From contig NC_037275.1 of assembly GCF_000002425.4 (NCBI RefSeq), positions 4,763,482 through 4,827,481 on the forward strand: a stretch of 64,000 nt of DNA, read 5' to 3'. The position numbers and the translations under genes are program-made. Positions 1 through 64,000 of this stretch are shown piece after piece. Numbering within the stretch: the first letter of the stretch is position 1; every line of letters starts with the position of its first letter. The stretch comes from Physcomitrium patens. Taxonomy: Eukaryota; Streptophyta; Bryopsida; Funariales; Funariaceae. The notes under the pieces were generated by a model. The model made no database searches. It was not told the origin of the DNA and was given only the letters and a program-made list of their open reading frames with translations.

Positions 1-803
1 CTACAATTATATAGAAACTACAAACAAGGATAAAAGATAGAATATAATCTATCCTAAATTTTATTTATTTTATAGCACAAATTTTCTATCTTTTATCTTG
101 ATTTTAATAGATGTTGTTTATAAAAAGCTTTAATCTTTTCTATTGTATTTGTAAGATTTTTTACTAGCTCGTATGTACATTTGCTAATATCATATTTGTA
201 CAAATAAATAAGATATTCTAATCTAAATCAATGCCACATTGAGTCTAAGACTTCTTCTACCTTGAATTTTTGATTATTATCTACTTTTGTAAGAAGTAAT
301 AGTATTTGTCTTCTTTCTAAAATATTTAGTGTCTAATATAGCTCCAAAAGAGACACATGAAATATGGGATGGATTTTTATAGACTCCAAAAGATGTAATC
401 GATAAGTAACTATATTAATTTTTTTATTAAATATAAATATAATTTATTACAAGAATAAATAGTATTAATATTATGACAAAGTAACCATATCTTATTACCA
501 TTGTGGAAATGAGGTTGTTGCTTATAGTAGGCATCTACATTGTTCATTTGTTGTTCTTAACCCTCTTTTAGTCATGCCTTCATTATTGTATATAACTTAG
601 ATAAATTATTTGCTAAATCTTTCGTCATAGAATTATTGACTTTTGAAAAGTCAAAAGCATCAAATAATGGATGTTAATCATAATTAGCAAAAAAAAAGTA
701 TTTGTTGCATAGAAGAATGTATCATAATATTATAAGTAAACTCTGCTAATAGCAAAAGAGTAATTCAATCATTTTATTAATAATTGATGATATACCTCAA
801 ATA

Positions 804-1121
804 CTATTGCAAAACTTGATTTAAATGCTCTATTTGTCCATTAATTTGAGGATAGAAAGCTGAAGGTAGTTTTATGTCTACTTTTGGAATCTTAAAAAGT
901 GTTCTCCAAAATCTTGATACAAATTGAGTTTTTTTATCTAATACAATATTTTTAGATAATCTATAATAGCAATAGATGTTATCAAGAAAAAATTGAGTTG
1001 TTTCTTTATTTGTGATAGATTTTATACATGATACAAAATACGCCATTTTGGTGAAATGATCTACTATCACACATATAGAGTCATAAGAACTTGAGATTGA
1101 AAGATCCATGATAAAAACCAA
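804..1121 (-). pseudogene. Gy1 integrase catalytic core fragment
   Basis: This open stretch of 105 residues reads through the core of a Ty3/gypsy integrase. The start MDLS is the region of the first catalytic Asp, LDKKTQF holds the second Asp, and NGQIEHLN holds the catalytic Glu, so all three acidic residues of the DDE triad can still be seen. In the intact family this domain inserts the cDNA into the chromosome. It is a fragment: the HHCC zinc-binding part upstream (about 1140-1500) is broken by stops, and nothing suggests that it is expressed. The assignment is firm because the same segment recurs in Gy3, Gy4, Gy5, Gy6 and Gy7. Confidence 0.85.
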
Positions 1122-1499
1122 TAAAAATAAAAAAACTCAAATTATTCTAGAATGAATAATGACTAATTTTTTTTGTAAGGTCGATGACAAGGAATTTTTG
1201 ATTTTGAGAAAATATCATAAGATTGCATAAAATCTTTGATCATCTTCTACATTTGAAGCCAACAATAATCTTTAGATATTAATTCTAAAGTCTTATTATA
1301 TCCAAAATATTTTACTACTGGAAAGTTGTCATGAGCTTGAAGAACACATAATCAAGCTTCACCTTCTAGAACATATAAGCATTCCTCAAATTATAATAGA
1401 TTGTTGTTGAATTCAAACTTAGAAGTATTATGAGACTTGGAAGGATTTTTCTTAATATTATAAATAAGAGGATTACAAGATATATTTGACTAAACTTGC

Positions 1500-2950
1500 T
1501 TAATAAAAGTTGAATCAACAATTGATATTGATTTCATTGCTCAAAGATAAAGATACTTTGGTTTCAAGAAAATTATCCATTGTTAATCAAAAGTAGCATC
1601 TTCTTCTTTCGGTGTAAGATAAGATTGTTTAAAGAATACATTTGACAAAATTTGTTATTTTTTTGGTCAATAAGTGATCTTAAATTGAAATCTTGATAAG
1701 AACATACTCCAATATAATTGGCAGCAATTTAAAACATGTATTGATATAAAATATTCAAGGTTCTTATGATATATATATATATATATATATATAATGACTA
1801 GACTAAGAGCATATTTTAAATAATAGTGCCATTCTTAAAATAAATCCATAACTGCAAGAAGTTATTTGTTATGGATCTCATAGTTGATCTCAACTATTAA
1901 AATTATTTTGGAATAAAAAGCTACTTGGTGAAGTTTATCATTTATTTCTATTCGTAATAATACAACATCCAAAGCAAAGTCTGATATATCTATTTCTATA
2001 AAAAATGGCTTAAAAAAGTTGATGCATTATAAGATTGATATAGAAATAAAGGTTATTTTTAAGTTTCAAATGTTATTTTTACTTCTTAATTCCATTGAAT
2101 TTTATCTTTATATGTCAAATATATATGTAGAGCTCCAACTTAAAAGAAGTCTTTGATAAAGATCTAAAAGTAAGTGACAAATTTTTAAAAATATTAGACA
2201 TCTTTTATCATTTTTGGGATTTTCTAATTCATAATAGTTTGAATTTTCTTAAGATCCATCATAAATCCATCATTTAAAATAATAAATCCTAAGAAGTCAA
2301 TTTGAATAGTATGAAATATATATATTTTCAATCTTAGCATAGAATCTTGGATCTCTTAGTTTTTGTAACACATAATAAACATTATGTTCATATTTTTTTT
2401 TATGTTTTTAAAATAAATTAAGATATTTTCTAGATAACAAACAAGAAAATCATTCAATTTTTTTCAAAGAATATTATTTATTAGATGTTAAAAAGTAGAT
2501 GGTATATTTTTAAATCCAAAAGATATGATATTATATTTAAAATATTCATATCTAATTTGAAATGAAGTCTTACATTCATTTTCTTCTTTAATATGTATTA
2601 GATTACATATCCCTTGTAGATCTATTTTTGTATAGATTTTAGCTTGATTCAATTAATCAAGAAATCTAGATATCAAAGATAGCAGATACTTATTCTTGAT
2701 GGTGATCTTAGTGAATCTTCAATAATCGACACACATCCATAATGATCTATTATTTTTCTTTATAAATAAAATTGAAGTTCTTGCTAGAAATTTGGAATGA
2801 TGTATGAAGTTTTTGGATAAATTTTCTTCAATATACTCTTTGAATTCAGTTAACTTATTTTATGATAAATTATAGATTGGTCTAAATTGATAGTTGAGTT
2901 TCTTCTTGAAGGTAAATTGAGCAATCATAGGAATAATATTCTAGAAGAGT
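1500..2950 (-). pseudogene. Gy1 reverse transcriptase and RNase H remnants
   Basis: Minus-strand translation, with stops and frame changes, gives RT landmarks in order: TKIDLQG (first catalytic Asp) near 2630, then CYLENILIY near 2430 in place of the YxDD box, so at least one catalytic Asp has been lost. Further along come tether and RNase H-like segments. No single reading frame survives. Similarity to the better kept RTs of Gy4 and Gy6 fixes the identity. Confidence 0.75.
1770..1793. repeat. AT microsatellite within Gy1
   Basis: Twelve AT units in the RNase H remnant of Gy1. Confidence 0.9.
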
Positions 2951-3049
2951 ATGTGAATTCTTCTTCTCAAATATATCTTAAAAATCTTGATATTGGTTAG
3001 GAATGCCATTTAAAGTCTTTTCACTATTAAAAACAGATGTGGCACAAAT

Positions 3050-3630
3050 GACACAAGACAATCCTTCTTTTGTAGTATAAAAGAAAGTTCTTATATCTAC
3101 AAACATAGGTTTGATTGTATTAGATTTATGATTTTTTATTTGATTAACTATATTCTTAGTTATACTTTCAGAAAAATGAAGACTATAAAAAAATCTAATC
3201 TATTCAAAGATTATATTTTTTTTAACCACAATAAATCTAAAATAACTAGATTATAAAGAAATTTAATGATATTAAATACTAAAAAATAAATATAATCATT
3301 AGTTATAATTTCTAATTTTTATTTATTTATTTATTTATTTTTTATAAATAATATCTCTAGAAGACAATAGATGACTATCTATGACTTTCGTATGAACAAA
3401 ATTTATTTTTTTAAATAAAAAGTTGTTATATCTTTTAATTTTTTTTTTTTATTTAAAAAATAAGCTGAGGCTCCTAAAACTAGCAAGGTAAAGGATTTGT
3501 GATCTTTAGGTCCTAAATTAACATCTATTATAAAACAAAGAGAGAATTTTGACAAAAGAATAGCAAAAATTGCATCATATTTTCTATACATAGATTGAAA
3601 TTTTTTCAAGTAAGCTTCCAAATTATCCAT
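3050..3630 (-). pseudogene. Gy1 aspartic protease remnant
   Basis: The reading frame at 3403-3630 contains FIIDVNLGPKDHKSFTLLVL followed by GASAYFLNKK. This matches the protease of Gy5 and Gy3 around the active site, which in the family is DSGA; here the Asp and Ser are replaced (VLGA). The C-terminal part continues to about 3050 with stops. The frame is only some 100 bp from the gag N-terminal fragment, so most of gag including the zinc knuckle is missing (compare Gy5, where about 700 bp separate them). Confidence 0.7.
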
Positions 3631-3733
3631 TATTAGATCATGTCATTTAAAAAAAAGATATAAACCATAATAATGCAAAACCAAAAACTAATATTTCAAT
3701 AAACTTGATTTGTGATCTTGAAATAATATAGCT

Positions 3734-4078
3734 TTAGAATTGATTTTTAATTGTTAGTTGTACTTGATTGATCAATCTTTGAAACTTTGATCTGATACTA
3801 TCAAACTTCTCAAATAAGGCAATTTTTGATTCTCTAATATTTGAATGGTGTTCTACTATAAGAGAAGAGATAAGTTTTTGTACAAATATAGAAGCAGCTC
3901 CAATCATCTCTATATCTCCACTTTTTGTCATTCTTGTTCTTTTTTGTGGTAGTAAATTGAGTTGATGCATTGAAAGCATTAATTTCCTCAATTTTACTTG
4001 CATTTGTGCCATTGCAATCTTTATTTTGACCAATTCTACCATAATAACACTTAAAAGAAAAGAAATATCTAATCTTGC
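3734..4078 (-). pseudogene. Gy1 gag N-terminal fragment
   Basis: Two overlapping minus-strand frames, 3734-4042 and 3834-4082, hold the family's gag start (MVELVKIKIAMAQMQ) and the conserved EKFDSIRSKFQRLINQVQL motif, whose counterpart in Gy4 is EKFDGTRSKFRRFLQQVKL. Gag forms the virus-like particle. A frameshift separates the two frames, and the C-terminal capsid and nucleocapsid parts are absent. Confidence 0.75.
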
Positions 4079-4232
4079 TCAAGATAAATAAAAAAAGAAT
4101 ATAAGAACAAAGAAAAAAAATATCAATTTAGAAGAAGATAATATAGAACTTCAAATACGCTTATGTCTTATCAATAGAAAGAGATAATCTAATTTTAATC
4201 AAGAAAAGATAAAGCTTTGATATTATAAGTAT

Positions 4233-4747
4233 ACTCTTGTCAATCTGAAAAAGACAAGATAATATTAATAAATAAAGTAAAGATAGTTTTAAAGTTGAAT
4301 TATTTGATCATAATAAAATAAAAAACTATAGAGATTTAAAATAAGTATAGGGCTAATTTCTATATAAAAAAATAGAAAGAATACTTAAAATTTTTAAAAT
4401 TCAAGAATTTGGGTGTTTACCTAGAAATTACATGGTGATGTATTATAGGACCTCCAAAACATGTTTACTTTATACAATACATATTTTACCTTATAAGATA
4501 AGTTTTTTTATATGGATAAAATATATTTAGCTTATTTTGCAATCTACTAATATATATGGCACGTAATTAACTTGTTGACCAAATTTTTAACCTACCAATC
4601 AACTATAAATACTTGTAAAATTAAAGCAGCATCTATGAAGATTCTAAAAAGCTTTCTTAAAAGATATTATAAAATTAATCTATTTTATCTATTTTTATCT
4701 ATTTATATTATTTAAATAATAATTCTAATAAATATAAATCTATGATA
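4233..4747 (-). repeat. Gy1 5' LTR and adjoining primer site
   Basis: On the minus strand the LTR begins TATCATAGATTT, the family start TGTCATAGA with G to A, at 4747. It contains the U3 block shared with Gy3 and Gy5 (4437-4700). The sequence immediately after its end reads ATTGACAAGAGT (plus 4233-4244), the same primer-site motif as in Gy4. The R/U5 half (4245-4430) is poorly conserved, and I could not find the CATTCTTGTCA transcript-start motif in it. Confidence 0.7.
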
Positions 4748-5753
4748 TTTTATTCAAATCTTTATTCTTCATGCCTTTTAAATAGTCAATTATCACATGC
4801 AATGGCTTAAGCAATAAATTATTCTAAAGAATTTACTTTTGACATTATTAATAACAAATCTTTGATGCTATCTTTCAACCTATATCAAAATTGATTCATA
4901 AGAACTTTATTATCTTAATTCACATTGCAAGCAAGTATTTAGAATTGAACAATATAATTGATGGTTGATTGTAAATTTTATCATAAAGTTAAAAGCTTGG
5001 TCACTGCTACTATTTTTTAATCATTTTTTTTAAATGTGGCTTTAAAGACTTTTAGAAATGAATTCAAATTATAAAGGATTTAAAAATCTTTTTTCATCAA
5101 AGATGTAAATTAAAAAAGAGTATTTCTAGATAAAAATATGCAAATGAATTCAATTTGAGTATATCCATCAAGATATCAAAAATAATGTAATCTTAAATAG
5201 AGTTTACTTTATTACAAAAATCTTTGAAATTTTGATCTTTTTCCATAAAACTTCTCGCATATATTAATCCTTGCCTCTTTTATGCTTGTAGAAGTAAGAT
5301 TTTTTGAATTTAGTTATAAGGCTGATCTATTTATTTCTCCTAATTATACAACTTCTTTGTATAGATTAGACTTCTTCCATAGATATAAGAATAGTGCTTC
5401 TATGGTAGGCATTAGTAATATATTAAATTTCTATTCTAAAAATGTTGATAAGTTTATAAATATCTACAATAATTATAAATCTATTCTCTTATTTATTAAG
5501 TATAGCATCTATGACTTTTTCTTCCATTTTAAACAAATTAACATATTTGCAAGTCAAATTAGACAAAGATAATCTAAAACCTCTTATATCAAATGAAATT
5601 TTTTACAAAGAAGAATAGTCTACATTCTTTCAGAAAAAAATTAATATTAAAAAATTAAATTATTTATTTCAAGGTGGTAATCTATAACCTTCAAAATACA
5701 ACAATAGAAGTAAGATAATTCACTCTTTTCTTAAATAAGATAAAAATAGTGAA
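4748..5753 (-). pseudogene. Gy2: gag and leader of an older gypsy element
   Basis: Minus-strand reading of 5180-5250 matches the gag segment of Gy3 at 12190-12240 (GAAGTTTxATGGAAAAAGAT and what follows). The stretch 5640-5753 matches the gypsy leader seen after the Gy4 5' LTR (TTGTATTTTGAAGGTT). Gy1 lies on the left and the Gy3 LTR on the right, both inserted into this element. The sequence that resumes at 30639 looks like the rest of its primer-site region (ACTGACATTGCAAGATT). An unrelated open frame on the plus strand at 5282-5572 is antisense to gag and is not a gene. Confidence 0.6.
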
Positions 5754-6157
5754 TTTACATATGCTTCTAGTTAATTGGTAGGTTAGGAATTTAATTAATA
5801 AGTTAACCACGTACCATACATGTTATTAGCTTGCAAAATAAGTTAATTATATGGCGCACATATAAAAAACTTACCTTACAAGTTAAAATATGTGTCTTGC
5901 AAAGTCAGCTCATTTTGGAGGTCCAATAGAATATTGCCATATAGCTATTAATTAGATAGTATATATAAAGAGAAGAGTGAAGCCTTCTTCACTCTTATCA
6001 ACATCTTTTTAGTCTTAAGTCTTATTTCAAGACTTTCTAGTCTTCTTATCTTTGGCAATAGCTATTCTAGTTTAATAATATATCATCTTTAAGTGATTTT
6101 TTAATTCTTGTGAGTGACATAAGAATATATTGAGAATTTCTTTCTTTGAGATTCATA
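5754..6157 (+). repeat. Gy3 5' LTR, partly deleted at its left end
   Basis: The block from 5790 to 6157 aligns with the LTRs of Gy4 and with the Gy3 3' LTR: the GGAGGTCC box, the TATA box (about 5955-5962), the CTTCTTCACTCTTATCA start region and the end GAGATTCAT. The first 100 bp or so of U3 appear lost. The last few bases (TACTTAATA) lie at 11670-11678, on the other side of Gy4, because Gy4 inserted 10 bp short of the LTR end. Confidence 0.75.
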
Positions 6158-6707
6158 TGTCATGGACATATATATTTACCTCAATAGTTACTTATATGAT
6201 TAAGTAGAAGTAGGTAAATATAGAATAATTTCATAAAGTCTTTTAAAAAAGCTTTTTAAAAGCTTCATAGATGCGGCTTTGATTTTAGATGTATTTCTAG
6301 ATTAAAAAATTAGCCAAAAAGCTAACCTTGTATTGGTAGCTTGTGGAACAAGTTATCTCCGTGTAGTAGATTATAGAATAAGGCAACTATGTGGTACATA
6401 TATAGATAACTTGCCTTGCAAGATAAGACATGTGGTTAGTAAAGTCAACACATATTGGAGGTCCTATAGGACATTACCATGTAGCTTTTAGTTAGATAGT
6501 ATATATGGAGGCAAGAGTGAAGCCTTCTTCATTCTTGTCAGTGCACTCCTAGTCCTTAGTCTTATTCCAAGACTTTCTAGTCTTTTTGTCTTTGGAAATA
6601 GCAATTCTAATTCAATAATATATTATTTTTGAGTGATTTTCTAGTTCTTTTCAGTGACACTAGAGTGCATTGAGGGTTTTCTTTCTTTGAGATTCATGTC
6701 CTTGATA
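6158..6707 (+). repeat. Gy4 5' LTR with promoter and transcript-start motif
   Basis: The LTR starts TGTCATGGACATA and ends CCTTGATA (from CCTTGACA). A TATA box TATATAT lies at 6500-6506. The motif CATTCTTGTCAG (6530-6541) lies 30 bp downstream, where transcription should start. The sequence next to the LTR, TTGACAAGAGTG (6710-6721), is complementary to it over 12 positions if two G-U pairs are allowed. The 5' and 3' LTRs differ at many sites, so this is an old insertion. Confidence 0.85.
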
Positions 6708-6708
6708 A

Positions 6709-6721
6709 TTTGACAAGAGTG
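6709..6721 (+). promoter_or_regulatory. Gy4 candidate self-priming primer-binding site
   Basis: TTTGACAAGAGTG follows the LTR end directly. It does not begin with the TGG that pairs with the CCA end of tRNAs, but it pairs with the predicted 5' end of the element's own RNA (CATTCTTGTCAG, 6530-6541). The arrangement resembles that known for Tf1 of fission yeast. Confidence 0.6.
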
Positions 6722-6918
6722 CTAACATATTGTTTCTGTCTTGTTTTAGAAGTGAGTAGATTACTCCACTTCTATTGTTGTATTTTGAAGGTTGCAGACT
6801 ACTTACCTTTAAACAAAAAGTCTCATTTTCTAACACTGATCTTTTTCTTAAAGAGAGTTTTTCTTAAAGAGAGATTATAGATGCTCCTCTCAATTGAAGT
6901 GAGAATAGATTTGCAACT

Positions 6919-7425
6919 ATGGCAGATCTTCATGAGCTTGTCAACACTCTAAGAGTGGAAATCTCACGTATTTCCAACGTGAATCATGGAAGTATTATGC
7001 CTACGCCTATGGAAGAAGTTCAGAGTCTGTGGCAAGAAGTTGTGCACTTGAAAGAAGCAAGTAGATCAACATCACAACTAAATTCAAGGAGTTTTGCTTC
7101 TACAAGTATGACAAGGACAAGGATTAGTATGCATGAGAAGTTTGATGGAACAAGATCAAAATTTCGAAGATTTTTGCAACAAGTCAAGCTTTATCTAAGG
7201 TTACAGCCTTTCTAATATCTTGATGGATTTATCCAAGTTGGATTCATAGGCACACTGCTATCAAGAAGTGCTATCTCTTGCTTTGCACCTTTAATGGAAA
7301 AAGATTCATGACTCCTTTATGATTTGAATTCATTCTTAAAAGTATTTACGGCCACATTCGGAGAAAGTGATCAAGAATGAGTAGCAGAGACCAAGGTTTT
7401 ATCCTTACAATAAGGATCTCCCTGT
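6919..7425 (+). pseudogene. Gy4 gag, N-terminal part
   Basis: The frame opens at ATG 6919 (MADLHELVNTLRVEISRIS) and stays open for 98 residues, ending with the family motif EKFDGTRSKFRRFLQQVKLY. A stop at 7213 follows, and degraded capsid sequence continues to about 7425. There the text jumps straight to the end of the protease (VILGLSWLEK-like, 7430-7500), which skips roughly 900 bp that Gy3 still has. The zinc knuckle and protease active site are therefore missing. In intact relatives gag would build the particle. Confidence 0.8.
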
Positions 7426-7429
7426 AATT

Positions 7430-8580
7430 CGGTTATTTTAGGATTATCATAGCTAGAAAAATATAACCCTCAAATAAATTAGATTTCTCATAACCTTAAC
7501 TTTCTTGATAGTATAATCCAAGATTGCATTAGTAAAGTAGAAGTATGTAAGTCCAATATGTCCAAACCTTTATTAATAGGTATAAAAACTTTCATGCATG
7601 CTGCAAAAAAAAGATCATCTTTTGCTATATATGCTATGCCTATTTCTAATGGTGAAATAACGTCAAGTGGTATTCCTAAGCAATATCAAGAATTCTTGGA
7701 TGTTTTTGAAAAGAAGAATGCAGATATTCTCCCCGAGCATTGACCTTATGATTGTTCAATTGATCTACAAGAAGGAGTTCAACAATAATTCTGATCAATC
7801 TATAGCTTATCGAAGAATGATTTGGCTGCATTAAATGAGTACATTGATGAAAATTTGGCAAAAAACTTCATACATCATTCTAAATCTCTAGCTGGGGCTC
7901 CTATCTTATTTGTGAAGAAGAAAGACGTATCTCTGTGAATGTGTATAGATTATCAAGAACTCAACAAGTTCACCATCAAAAATAGGTATCCTTTGCCTTT
8001 GATTTCAGGACTTCTTGACCAAATCAATCAAACAAAGATCTATACCAAAATAGATCTACAAGGAGCATACAACTTAGTTCTTATCAAAGAATGAGACAAA
8101 TGGAAGATTGCTTTTTAAACTAGGTATGGATATTTTGAATATAATGTCATGCCTTTTGGACTCACGAATGCACCGACCGCTTTTCAACATCTTATGAATG
8201 ATGTTTTTTGTGAGTTTTTAGATTTTTTTATTGTTTGCTATTTAGACAACATTCTAATCTACTCTAAGAACACAAAAGAATATGGGCTTCATGTTCATCG
8301 CGTGTTACAAAAACTTAGAGATGTAGGATTATATGCCAAGTTGGAAAAGTGTGTATTCTACACTACTCAATTTGATTTTTTAGAGTACATCATTTCTAAC
8401 GAATGCCTTATGATGGATTCTAAGAAGGTTCAAACTATCATAGATTGGAAGATTCCAAGAACAGTACGAGATGTGCAATGCTTTTTGGACTTTGCTAATT
8501 ACTATCGAATCTTCATTAAATTTTTTTCTAAAGTTACAGTTCTACTTATACCTTTGATTTGTAAAGACAAACTTGATTGA
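7430..8580 (+). pseudogene. Gy4 protease end and reverse transcriptase
   Basis: Protease C-terminal sequence (7430-7545) is followed by the linker frame 7558-7743 (MSKPLLIGIKTFMHAAKKRS), which ends in FEKKNADILPEH, the usual lead-in to a gypsy RT. RT motifs follow in order: [19 protein letters not shown] with the first catalytic Asp (about 8055), the frame 8149-8580 with MPFGLTNAPTAFQHLMN, and CYLDNILIYSK in place of YLDD. The second Asp of that pair has become Asn, consistent with G to A. Several stops (TGA, TAA) interrupt the frame. Confidence 0.85.
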
Positions 8581-9097
8581 AATAAAGAAGCAAAAGCATC
8601 ATTTGATGCTTTAAAGAAGGAATTTATTTCTGCATCAATCTTATATTGCGTTGACTTCTCCAAGGTATTTTTTTATAGAAACTGACGTGTCAGATTTTGA
8701 TATAGGTGCCATATTGTCACAAATGGGAATAGATGACAAACTCCATCCAATAATTTTCCATTCGAGGAAATTTTGAGTAGCCAAGATTAATTATGAGATC
8801 CATAACAAAGAATTCTTTGCAATCATGGATTCATTTGAAGAATGGCATCATTATCTAGAAGACACCTCAAGTCCACTTATTGTGTATACAGACCATAAGA
8901 ACCTCGAGTACTTCATGTCAGCATATGTCTTGAATTGTCGTCAAGTCCATTGGAATATGATTTATTTAGATTCAATTTTAAATTCATTTATTAATCAAAA
9001 AAATAACAAGGTCTATCAGACTCTCTTTCTAGATGTTCTTATCTTACACCAAATAAAGGAGATGCATCTTTTGATCAACAAAGATCAATTCTCTTGA
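8581..9097 (+). pseudogene. Gy4 RNase H domain
   Basis: After a stop at 8578 the RT-RNase H connection continues with a frame change near 8670 (ETDVSDFDIGAILSQ, with the first Asp of RNase H), then HPIIFHSRKF and, in the frame 8825-9097, VYTDHKNLEYFMSAYVLN with a further conserved Asp. RNase H removes the RNA strand during cDNA synthesis. The normal DALSR box at the domain end is not recognisable; the sequence reads into the linker to integrase. Confidence 0.75.
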
Positions 9098-10110
9098 AGC
9101 CCAAATATTTTCATCTTCGAGCTATAAAATCAACAATGACTATTGATTCAACATTTGTGAGGCAAATTCAATCAAGCATGTCTTCTGATCTTCTTGTTCA
9201 AGATATCAAGGTTACTTCCTCTAAGTCTCATGATACTTCCAAGTTTGAATTCAAGAATAATCTATTATATTTCAAAGGACGCCTATATGTTCTAGAAGGT
9301 GAAGCTCGATTACGTGTTTTTCAAGCTCGTCATGATTTTCTAATAGCAAGATATTTTGGGTATAATAAAACCTTGGAACTAATATCTAGGGATTTTTAGT
9401 GGTCACAAATATAGAAGGTAGTCAAGGATTTTGTATAATCTTGTAATGTTTGCTCAAGTTCAAAAATTCCTTGTCATCGACCTTGCGGACTTTCTTAGTC
9501 GTTATCCATTCCAAAACAACTATGGTCTTATGTTTCCATGGATTTCATCACGGATCTTCTAATCTCAAGTTCTTATGATTCTATATTTGTGATAGTAGAT
9601 TGTTTTACCAAGATGGTACAATTTGTATCATGTACAAAATCTATCATAGGTGAAGAAATAACTAAGCTTTTCATTGATAATTTCTATTACTATCATGGAT
9701 TACTAAAGGATATTATATCGGATAGGAGGACTCAATTTGTATCAAGATTTTGAAGAATCCTATTCAAGATTCTAAAGGTAGATATAAAGCTTTCTTCAGC
9801 TTTTCATCTTCAAATTGATGGACAAATGGAATGGGTAATTCAAGTTCTGGAGCAGTATTTGAGATGTACTATCACTATCATTAAGATGATTGGACAACTC
9901 TTTTACCATTGGCAGAGTTTGCAAATAATAATTTGGTACATTCTTCCACTCAACAAACATCTTTCTTTGCCAATTATATTTATCATCCACATCTTGATAC
10001 TTTTGACTTTTCAAAAGTTGATAATCTTATGGCTGAAGATTTAGCAAATCGCTTGTCAGAGCTACATAGAACAATGAAGATACAATTAAAAGAAGCTAAA
10101 GAATGACAAA
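9098..10110 (+). pseudogene. Gy4 integrase
   Basis: The frame 9094-9399 holds the zinc-binding HHCC region: HDFLIARYFGYNKTLEL, where the second His is Tyr, and after a stop SCNVC. The catalytic core follows at 9538-9753 (MDFITDLLISSSYDSIF with the first Asp, SDRRTQF with the second), and DGQMEWVIQ near 9820 supplies the Glu. The frame 9909-10106 (LVHSSTQQTSFFANY) is the C-terminal part of the core. Stops and small frameshifts separate the pieces. Confidence 0.85.
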
Positions 10111-10389
10111 AGACCAACGTGGATGCCTATCGCAAGGAGCAACCACAATATAATATGGATGACAAGGTATGGTTACTTTGTCATAATATCAAGACTATTT
10201 GTCCTTGTGATAAATTAGATTATTGTAGGCTGAGACTTTTTTTTATTTCAGAATAATTCAATTATGTTGCCTATCGATTACATCTACCAGAGTCTATAAA
10301 GACCCACCATGTATTTCATGTGTCTCTTTGAGAACCGTATAAAATAGTGAATATCTTGAGAAGAAGACAAATACCACTTCTTCCTATAG

Positions 10390-10580
10390 AAGTGGATAAT
10401 AATTAAGAGTTTGAGATGGAAGAAGTCTTAGACTCAAAGTGGCGCTGAAGTAGGTTGGAATATCTTGTTCATTGGTGTGGATATGATATTAGTGAACACA
10501 CATGGAAGCCATGAAAGAATCTTTCAAATGCAGCAAAGAAAGTTGAAGTCTTTTATCAACGACATCCATCAAAACAAAGA
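10390..10580 (+). pseudogene. Gy4 chromodomain
   Basis: Translation gives EFEMEEVLDSKWR, then SRLEYLVHWCGYDISEHTW, then NLSNAAKKVEVFYQRHPSK. This is the fold signature of retrotransposon chromodomains (EVEEILD, LEYLVKWKGY, TWEP, NL). In chromoviruses this C-terminal integrase module steers insertion to chromatin carrying particular histone marks. Two stops (TGA after KW R and within WKP) break it. Confidence 0.85.
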
Positions 10581-10671
10581 TAAAGAATAGCAAACCTTTA
10601 CTATAAAAAAAATAAGATCAAAAGAAAATAATATTCTATCTTCTATCTTTCATTATAACTTTTATATATTT

Positions 10672-11102
10672 GTGATGAAATAGAGCACCAACAACCAGCA
10701 GATTCAACTCAAGAGCTTTCATTTGGAGACTTACTAGACGAGAAATTGCAATTGTCACAATCTTCAAGATGATGAAATCAAGATGAAGATCTTGAAGAAT
10801 AACATGTTTTTCCTCGAATAGATGGCGAGATACAATGTATTTGGTATTACGACCTTAGAAGAGATTCCCGATGTTTAGTGATTTTATTAGAGGTAGGAAC
10901 AACTCATGATGGTATTTCAAATATTTTATTTGAAGGAAGTTATGAAGGCCTCAACAATGACCAAATAATAGGATGGTCTTTTCACTCTAGTATGGGACAC
11001 TATAGATGGTTGAGAAGACCTATCAACCATCTTCAAAGAGAGCAAAGATCGGAGTATGTAGCAAATATAATTTGTCGCATCTTGGACATCCTCAACATAT
11101 GA
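10672..11102 (+). pseudogene. Gy4 3' ORF downstream of the chromodomain, unknown
   Basis: An acidic, Gln-rich lead (EIEHQQPADSTQELSFG) is followed by the frame 10878-11102 with LLEVGTTHDGISNILFEG and SMGHYRWLRRPINHLQREQR, then SEYVANIICRILDIL. The same segment, in the same place between chromodomain and polypurine tract, is present in Gy3, Gy5, Gy6 and Gy7. The common pattern is GHYxWLxxPxNxLxREQxxEY. I do not recognise the family. It follows the pol frame closely and might be a C-terminal extension of Pol rather than a separate protein. Confidence 0.65.
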
Positions 11103-11144
11103 AGACCGTTCCTCATAGAACTCGTCCCTAGAAATGGGTGATAA

Positions 11145-11664
11145 TGTCACAGACATATAAATTTACCTCAATAGTTACTTATATGATTAAGTAGAAGTTG
11201 GTAAATATAGAATAATTTCATAAAGTCTTATAGAAAAACTTTCTAGAAGCTTTATAGATACGATTTTGACTTTAGATGTGTTTGTAGGTTAAAAACTTGG
11301 CCAAAAAACTAACCATGTATTGATAGCTTGTGGAACAAGCCAACTACATGGCGCATACATAAATAACTTGTCTTGCAAGATAAGACATGTGGTTAGCAAA
11401 GTCAACACATGTTGGAGGTCCTATAGGACATCGCGACGTAGCTCTTAGTTAGATAGTATATATGGAGGCAAGAGTGAAGCCTTCTTCATTCTTGTCAATG
11501 CATTCCTAGTCCTTAGTCTTATTTCAAGACTTTCTAGTCTTTTTGTCTTTGGCAATAGCCATTTTAGTTCAATAATATATTATTTTTGAGTGACTTTCTA
11601 GTTCTTTTCAGTGACGCCAAAGTGCATTGAGGGTTTTCTTTCTTTGAAATTTATATCTTTGATA
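11145..11664 (+). repeat. Gy4 3' LTR
   Basis: It starts TGTCACAGACATA after a purine-rich tract (AGAAATGGGTGATAA, 11129-11143) and ends TCTTTGATA at 11664, followed by the duplicated TCATA. It shares the GGAGGTCCTATAGGACAT box, TATA box and CATTCTTGTCA motif with the 5' LTR. Confidence 0.85.
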
Positions 11665-11678
11665 TCATATACTTAATA

Positions 11679-12940
11679 ATTTGATAAGAGTCTTAATTCA
11701 TTGTTCTTGTCCGATTTTAAAAAGAAAGGGATTATTCCACTTCTATTGTTATATTTTGAAGGTTATAGATTATTAACCTATACACAAATTGTTTAGTTTT
11801 GTAATACTAATATTTTTCTTAGAAAGAGAGAATTATCCCTCTTTATAGAAATTTTTATTTGATATTAGAGGTTGATAATTACTTTCTTCTAATTTGACTT
11901 ATTGATTCATTATGTTATTTGAAATAGAAGAAAAAAATCATAGATACTATATTTGGTAGAAGTGAAAATAAATTTGTAACTATTACAAATTTTCACAAAC
12001 TTATTAACACTCTTAGGATAGAAATTTCATACACTACCAATGCTAACTATCAAAATACTAATCTTACGCATATAAAAGAAGTTCAAAGTCTACATTAAGA
12101 AGTTGTGTAATTGAAAAAAACAAGTAGATTGACTTTACAACTAAATCCAAAAAAATTTACTTTTACAAATACGGCAAGGATAAGAATTAGAATGCTTGAG
12201 AAGTTTGATGGAAAAAGATCAAAATTTTGAAGATTTTTACAAAAAATGAAGCACTATCTAAGGTTGCATCCTTTCTCATATTTTCATGGATTTACTCAAG
12301 TTGGATTTATAGGCGTACTTCTATCTAGAAGTATTCTCTCTTGATATGTATCTTTGATGGAAAATGATTCACAAATATTTTATGATTTGAATTTATTCAT
12401 AAAAATGTTGAAGGTCACATTTAGAGAAAGTGATCAAAAAAGAGTAGCAAAGATTAAATTCTTATTTTTGCAACAAGGATCATGATTAACTACCATATAT
12501 GCTACTAAATTTCAAAACCTTGCTTATGATATGGACTAAAATGATAAAATCCTTATCAATCAATTTTGATATGAATTAAAAGATAATGTTAAAGATTTAT
12601 TATCAATAATTCTAAAAATAAAATCTTTAGAATAATTTATTATTTAAGCCATTGCATATAACAATCAATTATTTAAAAGGTGTCAAAAGCAAAGACTTGA
12701 TTGAAAAAAAATAAATTAAGTAATGATAGTAGCTCTTAAGTTCTTAGGACCGAAATCAATATAAATTAATACATTATATTTAAATTCCTTGTAGAGTAAG
12801 AAAAGGCTCAACATCCTCTAAAGGATTTGTACTTATACTGAGGAGAAGCTAACTACATTCTTCAACATTGTCCAAAGAAGCAATGCAATCACAAGATAAA
12901 GACCAAAAAGAAGACAATGTATTAAAAAATAAATTTATCT
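11679..12940 (+). pseudogene. Gy3 leader and gag
   Basis: The primer-site motif TTTGATAAGAG (11680-11690; GATAAGAG from GACAAGAG) comes first, then the leader. Gag starts near 11980 with a decayed copy of the Gy4 start. The segment at 12190-12260 matches the KFDGxRSKFRRFLQQ motif, and capsid sequence runs to about 12700. Near 12830-12875 a zinc-knuckle trace LYxYxGEANYILQHC is seen, where CX2CX4HX4C has lost residues. The nucleocapsid part still exists here, unlike in Gy1, Gy4, Gy6 and Gy7. Confidence 0.7.
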
Positions 12941-12956
12941 ACCTACAATAGGAACC

Positions 12957-13155
12957 ATGTCATTGAAATCACATGAAATACCTAATAAAGGTCTTATTTC
13001 TTCTTTAGATTTTTCATCTTATTTTATAATAGATGTATATTCAAGACCTAAAAATTATAAAGTCTTTGCATTATTAGATTCAAGAACCTTAACCTATTTT
13101 ATAGACAAAGACTTTGTAAAAAAACAAGAAATATCTTTAATCAAGAAAACTAAAT
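12957..13155 (+). pseudogene. Gy3 protease, N-terminal part (continues at 21134)
   Basis: The frame reads MSLKSHEIPNKGLISSLDFS, then YFIIDVYSRPKNYKVFALLD, then SRTLTYFIDKDFVKK, which aligns with the Gy5 protease (FIIDVHLRSNNHKALALIDL). The active-site region DSGA has become DSRT. The frame is cut by Tgt1 at 13160. The missing half resumes at 21134 as VYVEVIDGHLLCFGDI and runs to about 21345, where LILGLLWLKK-like sequence marks the domain end. The 4-bp CCGT is repeated on both sides of the insertion. Confidence 0.8.
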
Positions 13156-13159
13156 CCGT

Positions 13160-14823
13160 TGTCGTGTTGTAACACAACTATATGGTGAAAATATAAATGA
13201 AAAAGATTTATTAATATTTAGTCATCTTGGATGTTAAAAACAGTGGCCAATTCCAGTGCCAATATTGAGGGGCCAATTAATGTCACTCCATTGTAAGTTG
13301 TACCACTGAATGTGACAATAGCGTATGCTCCACCGGCGTCATCAAACCAATTATCCTCCGTACCAATGGGACGACAAGGATCATTTTCTAACCCTACATG
13401 GAATAAGCCTAGTAGGTATATACCGATGGAGACACCCAATATGCGTGATGGGGGTGCAAGAAGTTCACTTCATTGTTTCCATAGCAAACAGATTGGTCAT
13501 TATGCTAGTGAATGTCCCAATCCCAGAGCTAGTGACAATTATGTGCCAGTATGTGGGAATAACAAGCAGTCGAGGTATACTTATCAACAATGTAATGCTC
13601 TGTTCAATTTCAATAATCTGGATCAACAGATCCAAAGTCAAGAAAAAAATGAGGAGATAAACTGAGGTCCTCAAGATTCTCCGATAAATCAGGTGGAATG
13701 TGTCCAAGCCGTTCTTACCAAGAGTCGGCAAAAGGAGAAAGGACCAATTCAACTTTCAGGTGAGCTTGATGTAAAGGGCCAATTTGATCCAATTACGAGG
13801 ACATTCAATCTAGGTCTTGTTACAAGCCTCTTATCTAGTATGAGACTTGACTTGGTTGGACAATCCAATGAGGTCCCGAATACGGAGGCTTCGATTCTAT
13901 TTCAAGCTGTTCCATTCTCTATGCTATTTCAAGAAAAATGTACTTTCCATGGAAAGATCCTCTTAGAAGTGGAAATTCCATGGAAGCGTGGTCTGCTATT
14001 CCAATTCCGAATCTAGGGCGGAAGAATAGGAGACCTCACGGAGTTAAATAAAAAGAAAGAAAAAGGAAGAGGGTATTTGGAGATCGGGATTTTTGGGGTC
14101 AAAGAGCTAGCTTCAAGCTCCTTTGAAAGGTATAAGACTTAGTTTCATAGAATTTGGAAGGATTTTGCAATCGTTGTTCAAAGTCAGTATTTGTATTGGT
14201 GAATTGGGTTTTTTTTTTTTTTTGCAATAAAGTTAAGGCTAATACTCTTGATTGTTTTATGAAATTTGAGAAACATCTATAGTTAAAATTTTAGAGGTGT
14301 CTAGATGGTTGAGTTTACCAAGTGCTTGCAAAAATTTGTATTAATCTAACGGTATGGATAGAGGATATTTGATCATTAGTGTAAAGAGGTATTAGAAGTT
14401 TGCATATTGAGATAATTTAGGGTTTCTGTAATATCTGGAGATCTATCAACTGGAATAAGGTGAATTTTGACGTGGTAAGTCGAGGACTTAAAAGAGGAGC
14501 TGCATACAAGGTTTGAATGAGAATTAACAGTTGGAGAAAGAGAAATCACAAGTCAAGGTTTGTCATCAACTTTCTAGGCGGTGGTCAAGGGACATCAATG
14601 TGGATTTACAATGTTTTCTTGTAATTTGTAAGTTAGATTGGATTGAAACTTCTTAAGCATTTAGAAGACTTGCAAAGATACTAGTGGTAGTAGTTTTACA
14701 ACAATCAGACGGTCAGATTGAGAATTACAACTTGTCAAAGCTCGTTGTTTAGAGTTAGGATTTAAAAATTTAAAAATTTAAAATTTAAAATAAAAAATAA
14801 AATAAAAAATAAAAAATATATAA

Positions 14824-14857
<34 letters not shown>

Positions 14858-15107
14858 TTAATAAAAATAAAATAAAATAAAACTAACAAATAACAAAAGA
14901 ATTTGTGCTTATAATATCTCAAAGTTATTAAAAATAGTATTTCTAAGCACTTTGTATTGGGAGTAAGCTTTTATATTTAAATCCAAAATAGTTTATATTT
15001 AGATGGTTGAAATCCACTAAACTACTCGGATACTTACAAAACATCGTTTTATCTTCTACAGCCAGATGTCCGGTGCGTTCTCAAGCAAGATAACACGTAA
15101 TATTACA
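13160..15107 (+). repeat. Tgt1 5' LTR (1948 bp)
   Basis: The right 300 bp (about 14820-15107) match the 3' LTR (20860-21129). The terminal block CAGCCAGATGTCCGGTGCGT followed by TCTCAAGCAAGAT recurs at the ends of Tgt1's 3' LTR, Tgt2 and Tgt3. The left 40 bp (ending TATATGGTGAAAATA) recur at the start of Tgt2 (TATATGGTAAAAGAT). The interior 13215-14060 carries a GC-richer gag fragment that I did not find in the other LTRs. A T-run (14209-14223) and an AAT repeat (14827-14856) are also present. TGGTGAATCCAAC (15112-15124) is a possible primer-binding site. Confidence 0.7.
13215..14060 (+). pseudogene. gag/nucleocapsid fragment of another retroelement inside the Tgt1 5' LTR
   Basis: One frame is open from before 13312 to 14016 apart from a single TGA at 13663-13665. 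It contains a zinc knuckle HCFHSKQIGHYASEC (about 13472-13516), which fits CX2CX4HX4C with the second Cys changed to Ser, then PINQVECVQAVLTKSRQKEK, the kind of sequence that joins gag to protease in gypsy elements. Base composition is clearly higher in GC than the AT-rich flanks. It may be captured or inserted into the LTR, or may mark where the LTR is chimeric. It is not a host gene as far as I can see. Confidence 0.6.
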
Positions 15108-15376
15108 TAAGTGGTGAATCCAACATGAAATGCTTGAGGTAGGAGGTATTGGAATTTGTTCATTTTCATTTTTATTTTATGGAGAACAAGAATAAAATTT
15201 TTGGAGGAGCTTTGGGAGAAGCTTCAAATAGAGCTTCTAGTAGAGTTTCTTCTAAAAGATAAGGTATGTACATGGATCCATCCATTGCTAGTATGTTTCA
15301 AGTCTTATCATTATTTATGCAGTAACAACAAAGCAATGATCGCAAAGAAGCTTTAGCAACCAAAGCATTACAAGCA

Positions 15377-16254
15377 ATGGTCAATAAAATTGATCAATTT
15401 GATGGAAGGGATATTTCAAAGTATTTAAGATATTATATTTGGAAAATAGAATTAAATCGAGTTTTTGAGAAGAAGATGGTTGAATTATTTGGACTAGCCT
15501 TGATATTGGAGATAAGAGAACATATTACCTCAATTATGGAGAATTATGGAAATTCATGGGAGATTTTTTCACATGTATTAAAAGACGAATATTTCTTCGA
15601 AGACACTGATCATGTTACTAAGAAATTATTTTTAGAATGGAGTGAGCAGCCTAATAAGAATTTGTAAGCAATAGAGCTACTAAGGGAATTTAAGAGGCAA
15701 TATTTTCAATTATCGAAGGTAGAAAAATTGACATTAGAGCCGAACAAGGTTGAATGATTTCTTCAAGCTGCTGATGGAGAATTACAAGGAAAATTGGAGT
15801 TGCTTCTTGAAGACAAAGAAGAAGATGAAGGATTGACAATGAAGTGGAAAAATGTTGAAAATACGGTGTGTTGCTTGCAAAAAGAGAAAGGAGGAAGGTT
15901 GGAAGTAATATTCCAAAAGCAATACAAGCACCTTAAATTTAAGTACATACAACACGAACAACAATGCCTACTGTTCAACCTTCAACATCTTTATCGAAGA
16001 AAGGAGAGATGGAGATTGAAGAAATTATACATGGAATGCGAGATCTTCAAATCAAATTAGCAAGATTTGAAGAAAATACTTCTACAAATAATTTGAAGAA
16101 TGTTTCAAAACAAGGGTATGTACAAAGATGTATCTGGTGTGATGACACTTCACATACTAGGAAGGATTGTAATAAATTTAATAATATGGTATAGCAAGGA
16201 GTTATTTATTGGAAAGATGGAAAGATTGTATTAAAAGATACAGAGGATCTCTTT
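15377..16254 (+). pseudogene. Tgt1 gag with intact zinc knuckle
   Basis: The frame 15377-15667 begins MVNKIDQFDGRDISKYLRYY, a gag-like start in which FDGxDISxYL is the recognisable motif, and continues with stops and frame changes to 16194. The frame 15964-16194 ends with CIWCDDTSHTRKDCNKF, a perfect CX2CX4HX4C knuckle (about 16127-16170) that would bind the RNA genome. The CA part between 15668 and 15960 is interrupted by TAA and TGA stops. Confidence 0.8.
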
Positions 16255-17064
16255 TAAACTAATTTTGGCAAAAGAGGTATGAGAGCATTGATTCAAGATT
16301 ATTTAATAGAGCATGGAATAGCAACACAAGAGAGTGCAAGTTATGGTACTAGAGTAGATGATGACTTTGGTGGAAGTATAGAAACTAGTGAATTTTGGGC
16401 TTCTGGCATTTCTACAACGTAAAAAGGAAAAATGCCTAAGGAAGCGTTATTAAGGAGTGCATCTACAATACAAAGTGCAAGAGGTTAGGAAGATCATATT
16501 GAGTCTCTTTCAATTCATGCATATATTGCTAAGAGCCAACATGAAGCTTTGATAGAAGAAAAGAGACGAAGAAATTTTGATGATACAAGAGAAGGAAATT
16601 CTTCTAAGAGGCAAACTCGAGGAGACAAGGCTCGTGAGGTGATTTCACAAGAATTGATTATAAAAGATACTTCAGCCTCATTGGAAGAAAAAATAAAGGA
16701 GACAATAGTTAAGGATAAATCAATTGCTTATAAGCTACTTTTTGATATTGAAGAGGCAACAAATTTAAAAGGAGTGCTAGAAGAACGTATATTACATGCT
16801 AAAGTAGAATTCACATTGAATGAGATTTTGGGAATTGCAAAGAAGGAGTTTCATGATATTATCATTGACAGCATTAAGCAAAAGAAGCAATTAATGTGTG
16901 AAGCTGGAATGAGTCATGGTATTGATATAAGATTATATAAAGATAAAGAAGAGGTTGATAATGGTTACAAGCAATCAACAAATGAAAAGAATGGATATAA
17001 TCAACGAGTACATTTCAAAGATTATAGTGATAAGGAAATAGAAGCTTCAAGCCATTATACTTGA
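16255..17064 (+). pseudogene. Tgt1 charged linker between gag and protease
   Basis: The longest open stretch (16549-17064, 171 residues) begins MIEEKRRRNFDDTREGNSSK and is rich in Lys, Glu and Asp. It includes LEERILHAKVEFTLNEILGI and AKKEFHDIIIDSIKQKKQL, which look helical. It matches nothing I can name. Its position says that it belongs to the gag-pol polyprotein, as the long spacer between nucleocapsid and protease. No catalytic motif is visible. Confidence 0.6.
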
Positions 17065-17089
17065 AAGCATTAAACAAAGACAACTACTG

Positions 17090-17560
17090 AAGTATTGGTG
17101 AAAGTAGGAGATATAGAAGAACCAATTGTTGCTTTAGTTGACCATAGTTCTGAAATAAATCTTATGTCTAAGGATCTTTATAAGAAGTAGAAATGGCTAA
17201 TTGATATGGAACATGGATAGGCAATACGAGCAGCTAATAACACATGATGCGAATTATATGGAGCTTATTTAGATGTCAAAATTTGGATTGGAGATGTTGC
17301 GACAGAATAACATTTCTTTGTTCAAGATACAATGTCTTATCCATTGATTTTAGGATAACCTTATATTACGCCAACACAGATAGAAACAAAAATACTTGAC
17401 GATGGTTCTGCTTATGCAAGGATACGTAGTGAAGATGGAAGGAAAGCTGTACAATTTCTAATAGTACTTCCTAATCATGAACGAAATCGAGATAGGTTGA
17501 AGGAGAAACCATTGCTAAGGGTTGTTGAAGAATTTAAGGATTCTGGAGAAGTACCACTAT
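17090..17560 (+). pseudogene. Tgt1 aspartic protease
   Basis: The translation LVKVGDIEEPIVALVDHSSE then INLMSKDLYKK places the active-site triad as DHSS (17134-17150), where relatives have D[S/H]GS, so Gly to Ser has probably killed it. The second half contains YPLILG followed by a stop and PYI, matching the ILG box at the domain end. Stops at 17188, 17218 and later break the frame. Confidence 0.75.
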
Positions 17561-18275
17561 AAAGCAGGATTATGGAGGTACAAAAGAGGAGGTACTCTCA
17601 CAAGATGAAGGTACCTTTGATGCGAGTTTTATTGGTATTTTTGAGAATGGAAATATTATGTGTAAGAAAGTTGATGATTTTAAAAGAAAAGAAAGAAAAA
17701 GATTATATAATATTGAAAGGAAATTATACAAGTTAGGCACATTAGAAGATGATGAGAGGATTTTAGGTATTTATGAAGAAAATGGATTGGAGGATTCTTT
17801 GGAATTAATTGCATCTATTAAATTAGGAGATAATGATAAGATTAGAAAAATTCATTCGAGGGAGGTTTATACTATACTTGAATCTTTTCAAGCACAAGAA
17901 GTTATTACAGAGACAAAATATAAAATAATAGATAAAAAGGTAAAACCTGCTGCCGAACCTTTACTAGAAGATTCTAAAGAGTAAATGGAAGAAACATCAA
18001 AAGAAGAGACTTTAAGAGATCCAAAGAAGATTGAACATCAGTTTACAAAAGAGACTTTTGAAGAATTGAAGATTGGATGTGATGGTTCTTTATTTCTAAT
18101 AGAAATTAAATATTTTAAAAAAATGCTTACAAAACGAGGTAAATCATTTGCTTTTGGGTCTCGTGAAATAGGATGTATAGATCCTAATTTTTTTGCTCCT
18201 ATGGTTATCTTTATGGTACCTCATGTACCTTAGAACTTAAGGCCAATTTCCATTCCGAGGGCACATTTACCTAAA
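17561..18275 (+). pseudogene. Tgt1 protease-RT spacer
   Basis: Two adjoining frames (17658-17984 and 17985-18233), separated only by a TAA (in phase), encode acidic and Lys-rich sequence that passes into EIGCIDPNFFAPMVIFMVPH, followed by NLRPISIPRA-like sequence. The last part resembles the N-terminal lead of this RT lineage. No enzyme domain is recognisable in the first 150 residues. Confidence 0.55.
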
Positions 18276-19080
18276 GTGGTGGAATTATTGAAAGTAAAGA
18301 TACGAATGAAAATTTTAGAGCCTTCTTTTGCACCATATTCTAGTCGTTGGTTTATGATGCCTAAGAAAAATAGATCGTTACGTTTTATTCAAGATATGCA
18401 GCCAATGAATGTAATAATTATAAGAAATGCAGGTATAGGACTTTTAATAGATGAGTTTGCAGAAGCGTTTGTGGAAAGGACAATTTATTCAATGGGTGAT
18501 TTATATTCGAGTTATAATCAATTTCAACTTGTGCATGGGAGTAGAGATCTAACAACTATGAGAATGCCACTTGAATTACTTAAAATGTGTACTCTCCCAC
18601 AAAGTGCTACTAACTCAATTATACATATGACGAATGAGATAAACAAGGTATTAAGAGACTTCATTCCTGAAAAAACTATGCCTTTTTTAGATGATATTCC
18701 TATCAAAGGATGCAAAGAAGGAGAAAAAGATAAAATTTTAAATAAGAGAGGGTGTCGCAAATATGTTGTTGATCATATACAAGATTTTGAAAAGATTTTA
18801 ACTCGACTTGAAGAGGTTCATCTTACACTTTCAAGAGCAAAATCTATATTTGGAGTGTAGGAAGTTCTTATTGTTAGATATTTGTGTGGGTTTTATGGGA
18901 GAAAGCCAAATCCAAGCAAAGTTGATGCAATTGGAAGGATGAAAGATTCATGTGATTCTTTAACAGAAGTACACAGGTTTTTAGGAGCTTGTGTATTTTA
19001 TCGTATATGGATTCCTCATTATGTTCATGTAGAGGATCAATTGTATGAATTATTACATAAGGGTTATTGATTTAAATGGA
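18276..19080 (+). pseudogene. Tgt1 reverse transcriptase, FLDD type
   Basis: The 194-residue frame 18276-18860 covers the RT palm: SSRWFMMPKKNRSLRFIQDM, IYSMGDLYSSYNQFQLVHGS with the first catalytic Asp, TMRMPLELLKMCTLPQSATN, and TMPFLDDIPIKGC with the catalytic Asp pair (about 18680-18694). FLDD instead of YxDD separates it from the Gy elements. The thumb continues in 18882-19070 (NPSKVDAIGRMKDSCDSLTE, then VHRFLGACVFYR). This is the best kept enzyme domain of the element. Confidence 0.85.
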
Positions 19081-20756
19081 AAAAAAAACATACTAAAGTA
19101 ATGCAGAAGCTAAAGGTGTTATTGGTGACATCTCTAATTCTAAGAAGAATTAATTATGACTATAATAGATAAGTAATTCTTATTGTGGATACTAGTCCTA
19201 TTGCTATTGGATGGACTATGGATCAAGATGATTCAAGTGGAAATAGATTTGTAGTTTGATTTGGAATTAAAGTTTTAAGTACTCGTCAATGTGCATATTT
19301 GCAAGTCAAAAAAGAACTTAGGAGAGTTGTTTCGGCTATGAAAGCTGAAAGGGATTATTTGATTGGTGCAATAGTAGTAATTAAAATAGATTGCTTGTCA
19401 TTGCTTGGAATGATTACTAATTGTTCAATGCCGAATATTACAATATTAAGATGGATTGCTTATATTAAGTCATTAAATCTGGAATTTAAGCATGTTACTG
19501 GAAAAGATAATTTAGTAGCAGACAGGCTATCTAGAGCAAGATATGAAAGAGAAGATGAAATGGTTGAAGACATTAATGATGTTGAATCAAAATTCTATTC
19601 AGTATCAAATTTTAACAAAGAAGACAAGCTATTTCTTGAAGGATTTTATGAAGGAGAATTACTGAGTATTAGTCATTACTTGAATACCTTGACTAAGCAA
19701 GAAAATTGGTCTACAGAAAAATTTAAACAAATAAGAAAAAAAACATATGGATTTTTTCTTCAAGAAGGATTCTTATGGAAGAGAGCAAAAAAAGAAATTG
19801 GAGTGCCACAAAGAGTGATAGGTAATAAGGAAGAGAAACAAAAATTATTAAAGGAGTTTCATGATAGTTTATGGGCAGGACATAGAGAAATTTGGGCTAT
19901 TTTTGCTAAACTTAAGAAACGATATTGGTGGAAAAATATATATCGAGATGTGTTCTTATTTGTAGAGTCATGTGAAATTTGTCAAGTATATTCTAATATA
20001 CGACATCGAGATAGTCTTCATCCTACATATCCTCTAGCTATTCATTTTAAATGGCTTGTTGATTTGGGTATTATGCCAATTGGGTTATGGAAAATGAGAT
20101 ATTTGGTCTAAGCTCGTGAAGATTTATCAAATCAAGTAGAAGGAAGAGCATTGAGAACAAAATCTACAAAAGGAATTTGTAGATTTTTGATTGAAGATGT
20201 TACTTGCTGCTATGGATGTGTAGGAAAAATCACTACAGATTATAGAGAATTAAATGCATAAGAAGCTCGTGAATTCTTTGAAAGATGTGAAATTAAACTA
20301 TCACTGACTATTACTTATAATCCTAAAGGAAATGCAAAAAGTGAGCATGGTCACCCACCGATTGTCAAAGCATTAGTTAAAGCTTATAATGGGAAGGTTA
20401 GAGAATGGCAACAACTTTTTTTATTTGCATTATGGACTGATCGAACAACTTATAGCACAGTAACGGGATATATACCTATTGAGCTTATGACAAGTCAAAA
20501 ATCAATTATGCCAATTAAAGAAAAAATATCTATTTGAAGTGTGTTACTATGGAGAGATGGATTGACAAGAGAAGAACTTCTAGATATTAGAATTCAACAA
20601 TTAGAGCAAAGATCAGAAGATGTGCAAATAGCATTAGAAATGTTAAAAAGAGTAAGGTTACAAAATAAGGCACGATTTGATAAGTAGCATTGATTAAGGT
20701 CTAAAGCAATTGAAGAAGGTGATTGGATTTTGCTCTATGATAGTAGCTTGGACAAT
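19081..20756 (+). pseudogene. Tgt1 RNase H and integrase
   Basis: RNase H: VDTSPIAIGWTMDQ near 19190 holds the first Asp, VIKIDCLSLLGM in the 270-residue frame 19299-20111 another, and KDNLVADRLSRA closes the domain. Integrase: FHDSLWAGHREIWAIF, then SCEICQ, give an intact HHCC. The core has WLVDLGIMPIG (first Asp), ITTDYRELNA (second) and NPKGNAKSEHGH (Glu). A TAA at 20109 and further stops interrupt the core. Sequence after about 20700 is lost, so I cannot tell whether a chromodomain existed. Confidence 0.85.
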
Positions 20757-21129
20757 CAAATATATATAAAATAATAATACGGTCTAAACCATCACTTATA
20801 TATCATTACATTATCATGAATTTATATATAAATTTATGATATATAATTGAATCAAAATATATATAAAATAATAATAATACTAATAAAAATAAAATAAAAT
20901 AAAACTAACAAATAATAGAAGAATTTATACTTATAATATCTCAAAGTTATTAAAAATAGTATTTTTAAGCACTTTATATTGGGAGTAAGCTTTTATATTG
21001 AAATCCAAAATAATTTGTATTTAGATGGTTGAAACCCACTAAACTACTCGGATACTTGCAAAACATCATTTTATCTTCTACAGCCAGACACCCAATGCAT
21101 TCTTAAGCAAGATAGCTCATAATACGACA
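20757..21129 (+). repeat. Tgt1 3' LTR, truncated
   Basis: Only the right part matches the 5' LTR: the AAT-rich stretch, then TATTGGGAGTAAGCTTTTAT, then CAGCCAGACACCCAATGCAT and ATAATACGACA at the end. The first 1.5 kb or so expected from the 5' LTR are missing, together with the pol end and polypurine tract. Confidence 0.75.
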
Positions 21130-21133
21130 CCGT

Positions 21134-22330
21134 ATATGTAGAAGTAATAGATGGTCATTTGTTGTGTTTTGGAGATATTACCTATGAGACTATTCTTTTA
21201 GATATAACAATTAAAGATCATAATAGTATAATAATATTTAGTGTAATAATATTTTTTTCTAATTTATTTATTTTAGGATTATTATGGTTAAAAAAATATA
21301 ATCTTCAAATAGATTGATTTTTTTATAATCTTAATTTTTTTGATAATTTAATCTAAAATCTCATTATTCAAGTAAAAATATATAAGTCTAGTATATCCAA
21401 ACCCTTATTAGTAAGTATAAGAGCTTTTATGTATACTGCAAAAAAAAAGGTCATCTTTTGCTATATATACTACATCCATTTTTTATAGTAAAAAAATGTT
21501 AAGTGATAGATCTAGTCAATATTAAGATTTCTATGATATTTTTGAAAAAAAAATATAGATATTCTTTTAGAGCATTAACCTTATGATTGTTCTATTGTTC
21601 TTCAAAAAAGAACTCAATCACTATTTGGACCAATCTATATCTTATTATAAAATAAAATGGCTACAATAAAAGAATATATTGATGAAAACTTGGCTAAAAT
21701 TTTTATTTACCATTCAAAATCTCCTACAAGAATTCCTATCTTATTTGTGAAGAAAAATGATGGATCTCTATGGATGTGTGTAGATTATCAAAGACTTAAT
21801 AAGATCACTATAAAAACTAGGTATTTCCTACCTATGATTTTAGGACTTTTTGACCAATTCAATTAAATAAAGATCTATATATAAATAGATCTATGAGGAA
21901 TATAAAAATTGGTCTACATCAAAGAAAGAAATGAATGGAAGTCTACTTTCTAAACTAAATATAAACATTTTAAATATATATCATGTCTTTAAGATTCATA
22001 AGCATATAAGGAAGTTTTTCAATATTTTATGAATGATATTTTTCATGAATTTCTTGATAATTTTATTATTTATTATTTAAACAATATTCTAATATATTCT
22101 AAGAATACAAAAGAATATAAATTTCATATTTTTCATGTGTTATAAAAACTTAGAGATGAAGAATTACATGCAAAGATGAAAAAGTATGTACTCTACACTA
22201 CTTAAGTTGACTTTTTAGAATACATCATTTCTAATGAAGAATAAATGATGGATCTAAAGAAGGTCCAAACTATCATAGATTGAAAGATTTCAAAAATAAT
22301 TAGAGATGTGTAATGTTTTATTAAAATTTG
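21134..22330 (+). pseudogene. Gy3 protease end and reverse transcriptase
   Basis: Resuming after Tgt1, protease sequence (YVEVIDGHLLCFGDI, then SNLFILGLLWLKK) leads into the linker and RT. The frame 21657-21866 reads [20 protein letters not shown], then SLWMCVDYQRLNKI, then FDQFN. The YLDD box near 22070 reads YYLNNILIYSK, so both catalytic Asp are Asn. Stops are frequent (TAA, TGA, TAG). Confidence 0.8.
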
Positions 22331-22862
22331 TCAATTATTATTAAATCTTCATTAAGAACTTTTTTCAAATGATTTCTCTTTTTATAAATTTCACATGTGA
22401 ATAAAAATTTAATTGGAGCAAAAAAACTAAATCATCTTTTAAAAACTTGAAGATAGCATTTATTTTCGTATGAATTTATATTACAATAATTTTTTCAAAG
22501 GATTCTTCATGGAAATAGATAAATCAAACTTTATTATAAGTGTTGTTTTGTCACAAATTGGAGTAGATGTCAAGCTCCACCCTATACCTTTTCATTCCAA
22601 AATATTTTCAATAACCAAGATTAATTATAATTTTTTGACAAAGATTTTCTTGCAATTGTAGATTCATTTTAAGAATAACATCATTATCTAAAAGACGCCT
22701 TGAGTCAAGTCATTGTATATCAAATTATAAGAAATTCAAATATTTCATGTTAATATGTGTTTTAAATCATTGTTAAGCCCATTCTAGCATGTCTTTATCA
22801 AGATTTGATTTTAGGATTACTTATCAATTCAAAAAACAACAAAATTTGTCAAATATCCTTTT
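22331..22862 (+). pseudogene. Gy3 RNase H, interrupted by a solo LTR
   Basis: The frame 22470-22661 includes FFMEIDKSNFIISVVLSQIG, with the first RNase H Asp, and HPIPFHSKIFSITKINYNFL. Decayed sequence continues to 22862 and is cut by the 22868-25041 LTR. It resumes at 25042 as the RNase H/integrase linker (compare Gy4 9040-9130). Confidence 0.7.
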
Positions 22863-23704
22863 TAGACTGTGACCTCTCAATTATATTCTAGAAACTAAAT
22901 TTTTGTTATTTTCCTATTTTATGATAATTAGACATGTTAGATTAGAATTTATACAAGTAGAATCTAGTTTTATTGAATTTTCGGAATTCAACCCTTGATG
23001 GTATAAATTATAGCCTAATTCCTTGAATTAGATTACTTAGGACTAAAGTGATAAGAATCAAAAAATTAGAATAGCAACTTAGTTTAATAATTTAGAGGTT
23101 ATTAGTCATTACCATGAGGGTTGACTAAAAGCCTATGAGTGTACCTATAATCATTCACATGATTTAGGAGTTGGAATTATAATTCTCTAAAAGATTTAGG
23201 AAAGTTAACAATGATAATTTTGAGTTGTCCTCCAAATTTGACAAATTCAAGTGACATGGTTGTTCTTCTTATTAATGGAGTCTTTTTAATGCAATGGTGG
23301 CATTGGATTTATCTTTTGGAGAGAAGAAAATAAGATTAGCACCTTCTCCTTCAAAATACAAGTAAAGTAATGAAATTCTCAATTTGAAGAATTTTACAAA
23401 AAATTGCCAAGATCCTTGTAAGTAAAAACTTCCATAAAAATTATAATTGAGCATGGATTGAGGCATGTGAGTAGTCGATCTTAGCTTAAAAAGGTGTTTT
23501 GAATACAATAGTGAAGTTAGATTTACCAAAAAAATTCTTTCTTGACCACTTACAAGAGCCATCAGCCTTGATAATGAGATTGGCTCTTGGATGAATGAAG
23601 GTTGTAGATCTAGATTAGGGATCTTAAAAATCAAGGGTGGAGATGTAGCCACCCTTCTACAAGCCTCCACTCAATTGTATAAGAGAGGCTTGGTTTTCGA
23701 AGCC

Positions 23705-23732
23705 CTCTCTCTCTCTCTCTCTCTCTCTCTTC
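23705..23732. repeat. CT microsatellite
   Basis: About 14 CT units inside the solo LTR 22868-25041. Confidence 0.9.
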
Positions 23733-24559
23733 TTTTGGATGAAGAGCAAAGCCATGCCAAAATTTGGTCAAAATCCTAATCTTAATTTTATTTAGATTTT
23801 AAATCTCATTGTGAACCTTATAATTGTGTGTGTATGGATTTTGAATTGTTAAGGATGGTCATTAAGTTTTAAAATATGGCTTATTGAGATAGATAGCTCC
23901 TCCACCCTCTAAATATTCCTAGGGTTTCAATGGCCTCGGATTTTCCTCAATTAATCACTCAGTTTCTTTTGTTTTGATGTAAAATTCTAAATAGTTGTAA
24001 ATTTTGTTGTTAGCTTTTTGATAAAATAAGATTCGCTTGATTTGGAATAAGAAGGAGTTTTTGGTGAATTTTTGAATTTGCGGGAGTCGACTACCTCTAG
24101 AGTTTGAATCAATCAAGTTTGGAAAGGCATTTTTTAGTGCCTGATAATTGACTTTATTTGAAATTTTGAGATCATCAAGATTTATAAGCTAAGCTTTGAA
24201 AAGAATAAGTTTTGTTGAATTTAAAGATAATTTGAATTTTTAGTGAATTATTAAGTGAAGAGAGTTGGTCGCCACGGTAGTTTGGATCACTCAACTTCAA
24301 AGGAAGAATCCTCACAATTGAATCATTACATTGCAACAAGAATTGTTGGATAAAAAGTGTCTTTAAGTTATCCTTGCAATAAGTTAAAAAAACCATTCTA
24401 ATTGAAGCTGATTATAAATTTTGGCAAATTTTGGAATAGAAGAGGGTTGCTGTCTTTAATCCTTGCGTGTTGTTAAGGTACCTTCGCTTTCACCTCTCTT
24501 ATTTTATTTTTATTATCATCTTCATAGTGACTTGTAATCTCTACATTTCACCTTTTGGC

Positions 24560-24800
24560 TAATAAATTTTAAGTTTAACTTTTAACCTTTAATATTCTCA
24601 CTTTAACTTTTAATTTTAACTTTTAACTTTAACTTTCAAACTTAAATTTTATTTTAATTCTTAAATTTAATTTTTAATTTTAACTTTTTAACTTAACATT
24701 TTAATTTTTAATTTTAACTTAAATTTTAATTTTAACTTTTTAACTTAATTTTTAACTTTAACTTTTAACTTAACTTTTAATTCAAACTTCAGTTTTTATT
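24560..24800. repeat. Degenerate TTTTAACT/TTTAACTT simple repeat
   Basis: Some 240 bp consist of variants of TTTTAACTTTAAC inside the solo LTR. It looks like a slippage-derived low-complexity tract. Confidence 0.8.
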
Positions 24801-25046
24801 CTTATAGTCAATTAATAGTAATAACTTAGTTAATTATTTTTAATATTTTTGTATAGTAAATTTTATTTAATATTTAAATTTAATATTAATAACCATTGTT
24901 TGGAAGGCATTAATTTGAATTGAACTATAAACATCCACATTTAAATTAATTCAACAATTTCACAATTAAGAGTCCTTGTATTCCACCTCCTAAACCTATT
25001 ATGTGGCATCAATTTAATGAGTGGTGAATTTGAGGCTCACATAGAT

Positions 25047-25365
25047 GTTCATATCTTGTACCAAAAGAAGGAGGTGCATCTTTTAATCAATAAAAAATGA
25101 TTTTCTTAAAGTCAAAGCATCTTCATCTTTGAGCAATAAAATCAACATTGATTGTTGATTCAACCTTTGTTAAGTAAATTCAATCAAGTATATCTTCTGA
25201 TTCTTTTATTTATGATATTAATAATAATTTTTTAAAATATCATCAAACTTCTAAGTTTAAATTTAAAAATAATCTATTCTATTCTTAAAAATAATTATAT
25301 ATTCTTAAATATAGAGCATAATTACGTATTCTTTAAGCTAATCATGACTTTCCAACAGCCAGATA
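25047..25365 (+). pseudogene. Gy3 RNase H/integrase linker and HHCC start
   Basis: The text parallels Gy4 9040-9350 (a counterpart of GATGCATCTTTTGATCAACA at 25072 and of the following stretch to 25360) but has stops in all frames. It ends in the first His region of the zinc-binding domain (NHDFPTARY-like), where the Tc1-like transposon inserted at a TA. Confidence 0.7.
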
Positions 25366-25570
25366 CAGTGATTCAAAAAACTATTTTAATATTGATATAT
25401 TTTAGAAATAATGGTATATTACAAATGAATTGTAGTGAATAATGACATATAGTTTGTATAGCAAATAAAGTATTCTTTTACAACTATGAAATGAGCCCAG
25501 ATTGAAAAAAATCCATTAGATAATTATAGAGCTATGAATAATGTAATTTGAAACATTATTAAAATATGTT
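25366..25570 (+). repeat. Left terminal inverted repeat of the Tc1-like element
   Basis: It begins CAGTGATTCAAAAAACTATT and shares GCTATGAAATGAGCC and further blocks with the reverse complement of 28120-28328. Confidence 0.85.
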
Positions 25571-26233
25571 TTTGAATGTGATATCCAATTACATATCAAT
25601 ACTTTGTAGGACCTCTTTTGGCCTTGATAATTGCTTCTTACATCCTAGGCATACTTTCTATTAATTTTTGGCATAAAACTATTTCAATATTATTCTATTT
25701 TGTAGCTATTTTTTTTCATAATTTCCAAACTCCCATTGGTTTTATCTTCTATGTGTTGAGTTGGCATTTGAAGTACTTGTAAAGATATTCAATAGAATTA
25801 AGATGAGGAGACTAAGCAAACTACTTCCATGTTGATTTTGAATTATGCTTAAAATTGTTATCTTACTAAAAAATCACCTCTTCTTTAAAAATGCCAAATT
25901 CTTCAATTTTAGGGTGCAAGTTTTTTTCAAAATATTTCACAAATTGCTTGGCATCCATTCTCTCCTCAACCTTTGCCATCCTCTCAATCCTATTCTATCC
26001 CATATAATTCCATATTATTATATTTTTACCCCCATGCCTAACTATTTTTTAGAACTTTTTGTTAAGCAAGAACTGATTTTTTTGTTTTTATGCCCACTTT
26101 TTGCCATGTAATCCAAATCTATTGATTTTTTACCTATTCTGACCAAATAACCTTCTTTTAATCCTCCATAGTCCATTTATTGTACTTCAGAGCAAAATCC
26201 AAGTGTTGTTTCTAATGGAATGTAGATAGTAAT

Positions 26234-26264
<31 letters not shown>

Positions 26265-26560
26265 CCCTCAACATGGCTTTTAATATTCCATTTATTGAGA
26301 ATATTTTGAATGGTTTGGATTGACACAAGATTAATGATAATATTGTTAAGGTTTTTAGCAACCTCAACAGTATTTTCAGCCTTCATAATGTTGATTTGAC
26401 AAACAAATGTCCTTTCATCTACTGTAGTGAACTTCTTTGGTCTATCTAATTTAAGGTTCTTTTTATTAAAAGTAATCTTTTTTTAGCCTAAAAATAGTAG
26501 CTTTATTTTAGCCAAGTTTAATAATAATTTTGCTATAAGATTTTTGAAAATAAAAAAAAA
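25560..26560 (-). pseudogene. Tc1-like transposase pseudogene
   Basis: Minus-strand reading gives, in order: a first helix-turn-helix region (AKLLLNLAKIKLLF, about 26490-26550), RPKKFTTVDERTFVCQI (about 26390-26445), a second one in the frame 26177-26386 (VSIQTIQNILNKWNIKSH), the segment LDFALKYNKWTMED (about 26160-26205), IWSE where the family has WSDE with the first catalytic Asp, EEVIFQ then DNNFKHNSKS (about 25830) with the second Asp, and SPHLNSIEYLYKYFKCQL (about 25780) with the third acidic residue. Stops, frameshifts and an apparent deletion of about 12 residues between the last two catalytic residues inactivate it. A run of Lys codons comes from an A/T slippage tract. Confidence 0.85.
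26236..26264. repeat. Poly-T tract (29 bp)
   Basis: A homopolymer inside the transposase pseudogene; on the minus strand it would code for a run of Lys. Confidence 0.95.
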
Positions 26561-26569
26561 ATAAGGTGA

Positions 26570-28005
26570 TGTTGTCTTAGAGAGAGTAGTGCCAAGGTCG
26601 AGAGAATTTGCCTTAAGAAAGTGCTAGGCTTTTAGCTATCACTAAATGCTCAACCAAGCCTTTAGATAGAAAAATACTAAGTCTATATATAAATTTTTTC
26701 CTATAGGAGCAATTACATCAATATATAAGCCTTAAGTATCAAAGATCACCAAAAATGTGATAAAAATATTATAAAAACTTCTATATCCTTAAGGTAATTT
26801 TTTTTCAAATTTCAACAGTTCATATCTCATGATCAGACTATCTAAATAAATCCAAATTTTATATAAAATACTGATATACTTTTAAAAACTATCACAATAA
26901 ATTTTAAATCTAAATTTATTATAGATCTTGAGATATTACTAAAATTTTAATAATAGCATCAAACCCTTGTTTACATATACTTATGTATGAATTTCTTTAT
27001 ATTTCACAAACTAAGTATTTAAATACTATAAATTTTTAATATATAGATTTTTACCTTAATAACAGATAATTTTAGAAATTTTTAGCCAAAATTTCATCTA
27101 GAAGTTTAAGATATGGCTCCAACCATTACTATCAATAAAACAACTCACTTACTACCTCTAAATTACATGCACTGTCTTCAACTCTCTATAACTTCTTCAT
27201 ACAAACTTTAAATAAAAAAATTCTTTTACAAAAGATATAGATCTTAAAATTATCATTACAATCACATCTTTTGATCTCAAAAATCTATCATAAAACTCCT
27301 TGTATCCTCAAAATAGCAATACTATATCTTAAAAAATACTTTAATTTCAAATGGCTCTAACTTCATCACTTTAATTCCAAATCTTCTAAAATTTGTAAAA
27401 AAATCATAGTCCAAATCCTGAACTTTACAATTCTTACGTCCAATTCTCAAATATCTAATTTAAAATTTCTGAAATCCATATTATAGACATAAACAACCTA
27501 CTAAATATCTATTGGACATGGCTTTCAACCAATAGAAATAAAGATCTTTACCTTTTGCCTTCATTTGACCATGCCTTAATTTCATCCTCCCTCTAAGCTT
27601 CTTAGTAGTTTAGATTTTCATTCTTAGGCTTCTACCTTCTCTTAAAACTCTATACTAAATTTCTAAATCTTATAGAATTTAAATACTATAATAAAAATAG
27701 ATAAAATTTAAAATAAAGTTTTTTATATCCACTTTTTTAAATTAATTTATTAACCATTCTAACATACATCAAGAATTATGAATATAAAAGTCTAATACTT
27801 TCTATGGAAGTTTTTAGAAGTATAAAGAAGTTTCTAGAAGTCTAAAGAGGCTTTTAGAAGCCTTCTAAAAGATTATGGAAGATTCTACAAGTATCTAAAA
27901 GGTTCTAAAAATTTATAGAATATTCTTAAAGGCCCTAAAATGTGGTAATTTGGAATATATTTGTGCTAGAAATTGTGATTAAAAATGGTGATTTTATAGT
28001 TGCTA
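26570..28005 (-). repeat. Possible LTR-like insert within the Tc1-like element
   Basis: About 1.4 kb stand between the transposase start and the right inverted repeat. A block at 27050-27190 matches Tgt3 at 36920-37025 (for example ACTTACTACCTCTAAATTAC against ACTTACTACCCTTAGATTGC). The left end TGTTGT at 26570, with TTGCCTTAAGAAAGTGCTAG downstream, resembles a reverse-complemented Tgt end. GGTGA stands on both sides (26565-26569, about 28006). The right terminus does not show ACGACA, so the limits are tentative. Confidence 0.45.
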
Positions 28006-28119
28006 ATAAGCATTAATAATGTCATAAGATTAGTTTTAATATTGTCATAGTAAATTTGATGATGATAGAATGATATAATATTGAATAATTGATAGAATCC
28101 AAAAATTAGACACTACACT

Positions 28120-28328
28120 CAAAAAATTGTTTCAATACTATTTGAAGTTAGATTGGTTATAGCTCTGTAATTATTTGATGGATTCTTTTTAACTTAGGCT
28201 CATTTCATAGCTATAAAAGAGTAATTTATTTACTATACAAACTACTTGTCATTATTCATTACAATTCATCTATAATACTTAATTCTTTTTAAAATATATT
28301 AATATTAAAATAGTTTTTTGAATCATTG
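28120..28328 (-). repeat. Right terminal inverted repeat of the Tc1-like element
   Basis: It ends AATAGTTTTTTGAATCATTG next to TA. It matches the left repeat over about 200 bp with mostly transition differences. Confidence 0.85.
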
Positions 28329-28330
28329 TA

Positions 28331-29160
28331 TTTTAGATATAATAAGATTTTAGAACTAATATTGAAAGATTTTTGGTGGCTACAAATTTAGAAGGTAATT
28401 AAAGACTTTGTATAATTATGTGATATTTGTTCAAGCTCAAAAACTCTTTGTCATTAATCTTATAGACTTCTTTAACTATTACCTATTTCAGAACAACCAT
28501 GGTCTTTTATTTCAATGGATTTTATTATGGATCTTACAATCTCAGATTTGTATGATTTTATATTTGTAATAATAAATCATTTTATCAAAATGGTATATTT
28601 TGTATTATATATAAAATCTATCATAAGTAAAGAAATAGCTAAATATTTTTTGACAATATCTATCATGATCATGGATTGCTCAAAGATATTAGATTAGATA
28701 AAAGGACTCAATTTGCATCAAGATTTTAGAGAATTCTTTTCAAGATTCTAAAAGTAGATATAAAACTCATTTCAACTTTTTATCTTCAAATTAATGTATA
28801 AAAAAAATAGATGCATCAAGTTCAAGAACAGTATTTGAGGTGTATCATTAGCTATCATGAAGATGATTAGACAACTCTTTTGCTATTGGCAAAATTTATG
28901 TATAATAATTTAGTATATTTTTTTATTCAAAAAACACCTTTTTTTTGCCAATTATGGTTATCATCTATGGTTTGATACTTTTGACTTCTCAAAAGTTTAT
29001 AATCTTTTAGTAAAAGATTTGGCAAATAATTTGTGAAAGCTATATGCAACAATGAAGGTGTAATTAAAAGAAGCTCAAGAACAACAAAAGTTTAATGCAG
29101 ATTCCTATTATAAGAAATAACTACTATTCATTGTTGATGACAAGATACAGCTACTTTCAT
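28331..29160 (+). pseudogene. Gy3 integrase
   Basis: After the transposon, integrase continues with the zinc-binding Cys pair region, then the frame 28515-28697 (MDFIMDLTISDLYDFIFVII, then FIKMVYFVLYIKSI), which contains the first catalytic Asp. Later parts corresponding to SDRRTQF and the Glu region (28680-28860) are present but mutated. It is on the plus strand and co-linear with Gy4. Confidence 0.8.
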
Positions 29161-29369
29161 GCAATATCAAGACTATTTGTCCTTATGATAAGTTAGACTA
29201 TTTCAGCTTGGATCTTTTGCTATTTGTGAATAAGTCAATCTTATTGCTTATTGATTACATCTATCAAAGTCTATGAAGATCCATCCCATATTCTACGTAT
29301 CTCTTTTTGAGCCATGTAAGATAGTGAATATCTTAAAAAGAAAACAAATGCCACCTCTTTCTATAGAAG

Positions 29370-30127
29370 TGGATAATAATCAAGAGTTTGAAATATAAGA
29401 AGTTTTAGATTTATGGAGGGGCGAAAATAGATTGGAATATTTTATTCATTGGTGCAGATATGATATTAAAGAATGTACATAAGAGCCAATAAAGAATCTT
29501 ACAAATGCAACAAAGAAGGTTGGGACTTTTCATCAATATCATTTATTAAAATCAAGATGAAGAATAGTAAATCCTTGTTATAAAAAAAACAAGATCCAAA
29601 AAATATAGAATTTTATCTTCTATTCTTTTTTATAATTTCTATGTATTTGTGATACTAAAGAAATAGAAAAAAAACAACCAAGAGATTCAACTTAAGAGAT
29701 ATTATTTGCTAATTTATTAGATTAGATATTATAATTATTACAATCTTCAAGATAATGTAATCAAAATGAAAATCCTCAAGAATGACATATCCTTCTTCAA
29801 ACAAATAATAAGATATAATGTATTCGATATCACGATCTTAGAAGAGATTCTCAATATTTGATGATTTTATTTGAGGTAAAAATGGTTTTCAATGATATTT
29901 TAAATATTTTATTTAAAAAGACTTATGAAAGCTTTAAAAATGTTCAAATAATAGGATGATTTTTTTTGTCATAATATAGAATACTATTAATAATTGAGAA
30001 GACTTATCAACCATCTTTGAAGAGAATAAAAATCAGAGTATGTAACAAATATAATTTGCCACATCTTAGATTTTTTCAACATATGCTGACTATTTTTCAT
30101 GAAACTTGTCTCTTAAAGGAAGAGTTA
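29370..30127 (+). pseudogene. Gy3 chromodomain and 3' ORF remnants
   Basis: Chromodomain traces RLEYFIHW and YDIKECT with NLTNATKKVGTFHQ are visible at about 29370-29565. The 3' ORF of Gy4 has a decayed counterpart at about 29640-30115, where only parts such as ENKNQSM (for REQRSEY) can be read. A purine-rich tract AAAGGAAGAGTTA (30115-30127) precedes the 3' LTR. Confidence 0.65.
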
Positions 30128-30638
30128 TGTCATAGATATAAATATTTATTTTAATATTAATCTATATACTTAAGTAGAAATAAGTAAAAGTATATTTATT
30201 TCATAATATATTCTAAAAAAGCCATTATTTCACAAGTTAACCATGTCCCTTACATGTTAGTAGCTTATAGAATAAGTTAACTATGTGGCATATTTATAAA
30301 AAACCTATCTTGCAAGTTAAAATACGTGTCTTACAAAGTCAATATATTTTAGAGGTTTTATAGAACATCGCCATATATCATATATACTGTATACTCTATA
30401 GAACATTGCCATATAGCTTTTAGTCAGGTAGTATATATGAAGGCAAGAATGAAGCCTTCTTCATTCTTGTCAATAAATTTTTAGTCTTTAGTCTTCTTTC
30501 AAGACTTTTTAATTTTCTTCTCTTTTGCAATAGCTATTTTGATTTAATACTATATCATCTTTAAGTGATTTTTTAATTATTTTGAGTGATATAAGAGTGT
30601 ATTAAGGATTTATTTTTTTGAGATTCATGTTCTTGATA
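30128..30638 (+). repeat. Gy3 3' LTR
   Basis: It starts TGTCATAGATATAAATATT and ends TCTTGATA. It contains the GGAGGT-like box, a TATA box (about 30431-30438) and CATTCTTGTCAA near 30462-30473. A short internal duplication of TATAGAACATxGCCATATA (about 30360-30417) is seen only here. Confidence 0.8.
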
Positions 30639-31081
30639 GTGATTAGGCACTGACATTGCAAGATTAGATCAATGCTTGATTGGTAGTAGAATTCACAAAA
30701 ATTGATAGAATTAAATACTTCTAATATATAAATTAAAAAAAGTTGAGTATGAAATCCATACACCATTGTTATTGTGATGGTCTATTGGCCTTCAAATATA
30801 TAATTGGTGAAGATATTTTCCATACTTTACTACATAAAAAAAGAATGAAAGTATTAGTATAAAAAATAATTAATATAATTTCAATAGTGGTTGAAATAAA
30901 ATTGATGCATTATTCAAATAGACCAACTAAAAATAAGATAGTATCAAGGGCATAAATCACAATAATAAAAATCTCAAAACATTCTTGTATTACTTAAGAA
31001 AATTAAATATTTATTCAAATATTATATAATATTAGAAATAAATGGCTATTACTAAAAACAAGAAGAATCAAGCTCTCTCTT

Positions 31082-31113
<32 letters not shown>

Positions 31114-31120
31114 AGTGATA
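30639..31120. other. Unassigned AT-rich stretch at the Gy2/Cop1 boundary
   Basis: The first 30 bp look like the continuation of the Gy2 primer-site region. The rest should hold the Gy2 LTR or the Cop1 3' LTR, but I could match it to neither. It ends with a CT/AT microsatellite (31073-31113). Confidence 0.4.
31073..31113. repeat. CT/AT microsatellite
   Basis: CT units pass directly into AT units near the left limit of Cop1. Confidence 0.9.
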
Positions 31121-31239
31121 GATAGTTTTTCTTAATTTATATGTTTTTTATTATTCTAAAGCCAATCTTATTTATCATAGGTAAAAAATTGACTCTTTCA
31201 AGTAACTTTTGTAATGACGTCAACTTCTTGTTTTTTGGT

Positions 31240-31410
31240 TAAAATATGTGTTACTTCAATTTCTTTAGATATTATCTTTTTTTAATGAAGTAGTGTTGGA
31301 TCTTGATGTATTTGATTCTTATATGTAATATAAGATTCTTTACAAGTTTAGTGATATTGACGTTGTTGTAGATGAGAGACATTGGATTTATTATTTTTAT
31401 ATTAAAATTA
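31240..31410 (-). pseudogene. Cop1 RNase H fragment
   Basis: Minus-strand reading gives YNNVNITKLVKNLILHIRIK followed by YIKIQHYFIKK, the copia signature (DNxSAIxLAKNPVxHxRxKH, IxxxxHFIR), and then HILTKKQEV, which corresponds to the DIFTKPL end of copia Pol. Stops break the frame. Confidence 0.8.
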
Positions 31411-32477
31411 TGTAGTATCCTTGTCTATATGATATCTTTTATTGTTTTGCTCATAATCTTGTACTTTGTTTCTATTGTTGAAGTCACTACTATAGATTGA
31501 AATATATTTTTTTATGTAATTAGCACATTTCTAAGTTTAATAAAAAAATTGATAGTTGATTTTTTTCCATCCAAGTCACGTATCTAGTTTGAATTAAAGA
31601 ATATATTTATTTTCATGTTATTCTATTTTAAAAAGAAGATGCCTAAATCACTTGTCCCTTAGAGACATCATAAGTTCTTTTTTGCCTCATTCATATGAGC
31701 TTGAAGTAGTTTGATTATAAAGCAAATGAATACACATACCACATATAATAACTCTATTTTAGTATATATAATAAATATCTAATGTATAAGTTATGATTTG
31801 TATTACTATGATGAAGTCCAATAGTAGCAATATGCAAGTCTATGTCTATATACCTAGTTCATTTGGATTATTGCAATTAATATATTATTGTTTTCAATTT
31901 GTAAACTAATTCTTTATTCTTATCAACTTCAAAGCCTTGGAGATGTATCATATAGACTTCTTTCATTAAGATTCTATTCAAGTTTATAGCTTTGATATCA
32001 AGATGTATTAGTTGCTAATGTTTCTAAGTTATTAGGATAACAATTATCTTTATTATAGTCTATTTGATTGTTGGTGAAAACGTGTTTTTAGAAGTCATGG
32101 CCTTATCTTTGTTGGAAACTTCATATCACAAGTCTTATTTGAATTATTCAAATGTTCCATTTACTTTCAATTTTTTTCAAAAACTCACTTTGTGGTTATC
32201 ACTTTCTTGTATGGAAATAAAAATATTAAGTTCTAAGTCTAAGAAGTTATATTTATTCTGTATTGGTGCTTGCTAGCTTGGTTTTTTGTAAGCTTGATTA
32301 AAGTTTGTTAGTTTTGAGGTGATATTCAATAAAAAAATATATTCCTATAAGTAATTGGAGACTCTTTTTAGTCTAAATGAGGTACAAATAAACAATAAGG
32401 TGGTAAGTGTTGGTCTTTATTATCTTAAGGATTGTGAATTGTCTTTGTGTAGTAGAAGTGGAGATGCAACCAGACAT

Positions 32478-34115
32478 TGTCGTATTATAATACGACTATA
32501 TGGTAAAAGATGATAATATGGATCTTATTATAGAAGAGCCAAGTTAAAAGATAAAGTAAAAAAATATGGATAAAAGATAGGAAGGTAATAAAATTTTTAG
32601 TAGTAGTACTATTGTTTTACAAAAGTGACTTCTATTTACTTTATAGGACCATAAATAAAGCAAAATAAGGTAGATTAGAAAAATAAATGATATAATTATC
32701 TTTAAGAAGTAGTTAAAAGTAAATTCTAGCAAAAATTATCTAAAAAAACTAGATATTGATACCCAAGGAGGGCCAGTTATCAACCAGGGTCAAAATCAGA
32801 CCTTGAAGCACAAAACTAAGCACCTATGGCAATTCGAGGGTTCTTTTGGAAATCGGAGAGTAGGATTTGAGAGCAAACTAGATAAGGTTTCTATGAGCAT
32901 TGGTTTTTAGTGATTTAGATTTGTAATGACTTTGTAAGAGCTTTACAAAGTCAAGTTTATTTTTGGATGACTTGGATTTGGTGAAATAAAATAGGATTGA
33001 CATTTCTAGTAATTTTAAGAGTTTTATAATAGATCTATAGGTGAAATTTTATCAGTTAATGATCATAGTTGTGTTTAATTTGTGTTATGAATCTTAGCTC
33101 AATCTAATGGTTGAATTGAGGATTATTGAGGTTTAAATGGATGAAGGTCTTAGAAAGTAGAATTTTAAGTTGAGTGAGGATTTTTAATATTTCTTACAAT
33201 CTACCAATTGCATTGAAGTGAAATTTTTATATGAAGATATTAGACTTTTTTTCCTATGTATATGAGAATTTTGAAATTAATCAAATGGTGAAAAAGAGAG
33301 ATATTGGCTCTAAGAGATTGGCATCAAGATTGGAGAAAGAGGCCGCCCAATACCCAAGCACGTTTTTGAGGTTATCGTCTATTTGATAATTTTGATCCTT
33401 TTCAATTTTTTTGTACTTATTTTCAACTTAGTTTTTAATAATTGTGTAAATTTTGAGTTAAGATAGACAATTCATTCATTAGTTATTGAGGTTTAAGTCT
33501 ATTGTAGAAATTACCAGGATTTGATTAGGGTTTGATTTAGGGTTAGGATTTGGTTAGGATTTGATTTAGGATTAGGATTTGATTAGGATTTCATTTAGGA
33601 TTTAGGATTTGATTAGGATTTGGTTCAGAATTTAAGATTTGGTTTAGGATTTGATTTAGTATTAGGATTTGGTTAAGATTTGATTTAGGATTAGGATTTG
33701 ATTAAGGTTTGATTTAGGATTTGGTTAGGATTTGATTTAGGATTTGGTTAGGATTTGATTTAGGATTTAGGATTTTATTAGGATTTATTTAGGATTTAAG
33801 ATTTAGTTAGTTTTGGCCTAAAATTTGAATGAATTCCAATAGGATTTTAATTAGGATTAAATTAAGATTGAATTGAGATGTATTTGAGATATATTTGTAA
33901 TAATTCTAATATTTCTTTAAGATTTCTTATTGTTACTTTGTAATTCCTTTGAGATTTCTTTGAATTTGATTAAAGCTTGTTTAGCATTATTATGGTCTAA
34001 TTAAAATTTAGTTAGTATTCTATTAGAGTTAGGATTTTGTTATTGCACTTTCCATTCTACCTTCCACAGCCGGGTACCCAGAGCATTCTTATGCAAGATT
34101 TCATGTATTACGACA
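32478..34115 (+). repeat. Tgt2: solo LTR of the Tgt family (1638 bp)
   Basis: It begins TGTCGTATTATAATACGACT and ends GTATTACGACA, with the family end block CAGCCGGGTACCCAGAGCAT then TCTTATGCAAGAT. The flanks ACAT (32474-32477) and ATGT (34116-34119) would be identical if both came from ACGT by loss of the CpG. The interior holds no retroviral frame. A minisatellite fills 33520-33810. Confidence 0.75.
33520..33810 (+). repeat. Minisatellite of GGATTTGATTTA / GGATTTGGTTA units
   Basis: About 25 imperfect units of 11-12 bp built on GGATTTGxTTA stand in tandem. Some contain TTTAGGG by chance, but the array is not a telomeric repeat. Confidence 0.85.
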
Positions 34116-34436
34116 ATGTAGAAATGAATTAGAGTTGTCCACTTTATTTTATTTTTTTACAAAGAAGTAAGTTGGCTTTGTATTTTTGTGTCTCTTTTTG
34201 CAATTGGACTAACTTATTTGTATTGTTTAAAAATTCAAATAGAATTATTTAAGTAATGATGTCCATTAATGAATAATTGAAGTGGCTATATGGAGTAGAA
34301 ATGACATAGTTTGCTTATTGAATTTAACATCTACCCTCACAAAAACCTTTCCCTTTTTAATATCATAGATACAATATCATATTATTTGATTGTTGAGGCC
34401 AACAAAAATAAAATATTATGCATTGAATTTGAACTT

Positions 34437-35160
34437 TCATCGCAATTTCTTCTTTACATGGATATATAATGTACAATCAAATACCTTGAATTTTTTGAGG
34501 TTAATAGACTTATCAATGTATAGCTCTATTAATGAAAATCTATGATTGATTCTTGAAGGACTACTGTTGGTTGAATAAGTGATTGTAGAAACAACCTCTT
34601 GGAAAAAAGATGGTAATAATGCCACATAAATAGTCATATTTCTTACTTTATTAATGATCAATTCTTACATCTTCGAATTTTATTTTGGTATGGAATGTAT
34701 TGTGTTGTCAAATATTATGTGATGTATAAATATTTGCAAAAATTGATGAATTTTACAAATATGAATTCACTTCTTGTATCCATATTCAAGCGATATATTC
34801 AATCTTGACTTTTTTCAATTTGCTGATAGAATCCTTTGAAGCATAAAATTTTTTCACTTTTATTTTTTAAGAAAATTTCTAAATTTTATAACTATAGTCA
34901 TGAATTATGGTAAAAAAAAATATGTAGTGCTGCCAAATAAAGTGTTCTTAAATAATCAACATAAATTGGAATGTAACCACTTTTGTTTCTTGATTATTCT
35001 TATAATGTTTATCTGTGAGTAGTTTACTTTATGAGATTTTTTTAGTACATAATCATAATAAAAAGACTTCTAATTGAAAGATAAGGCATATCTTTTATTA
35101 TGGTGCATTGTGACAATAAATGTAAAGACTTATAATTAATATATCTAAGTCTTTGGTGCC
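34437..35160 (-). pseudogene. Cop1 integrase
   Basis: The frame 34437-34661 reads NKVRNMTIYVALLPSFFQEV and YSTNSSPSRINHRFSLIELY, then LKKFKVFDCTLYIHVKKK. This matches the copia integrase C-terminal region (NRSPxxxL, LRVFGCxAYxH). Just upstream, IHSIPK then NSKM corresponds to the TPQQNG catalytic-Glu region. At about 35040-35150 the zinc-binding GAG-pre-integrase segment (LISLYIYCHNAP-like) can be read. Confidence 0.75.
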
Positions 35161-35529
35161 AAAATTACACATCATGGACTTTGATCATAATAAGCTATGA
35201 TTCTTTTTTTTTTAGTGCTATGAGTTTCTAAAGCTTTGACTCATAATCTTTTATATCTTTATCTATAAAAATAAAAAGTGATTTTTTTCTTATTCTTTAA
35301 TATTTTTCAAAAGAAAAATTACCATAAATCCTTAATTTGTTTTTATTCCTATAAATAATTAGTTTTTCTTAATATTTGGTAAATAAAAAAAAAATGGATT
35401 TTTTTATTTGGATATTTGTAGTTCATCCTAATGGATCCTTTTGTAATAAGAATATATAAGTGCTTATCTATAAATTTGACTTTAGTGATCTTAAATGTAG
35501 AAATAAGTTTTTAGATATTTGTATCAATG

Positions 35530-36105
35530 GCAATTATGTGCACTGAAGCTCTAATGTTAAGATACCATGAGTTTTTATCTTCTTCTAAATTCATGGCAAA
35601 CATTGCTTAATCAAAGAACTCTAATTTATTCTCTTCTTGTTTCTCTTTTGGTTCTGTTTTTTCTTTAGATATTACCATGTTTGTTAGTAGATTATCTATT
35701 TGAATCTTTACTCAATAAAAAAAAAAAAAAAAAAAAAAAAAATTGTATCCAATAATTCTATTGCTTGGAGCTATTGTATCATTTATTTTTATAAGGGATC
35801 ATGTCAGAGAGAATCTTTGTTTTGGCAAGTTTTATGCTAATTTATTTTGCCATATGTCTCACTTATTGTGTCTTCTTTTTTATCAAAAATCTTAATGTAT
35901 TTCAAAAAAATATTACTTCTTTGTCTTTTGCTACTTTGCTTGATTGTCATGATTCTTCAACTAATAGCTTTTTGATCAACTTCTAAAAATTGGAATATTT
36001 TTCTAGGACTAATAAGTCTTAGACATGTCCTTTATATCCTCAAGGTAATGTGGACATGTCATGATTTTGGTACTTCTTCTCTTATTGACCTTGATTGTAT
36101 TATCA
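35530..36105 (-). pseudogene. Cop1 protease and gag end
   Basis: EEDKNSWYLNIRASVHIIAI at about 35530-35600 (minus) matches the copia protease WYLDSGASxHM; the catalytic Asp has become Asn, and Ser-Gly have become Ile-Arg. The remaining 500 bp to the Gy5 insertion should be the gag end, but no clear zinc knuckle was read. A 26-bp A-run lies at 35717-35742. Confidence 0.65.
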
Positions 36106-36110
36106 GCTTG

Positions 36111-38013
36111 TATCAATTATACAAATTAGAAGAAGATACATAAATTCGTGGAATCTGTATCAAAAAGAAAGTAAAAAAATAAAAGAAAGTATGTATATTG
36201 AAGGAAGAATTAAAATGGCCATTGCCAAAGACTAAAAAACATAAGATTCTTGAAACTAGACTATAAGAAAAAAAAGAGTTGACAAGAATGAGGAAGGCTT
36301 CATTCTTGCCTCTATATATACTATTTAATTAAGAATTATGTAAAAATATGCTATAGGACCTCTAATATGTGTCCAACTTGTAAGACATATGTCTAATTTG
36401 TAAAGGAAAGTTTCCTAAGTATGCACCATATATCCAATTTGTACTACAAGTAGTCAATATGTTGACAAGTTGTCGTATGGCATGATTTGCTATCTGGAAA
36501 TACACTGGGTATCTAGTTATAGAGAGTGTAGCTTAAACCTTTATATGAAACTTGTATTAGCCTCCCAAAACTCCTTTATTTTGAATAAAACTCAAAATAT
36601 AACAAAACCCCTTCAAAACATATTTCTCCCGCAAAGGGTTTTCTTGTTCTGAACTTTAGAAAATAATAACTCTTAATATAATTGTTTAATTTGTTTCAAA
36701 TTTACAGGATAGGTAGAATTCACCCTTAAATTTTATCACAAAAAAAACCAACTACAAATTCATTCCCGAACTTCTAGCATCTAAGAAACCCTAGTAGATG
36801 CTCTAAACCCTAATTTACAAGCATCTGAACACTATTTTCTTAATATTTCAAGAATCCAATACTCAAATGTCATAAAACTTAAGTATAAAGTTTACTAACA
36901 TAAAATTACACATTTCTTGAAATTTTGAGCCAAAACCTTGTCAAATTGCTCAAGATATAGCTCAAGAGACAACCACTAGTAAATCGGATTACTTACTACC
37001 CTTAGATTGCATGTGCTGACTTCAAAATCCAATAACTCCTTTACTTCAACTTATAATCCAGTAAGCAGTATGTGAAAAGTGTAGCCGCAAAAGTGTTCTC
37101 TTCAATCGCAGTCGCCAATCTTCAATTGCTATTCGTATGTGTGCGTTATGCCAAAAAGAGTGACAGTAGCTCCCAAATCAAAACCTTAACTTTGAGCGCT
37201 TGTATCTTCTTTATATAAACTCCAAACCATACAAAACTTATACCAAAACCATAGCCAAAAACCTAAAACTTCTGATCCTAGCCTTCAAAACTCGAATGGC
37301 CTCGAGAATCTAATCCTAATCCCTAATATGGCCTCGGGCAGCCTCCTCAAAGCCCATTGGTCATGATTTTTGACCAATAGGAATGGATATTTTCATCATC
37401 TATCTCCATTCATTTATATTGGTGCCCTAATTATTCCCTTTGCTACCAAAACCCTTCTTTAATCTTTTTTTATTATAAGATTTAATAATTTATGCTCTAA
37501 ACATCAAATAAAAGAATCAAAATAAGTTTATAAATGTCACCAATGTCTAACAAAGGTGACTCTAAATATTTAGAAGTTACTATCAACCAAAACCAATCTT
37601 AAAAGCCACTATCAAAAGGAAATTAAAGTTATACAAATTCTATAGTAATCTTTTTAAACAACCTCTTAACAAAGTAATGATCAAATTATATTCTACAACC
37701 AACTAAAATCTACTAACATGGCTCTCACCATGTTACTTAATAAATTATACATTAAGTACATAATTACATTATTTTCATATAGTAGCCAAACCACAATACG
37801 ACAACGTGGCTACCTTGTTGGCCAAGTTTTCAACCTATCAATCACATATAGACATGTATAAAGGTAAAGCAACTTCTATGAATCTTTTAAGAAGTTTTCT
37901 ATAATATATTATCATATTTATCTATTTTGACTTACTTTTGTCTACTTTTATTATCTAGATAATTATGAGAATAAACATATATATCCATGACATTATCTCC
38001 CCTTCTATGAATA
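36111..38013 (-). repeat. Gy5 3' LTR, split by Tgt3
   Basis: On the minus strand it starts TGTCATGGATATATATGTTT (38013) and ends AATTGATA (36111). CATTCTTGTCAA (36285-36296 region), 30 bp or so after a TATATATA box, is the predicted transcript start. Tgt3 lies inside U3 between 36471 and 37803. Confidence 0.8.
36471..37803 (-). repeat. Tgt3: solo LTR of the Tgt family (1333 bp)
   Basis: Plus-strand ends are TGTCGTATGGCAT and CACAATACGACA. In reverse complement the end block reads CTAGATACCCAGTGTATT, matching the Tgt1 and Tgt2 ends. It is bounded by AAGT (36467-36470) and ACGT (37804-37807). The uninterrupted Gy5 5' LTR has ATGT at this point, which supports a 4-bp duplication of ACGT. No coding frame is visible. 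Confidence 0.75.
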
Positions 38014-38460
38014 AGTTCTATAAGGAGTGGTGATTACATATTGATAAAGTCTCAGATGCGCCAAATTGTATTTGCCACATATTCTGATCTTTGTTCTCTT
38101 TGAATGTAGTTGATAGGTTCCTTCAATCGTTGATAATGTTTTATACCAGGGCAAAAAAACCACCTTGATATTTAATCATTATTGAGGCCTTCATAACTTC
38201 CTTCAAATAAAATATTAGTAATGCCATTAAAAGTAGTTCTTAGCTCTAAAAGTATCACTAAACAGTAGGAGTTCCTTCGAAGGTCGTGGTACTAAATGTA
38301 TTGTATCTTGCCATCTATTTCAAGGAGAATATGTCATTCTTGAGGATCTTCATTTCAATTTTACTATCTTGAAGGTTGTGATAGTCACAATGTCTCATCT
38401 AGTAGCTCAACAAATGATAGCTCTTAAATTGAATCTGTTGGTTGTTGGTTCTCCATCTCT
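38014..38460 (-). pseudogene. Gy5 3' ORF, unknown
   Basis: Minus-strand sequence next to the 3' LTR contains REQRSEYVANTIWRI, the same segment as in Gy4 (REQRSEYVANIICRI). It ends in a purine tract AGAAGGGGAGATAA directly before the LTR start. Upstream parts are broken by stops. It is not recognisable as any named retroviral protein. Confidence 0.6.
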
Positions 38461-38574
38461 TAAGCAATAAAAAATCTAAAGAAACAATAATATAAGATAA
38501 AATAAAATCTCCATTGGACTTACTTTTCTTTATATGAAAGAATTTCTTGACTCTTCATCTTGGTTTTGATGGAT

Positions 38575-38760
38575 GTCATTGATGAAAAGATTTAACTTTA
38601 ATTGATGTATTTGCTAGATTCTTGGATGGCTCCTAGGTACATTTCTTAATGTCATATCCATGCCAATGTACAAGATATTCTAACCTATTTTGGCACCCCC
38701 TTGAATCTAAGACTTCTTCTACCTCATATTCTTCATTATTATCTATTTTTATAGGAGGTG
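38575..38760 (-). pseudogene. Gy5 chromodomain
   Basis: Reads NNEEYEVEEVLDSRG, then NRLEYLVHWHGYDIKKCT, a stop, EPSKNLANTSIKVKSFHQ. The EVEEVLD, EYLVHWHGY and NL landmarks of a chromodomain are all present. Confidence 0.85.
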
Positions 38761-38965
38761 GTGGTATTTGCTTCCTTCCTTATATATCCATTGTCTTGTA
38801 TGGCTCAAATAAAGACAAATGGAATACATGATGGATTTTCATAGACTCCGATAGGTGTAATCAATAAGCAAATGGATTGATTTGTTTACAAATAGAAAAT
38901 GGTCTAAGCTTATGATAATCTAGCTTGTCACAAGGAGAAATAGTTTTAATATTATGACGAAATAA

Positions 38966-39900
38966 CTATACCTTATCTTCTACATGGAATTGAGGTTGTT
39001 CCTTGCAATAGACATTTATTTTGGCTTTTTGTCGTTCTTGAGCTTCTTTTAATTGTGCCTTTATTATTGCATGTAGCTCTGACAATCGATTTGTCACATC
39101 TTTTGCTATAAGATTATCAACTTTTAAAAAGTCAAAAATATCAAATCTTTGATGATAACCATAATTGGCAAAGAAAAATGTTTGTTGAGTAGAAGAATGT
39201 ACCAAATTATTGTAAGCAAACTTTGCCAATGGCAAAAGAGTTGTCCAATCATCTCGTTGATAATTGATGGCACACCTCAAATATTGCTCTAAAACTTGAT
39301 TTATCTATTTTATTTGTCCATTAGTTTGAGGATGGAAAGCCAAAGATAGTTTATATCCACCTTCAATATCTTGAAAAGAGTTCTCTAAAATCTTGATAAA
39401 AATTGTATTCTTCTTTCTGAAATAATATCCCTTGGTAATCTATGATAGCAATAGATGTTGTCAAGGAAAAGTTTAGCTATCCCTTTACTTATGATAGATA
39501 TTGCATATGGTATAAAATATGCCATATTAGTGAAATGATCTACAATGACAAATATGAAATTAAATAAACTTAAAATTAAAAGATTCCTAATAAAATCCAT
39601 AGAGATAAAAGACCATGGTTGTTCTGGTATAGGTAATAGTTGGAAGAGTCTACAAAATCAATGACGAGGAGTTTTTGATCTTGAACAAACATCACATGTC
39701 TACACAAATTCTTTAATAGCCTTCTATATTTGAGGCCACCACAAATCTTTGGATATAAGCTCTAAAGTCTTATTATATTCAAAATATCTTGCTACAAAGA
39801 AATTGTGATAAGCTTCAAGAGCACATAATCATGCTTCTCTTTCTGGAACATATAAACATTCTTTAAAATAGAATAGACTCTCTTTAAACTCAAGCTTAAA
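38966..39900 (-). pseudogene. Gy5 integrase
   Basis: The frame 39385-39600 has MDFIRNLLILSLFNFIFVIV in place of MDFITDL (first Asp lost) and ISERRIQFLSRF in place of SDRRTQF (second Asp to Glu). The frame 38966-39280 continues YLRYAIN-type sequence, LVHSSTQQTFFFANYGYH and the linker toward the chromodomain. The HHCC region lies at about 39640-39830 with stops. It is catalytically dead. Confidence 0.8.
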
Positions 39901-40049
39901 AGTATCTTGAGACTTAGAAGAATTGTTTTTAATATCATCAACAAGAAGGTCTAAGAACATACTTGCTTGAATCTACTTAAAAAAGTCAAATCAATAGTCA
40001 ATGTTGATTTCATTCCTTAGAGATGAAATTATTTTAGCTTCAATAAAAT

Positions 40050-41160
40050 TAACTTTTATTGATCAAAATATACTTTTTTTTCTTTTGATGTAAGATATGA
40101 ATATCTAAAAAAGGTATTAGACAAACCTTATTTTTTTCTTGGTCGATAAGTAATATTGAACTTGAATCTTGACAAAGATATACTCCGATGAGCTTGGCAA
40201 CAATTCAAAACATGTGCTAATATGAAATACTTGAGGTTCTTATGATCCATATACATAGTGACTGGACTTGAAGTGCCTTCTAAATAATGATGCCATTCTT
40301 AAAAAGAATCTATGATTGCAAGAAGCTCCTTGTCATAGATCTCATAATTAATCTTGATTTTTGAAAATTTTCTTAAATGAAAAGCTACTGGATGAATTTT
40401 TTCATTTACTCCTATTTGTGATAAGATTGCACCGAAGGCAAAGTCAGATGCATCTGTTTCCATAAAAAATGCTTTGCAGAAGTCGATGCAATATGTAATT
40501 AGTATAGAAGTAAAAGCTTACTTCAAAGCTTCAAATGATGCTTCTACTTCTTTATTCCACTCAAGCTTGTCTTTACAAGTTAAGCATGTAAGTGGCACTG
40601 TAACTTCAGAAAATTTCTTGATAAAGATCTAATAATAATTGGCAAATTCTAAAAAGTATTATACATCTCTTATTATTTTTGGAATCTTCGAGTTTATGAT
40701 TGTGTGAATTCTTTTAGGATCCATCATTAGACTATTGTTTGAAATGATGTATCCTAAGAAGTCAACTTGAGTAGTATAGAATATACACTTTTTTAACTTG
40801 GCATACAATCTCACATCTTTAAGTTTATATAATACACAACGAACATGAACTTCATATTCATTTGTATTCTTAAAGTAGATTAAAATGTTGTTTAAGTAAT
40901 AGACAACAAAATCACTTAGAAATTCACAAAAAATATCATTCATAAGATGTTAAAAAGAAGTTGGTATATTCATGAGTCCAAAAAGCATGACATTATATTC
41001 AAAGTATCCATATCTTGTTCGAAATACAGTCTTCCATTCATCTCCTTCTTTAATGCAGACCACATTATATGCTCTTCATAGATCTATTTTTATATAGATC
41101 TTAGCTTGATTTAATTGATCAAGAAGTCTAGATATCTAAGGTAAAGAAAATCTTATTCAG
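40050..41160 (-). pseudogene. Gy5 reverse transcriptase and RNase H
   Basis: The frame 40659-40943 starts MNDIFCEFLSDFVVYYLNNI, the RT active-site region with YLNN for YLDD, and runs on to DFLGYIISNNSLMMDPKRIH. RT sequence upstream reaches about 41160 ([24 protein letters not shown]) and stops abruptly at the linker, with the RT N-terminus partly deleted. RNase H is seen at about 40230-40480 (FMETDASDFAFG-like; MYMDHKNLKYF). Confidence 0.8.
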
Positions 41161-41287
41161 TCAACTCATTTTGTGATAAACTATAAATTGGACCAAATGG
41201 CAGCTTAGTTCCTTCTTTAAGATCGATTGAGCAATCATATGGATAATGCTCCAAGAAAATATCTGTATTCTTTTTTTTAAAAACATC

Positions 41288-41887
41288 TTAAAAATCTCGA
41301 TATTGACTTGGAATTTTACTTGAAATCTTTTCATTATTTAAAATGGATGTGGAATGAATATAAGACGATCTTTCTTTTGCACCATGCAAAAAAGCTTTTG
41401 TACCTACAAGTATAGGTTTGGCTACACTAGACTCATGGCTTTCTATTAAATTATAAAAAATCTTAATGATATTTGAAGAAAAGTCAAGTTTACAAGAAAT
41501 CCAATCTATCACAGGATTATATTTTTCTAGCCACAATAAACCTAAAATGATTAAATTAGAGAGAGATCTAATTATATTAAAAATTATGTAATTATTATGA
41601 CCATTTATTATAAAATCTATAAGAAGTGTTTCATGAATAACATCTCCAAAAGATAATAGATGACTATCTATGACTTCTATGTGTACAGGTATATTTTTTT
41701 GTATTAACTGTATATTATGACTTTTAACAAATTCTTCATCTAAAAAAGAAGCTAAGGCTCCTAGATCTATTAAAGCAAGGGCTTTGTGATTATTAGATCT
41801 TAAATGCACATCTATTATAAAATAAGGAGAAGGTTCTAAGGAGATAATAGGACCATCATTAGAAATTGTACAAGATTTCAACCGCAT
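41288..41887 (-). pseudogene. Gy5 aspartic protease, nearly open frame
   Basis: A 199-residue open frame begins MRLKSCTISNDGPIISLEPS and contains FIIDVHLRSNNHKALALIDL then GALASFLDEEF, i.e. D-L-G-A at the active site where the family has DSGA. The domain end SNLIILGLLWLEKYNPVIDW matches the usual ILGxxWL box. The C-terminal part VGTKAFLHGAKERSSY is the linker to RT, also present in Gy4. In an active copy this enzyme would process Gag-Pol. It ends short of the RT lead (PSQYRDF). Confidence 0.85.
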
Positions 41888-41889
41888 GG

Positions 41890-42954
41890 TTCCTATTGTA
41901 GCTAGACAAATTTATTTTTTGACATGTTTTCATCTTTGATAGCAATACTCTTCATTTTGTAGTTGGATCATTTCCTTGGAAAATATTGAATAGTGAGCTT
42001 AGCTTCTCTACAATATAAACATAATCTTTCTTAATGACAATGAATCTTTTTTTGTTTGATAAGAGGTTTAAAATGTATTGCAACAATTTACATGTCTTCT
42101 ACTTCTAAATGTATAGATTGAGAAGTCATTGGTGTCATTATTGAATTATAATAATATTGAGGTTTTCTTATACAATTCTCACATCAAAATTCAAAAAGTT
42201 ATTTATTATAATTTATAGCAAAATTAATTGCTTGACTCAATGTCTGAAAATTAGGTAAATTGAGTATCAATTTTTTTACTTCATATTGTAATCTATAGAG
42301 AAATTGGCTAATGAGTACTACATCATTTCACTTAATATTTGTCACTAATTGTTGAAATTGTGAAGTGTATAATATCACTAATTATTTGCTTTATTGTAAG
42401 ATACAAATCTTGTTGGTTATAACACGGATTGCATCATGTTCTCCATATACATATCAAAACTCTACTAAGAATACTTTCAAATAATTAATATTGAATCATG
42501 ATATTTAAAAAATGATGAAAACCATGATAAAACACAACTTGAAAGTAGTATTCCAATAAACTTGACTTGTGATCCTTAAGTTAAATAACTTTGAGGTTGT
42601 AGTTCAATCACTAGTTGTATCTGACTGATGAATCTTTGAAACTTAGATCTTGTACCATCAAATTTCTTAGACAATTCAATTTTTGGTTTGTTAAAACTTG
42701 AACGATGTTCCATTATAGGAGTAGTAGTATGACTTGGTGTAGATATTGAAGTAACTCCAATCATCTCTATATCTTAATTGTTTGATAATCTTGTTGCTCT
42801 TTGTGGTCGTTGACTGAGTTGATGCATTAAGAACATTAAGTCTCTTATTTGCTCTTGCAATTTGAACCATTGTACTCTTCATTTTAGCAAGCTCTTCCAT
42901 GCTAGTACAATAAAAAAAATATATATATTTATTTTTATAGAATATAATACTCAA
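41890..42954 (-). pseudogene. Gy5 gag
   Basis: The N-terminus is read in the frame 42691-42954 (MEELAKMKSTMVQIARANKR) and shifts to 42576-42764 (NKPKIELSKKFDGTRSKFQR, then FISQIQLVI). Capsid sequence follows to about 42150. LCLYCREAK near 42010 is the first half of a CX2C zinc knuckle. It is longer than gag in Gy1, Gy4, Gy6 and Gy7, which lack the capsid C-terminus. Confidence 0.75.
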
Positions 42955-43105
42955 GAATCAAAAATAAATAAATAAATAAAATCTAAAAACAATATCAATT
43001 TAGAAGAAGATAATCTATAACTTCTAATATACTTATGTCTTATCAAGAAAAAAGAGTAATCCACTCTTAATCAACAAAAGATAAAGCTCTAATATTATAT
43101 ATGTA

Positions 43106-43874
43106 TTGTAGAATAAGTAGTTATTTTTAGAATGTAGATACCTAGTATATAGTATAAATAGGGATAGATAACTATTGAAAAGGTGGTTCAGCAAGTAGAA
43201 TGGATGAATAGTTAAGAAAAGTAGTTATCATCCATAGTATAGGAGTTAGTATCTCAGGGTAGTATAAGGAGGATGGGAGAGAGGAAGAAAATGCTAGACT
43301 GTGATAGTCATGAGCCGGGGTACCAGATTATGATAGTCATGAGCCGAGATAAGCTTGTTGCTATCTCTTCTTCTTAGTTTTCTAGTTTCTTTTGAGTTAG
43401 TGTTGATTTTAGTGAAGAGAATTAATTTAATGAATCAATGTTTGATTTATGAAGTTGTTTATGGATCACTGTTTATTAATTGTTGTGAAAGATTGATGAT
43501 GTATGGAAGTTTTCAGTCACTATTTATTACAAGGTTGTGAGTTCAGTGGAGAGGAATTGTAATCGAAGGAATTATCTTGATCAGATTTTGTGGATTGAAA
43601 GTTGTTCGTTTCAGGGTTTGGGTTATGATTGTGTGTTCGTGAATTATACAGGGTACTGAAATTGATGTCGTGGTTGTTATCGTATTGATATGAGAGAGTG
43701 GACAGTAGGAGGAAAAGTTAAGTGTTCTTCGATATTGTAAGCATTCAGCAGTAGCGGTTAATTGTGTGACCCTAACAATTGGAGCTCATATACATGGTCT
43801 TTCCCTGTGTTTGAATTCCTCTATATGGGTTTATTCTGGGAGGTTTCTTCTGGAATAAGTAAAACAATAATCAC
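43106..43874. mobile_element. 769-bp insert with perfect ATGTA duplication
   Basis: ATGTA stands on both sides (43101-43105, 43875-43879), and the Gy5 leader reads through when the insert is removed. The left part (TTGTAGAATAAGTAGTTATT, then TATAGTATAAATAGG as a TATA box) looks like an LTR start. CCCTAACAATTGGAGCTC near 43770 could be an LTR end next to a primer site. I see no coding frame. It may be a solo LTR or a TRIM-like element. It contains a direct repeat of GATAGTCATGAGCCG (43301-43315 and 43336-43350). Confidence 0.6.
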
Positions 43875-43891
43875 ATGTACTCTTGTGAATT

Positions 43892-44441
43892 TGTGAAGAA
43901 TAAAAACTGGAAGAAGATACATAAACTTGTAGAATCTATGTCAAAAGGAAAGTGACAAAATAAAAAAAAATATATATTTGTATATTCAAAGAAGAATTGG
44001 AATGGCTATTGCTAAAGATTAGAAAACACAAGACTCTTGAAACTAGACTAAAAGCAAGAAAAGAATTGGCAAGAATAAAAAAGGCCTCACTTTTACCTCT
44101 ATATATATTATTTAATTAAGAACTATGTGGCGATATGCTATAGGACCTCTAATACGTGTCCAACTTGTAAGACACATGTCTAATTTGTAATGCAAGTTTC
44201 TTAGGTGTGTACCATATGTCCAACTTGTATTATAAGTGATCAACATGTTGACATGTGGCATCATTGTTGGCCAAGTTTTCAACCTATTAATCACCTATAG
44301 ACATGTGTAAAGGCAAAGTAGCATCTATAAAGCTTCTAGGAAGCTTTCTACAAGATATTATCATATTTATCTACTTTGACTTACTTCTATTTATTTTTAT
44401 TATCTAGATAATTATTAGAATAAATATGTATGTTCGGAACA
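43892..44441 (-). repeat. Gy5 5' LTR
   Basis: On the minus strand it starts TGTTCCGAACATACATATTT at 44441 and ends TTATTCTTCACA at 43892, followed by the primer site AATTCACAAGAGTAC (43877-43891). It shares U3 blocks with the 3' LTR. The predicted transcript start reads TTATTCTTGCCAATTC, which has drifted from CATTCTTGTCAA. Confidence 0.8.
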
Positions 44442-44446
44442 GCTTG

Positions 44447-44642
44447 CTAATTTGTTGGATGTAATTTGTAATCAAGCTTCATTTATCTATTGCAATTAAT
44501 TGTAATTGATTGAATAATAATATTATTAGTATTATGTTATTATTGTCAAAAAACTTGTACAAGATTTATTATGCTTGTGTTACATTATTGATGTTAATAA
44601 TTTAATAGATGATATTAATCTTTATGAATATTATTAACATAA
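44447..44642 (-). other. Cop1 fragment between Gy5 and Gy6
   Basis: About 200 bp of AT-rich sequence with no readable frame. By position it is the gag part of Cop1. The last five bases, CATAA, are probably the target duplication of Gy6. Confidence 0.4.
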
Positions 44643-45093
44643 TGTACGTATATACAATTAAAGAAGATTCTAGAAAGTTTTAGAAGGTTCTAGAAGATTT
44701 TAGAAGATTCTAGTAGAATCTAAGAAGGCTCTAGAAGGTTCTAAGAGGTTTTAGAAGGTTCTAAAAGGTTCCATAAGATTCCAATGGATTCTAAGAAGGT
44801 TCTAAAAGATTCCAATATATTCTAAGAAAGTTTTAAAAAATTATAGGAGATCCTAAAAGGTTCTAAGAGACTTTGATTGATTTAGAAAGTTTCTAAGCTT
44901 CATAGAAACTTCTCAAGAAGCTTCTTAGAACCTAATATATATGAGAGTCAAGGTTGAAGAGATCCTCAGTTTTCACAACTCACTTCTTCTGATTTAACGA
45001 GGACCTTCTTGCCTTCTATCCAATTGTTGTTCTAATGTCAAACTAAGTGTATTTCTTGGTCTTGAATCTTTGTCTTGTATATGGTCCCTGATA
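44643..45093 (+). repeat. Gy6 5' LTR with heat-shock-element-like array
   Basis: It starts TGTACGTATATACAATTA and ends GGTCCCTGATA. From 44663 to 44722 six 10-bp units follow each other without a gap, alternating GAA and TTC (or TTT) every five bases. Less regular units continue to about 44900. A TATA box lies at about 44934-44941. The transcript-start motif of the subfamily (AATCTCGACAAC) is mutated here (CAGTTTTCACAAC) but intact in the 3' LTR (54108-54119). Confidence 0.85.
44663..44722 (+). promoter_or_regulatory. Array of GAAnnTTCnn units (heat-shock-element shape)
   Basis: The units are GAAGATTCTA, GAAAGTTTTA, GAAGGTTCTA, GAAGATTTTA, GAAGATTCTA, GTAGAATCTA. Heat-shock factors bind alternating GAA and TTC at 5-bp spacing, and ONSEN of Arabidopsis is the known precedent for such sites in an LTR. 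Function here is inferred from the pattern only. Confidence 0.55.
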
Positions 45094-45107
45094 GTTTATC
45101 GAGACTA
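45094..45107 (+). promoter_or_regulatory. Gy6 candidate self-priming primer-binding site
   Basis: GTTTATCGAGACTA follows the LTR end directly. TCGAGA pairs with TCTCGA of the transcript-start motif AATCTCGACAAC, and the following A/T position differs by a transition. No TGG for tRNA pairing is present. Confidence 0.55.
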
Positions 45108-45308
45108 ACATAAAATAATATTGGAAGCTTTGCCTTTCTTGACAGAGAGTGGATTACCCCTCTTCTTTGAAATACTATAGCATTTTAGAGGTTGCGGATT
45201 ATCCTCTTCTAGACTAATATTATTCTTTTTTAATATTCTTTTGATTTTTTTTTATATACCATAGAGTAGATTTTTTTCTATTGAAGGTATATATTTCTCT
45301 AAATTTCT

Positions 45309-45611
45309 ATGGTAGAAGGTGGAAAAGTCAATATGACAGTCTCTAAAGAAATCAAGTTAAATGCTATTATTAATACTTTTAAAGTATTGAAGATTAAGAC
45401 AAAGACTTTATCAAAGCATAATAAAGAACTATATATAACCATATGCAATGGTCAAGGAGCTGGAGCGCCTCAACTACTACATCAAATTGTAATAGAGGTT
45501 CCAAATTCTCAAATAAATATGTTTGCTTCAAATATGAGAGGTGCATCCACTCAAGGCAATGATTTGATAACAATAACATCAAAAGAACCAAAGATCAGGC
45601 TCCCAAAATAA
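45309..45611 (+). pseudogene. Gy6 gag N-terminal fragment
   Basis: A frame of 100 residues starts MVEGGKVNMTVSKEIKLNAI and ends NDLITITSKEPKIRLPK just before a TAA. It corresponds to the Gy7 start MAGGQDISMIEILESKLDAI. The final residues correspond to the stretch before the FDGTRSKF motif of the other elements, which is absent. Protease begins within about 100 bp, so most of gag is deleted. Confidence 0.7.
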
Positions 45612-45699
45612 ACGTTCTTCAATTATGCTACATGTATATACCAATTATTATGCAGCTTCTTCACTATCACAAACCAAAAAAGATCATATATTCTTTGCC

Positions 45700-46290
45700 A
45701 ATCTTTTTCTTTGTTTTATTATACATGTATGATTAGGAGTCACAAAACTAAAGTATCAGGCATTACTTGACTTAGAAGCCTCCGCATGTTTTATTGACAA
45801 AGAATTTTCTAAATTACATAAAATCTATATGGTCAAAAAATCCAAAGCTGTACATATAGAAGTAATAGATGATCGACCTTTATCCTCTAGAGACGTCACT
45901 CATGAAACGATTTCATTAGAAATAACCTTTGACAACCATAACAGTCAAGTAGTATTCAACATCATTAGATCACCATCAAGTTCAATCATTTTAGGTCTCT
46001 CATGGCTTAAAAAAGATAATCTATAGATAGATTAAATATCCCAAAAGTTAGAATTTCTTCTAGTAGATTATAGAATCCTCATATCTATGAAAAAACTTCT
46101 AACACCTGATAAGCCAAAACTTAAACAACATTTATTTATTGGAACTAAAGTATTTGTGAGGGTGGTCAAATAAGGTATTATGTTTGCTATCTATGCAAAT
46201 CTACAATCAAAACCTATGGTTGCTACAATAATAATTCCAAAGGCATATAAGGATTTTACAAATATATTTGAAAAAAAAAATGTGGACATC
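45700..46290 (+). pseudogene. Gy6 protease
   Basis: With one frame change the sequence reads KYQALLDLEASACFIDKEFS (active site DLEA for DSGA), then in the frame 45829-46026 AVHIEVIDDRPLSSRDVTHE and PSSSIILGLSWLKKDN. The linker FIGTKVFVRVVK leads to NIFEKKNVDI, at which Gy7 is inserted. The text resumes at 50418 with LPKHCPYNYTIDLQED. Confidence 0.8.
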
Positions 46291-46649
46291 TATCAAGGAC
46301 ATACACTAGGAAGTTGTAGAAGATTCTAAAAGGTTCTAGAAAAGCTTTGTAGTTTGTAGAAGTTGTTTAAGAAGCTTCCTAGCTAGTGGAAGCTGCTTGA
46401 GAAGCTTCATAGATTGTGAAAGCTACTTAAGAAGCTTCCTAACTCATAGAAGCTGCTTGAAAAGCTTCCTAGCTTGTAGTATATATAAGAGCCAAGACTA
46501 AGGAGATCCTCAATCTCGACAACACATCTCTTGGAGCTCTAGTTCACCTCTCTAATGTTGATCTTGTACTCATCTGATTAATCTAGTTCTTGCCAATTCT
46601 TCTTGAGCTTCTTGTTTAGATTTCCAGTCCGTATTCTAAATTCGTGACA
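46291..46649 (+). repeat. Gy7 5' LTR with four 30-bp repeats
   Basis: Four tandem 30-bp units of the type GAAGCTGCTTGAGAAGCTTC plus CTAGCTTGTG occupy 46359-46478, immediately before a TATATAA box (46480-46486). The transcript-start motif AATCTCGACAAC is at 46512-46523, 32 bp after the TATA start. A short GAAGATTCTAAAAGGTTCTAG stretch lies at 46319-46339. Confidence 0.85.
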
Positions 46650-46663
46650 GTTTGTCGAGACTA
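46650..46663 (+). promoter_or_regulatory. Gy7 candidate self-priming primer-binding site
   Basis: GTTTGTCGAGACTA begins one base after the CA end of the LTR. TTGTCGAGA is the exact reverse complement of TCTCGACAA (46514-46522) at the predicted 5' end of the transcript. Confidence 0.65.
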
Positions 46664-46926
46664 CATTCATCTTTCATATTAGAGCTAGTTTCTTCTTGTT
46701 AGAGTGGAGATTATCCCTCTGCTTAAAGGTGCTGGTATTTTAGAGGTTGCGGATTACCTTCCTTTAAACTGATATTTCTTCTATTATAATATTGAAGTCT
46801 TATCTTTCTTGGAGAGAATGGATTACTTCTCTTTTTGAAGGTTTTAAGGCATTTTAGAGGTTGCGGAATACCCTCCTCTAAACCAATACTACGTTCTTGT
46901 AGAGTCATTTCTTTTCTTCTCTTAGA

Positions 46927-47094
46927 ATGGCCGGAGGTCAAGATATTAGTATGATTGAAATTTTGGAGTCCAAGTTGGACGCCATTATGAATGCTCTTGC
47001 TACATTATCACAAAGAATTACAGATATTGAAAGAATCATTCCAAGACTTCATGATGATAGAACATTCGAGATGGCACAATCGAGGATTCAATAA
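46927..47094 (+). pseudogene. Gy7 gag N-terminal fragment
   Basis: It opens at ATG 46927 with MAGGQDISMIEILESKLDAI and runs 55 codons to TAA. The predicted fragment is helical (LESKLDAIMNALATLSQRIT) and might form a coiled coil. From about 47095 the sequence passes into the middle of RT, so gag C-terminus, protease and half of RT have been deleted. Confidence 0.75.
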
Positions 47095-47129
47095 TAAAGC
47101 AATGGATAATTTTTATTGTAGTCCATTAT

Positions 47130-48030
47130 ACCCATTGCTTTACTATTTTGGGAGCACCTTGACGATTTTTTTGTTATCTATCTAGATGATATTCTGATAT
47201 TTTCCAAGAACATAGAATAGCATGAGAAACATGTTCGTTTGGTCTTTAAAAAACTCCGCGAGCAAGGACTTTATGCCAAATTAGATAAGTACTTATTTAT
47301 CCAAACTGAGATGGAATTTTTGAGATTCATTGCAACTACAAAAGGTTTGAAGATGGATCCTAAGAAGGTGGAAGCAATTGTATCATAGAAAGTTCCAAAG
47401 ACGATTAGAGATGTACAATACTTTCTTGACTTTGCTAACTTCTATCGGATCTTCATCAAGAATTATTCTCAAGTTGCTGCTCCACTCACTCGGTTGACAT
47501 GTAAAGACAAGCTCGAATGGAGACCTCTAGCAGAAAAAGCATTTCAAGATCTTAAGTCGACATTTACTATGGCTCCAATCTTGGTACATCTAGACTTTGC
47601 AAAAGCCTTTTATTTGGAGATTGATACTTCAAATTTTGCTATGAGAGCTGTACTTTTGTAGATAGATGCAGACGAGAAGCTTCATCTGGTTGCGTTCTAC
47701 TCTCAAAAGTTTTCTACTGTCGAGATCAACTATAAGATCCATGATAAAGAACTTCTTGTGATAGTCGATTCTTTCTAAGAGTAACGTCACTTTTTCAAAA
47801 GAGCTATGCATCTGGTGAATGTATACACAGATCACAAGAATTTGAAGTACTTCATATCGGCTTGGGTTTTGAATCGTCGTCAAGCTCGATAGAATATGTT
47901 GCTATCCAAGTTTCACTTTGTTATTACTTATCGGCCTGGAAAGCAACAAAGACTATCCAATGCATTATCAAGGAGATCGTATCTAGTTCCAAAAGCTAGA
48001 GAAGCAGCATTTGATCAATAGTGTATAATA
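47130..48030 (+). pseudogene. Gy7 RT C-terminal half and RNase H
   Basis: After the deletion the text reads HLDDFFVIYLDDILIFSKNI (intact YLDD, about 47173-47190), then KKLREQGLYAKLDKYLF, then [20 protein letters not shown]. RNase H follows: [17 protein letters not shown] (first Asp), HDKELLVIVDSF (Glu), VYTDHKNLKYFISAWVLN (Asp) and PGKQQRLSNALSRRS (last Asp to Asn). A few TAG/TAA stops are present. It lacks the first RT catalytic Asp, which is in the deleted half. Confidence 0.85.
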
Positions 48031-49080
48031 TTGTTGAAGTCAAAACAAATCAGGCTTTGCTCTGCTATAGTATCAATTGATGCTGACTTCTTCAACCAAG
48101 TACGTACTGCAACTATTGGAGATTCTGTAGCCCTCGATATCACTCAACGTATCAATAATGACAAGTTGAAGGTGGAAAGAGATCTTTTATACTTTGAGGA
48201 GCGGTTGTATATTCCAAAGGGATCAACACGACTCCGAGTTCTTCAATCTCGACATGACTTTCCAACTGTGGGACAGTTTGGATTCAATAAGACTTTGAAA
48301 CTTATTTCTCGAGATTTTTGGTGGTCCCAAATGTGGAAGGATGTCAAGAATTTTGTCCTCTCTTGTGACATTTGTTTAAGATCCAAGAACCTTCGACATC
48401 ATCCTTATGATTTTCTTCAGCCATTGCCTATTCCACGTCGTCCATGGTCTTCAGTTTCCATGGATTTCATTACGGACCTGCCGCCATCAAATTCATTTGA
48501 CAACATCTTTGTTGTAGTAGATCGGCTTACAAAGATTACACACTTTATCTCTTGCAAGAAAACATCATCAAGCAAAGACAGAGCAAGGCTCTTCCTTGAT
48601 AGTGTGTATCAATATCATGGTTTACCAGATGATATCGTGTCAAATCGAGGAACCTAATTCGTATCAAAGTTTTAGAGATCTCTCTTTGAAATATTGAAGG
48701 TGGATATCAAGCTTTCTTCAACTTTTCATCCTCAAACTGACGGCCAAATGGAACGGGTGAATCAAACTTTGGAGCAGTATTTATCATGCAGTATCAACTA
48801 TTAGCAAGATGATTGGATTGCATATCTATCATTAGTCAAGTTTGCATATAACAACACCCTTTATACATCAACTCAACAAACACCATTCTTTTCCAACTGT
48901 GGGTATCATCTAAAGCTTGATTTATTGAGTTTGTCAACCAACAACAACCTAACAGCTGAAGGATTTGTGAAACAACTATCAAAGCTTTAAACTACATTGA
49001 AACTTCAATTGTAAACTACCCAAGAAGCTTAAAAGGTGATTGTAGATAAATTTCGAAATCAAGCACCTACTTTCAAATTT
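48031..49080 (+). pseudogene. Gy7 integrase, largely open
   Basis: The 208-residue open frame 48031-48657 contains the HHCC domain (SRHDFPTVGQFGFNKTLKLI, the second His being Gln, and FVLSCDIC) and the core start MDFITDLPPSNSFDNIFVVV with the first Asp. It ends at VSNRGT and a stop, where the family has SDRGTQF, so the second Asp has become Asn and a Gln codon has become TAA. The Glu region DGQMERVNQTLEQYL follows at about 48738. The linker KFGDKIWLLQRNIKT ends the domain. Confidence 0.9.
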
Positions 49081-49299
49081 GGAGATAAAATATGGTTGCT
49101 TCAACGAAATATCAAGACCAAGTGGTCATGTGATAAGTTTGACTACTGGAGACTGGGACCATTTATCATTCAGAAGTAAATTAATCTAATAGCGTACCGT
49201 CTCGAGTTACCAGCTGCTATGAAGGTACATCTAGACTTTCATGATTCTTTGTTGGAGCCTTATCGAGAGTCGTCTTTTCTTAGAAGAGTGCAATGTCCG

Positions 49300-49520
49300 C
49301 TACTTAATGTTGAAATTGAGAACCATGAGGAATATGAGATAAAAAAGATACTAGATTTATGGCATAAGTGGGAGAAATTAGAGTACCTAGTGCATTAGAG
49401 CGGCTATGATATCAATGAGCACACATGAGAACCAGCAAAAAATCTTATCAATACGTCGCAAAAGGTAGAAGAGTTTCATCGATGCTATCCTCAAAAACCT
49501 AAGCCCTTTCGATGAAAGTT
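49300..49520 (+). pseudogene. Gy7 chromodomain
   Basis: Reads NHEEYEIKKILDLWHKWEKL, then EYLVH, stop, SGYDINEHT, stop, EPAKNLINTSQKVEEFHRCY. The usual EYLVxWxGY core is broken by TAG at the Trp, the change G to A. The family role is to direct integration to chromatin. Confidence 0.85.
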
Positions 49521-49659
49521 TTTCAGTAAAGTTCCTTCTCCTTGAAGTCTCTTAATCTTCAACCTTACAAAGAAGAGAGAGAAGGATAAATAACCTCTAA
49601 AAGACATAGTTAGAGACTATAAATCTGTAAGCTGAGCCCATTCTTCCATGTTTAGTGCT

Positions 49660-50083
49660 TGTATTTTTTGCTGTGATATGGATAGCCAAGAGATAGATAC
49701 CATATCAATTATGTCTTCTCAACCAAGTATCTCATGAAGACGATCCTGAGATGAAGAACCATGTGTACCACAAAGACGACAGAGGATACCTAGTAACAGG
49801 TTGCTAGTGATTGTGTTTGAGGTAGAACCTGCCTACGGTGATCTTCCTGAAGGAGTGTTTGTAGGGTATTTTTACAATAAAGACACGGAAGTTCATGCCT
49901 AGTCAAAAATTGAAGGCGTAGGACACTATTGTTGGTTACAAGGACCAATGAACTACTTGCCACGTGAACAACAATTGGAGTATATTACAAATACTATGCG
50001 ACAAATTTTCAACTTCTTACGTTGGTACTAACTCGGAATAAGAGTGCTTCTCGAAGACCTCGAAGCTAAAGGGGAGAGGGTGA
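49660..50083 (+). pseudogene. Gy7 3' ORF, unknown
   Basis: Following DMDSQEIDTISIMSSQPS, a Pro/Gln/Arg-rich stretch leads to LLVIVFEVEPAYGDLPEGVF, then VGYFYNKDTEVHA, stop, KIEGVGHYCWLQGPMNYLPR, EQQLEYITNTMRQIFNFL. It ends LEDLEAKGERVM at a polypurine tract, AAAGGGGAGAGGGTGA (50068-50083), that abuts the 3' LTR. The counterpart in Gy6 can be aligned over the whole length. No known domain is recognised. Confidence 0.7.
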
Positions 50084-50412
50084 TGTGAAGGACATATACT
50101 AGGAAGTTGTAGAAGATTTTAAAAGGTTCTAGAAAAGCTTTGTAATTTATTGAAGTTGCTTGAGAAGCTTCCTAGCTCGTGGAAGCTGCTTGAGAAGCTT
50201 CCTAGTTTGTGGAAGCTACTTGAAAAGCTTCCTAGCTTGTAGTATATATAAGAGCCAAGATTGAAGATCTCCTCAATCTCGACAACACAACTCTTGGAAT
50301 TCTAGCTCACCTCTCTAATGTTGTTCTTGTACTCATCTATTTAATCTAGTTCTTGCCAATTCTTCTTGAGCTTCTTGTTTAGATTTCCAATTAGTATTCT
50401 AAATTCGTGACA
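50084..50412 (+). repeat. Gy7 3' LTR with three 30-bp repeats
   Basis: Starts TGTGAAGGACATATACTAGG and ends ATTCGTGACA. Three 30-bp units (50152-50241) stand where the 5' LTR has four. The TATA box and CTCAATCTCGACAACAC are intact. Confidence 0.85.
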
Positions 50413-50417
50413 ACCTC

Positions 50418-51110
50418 CTACCAAAGCATTGTCCTTACAATTATACGATTGACCTTCAAGAAGATGCTCAACCATCATTTGGACCCATTTATAATTTATC
50501 TCAAAATGAGCTTGCGACTTTAAAGGACTACATTGAGGAATTCTAGCTAAGAATTTTATTTGGCATTCCAAGTCGCTAGTTAGTGCTCTAATATTATTTG
50601 TAAAGAAAAAAGATAGAACTTTATGAATGTGTGTCAATTATTGTAATCTTAATAAAATCATGATAATAAATCGATATCCACTACTGTTGATATCTAGACT
50701 TTTTGATCAACTTAGTCAAGCAAAGATCTTTACGAAGATTGATCTACGAGGCGTTTATAATTTGGTATGCATTAGGGAAGGAGATGAATGGAAGATAGCA
50801 TTTTGTACCAAGTATAGATATTTTGAATACAATATCATACCTTTTGGACTTACCAATACATTAGCCATATTCCAACACTTAATGAATGACATATTTTGTG
50901 AGCATTTCAATGACTTTGTTGTGATCTATTTGGATGATATTCTAATCTTTTCTAAGAATTTGGAAGACTTCAAAAAATATGTTTGCTTTATGCTGAAAAA
51001 AGCTATGAAGTGTTGGACTATATGCAAAATTAGAAAAGTATGTATTTCATGCACCTCAAGTTGAATTTGTTGGATATATTATTTCCAAAAAAGGCCTTTT
51101 ATGGATCCAA
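50418..51110 (+). pseudogene. Gy6 reverse transcriptase
   Basis: From LPKHCPYNYTIDLQED the text runs through FGPIYNLSQNELATLKDYIE to the frame 50627-51064 (145 residues): MCVNYCNLNKIMIINRYPLL, KIFTKIDLRGVYNLVCIREG (first Asp) and DFVVIYLDDILIFSKNLEDF with intact YLDD (about 50926-50937). Catalytic residues are complete, but a TGA before the frame, a frameshift near 51000 and a stop at 51062 inactivate it. Confidence 0.85.
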
Positions 51111-51760
51111 AGAAGATATAAGCAATCATCGATTGGACAAAGCCAAAAATTGTATATAATGTCCAATGCTTTTTTGGATTTACAAACTTCTACGTGATTT
51201 TTGTTAAGAATTACTTCAAGATTGTTGCTCCATTTATACGATTGATATGCAAGGACAAGCTTGATTGAGGCCCCGAAGTAGAAGAAGCTTATCAAAGCTT
51301 AAAAGATGCTTTCACAATAGCTCCAATTTTGATACATCCAAATTTCAACAAGCCTTATTTTATGGAGACTAATGCCTTAGACTTTGCATTGGAAGCAGTC
51401 TTGTCGCAATATGGAGAAGATAAAAAACTTCATCCAATTATATTCCATTCTAAAAAATTCTCAGCGATAAAAATTGACTATAAAATCTATAATAAAGAAC
51501 TGCTTGTTATTATAGATTCTTTCCAAAAATGGTGCCACTTTCTTGAAAGTACCTCTCATTAGGTGATTATATATATAGATCACAAGAATCTTAAATACTT
51601 CATATTAGTCCGAGTCTTGAATTGTCGCCAAGCGCATTAGAGTATATCTTTATCACAATTTGATTTTTACATCACGTATCAACTCAGGAGCCAACAAAGG
51701 TTATCAGATGCATTATCAAGATATTCCTACCTTGAACCAAAAGAAGGCGAAGCAACATAT
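51111..51760 (+). pseudogene. Gy6 RNase H
   Basis: The tether region (51111-51300) is followed by the frame 51329-51562: MIHPNFNKPYFMETNALDFA with Asp to Asn at the first catalytic position (TDAS to TNAL), HPIIFHSKKFSAIKIDYKIY and NKELLVIIDSF with the Glu. After a stop, IYIDHKNLKYFILVRVLNCR and RLSDALSRYSYLEPKE complete the domain. Confidence 0.8.
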
Positions 51761-52860
51761 GATCAACAACAAGCAACCTTGTTAAAACCTGAGCAATTTC
51801 ATCTTTGAGTAATCAATGTATCAATACTTGCAGATTTAGCATTTCTTCATGAAGTTCGTAAAGCCACAAATACGGACCCTCTTATTCTTAATACCAAGCA
51901 TCTTGCCAACAACCTTCTTGAAGAATCATCTAAATTCAAGTATGAAGTCAATTTCTTATTCTTTAAAGAATGTTTATTCATTCTTGAAGGGCCAACTCGC
52001 CTGCATGTTTTTCAAACATGTCATGACTTCCCTGCAGCTAGACATTTTGGATTCAATAAGACCTTAGAACTTCTTTCTAGAGATTTTTAGTGGCCTAAAA
52101 TATGGAAGGATGTTAAAGAATTTGTACTATCATGTGATATTTGTTCAAGGTCAAAGAATCCTCAACATTGGCGATATGGACTTCTTCAACCCCTTTCTAT
52201 TCCAAGACAACCATTGTCATTTACTTTTATGGATTTCATTATAGATCTTCCACCATCAAGCTTATTTGACACTATCTTTGTAGTTTTTGATCAATTGACG
52301 AAGATAACACATTTTATATCTTACAAGAAGTCAAATACTAGTGAAGAGATAATAAGACTCTTTATTGACAATATCTATTATTACCACAGATTACCAAACA
52401 ATATTGTGTCGGATAGTGGGCCACAATTTGTATCAAGATTTTGAAAGACACTCTTCAAGATTCTTAAGGTTGACATCAACCTTTCCTCTACCTTCCACCC
52501 TCAAACTAATGGCCAAACTGAATGGATTAACTCAATTTTTGATTAATATTTGAGATACACCATCAACTATCAACAAGGCAATTGGACTTCCAACTTGTCA
52601 TTAGTAGAGTTTGTATATAATAATACAATCCATGCATCTATGCAACAAACGCTATTCTACTCAAACTACGGTCATCATCCAAAGTTGAATATGATAGAGC
52701 CTTCAAAGTCAACAAATCTAGCAAAAGAGGAGTTTGCTACGAAGATGGCGGAACTTCAAGCAACCATGAAAATTCACCTAGAAATAACTCAACAATGTTA
52801 TAAGCTAGTGGCGGATGAATTGAAGAAAGAACATCCTCTATTCTAAGTTGGTGACAAAGT
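51761..52860 (+). pseudogene. Gy6 integrase with intact DDE residues
   Basis: HHCC: TCHDFPAARHFGFNKTLEL and FVLSCDICSRSKN are complete. Core: FMDFIIDLPPSSLFDTIFVV (first Asp), IVSDSGPQFVSRF (second Asp) and QTNGQTEWINSIF (Glu), in the frames 52214-52444 and the following. The frame 52550-52846 carries the core end (FVYNNTIHASMQQTLFYSNY) and the linker. TAG and TGA in place of Trp interrupt the frame at 52088, 52442 and elsewhere. Confidence 0.85.
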
Positions 52861-53089
52861 ATATCTTCTTCGACGCAATATAAAAACCAATAGGCCATGT
52901 AATAAGTTGGACTATCGAAGGTTATGACCATTTGTGATTCAAAAATAAATTAATTTTATAACTTATTGCTTGGAATTACCTTCATCTATGAAGATTCATC
53001 TAATCTTTTATATTTCAATTTTGGAAAGGTATAAAGAATCAAACATACTAGGTCAAAGACAATCTCCACTTCCTATGGTTGAAATCAAT

Positions 53090-53283
53090 GATCATATTGA
53101 ATTTAAGGTAGAAGAGGTATTAGATTTAAGGATAAGATATAGAAGGCTTGAATATCTGATCTATTGGTGTGGATATGATATCAACGATTGCATATGGGAA
53201 CTAGTTGGCAACCTTATAAATACACAAATGAAGGTTCAAAGATTCTATCAACAACATACATCCAGATCAAAAGTAACAAAATG
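53090..53283 (+). pseudogene. Gy6 chromodomain, open frame
   Basis: Within the frame 52970-53284 the sequence DHIEFKVEEVLDLRIRYRRL, EYLIYWCGYDINDCIWELVG, NLINTQMKVQRFYQQH is an uninterrupted chromodomain. It keeps the aromatic residues F, W and W/Y expected for a methyl-lysine cage, so it is the best preserved copy in the window. Confidence 0.9.
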
Positions 53284-53444
53284 AAGAATAGTAGCTTGGT
53301 AAAATGGCTTCACCATGAAGATTCTTAGTTCTTGGCCTCATAAAGAAGGGGAGGAGGCAACCTCTGAAGAAGCAGTTTTTTCAAATGTTTAGAACATTAT
53401 AAGTCAATAGTTTGAGTTCATGACTATAGTTTGTTTATATTCTT

Positions 53445-53870
53445 TTGATCTTATCTACTTTATATGATATAGATAGTCAAGAAATAGATGTTATGCTGGT
53501 CATACCATTTCAACCAAGTAGCTCGCATAGACAATTCCAAGATGAAAAACAACCTGAATCACAAAGACATCAAAAGATATCTAGTAATGGATCGTTGATA
53601 ATTGTGTTTGAAGTAGAACCTACCTATGAAGGACATCTAGAAGGAGTATTTGTAGGATAATTCCACAATGAAGATATCAAAATTCATGCTTGGTTACAAG
53701 TAGAAGGCTTGGGATACTATTGATGGCTACAAGGACCTATGAACCATTTATCTCGTAAAAAATAACTGAAATATATAGTGGATACCATACGACAGATCTT
53801 CAACTTCTTGGGCATATATTGACTTGTTATAATATTGCTTCTCAAAGACCTCAAAGCTAAAAGAGGAGGT
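53445..53870 (+). pseudogene. Gy6 3' ORF, unknown
   Basis: The frame 53445-53660 (71 residues) contains DIDSQEIDVMLVIPFQPSSS, then SLIIVFEVEPTYEGHLEGVF, VG before a TAA. After it FHNEDIKIHAWLQVEGLGYY, stop, WLQGPMNHLSRKK and YIVDTIRQIFNFLG follow. It aligns residue by residue with Gy7 and more loosely with Gy4. It stands between the chromodomain and the polypurine tract AAAAGAGGAGGTGA (53859-53872). Confidence 0.7.
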
Positions 53871-53872
53871 GA

Positions 53873-54235
53873 TGTCATAGACATACAACTGAAGAAGATT
53901 CTAAAAGGTTCCAGAAGTTTTTAGAAGATTTTAATAGCATCTAAAAATACTCTAGAAGATTCTAAGAAAGTTTTAGAAGATCATAGGAGATCTTAGAAGG
54001 TTCTAGAAGGCTTTGTATGATTTAGAAAGTTGCCAGGCTTCATAAAAACTTCTAAAGAAGCTTTCTAGGACCTAATATATATAGGAGTCGAGTCTAAGGA
54101 GATCCTCAATCTCGACAACTCATTTCTTGTGGTCTAACTATGACCTTCTTGCCTTGTATCTAGTTGTTGTTCTAATGTCAAGCTAACTCCATTTCTTGGT
54201 CTTGAATCCTTATCTTGTATATGGTCCCTAAGACA
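53873..54235 (+). repeat. Gy6 3' LTR
   Basis: Starts TGTCATAGACATACAACTGA and ends GTCCCTAAGACA. The GAA/TTC-rich block is shorter than in the 5' LTR (53890-54015). A TATA box lies at about 54074-54081 and AATCTCGACAAC at 54108-54119. Confidence 0.85.
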
Positions 54236-54238
54236 TAA

Positions 54239-54784
54239 ACATTACCTTGTATTTATTCTATTGTTGTTGTTATTAAGATGTTGTGGTACTTATTGGATAA
54301 ATGACTTCAACTATTTTTGTTGTATTTTGCAAGATTATGACTTGTAGTAAAATAACTTATTAGACATTGTTTCTTATAAAAAAAAATATGTCAATTTTTA
54401 TTCTTTGTACTAAAAAATTATTGGTTCTTTTTAATTTGTGTGGTTTGGCTATTAATGAGATTGATTTTGCATTCATAGTGCTCAAAGAAATAAGTTAGTT
54501 CTCTCCTTTATCTTAAAGTCACCAACTCTTAGCTTATGAGGGTGTTGAAAAGTCCAATTTTTGGCTTGTTCAAGCTTATTTGATGATGTGGCTCATTGAA
54601 TTGACATGTAGTGTTATCTTTCTTTTTGTACTTCTCTTATAGGTTGAAGAATTTGTAAATGTAAGTTTGATGTCAATCATCTAGTTAACTTCATGTTTGT
54701 AGAAGTTTCTATCATTATAAAACAGATGTTTTGACAAGTGTTACAATATTGTATTGTTGGAAGCTGCATCTTGCTTTAATATCA
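54239..54784 (-). pseudogene. Cop1 gag/leader remnant and tRNA-Met primer site
   Basis: No frame could be followed. At 54773-54784 the minus strand reads TGATATTAAAGC, which differs from the usual initiator-tRNA-Met site TGGTATCAGAGC at three positions, all G to A or C to T. It follows directly after the LTR end TTTTCAACA. Confidence 0.65.
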
Positions 54785-55150
54785 TGTTGAAAAAAAAATA
54801 GTATCACATCTAAGACAAGGATATAGAATAAAGGTGTTGCTTTCATAGTTGAGTGCAATGAAATTGTACTTATTAATACAAATCCACTATTTAGGTTTGT
54901 TGCTACTATTCTCTTTGGATTTACTATTTTATAGTTATTGCCACAATCAACTAATAGGTATGGGTGCCTTTATAAACTAAAGAGTGATTGTCAATCTTAT
55001 CTACTTATAAGTTTTATAAACTTAACTAGTGACTATGTAATAAAGTACTTAAATGGATGGATTTGGTCTAGTTGATACCTTAAGTGAATAATCCTATTGA
55101 CATGTTGATGTAGTAATGATCAAGATAGAACTTGTTAAATCATTTCAACA
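54785..55150 (-). repeat. Cop1 5' LTR
   Basis: On the minus strand the sequence from TGTTGAAATGATTTAAC (55150) to TTTTTTTTTCAACA (54785) has TGTTGAAA/TTTCAACA inverted ends and is 366 bp long, a usual copia LTR length. The right limit rests on the inverted ends only, because no second copy was found. Confidence 0.5.
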
Positions 55151-56900
55151 TTATTTGTATTGATGCCTAAAACCAGTCGACCATTTAAGTGCAATGGTAA
55201 TTCCTAATTTTATCTTCATTTTTACTTGTCAAGCTATTGAAATCAACTCTTGGTCATAAGAAAATGTCCAATGAATGTTGAAATGAGATGAAAAGATTGT
55301 TAAAAAATTCACTCACCATCACTTGTACATGTTGTTTTCTATATCCATATATTCTTAGTACCATGTGATAGTCATTTTAGTTGGATCGCTGCTACTACTT
55401 TCCTTCCATCATGCTTCCAGTTTACGGATTGTAGTCATATAATCACACATTCACACCTCTCTATTTCCATCTCCACATGAGTTGAGTACATATTTGTTCT
55501 AAGTTTGTAGTCGCTTTCTTTTTGAGAGATAATAATGAGATTAAAAAAACAAAAATAAGTAACCATTGCAAAACATCGTCACTATAATATGGACTTAGTT
55601 TTTTTTTTTAATAAGGTGAAATACTTGTTATATATTAGTCCATAGTTGCACAAATTTGGCTTCAACTTCTCAAAGCATGTTTTCACCGACATCAATATTT
55701 CAACTAATGGTCATAAAAATAGACCATGGATTTAAAGTTTGCCGAATGGTTATAAATCCAATTTAACAATCGGATGGGTGGGTATATTTTCAGGCTGCTT
55801 AATTGAAAAAAATAAAAATAAAATCAATTGAGCATATATACACAAATCAACTGCCTTAATATTTTGACAAATGGAGCCCTTAAAGTTAGTATTTGCACAG
55901 TAATAAAGATTTTGATTTACTCCATGAGTTTTCAATAAGAAGGGCATTCTTTTTTTCTTTTTTTCTTTTGCTAATATTCATAATATTGCATCTTATTATT
56001 TTTGATTTTTTGTATTTTTATTAATTGTATCCAAGAAATATCTGGAATCGTGAAAAATATTTCAAAAATAAATTCGGACTCAAAATGTAATTTTTAATTC
56101 AGAAGCTTGTTTACAGAGCACAGAAATTTATTTATTCTATTATTTTTAAAACTTCTCTTATATATATACATATATAAATATACGTATTATATTTAAAAGT
56201 TCTTAGGTATATATTTATATATACATTATGTACATTAATATATTGTATTTAAAAAATTATGTATGACCAAGAATTTGTATGTGCACATGTTAACTAATAG
56301 AAATTTACTGGACTTATTTATATAATTCAACTAAATTACAAATTACTAAACAGAAATTACAGTATCTATTTTTAATGTATAACACTAGTAAAAAGGTACA
56401 AAAAATAGTATGAAAAGATCTTTTGATACTTGTTTTGAAATTCAGTATAATTTTTTGGAGACTTCAAATGTAAGATACAACATAGAAGTTAAAAAGCTCG
56501 AAAAAAACACAAAAAATAAATAAATAAATAAATCAAAAATCAAAATCAAAATCAAAAAAAAAAAAAAAAAAAAAAAAATGCCAAAAACCTTTAAAAAAGA
56601 AGTAGCTAAGTGCTAAAATTTCAATAAATCATAACTGTCAAAATCATTATCTAGAATTATCAGATACACTGCAAGATAAACTTGTTTTTTTTTAATGAAA
56701 GGAAGAATAATGTCATGACCCATATAAAAAAAACATCAATTTTTTTCTTTTCTTTTAATACACAATCGAAAAATTTACACTCTAACACACATTTGAAGAC
56801 AACATGAAGACAATATGAAGACAATAACAACTTAATTTTCGAATCATACCGTATTCATACACTATATATGAAACCGTATAATATACCCATCTCTTTCGAA
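55151..56900. other. AT-rich intergenic region
   Basis: I see no gene and no recognisable transposon. Simple tracts are present: an AT/TA-rich stretch (56157-56240), AAAT repeats (56509-56533) and an A-run (56555-56578). The left part may be the old flank of Cop1. Confidence 0.6.
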
Positions 56901-57243
56901 TACGTACACGGGAATGACAGCAAAAGATGAAAGCCGTGGAGTTTTAGGGTTCAGGGCTTTTGATGCAGGGCGTGCTGCTGCAGGTCTTGACGAGATTGAT
57001 GTCTCCGCTTGTAGAAGAAGAAGCTATTCGTCGCAGCGTTTGTATGAGTACCGAGACCCACAATTAATTAATTGTATTAGGAGCAGGGAGTCATCGAAGT
57101 TTGGAACTGTGGTGTCTGGGGTGCTGCGAGTGGCGATTTCGAGCTTTTTGCCTCTGGGAAATGAAGCCGGCGGTCATGTAGATAGGAATTGCTGCGTGCA
57201 GATGGGTGCAATACGATTGGTGAGATAAGAAACGAGTAGCGAG
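56901..57243 (+). promoter_or_regulatory. Promoter and 5' UTR region of the DUF4602 gene
   Basis: GC content rises sharply near 56910. An open stretch at 56914-57228 is not homologous to anything I know and is probably 5' UTR or promoter. Transcript ends cannot be seen from sequence alone. Confidence 0.45.
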
Positions 57244-57442
57244 ATGGCTTCGAGTGGACGAAAACCCTTCGGGCAGCCGGTTCCCGCAGCCCCTGTTGTG
57301 GTTGATAGCAGCGGAGCTTCGTCTACGCGGTCCAGCAAACCGAGTTTTCATGAATGGAAGCTCTTTATGGTGCTCTCTCGTTCTCTCCTACGCTGGTCTG
57401 AATTCGCAAGGCGAGGGTTGTAGTTGTGAGGATTTTAGGCGC

Positions 57443-57475
<33 letters not shown>

Positions 57476-59093
57476 CATCAATTTCATCCTGGTTTTGAAT
57501 GCTGCAAAATTGAGTAGGCAAGTGGATTTAACAGAGATCTCTTTTTCGTTTTTTCTTTCTTTTTCTGGAACGTTTGTTTTCATCAGTCGTCTAGAGCTTC
57601 GGATGTTTTAGCGGAAGCTGGTCCCATAAGAGTGAAACACGATGATGATGACGTCGAGCAAACCGCTGAGTTCAAGAACATATTGAAGGAAGTAGAGCAG
57701 CTAGGTTAGTACCTTGCTCCGAGCTTTACCTCTTTCTGTGCTTTCTTGAGGTCTTGGTCCTGTTGGTTATTGTCGAAAACTGGAAGGAGATATACTGTTG
57801 ACTTGATTTTGGATTGTGATGGCTAGTCTTTAATCCAATGCAGCACACCTCGAATGTTTATGATTATTATGACAGTTTATTGCGGTTGGACTTGAGGAAT
57901 TTTGCATCATGAAATTTCAATGCTGTTCCATTCAAAGGGGGCAAATGGGGGCTTTGATGTTAGTATTATATCCCTCCAACACATACCCTTCATTGGATCA
58001 GCTATTTCATGTACTGAATTTGATGATGACAACAGGAACCTCAACATTGGAATGGAAGGATCGCAAGAAGTTGGAGACTGCCAAATTGGTAGCTCTTGGA
58101 TCAAAGGTAGAATTCAATTGCAGTCAACGCAGCTTTTCTTTTTGTTGATTTTTTCATTTTAATATTTTTAGGAGGTCTTTTGTGTTGATTTTTATTTGAT
58201 TATATAATAAATATATGAAGGTTGTGAATATTGGGAGCATAATATCTGTTAGAAGGTCCTGTTCGTTCATGTACCTAGACTTAGATGGTATATTCACACG
58301 TTATAGAGAAACTTCAGAAAATCAAACCTATGGAATGTGTTAGCAGCTCACTTGGCTGTATTTGTTCGATGTTTGGTAAGCCTAGAGTTCCTTTTGCTTC
58401 ATTTTTCCAACGAAGAAGTTTCTTCTGATTAGAGTTAGTTTGTGTAGTGAGGAGATTCACGTGTGACTAAACCAATCCCCACTTTATTATTGAAATACAT
58501 GTCGCGTAATTGAGTGGCAGCCTCTCGCAGCGCTTGCGGCAACACAATGTGATGAATTATGTGACTTTGTCTTTTGAATCAGGCACCAAAGAGCTTTAAG
58601 ATGCCCGTCTCGATGGGAGTTGGAATGAAACGAAAACAAGAGCATAGAGCTGAACAGAAGCGGCAAGATGTAAGATTGTCACATTCTTTCAAAACCAAGC
58701 GTGTACTTGTATTGGGATCAAATTTATTTTCAGATTTTTTCATTTAATATTGCGAACCTATTTTATGTTTTGCTGTAAAGTTGATGAAACATCTATGTGT
58801 GCCTTATACAGGAAATAGCGCAAGGTATTCGCTCGGCAAAACGCACTGCTGCGGAGAGGAAACCTCCTCCTAAAAGGACGGCTGAGGAGAGAGGCTTAAA
58901 CGCTTCAGAGGGAAAATTCAAGGGAGGAGTACTGTATGTGACACCCCCATCCGCACCTGAAGGAAGATCATTCTCGAAGAGCTCTAAAGGTGAGGACAGG
59001 TTCTTTGAAGGTGGCAAGGGCAAGGGCGGAGGTGGCAAGAAGAAGGGTAAAGGTGGCAAGAAGAAAGGAGGCAAAAAGAAGGGAAAACGTTAG
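57244..59093 (+). CDS. DUF4602 / C1orf131-family protein, five exons
   Basis: Proposed exons: 57244-57369, 57587-57704, 58036-58106, 58583-58669, 58812-59093, about 227 residues. Introns 2-4 have good GT-AG borders (GTTAGT, GTAGAA, GTAAGA; AACAG, AATCAG, TACAG) and all phases fit. The exon 1 donor (ATG|GTGCTC) is weak and uncertain. The protein runs MASSGRKPFGQPV, VEQTAEFKNILKEVEQL, TSTLEWKDRKKLETAKLVAL, then APKSFKMPVSMGVGMKRKQE and a tail of Gly and Lys repeats. The segment from VEQLG to ALGSKAPK is typical of the DUF4602 family, whose human member C1orf131 is a nucleolar component of small-subunit ribosome assembly. A nucleolar role is inferred. Intron 1 contains a 31-bp poly-T run (57445-57475). 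Confidence 0.8.
57445..57475. repeat. Poly-T run in intron 1
   Basis: A homopolymer of about 31 T within the first intron of the DUF4602 gene; overlapping open frames that code for runs of Phe or Lys are artefacts of it. Confidence 0.95.
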
Positions 59094-60189
59094 TGTGCGG
59101 CATCATTTGTAAAAGAAAAGCACCGTATTTAATCTTCACATTCAATGCAATCCCTTGTGCAATTTAGTTGGAAACATACCTCAAGATCTGCAGTGTGTAA
59201 ACATTGTGGACAATATTGTTCAGTTGCATGTTCAATCAGAACTGGTTATCGTGAATTCTTTGTTCGACTTAGGGTCTCTTCACACGAGCTGAGGGGAAAG
59301 TAGAGGACAACGAAGTGTAACACCCATTTCGCTCGTAAGGATTCAATTATTGGTAGTAGTTGTAATGCACCATTTAATAGTTTTTATGTATCGAAAGCAA
59401 AGTAATATACCCATCTTTGATACTAGCCAAAGCTTAAAGATAACTTCAAATCTTGAGGCTGCATTCAAATCATTTTTTCTTGTCTGAAGCTTTTTACTTG
59501 TTTCGAGTTAGTTTGGTCTCAGATGTTATACACAAACTTGGCTGTTCCGTGAAATGGGTCACTCCTAATATCTATGTGTATCATCAATCAATGATAAGTT
59601 TAGAGTATCCTTGTTCTAATCATTGTTATTTTTGAGGTTTACAACTAACAAGAAGACCGAAAAAAAGAAAATGAGATTAATTTCATTTGATGAATGATAT
59701 TTCAAAACACTACTCTGTCCTCGCATTAGCATCGTATTTTTTCATGTATTCGACCGTTTGAATTACAATCTTTCACTGTATTTGATTGTTTTTCATTTCT
59801 TATGGCATCATTTAAAAGTTTCTACATGGTCCAAAATTTGCTTTACTTTGATGTGCTTGTGTACAAGAATCATATATTGATTCACTATTCATCACAAGTA
59901 TAGGCACAATAATAATAATAATAATAATAATAATGTAGATTGTTAAAAGATAAACAACACCACCTTAAAAAGTCGTTCAATTGTAAGTTTTAATGGTGCA
60001 AACAAGGGAAACCCTAGTTTCATGAACCACCTAGAATTAAACTCACACTAAAACCACCCTGAAACAACAAGTCAATCCCAAAATTACACAACATAAATTA
60101 CCATCAACAAGCACATACTTCTACATGGTAAACCTCTACAAACACAAGTTCTCAATACAAAATTTCACGAGAGAAAATAATGGTGTGTT
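59094..60189. other. 3' UTR and intergenic region
   Basis: The first 200 bp are probably the 3' UTR of the DUF4602 gene. No gene is visible in the rest. An AAT microsatellite lies at 59910-59933. Confidence 0.6.
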
Positions 60190-61053
60190 ATGACTTTCTA
60201 CTTTTTTCAACTTCGTTCTACTTGCTGTGTTCTAAGGGGTGAAGGAAATCTCAAACCATCATTTAAAGACGAACAACAACAACACAATGTTAATCGGGGC
60301 AGTCAGGGCAGCAGGGGGCCAAAACAAAATTTCCGATCACTGCCCGATCTGCCCAACAAACAGAGCTGCCCGTGCCCGACGGTCAACAAAAAATGGCGTG
60401 CTGAGAAACTGGAACATGTCCGAGTCCAATTGCATTAATGACCAGCGGTCGTCCGAGAGTCACGTTGGCCATTCACCAACTACCACACTTATAGTCGCCG
60501 TCGCGGAACCTTCACCCATATCCTCCGTCCAACGGTCAGAGGGAGATTCCGTCTCCTACCGACGGTAGCCAAGCCGAAGGGGCCCCACGATCATGTCAAG
60601 CACGTTGCTCATTTAGATGGTCCAATTCGATGCGGGCCTTGGTGCTTGTGTGTGTTGCTTTCGTCGCAGCTCGGTTTTTCTCGGCATCGTCCATTTTTGG
60701 ATGTCGTGAGAGTCTTATTGCATCGATTTCCGGAGGTCAGCGAGAGAGTGAGAGGGCGAAAGGTTGGATTGTGGGTTCATGAGAGGAGTGTTTTGGAATG
60801 AGCAGTTTGGCTGGAGGGCCGATTAATTGCGTGGAATCGTTCGGTGCGGGGGTGAAGAGAGAATTTTGTGCTGGTGCATTGTTGGGTGCGTGTATTGTTT
60901 GCGGTTTCAGGAAGAAGGAGGAAGGGGTTTTTCTGTGATCAAGTTTTAGTTGGGTTGGTTAGGTTAAGACGCTGACTAAGAGATTAGTTATCCGTGAGAT
61001 TTTGCGAAATTGTTGTGTGTGTGTGTGTGTGTGTGTTTTATTCAGGTTGAGAG
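60190..61053 (+). promoter_or_regulatory. Promoter and 5' UTR region of the membrane-protein gene
   Basis: GC-rich sequence with no supported coding frame (the two overlapping frames at 60190-60568 have no recognisable content). GGCCCCAC at 60581-60588 fits the class I TCP binding consensus GGNCCCAC. A GT microsatellite (61013-61036) lies just upstream of the start codon. Confidence 0.4.
61013..61036. repeat. GT microsatellite
   Basis: About 12 GT units shortly before the start codon of the membrane-protein gene. Confidence 0.95.
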
Positions 61054-63230
61054 ATGGCTTTCGATATGCGAGGATGGGGTGTGAGTTTGGATGCATCGTG
61101 CGAGGACAAAGTCTCTGAGGGTGTGGAGCTTTGCCCATTCCTGAGGAACATTGGCGTCTCCACCAGCTTTGTCTTCTCCAAATTGAAGCTCCCCACCCCT
61201 GCCCCTGTAACTCCCTGGCTGCTTTTAAGCTATTTGACTAGTTCTTTTTTCTTTTTTCTTTGCACGATATGTATTGGGGATGGTGTGCTCTGCAAATTAA
61301 TGCAGTTCATCTAATCTATGACTAAGAAGGTCGCTGACATTAACTCAAACAAAGTGCCGCTTTATAAGACGTTGTAGCATGTCAGTTCACTTTGAGAATA
61401 CACCATTGGCTTTGACACTGTTTGTCAGCAGCTGCTGATGGATTTGAGCCTTACCTACTGAGGTGCCCCTTTTTTCTGAGCCTTACTTACTGTAATATTG
61501 ACACTCACACCTATTTGAACTCCGCCTCTACAGTTGCTTATGCGAAATAGCTCCTCAGATGAATGGACACTAGTTTTACAGCAGAAATTACACCTCTGTT
61601 GAATCGGAAGCGCGCCTGAGTGCTGTCATCTAGTGAGTTCACGACGTAGAGACTCATTATACAAACTGCGATTGTGGGACATCATAGGACATTCTGACAT
61701 TAGCCCCATCTTTGATGAGTAGCTAACCCCACCAAAGGAACGAGATTCACTTAATCCTATGTGGTCAAGCAAGAGGCACGTATCAAAAATTTTGTGATGG
61801 ACAGGAGTGCACGCTACAGATGAAACATTTAGACGGTTCGAAGTTCAGATTTTGAGTTGCTATCTTGCAAAATATGCAGACGAGAGCAGGCCGCGGTCCA
61901 ATTTTCGAGGATGGGCCAGGTTTTGAGAACTCCTTTCGCCTGTTCCACGGCAAGGATGGTGTCGTGCCTTTGAAACGGGCGTCGGGAGAGCAGAACGCGC
62001 GGTCATTCACTGAGACACTTGACGCGGAGGATCTGAGTTTCCATCCGTTGTCTGCTCGCGCTGCCACCATCAGCTTGTCGTCGTTCGGAGCAGGGGGGCC
62101 ATTCGGATTTGATGGGTTCATGGCAAGGCAGAATGCGAAGAAGCCGAAGGAGAAGAAGCCAAAGAAGGAGACGGAGCCTGAGAAGAAGCGTCGGTCGAAA
62201 TTGGAGTCTCATGTATGGGAGGGATCTTAGCTTGATTTGCTTTACCTTGCCTTGTCTGGGTGGTGATGACGCGTGCAGAACAGAGGAGTGTGGATGTTTG
62301 GATGGGATTTGGAAACATGGCGTGTCTCTGACGACAGGGCGTTGTGATGTGCAGATGCACGAGGCGATGGGGAGCGAATGGCTAGCGACGGGGCAGTGCC
62401 CGATCGCAAAGTCGTTCCGCGCCGTGAGTGGCGTGTTACCGCTGGTGTCAAAGCTGTTGCCAAAGCTGCCGCAAGGAATGAAGTACAGGTGCCCGCCAGC
62501 GATAGTGGCAGCGAGAGCGGCGCTGGCTCGAACGGAAGCAGTGAAAGCACTGAGACCGCAAGCGCTGCCAACAAAGGTGTTAGCAATCGGGATGGTAGGA
62601 ATGGCACTGAACGTGCCGCTGGGAGTGTGGCGAGAGCACACGAAGAAGTTTTCTCCGCAATGGTTTCTGGCTGTGCATGCGACGATCCCGTTCATCGCAA
62701 TGCTGAGGAAAGCGGTGGTGATGCCGAAATATGCGATAGCGTTCACAATAGGGTCTGCAATACTGGGTCAGGCAGTGGGAGCTCGTGCTGAGAGGATTCG
62801 TTTAGCCAAGCTCAAATCCTCAATCACTCCTGACCAAACTGAGCAACTTGAGCCCTTTAAAGAAGCCCTGGCTGTGGAGCTTGGTCCCCAGTGTATCAGC
62901 CCGGCAACAATCAACGTCACTGCTGTGAATGCAGATGTAGTGGGAAAGGTGGCCATCCGAGATGAAGCATCTTCTCAACTACAGACGGAGTTGTTGCCCT
63001 GCGACTCAGTGTCATCAGTGATAGAGAGAGGTATTCACTCCAGCATTACACATCAGAGACAAGACTTCCCAGTTGTGGAACAAATTGACGAACTGTGCAT
63101 TGAAGTGCCGTCGAAGATGGGTGCCACCCACAAGAGACTCACAGCGTTACCAGGTACTTTGCACTGTGGCTCCGAGGCACTTGTGACTTGCTCAATGAGC
63201 CCTGTTTCTCAGCCAGTATTGGTCAATTGA
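61054..63230 (+). CDS. Conserved-looking multi-pass membrane protein, unknown function, three exons
   Basis: Exons 61054-61206, 61880-62212 and 62355-63230 join in phase 0 at CCT|GTAACT, TGCAG|ACG, CAT|GTATGG and TGCAG|ATG, giving 453 residues. The N-terminus (MAFDMRGWGVSLDASCEDKV) is soluble. Exon 2 encodes RGPIFEDGPGFENSFRLFHG and a Lys/Glu-rich stretch. Exon 3 begins MHEAMGSEWLATGQCPIAKS and holds three hydrophobic segments: LAIGMVGMALNVPLGVW, WFLAVHATIPFIAML and YAIAFTIGSAILGQAVGA, followed by RAERIRL and a polar tail. I do not recognise the family. I considered sideroflexin because of three or more hydrophobic segments, but its signature motifs are absent. AATAAA at 63438-63443 is a possible poly(A) signal. 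Start chosen as the first ATG in phase with exon 2. Confidence 0.75.
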
Positions 63231-63895
63231 TCCTGAAGATGAATTTGCCAGCTCTCATTTCGCATCATCTCTGTTTCTTTGTTGCTCTTTTAGCTCATCA
63301 GTAGAATGCAGGAAGAATTGGGGGTGATGTAGAAAACGTTAAGTTGGTGAGGTAATGGTCCTTTTCTTTGGTCCGTTTTTTTCTTTTTCTCCCTTTTTTT
63401 TCCTGGATGTGACAGACGAACATTGTATCTGTCCCTGAATAAATGAGTACCCAACTGGGTGTGTATTGGGCAAGTGTACACACTTGCAAAGGCAGGAGAC
63501 GACTCCACTATTCCCCTCTGCCGTTTTATACAGAAGACTCATTTGTTGATGTTTTCTCATCAACAGAAATATTTGAAATCTGAAGGAATAAGTACCACTT
63601 GGGCTTAAAACAAAAGAAAAATAATCTTCAAAAATTCATTGAGGATGTGATTTTTCTTTTTCTTTTTGCTGTACTGAGGGTTCAAAACATCACTTCTCAA
63701 TGGGTGAAATTAGTCCCAAAGGCTTCGTATAAAGGGTGGAAGTTGATTGTTTGAAAAGCTAATTTATGACACTGTTAAGAAGGTTTTGACTTAATCTTAA
63801 AGCTTTAGATTTTGAGGCCTAACCTGAATGGTTCACCATTAAAAAAATCTCTTTTTGTTTTATTTTTGGCTTGTGTATTTTCATTGCATTATATG

Positions 63896-63926
<31 letters not shown>

Positions 63927-64000
63927 AGCTTCTGAGCAAAATAATCTTCAATGTTCAATTCAATGAAAGTTAAAAGAAGTCTTCAAGTCCTAAAATTGTA
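63231..64000 (+). other. 3' UTR and downstream flank
   Basis: AATAAA at 63438-63443 may end the transcript. Beyond it no gene is visible. An AT microsatellite occupies 63903-63927. Confidence 0.6.

What the first reader, a model, noticed from the sequence alone, without database searches (positions are those of the whole stretch)
6530..6721. Ty3/gypsy chromoviruses with co-varying self-priming sites
Right after the 5' LTR none of the Gy elements has a tRNA-type TGG site. Gy4 has TTGACAAGAGTG (6710-6721), complementary (with two G-U pairs) to CATTCTTGTCAG (6530-6541), which lies 30 bp after the TATA box. Gy7 has TTGTCGAGA (46652-46660), the exact complement of TCTCGACAA (46514-46522), again about 32 bp after its TATA box. 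Gy6, Gy5, Gy3 and Gy1 show the same layout with decay. The two subfamilies have different sequences at both places, yet pairing is kept, which is compensatory change. Tf1 of fission yeast and sushi-type elements prime reverse transcription with the first bases of their own RNA; I know of no widely described plant case.
Basis: partly seen in the sequence, partly recalled or inferred. Interest (0 to 1): 0.87.

Follow-up and report, generated by a model that had tools for sequence, protein, structure and literature searches.

The report
Self-primed moss retrotransposons with mirror hairpin
Jumping genes in a moss appear to start copying themselves with the first 11 letters of their own RNA, and a short mirror sequence beside the promoter may hide the second copy of those letters so that only the right end is used.

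Summary
Both complementary pairs lie where stated. They hold genome-wide: the RNA-start 11-mer is the best complement of the site after the LTR in 88 of 93 other Gy4-type copies and in 30 of 30 sampled Gy7-type copies, about 31-32 bp after a TATA box. The host is the moss Physcomitrium patens (98% protein match). The elements are chromodomain Ty3/gypsy elements of Tf1/sushi (Tcn1) type. Self-priming was already predicted for moss and club-moss Tcn1 elements (Neumann 2019, passages), so "no plant case" is wrong and the core is a member of a known kind.

One part seems new. Between TATA box and RNA start lies a third copy, P', that pairs with the RNA start as a 12-13 bp hairpin. P', R and PBS differ together across three sequence families (Gy4; Gy7/L001; L002-L005). 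P' is upstream of the inferred start, so it should occur only in the 3' end of the RNA. In folding models it usually stops the 3' R from capturing the PBS. I propose a cis lock that reserves the PBS for the 5' end: inferred, not shown.

The parts
6157..6707 (+). Gy4 5' LTR (about 8 bp missing at its start); partner LTR 11144-11664
   Evidence: LTR-LTR match 85%
6500..6506 (+). TATA box of Gy4, 31 bp before inferred RNA start
6510..6522 (+). P' of Gy4: mirror of the PBS, 5' arm of the 13-bp hairpin
   Evidence: 13/13 paired, loop of 4
6531..6541 (+). R start / self-primer of Gy4
   Evidence: best complement of the PBS in the LTR, 14/1000 shuffles
6710..6720 (+). PBS of Gy4, 2 nt after LTR end
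   Evidence: 11/11 pairs with R, two G-U; 94 exact copies of the 23-mer starting here in the genome
11467..11479 (+). P' of second Gy4 LTR
   Evidence: 13/13
11488..11498 (+). R start of second Gy4 LTR
11681..11691 (+). PBS after second LTR (tandem copy)
   Evidence: 11/11 with two G-U
5970..6001 (+). P'-loop-R of a partial LTR; both arms differ from Gy4
   Evidence: 12/13
30442..30473 (+). P'-loop-R of the LTR at 30.1-30.6 kb
   Evidence: 13/13
36279..36310 (-). P'-loop-R of a minus-strand LTR
   Evidence: 12/13
44066..44097 (-). P'-loop-R of minus-strand element E38
   Evidence: 12/13 with wobbles, fold not better than shuffles
43879..43889 (-). PBS of E38, decayed
   Evidence: 9/11, not significant alone
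4233..4243 (-). PBS of another minus-strand copy in whose LTR no R start was recognised
   Evidence: 1 mismatch to the Gy4 12-mer, after CA+GA
46275..46649 (+). Gy7 5' LTR (start approximate); 3' LTR 50081-50413
46491..46503 (+). P' of Gy7, decayed here
   Evidence: 9/13; >=12/13 in 23 of 30 genomic copies examined
46512..46522 (+). R start / self-primer of Gy7
   Evidence: 6/1000 shuffles
46652..46662 (+). PBS of Gy7
   Evidence: 10/11 with own R; 1676 exact LTR-end+PBS 18-mers in genome
44968..44978 (+). R start of Gy6, decayed
   Evidence: 9/11 with PBS, not best in its LTR
45096..45106 (+). PBS of Gy6
54087..54118 (+). P'-loop-R of the Gy6 3' LTR
   Evidence: 10/13
52949..53281 (+). chromodomain and SH3_Tf2-1-like stretch of Gy6 integrase
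   Evidence: PF00385; PF24626 below its cut-off; nearest solved relatives are CDYL and HP1 chromodomains

Best explanation
These are Tf1/sushi-type (Tcn1 lineage) chromoviruses of a moss. RNA starts at the A about 31-32 bp after the TATA box; its first 11 nt fold back onto the PBS 2 nt after the 5' LTR and, cut off by RNase H as in Tf1, prime minus-strand DNA. P', just upstream of the start, is absent from the RNA's 5' end but present before the second R near the 3' end, where it forms a hairpin with that R. This keeps the 3' R (and R in read-through RNA) off the PBS, so only a properly started 5' end primes. Shown: sequence, positions, conservation, covariation. Modelled: the competition. Inferred: start site, cleavage, priming and the lock function. 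My odds: self-priming 0.9; P' as such a lock 0.5.
For: R-PBS: (90.9% vs 36-47% slid), (88 of 93 copies, 55 of these 88 perfect Watson-Crick; TATA exactly 31 bp upstream in 83 of 88; 30 of 30, 25 perfect; L001, L002, L004, L005 each 11/11 Watson-Crick). The 11-nt length equals that of Tf1 (PMC7175516 passage). In 5 of 8 leaders folded (Gy4, L001, L002, L004, L005) the minimum-energy fold has all 11 primer-PBS pairs. P'-R: 10 LTRs, 88.5% vs 38-55% slid; all 5 hairpins with >=12/13 pairs, loop 4 and >=4 GC pairs found on the scanned + strand of the 64 kb are at this spot; shuffles mean 0.42, at most 2; 93.5% vs 39-53% slid; 68 of 88 with >=12/13; P' conservation 0.91 against 0.76-0.77 in flanks; 92.8% vs 31-45%; 5 of 6 outside hairpins z -5.8 to -8.6. 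Swap test: 11/11 matched, 3-9 swapped, for both interactions in three families. Lock: barring P' moves the PBS from 5'R to 3'R in most tests and control blocks do not. 3'R exceeds 5'R in 28 of 29 Gy4-type copies with P' barred, 2 with P' free, 3 with a control block; in Gy7-type 19, 0 and 0 of 30.
Against: No transcript 5' end, primer or cDNA was examined. E38 and Gy6 R-PBS are not above chance; hairpin folds of Gy7_5, E38 and Gy6_5 are no better than shuffles. The count of P'-R pairs changed on both sides (4) is reached by 183 of 500 shuffles, of R-PBS (3) by 50 of 500. In 5 of 93 Gy4-type copies R is not found in the expected range, one of them a perfect R 158 bp away. The minimum-energy leader folds of Gy7, the tandem copy and Gy6 lack primer-PBS pairs, and whole leaders fold no or little better than shuffles (z -1.42, 0.26, -1.00, -1.97). 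With P' free the 5'R-PBS pairing is itself low in some models (L001 0.084, Gy4 0.106). One test does not switch (Gy7 leader with Gy6 3' tail: 3'R only 0.127), Gy7 is weak (0.447), and 11 of 30 Gy7-type copies do not switch. L007 pairs its putative R and PBS over 13 bp but has no P', so P' is not needed for self-priming in general. P' could act at DNA level.
Confidence: 0.6

Rival explanations
1. Ordinary self-priming only; the P'-R palindrome is a promoter or initiator element read as DNA, for instance a dyad site for a transcription factor.
For: P' lies between TATA box and start and is nearly as conserved as they are.
Against: Its sequence differs between families while complementarity to that family's R is kept; a protein site would tend to keep its sequence. 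G-U pairs are frequent in the hairpin (71 of 88 Gy4-type copies; 30 of 30 Gy7-type), which fits RNA rather than DNA pairing.
Confidence: 0.2
2. Transcription starts before P', so the RNA begins with the hairpin, and the hairpin itself is cut to make the primer.
For: The hairpin contains most of the primer and has a 4-nt loop in all three families.
Against: P' begins 10-11 bp after the TATA box, too close for a usual start (general knowledge, recalled); R is 31-32 bp from TATA in nearly all copies; P' would then compete with the PBS.
Confidence: 0.1
3. P' is a by-product of reverse transcription: minus-strand strong-stop DNA folds back on its 3' end and copies itself, so P' is rewritten from R rather than selected. 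Likewise the PBS is recopied from the primer each cycle.
For: P' resembles the PBS of the same family (7/9, 8/9 and 9/9 in Gy4, L001 and L005); such copying would keep all three in step without selection.
Against: P' holds G-U pairs that copying would turn into perfect complements (71 of 88; 30 of 30). The stem runs 3-4 bp beyond the PBS-like part.
Confidence: 0.15
4. Chance resemblance or tRNA priming; no self-priming.
For: Two decayed copies are not above chance. No P. patens tRNA set could be searched (not completed).
Against: Genome-wide counts; sites begin TTG, not TGG as a tRNA 3' CCA end requires.
Confidence: 0.03

Closest known systems
Tf1 of Schizosaccharomyces pombe (Tf1/sushi group)
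   Same: First 11 nt of the RNA complementary to the PBS, RNase H cut between nt 11 and 12 (PMC7175516 passage).
   Different: Host; no P' hairpin is mentioned in the passages read. The three-duplex 'pretzel' (PMC10085805 passage) was seen only in part: in Gy4 a second duplex joins LTR sequence to the stretch just before the PBS.
Plant Tcn1 lineage (REXdb)
   Same: Moss host, chromodomain with cage residues, no tRNA-type site, predicted self-priming (PMC6317226 passages).
   Different: That survey asks for complementarity over at least 10 bp by blastn; the passages read mention no P'. Its supplementary tables could not be read here.
RLG1 of Physcomitrium patens
   Same: Main chromodomain gypsy family of this genome, the most highly expressed TE (PMC7466625 passages; a table there lists 5092 for RLG1, heading not seen). 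Gy7-type has 1676 exact LTR-end+PBS 18-mers, so Gy7 is probably RLG1.
   Different: Identity with RLG1 is inferred, not tested against its sequence; 'pbs' occurs 0 times in that paper's main text.
SM-Tcn1 of Selaginella moellendorffii
   Same: Same lineage in a non-seed plant.
Conserved Hairpin Site of fungal GalEa copia elements
   Same: Hairpin near the priming region in elements without a usual PBS (PMC5445492 passages).
   Different: It lies after the 5' LTR and its authors found no complementary LTR sequence; P' is inside the LTR.

Membership tests
Tf1/sushi (Tcn1) self-primed chromoviruses | PBS complementary to the RNA 5' end | tested here: met
   (RNA 5' end inferred from TATA distance)
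Tf1/sushi (Tcn1) self-primed chromoviruses | no tRNA-type (TGG) PBS | tested here: met
   sites begin TTG/TTC/TTA 2 nt after the LTR; 0 of 88 with TGG; not compared with a tRNA set
Tf1/sushi (Tcn1) self-primed chromoviruses | integrase with chromodomain and SH3_Tf2-1-like domain | tested here: met
   Chromo above cut-off in the window, SH3_Tf2-1 below cut-off there; both above cut-off in L003, L006, L008
Tf1/sushi (Tcn1) self-primed chromoviruses | aromatic cage kept in chromodomain (group I) | tested here: met
   F, W, Y in Gy6 at the positions aligned with CDYL; Y, W, Y in L003-L006. Which positions form the cage is recalled.
Tf1/sushi (Tcn1) self-primed chromoviruses | RT/RH/INT phylogeny inside the clade | not tested
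   no seed-plant chromovirus references at hand; of the 120 integrase relatives listed (245 found) the 5 with an organism name are Austropuccinia (4) and Capsaspora (1)
Tf1/sushi (Tcn1) self-primed chromoviruses | three-duplex 'pretzel' leader fold | tested here: inconclusive
   central duplex in 5 of 8 leaders; second duplex in Gy4; third not seen
Tf1/sushi (Tcn1) self-primed chromoviruses | RNase H cleavage after nt 11 yields the primer | not testable with these tools
   needs RNA and cDNA mapping
RLG1 of P. patens | sequence identity with annotated RLG1 | not tested
   only abundance and chromodomain type agree

The most novel reading that the evidence does not exclude
Self-primed plant chromoviruses carry a third covarying site, P', that locks the 3' copy of R in a hairpin, so that an RNA with two identical primer sequences uses only its 5' end. 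It would be an end-identity switch for self-priming, and a proof-reading step against read-through RNAs.
Probability: 0.5. Interest if true: 0.75.

Novelty: new variant of a known kind. Interest (0 to 1): 0.6.

Why it matters
Self-priming poses a puzzle: the primer sequence occurs at both ends of the RNA, yet only one copy should prime. A conserved mirror sequence placed where only the 3' copy carries it would answer that, and is directly testable in a model moss whose most expressed family is probably this one. It also gives a signature that does not depend on a fixed sequence (TATA, 31-32 bp, 12-13 bp hairpin, CA+2 nt+PBS) for finding self-primed elements and placing their RNA start without transcript data.

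Tried and rejected
Related loci in viral contigs: none. ARAGORN in the window: no tRNA (bacterial settings). Checking the PBS against P. patens tRNAs was not possible: three requests unanswered (116, 119, 121). Two isolated matches at 20562 and 56987 were looked at; neither looks like a PBS after an LTR. L008 shows no convincing R-PBS pair and no LTR was recognised; L006 stops inside U3. L003's 5' copy was scored at a wrong offset for the hairpin and is decayed (R-PBS 7/11; fold z -0.59). Host of L002-L006: a gag search named no plant among the 120 of 181 hits listed, only the fungus Cetraspora, so the fern Azolla is a guess from the MAG name (Trichormus includes T. azollae). E38's R was one base off and redone. 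Papers: the listings of ten searches and the passages read in ten papers showed no description of P'; most subscription papers and all supplements are outside what I could read, and the original Tf1 papers that I asked for are not held.

Full report
What is there. The window lies in a 470-Mb genome. An ORF at 62109-63227 matches a Physcomitrium patens protein at 98% identity over 79% of its length, so the host is this moss. The elements are decayed Ty3/gypsy copies with RT, RNase H, integrase and chromodomain pieces.

Observation. Both complementary pairs are at the stated coordinates. Read from the likely +1 A, the primer is 11 nt, the length reported for Tf1. The PBS follows the LTR end after a 2-nt spacer: AT, GT, AA or GA in the window; GT in 71 and AT in 16 of 93 genomic Gy4-type copies. 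In the window, R-PBS is individually significant in 3 of 5 elements and not in 2. The alignment as a whole pairs at 90.9% against 36-47% slid.

Genome-wide test. I took every exact copy of the 23-base Gy4 PBS with its flank (94) and examined the 93 outside the window; the PBS was fixed by this choice, R and P' were not. The best complement within 690 bp upstream was the R start, at 160-200 bp, in 88 of 93. Of these 88, 55 pair perfectly without G-U, and 83 have TATA exactly 31 bp upstream. For Gy7, LTR end plus PBS occurs 1676 times. The first 30 listed, all on contig C1 and some possibly duplicates of one another, gave R in 30 of 30, perfect in 25. The imperfect pairs in the window thus look like decay of a perfect pairing.

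The third site. Between TATA and R start each family has P', a mirror of its PBS, forming a 13-bp (12 in L002-L005) hairpin with a 4-nt loop that buries the first 9 nt of R. All five hairpins of this kind found on the scanned strand of the 64 kb sit at this spot, 0.42 expected. Over 10 window LTRs 88.5% of cells pair against 38-55% slid; over 88 genomic Gy4-type copies 93.5% against 39-53%; over 30 Gy7-type copies 92.8% against 31-45%. P' conservation is 0.91, TATA and R arm 0.95, flanks 0.76-0.77 (indels lower the flank values). In the window the hairpin is strong in the Gy4-type LTRs and weak in several Gy6/Gy7 ones.

Relatives from elsewhere. A scan of prokaryote genome contigs found eight loci that look like eukaryotic contaminants. 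L001 is 81% identical to Gy7 pol over 1264 bp, so probably another moss. Its primer and PBS pair 11/11 and its hairpin 13/13. L002, L004 and L005 (a MAG called Trichormus; host unverified) have a different primer, AAGGCGAACAA, with PBS 11/11 and hairpin 12/12; L003's 3' end shows the hairpin 12/12 and its 5' copy is decayed. L005 has a long stop-free pol stretch ending in the chromodomain. Swapping arms between three families drops pairing from 11/11 to 3-9 for both interactions. L007 pairs a putative R and PBS over 13 bp but has no P' (best 7/11 upstream).

Mechanism. R occurs twice in such an RNA. P' precedes R only in the 3' copy, if RNA starts at the A. In two-strand folding models with P' free, the PBS pairs with 5'R and little or not with 3'R (one Gy7 set-up gives 0.23 for 3'R). 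When P' is barred from pairing, the 3'R takes the PBS (Gy4 0.62/0.00 becomes 0.07/0.89; none of 15 control blocks does this). Of five set-ups four switch; the Gy7 leader with the Gy6 3' tail does not. In one search L001, L002, L004, L005 and Gy4 reach 0.75-0.95 for 3'R, Gy7 0.45, control blocks at most 0.15. Among genomic copies 3'R exceeds 5'R in 28 of 29 Gy4-type (30 given, one lacked R in range) and 19 of 30 Gy7-type with P' barred, against 2 and 0 with P' free and 3 and 0 with a control block. This supports, but does not prove, a lock that reserves the PBS for the 5' end. In-silico pairing ignores proteins, and the start site is inferred.

What is known. Self-priming is known or proposed for Tf1, sushi, Tj1 and others and is predicted for plant Tcn1 and TAR elements (passages read). 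An earlier paper found no priming site for Selaginella SM-Tcn1. None of the paper searches listed under Tried and rejected turned up P' in the listings and passages I saw. The finding is thus a well-supported member of a known mechanism with one apparently new part.

Noticed in passing
44630-54229: Gy7 (about 46275-50413) is nested inside the older Gy6, whose LTRs are about 44630-45093 and 53869-54229.
   Followed up: partly
6157-12700: Gy4 is part of a tandem: the second LTR (11144-11664) is followed by another PBS and leader. Such LTR tandems are described for plants (PMC11899658, passages).
   Followed up: partly
6150-6160: A partial LTR (5791-6156) lacking its last bases abuts the Gy4 LTR lacking its first bases, an LTR-LTR junction.
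   Followed up: no
16549-20111: Pol pieces of a different gypsy-type element, between similar stretches 14816-15102 and 20839-21124 (89%); its priming site was not analysed.
   Followed up: no
L007:5832-6041: An element in an Alphaproteobacteria MAG contig pairs a putative R and PBS over 13 bp, without P' and with R about 55 nt from a TATA-like box.
   Followed up: partly
L001-L008: LTR retrotransposons that look eukaryotic occur in bacterial MAG records, probably contamination.
   Followed up: partly
62109-63227: ORF of a conserved plant protein without a Pfam hit, 98% identical to a P. patens protein over 79% of its length.
   Followed up: partly
33500-33877: Array of imperfect tandem repeats; also an A+T array of about 13-bp period at 24577-24823.
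   Followed up: no
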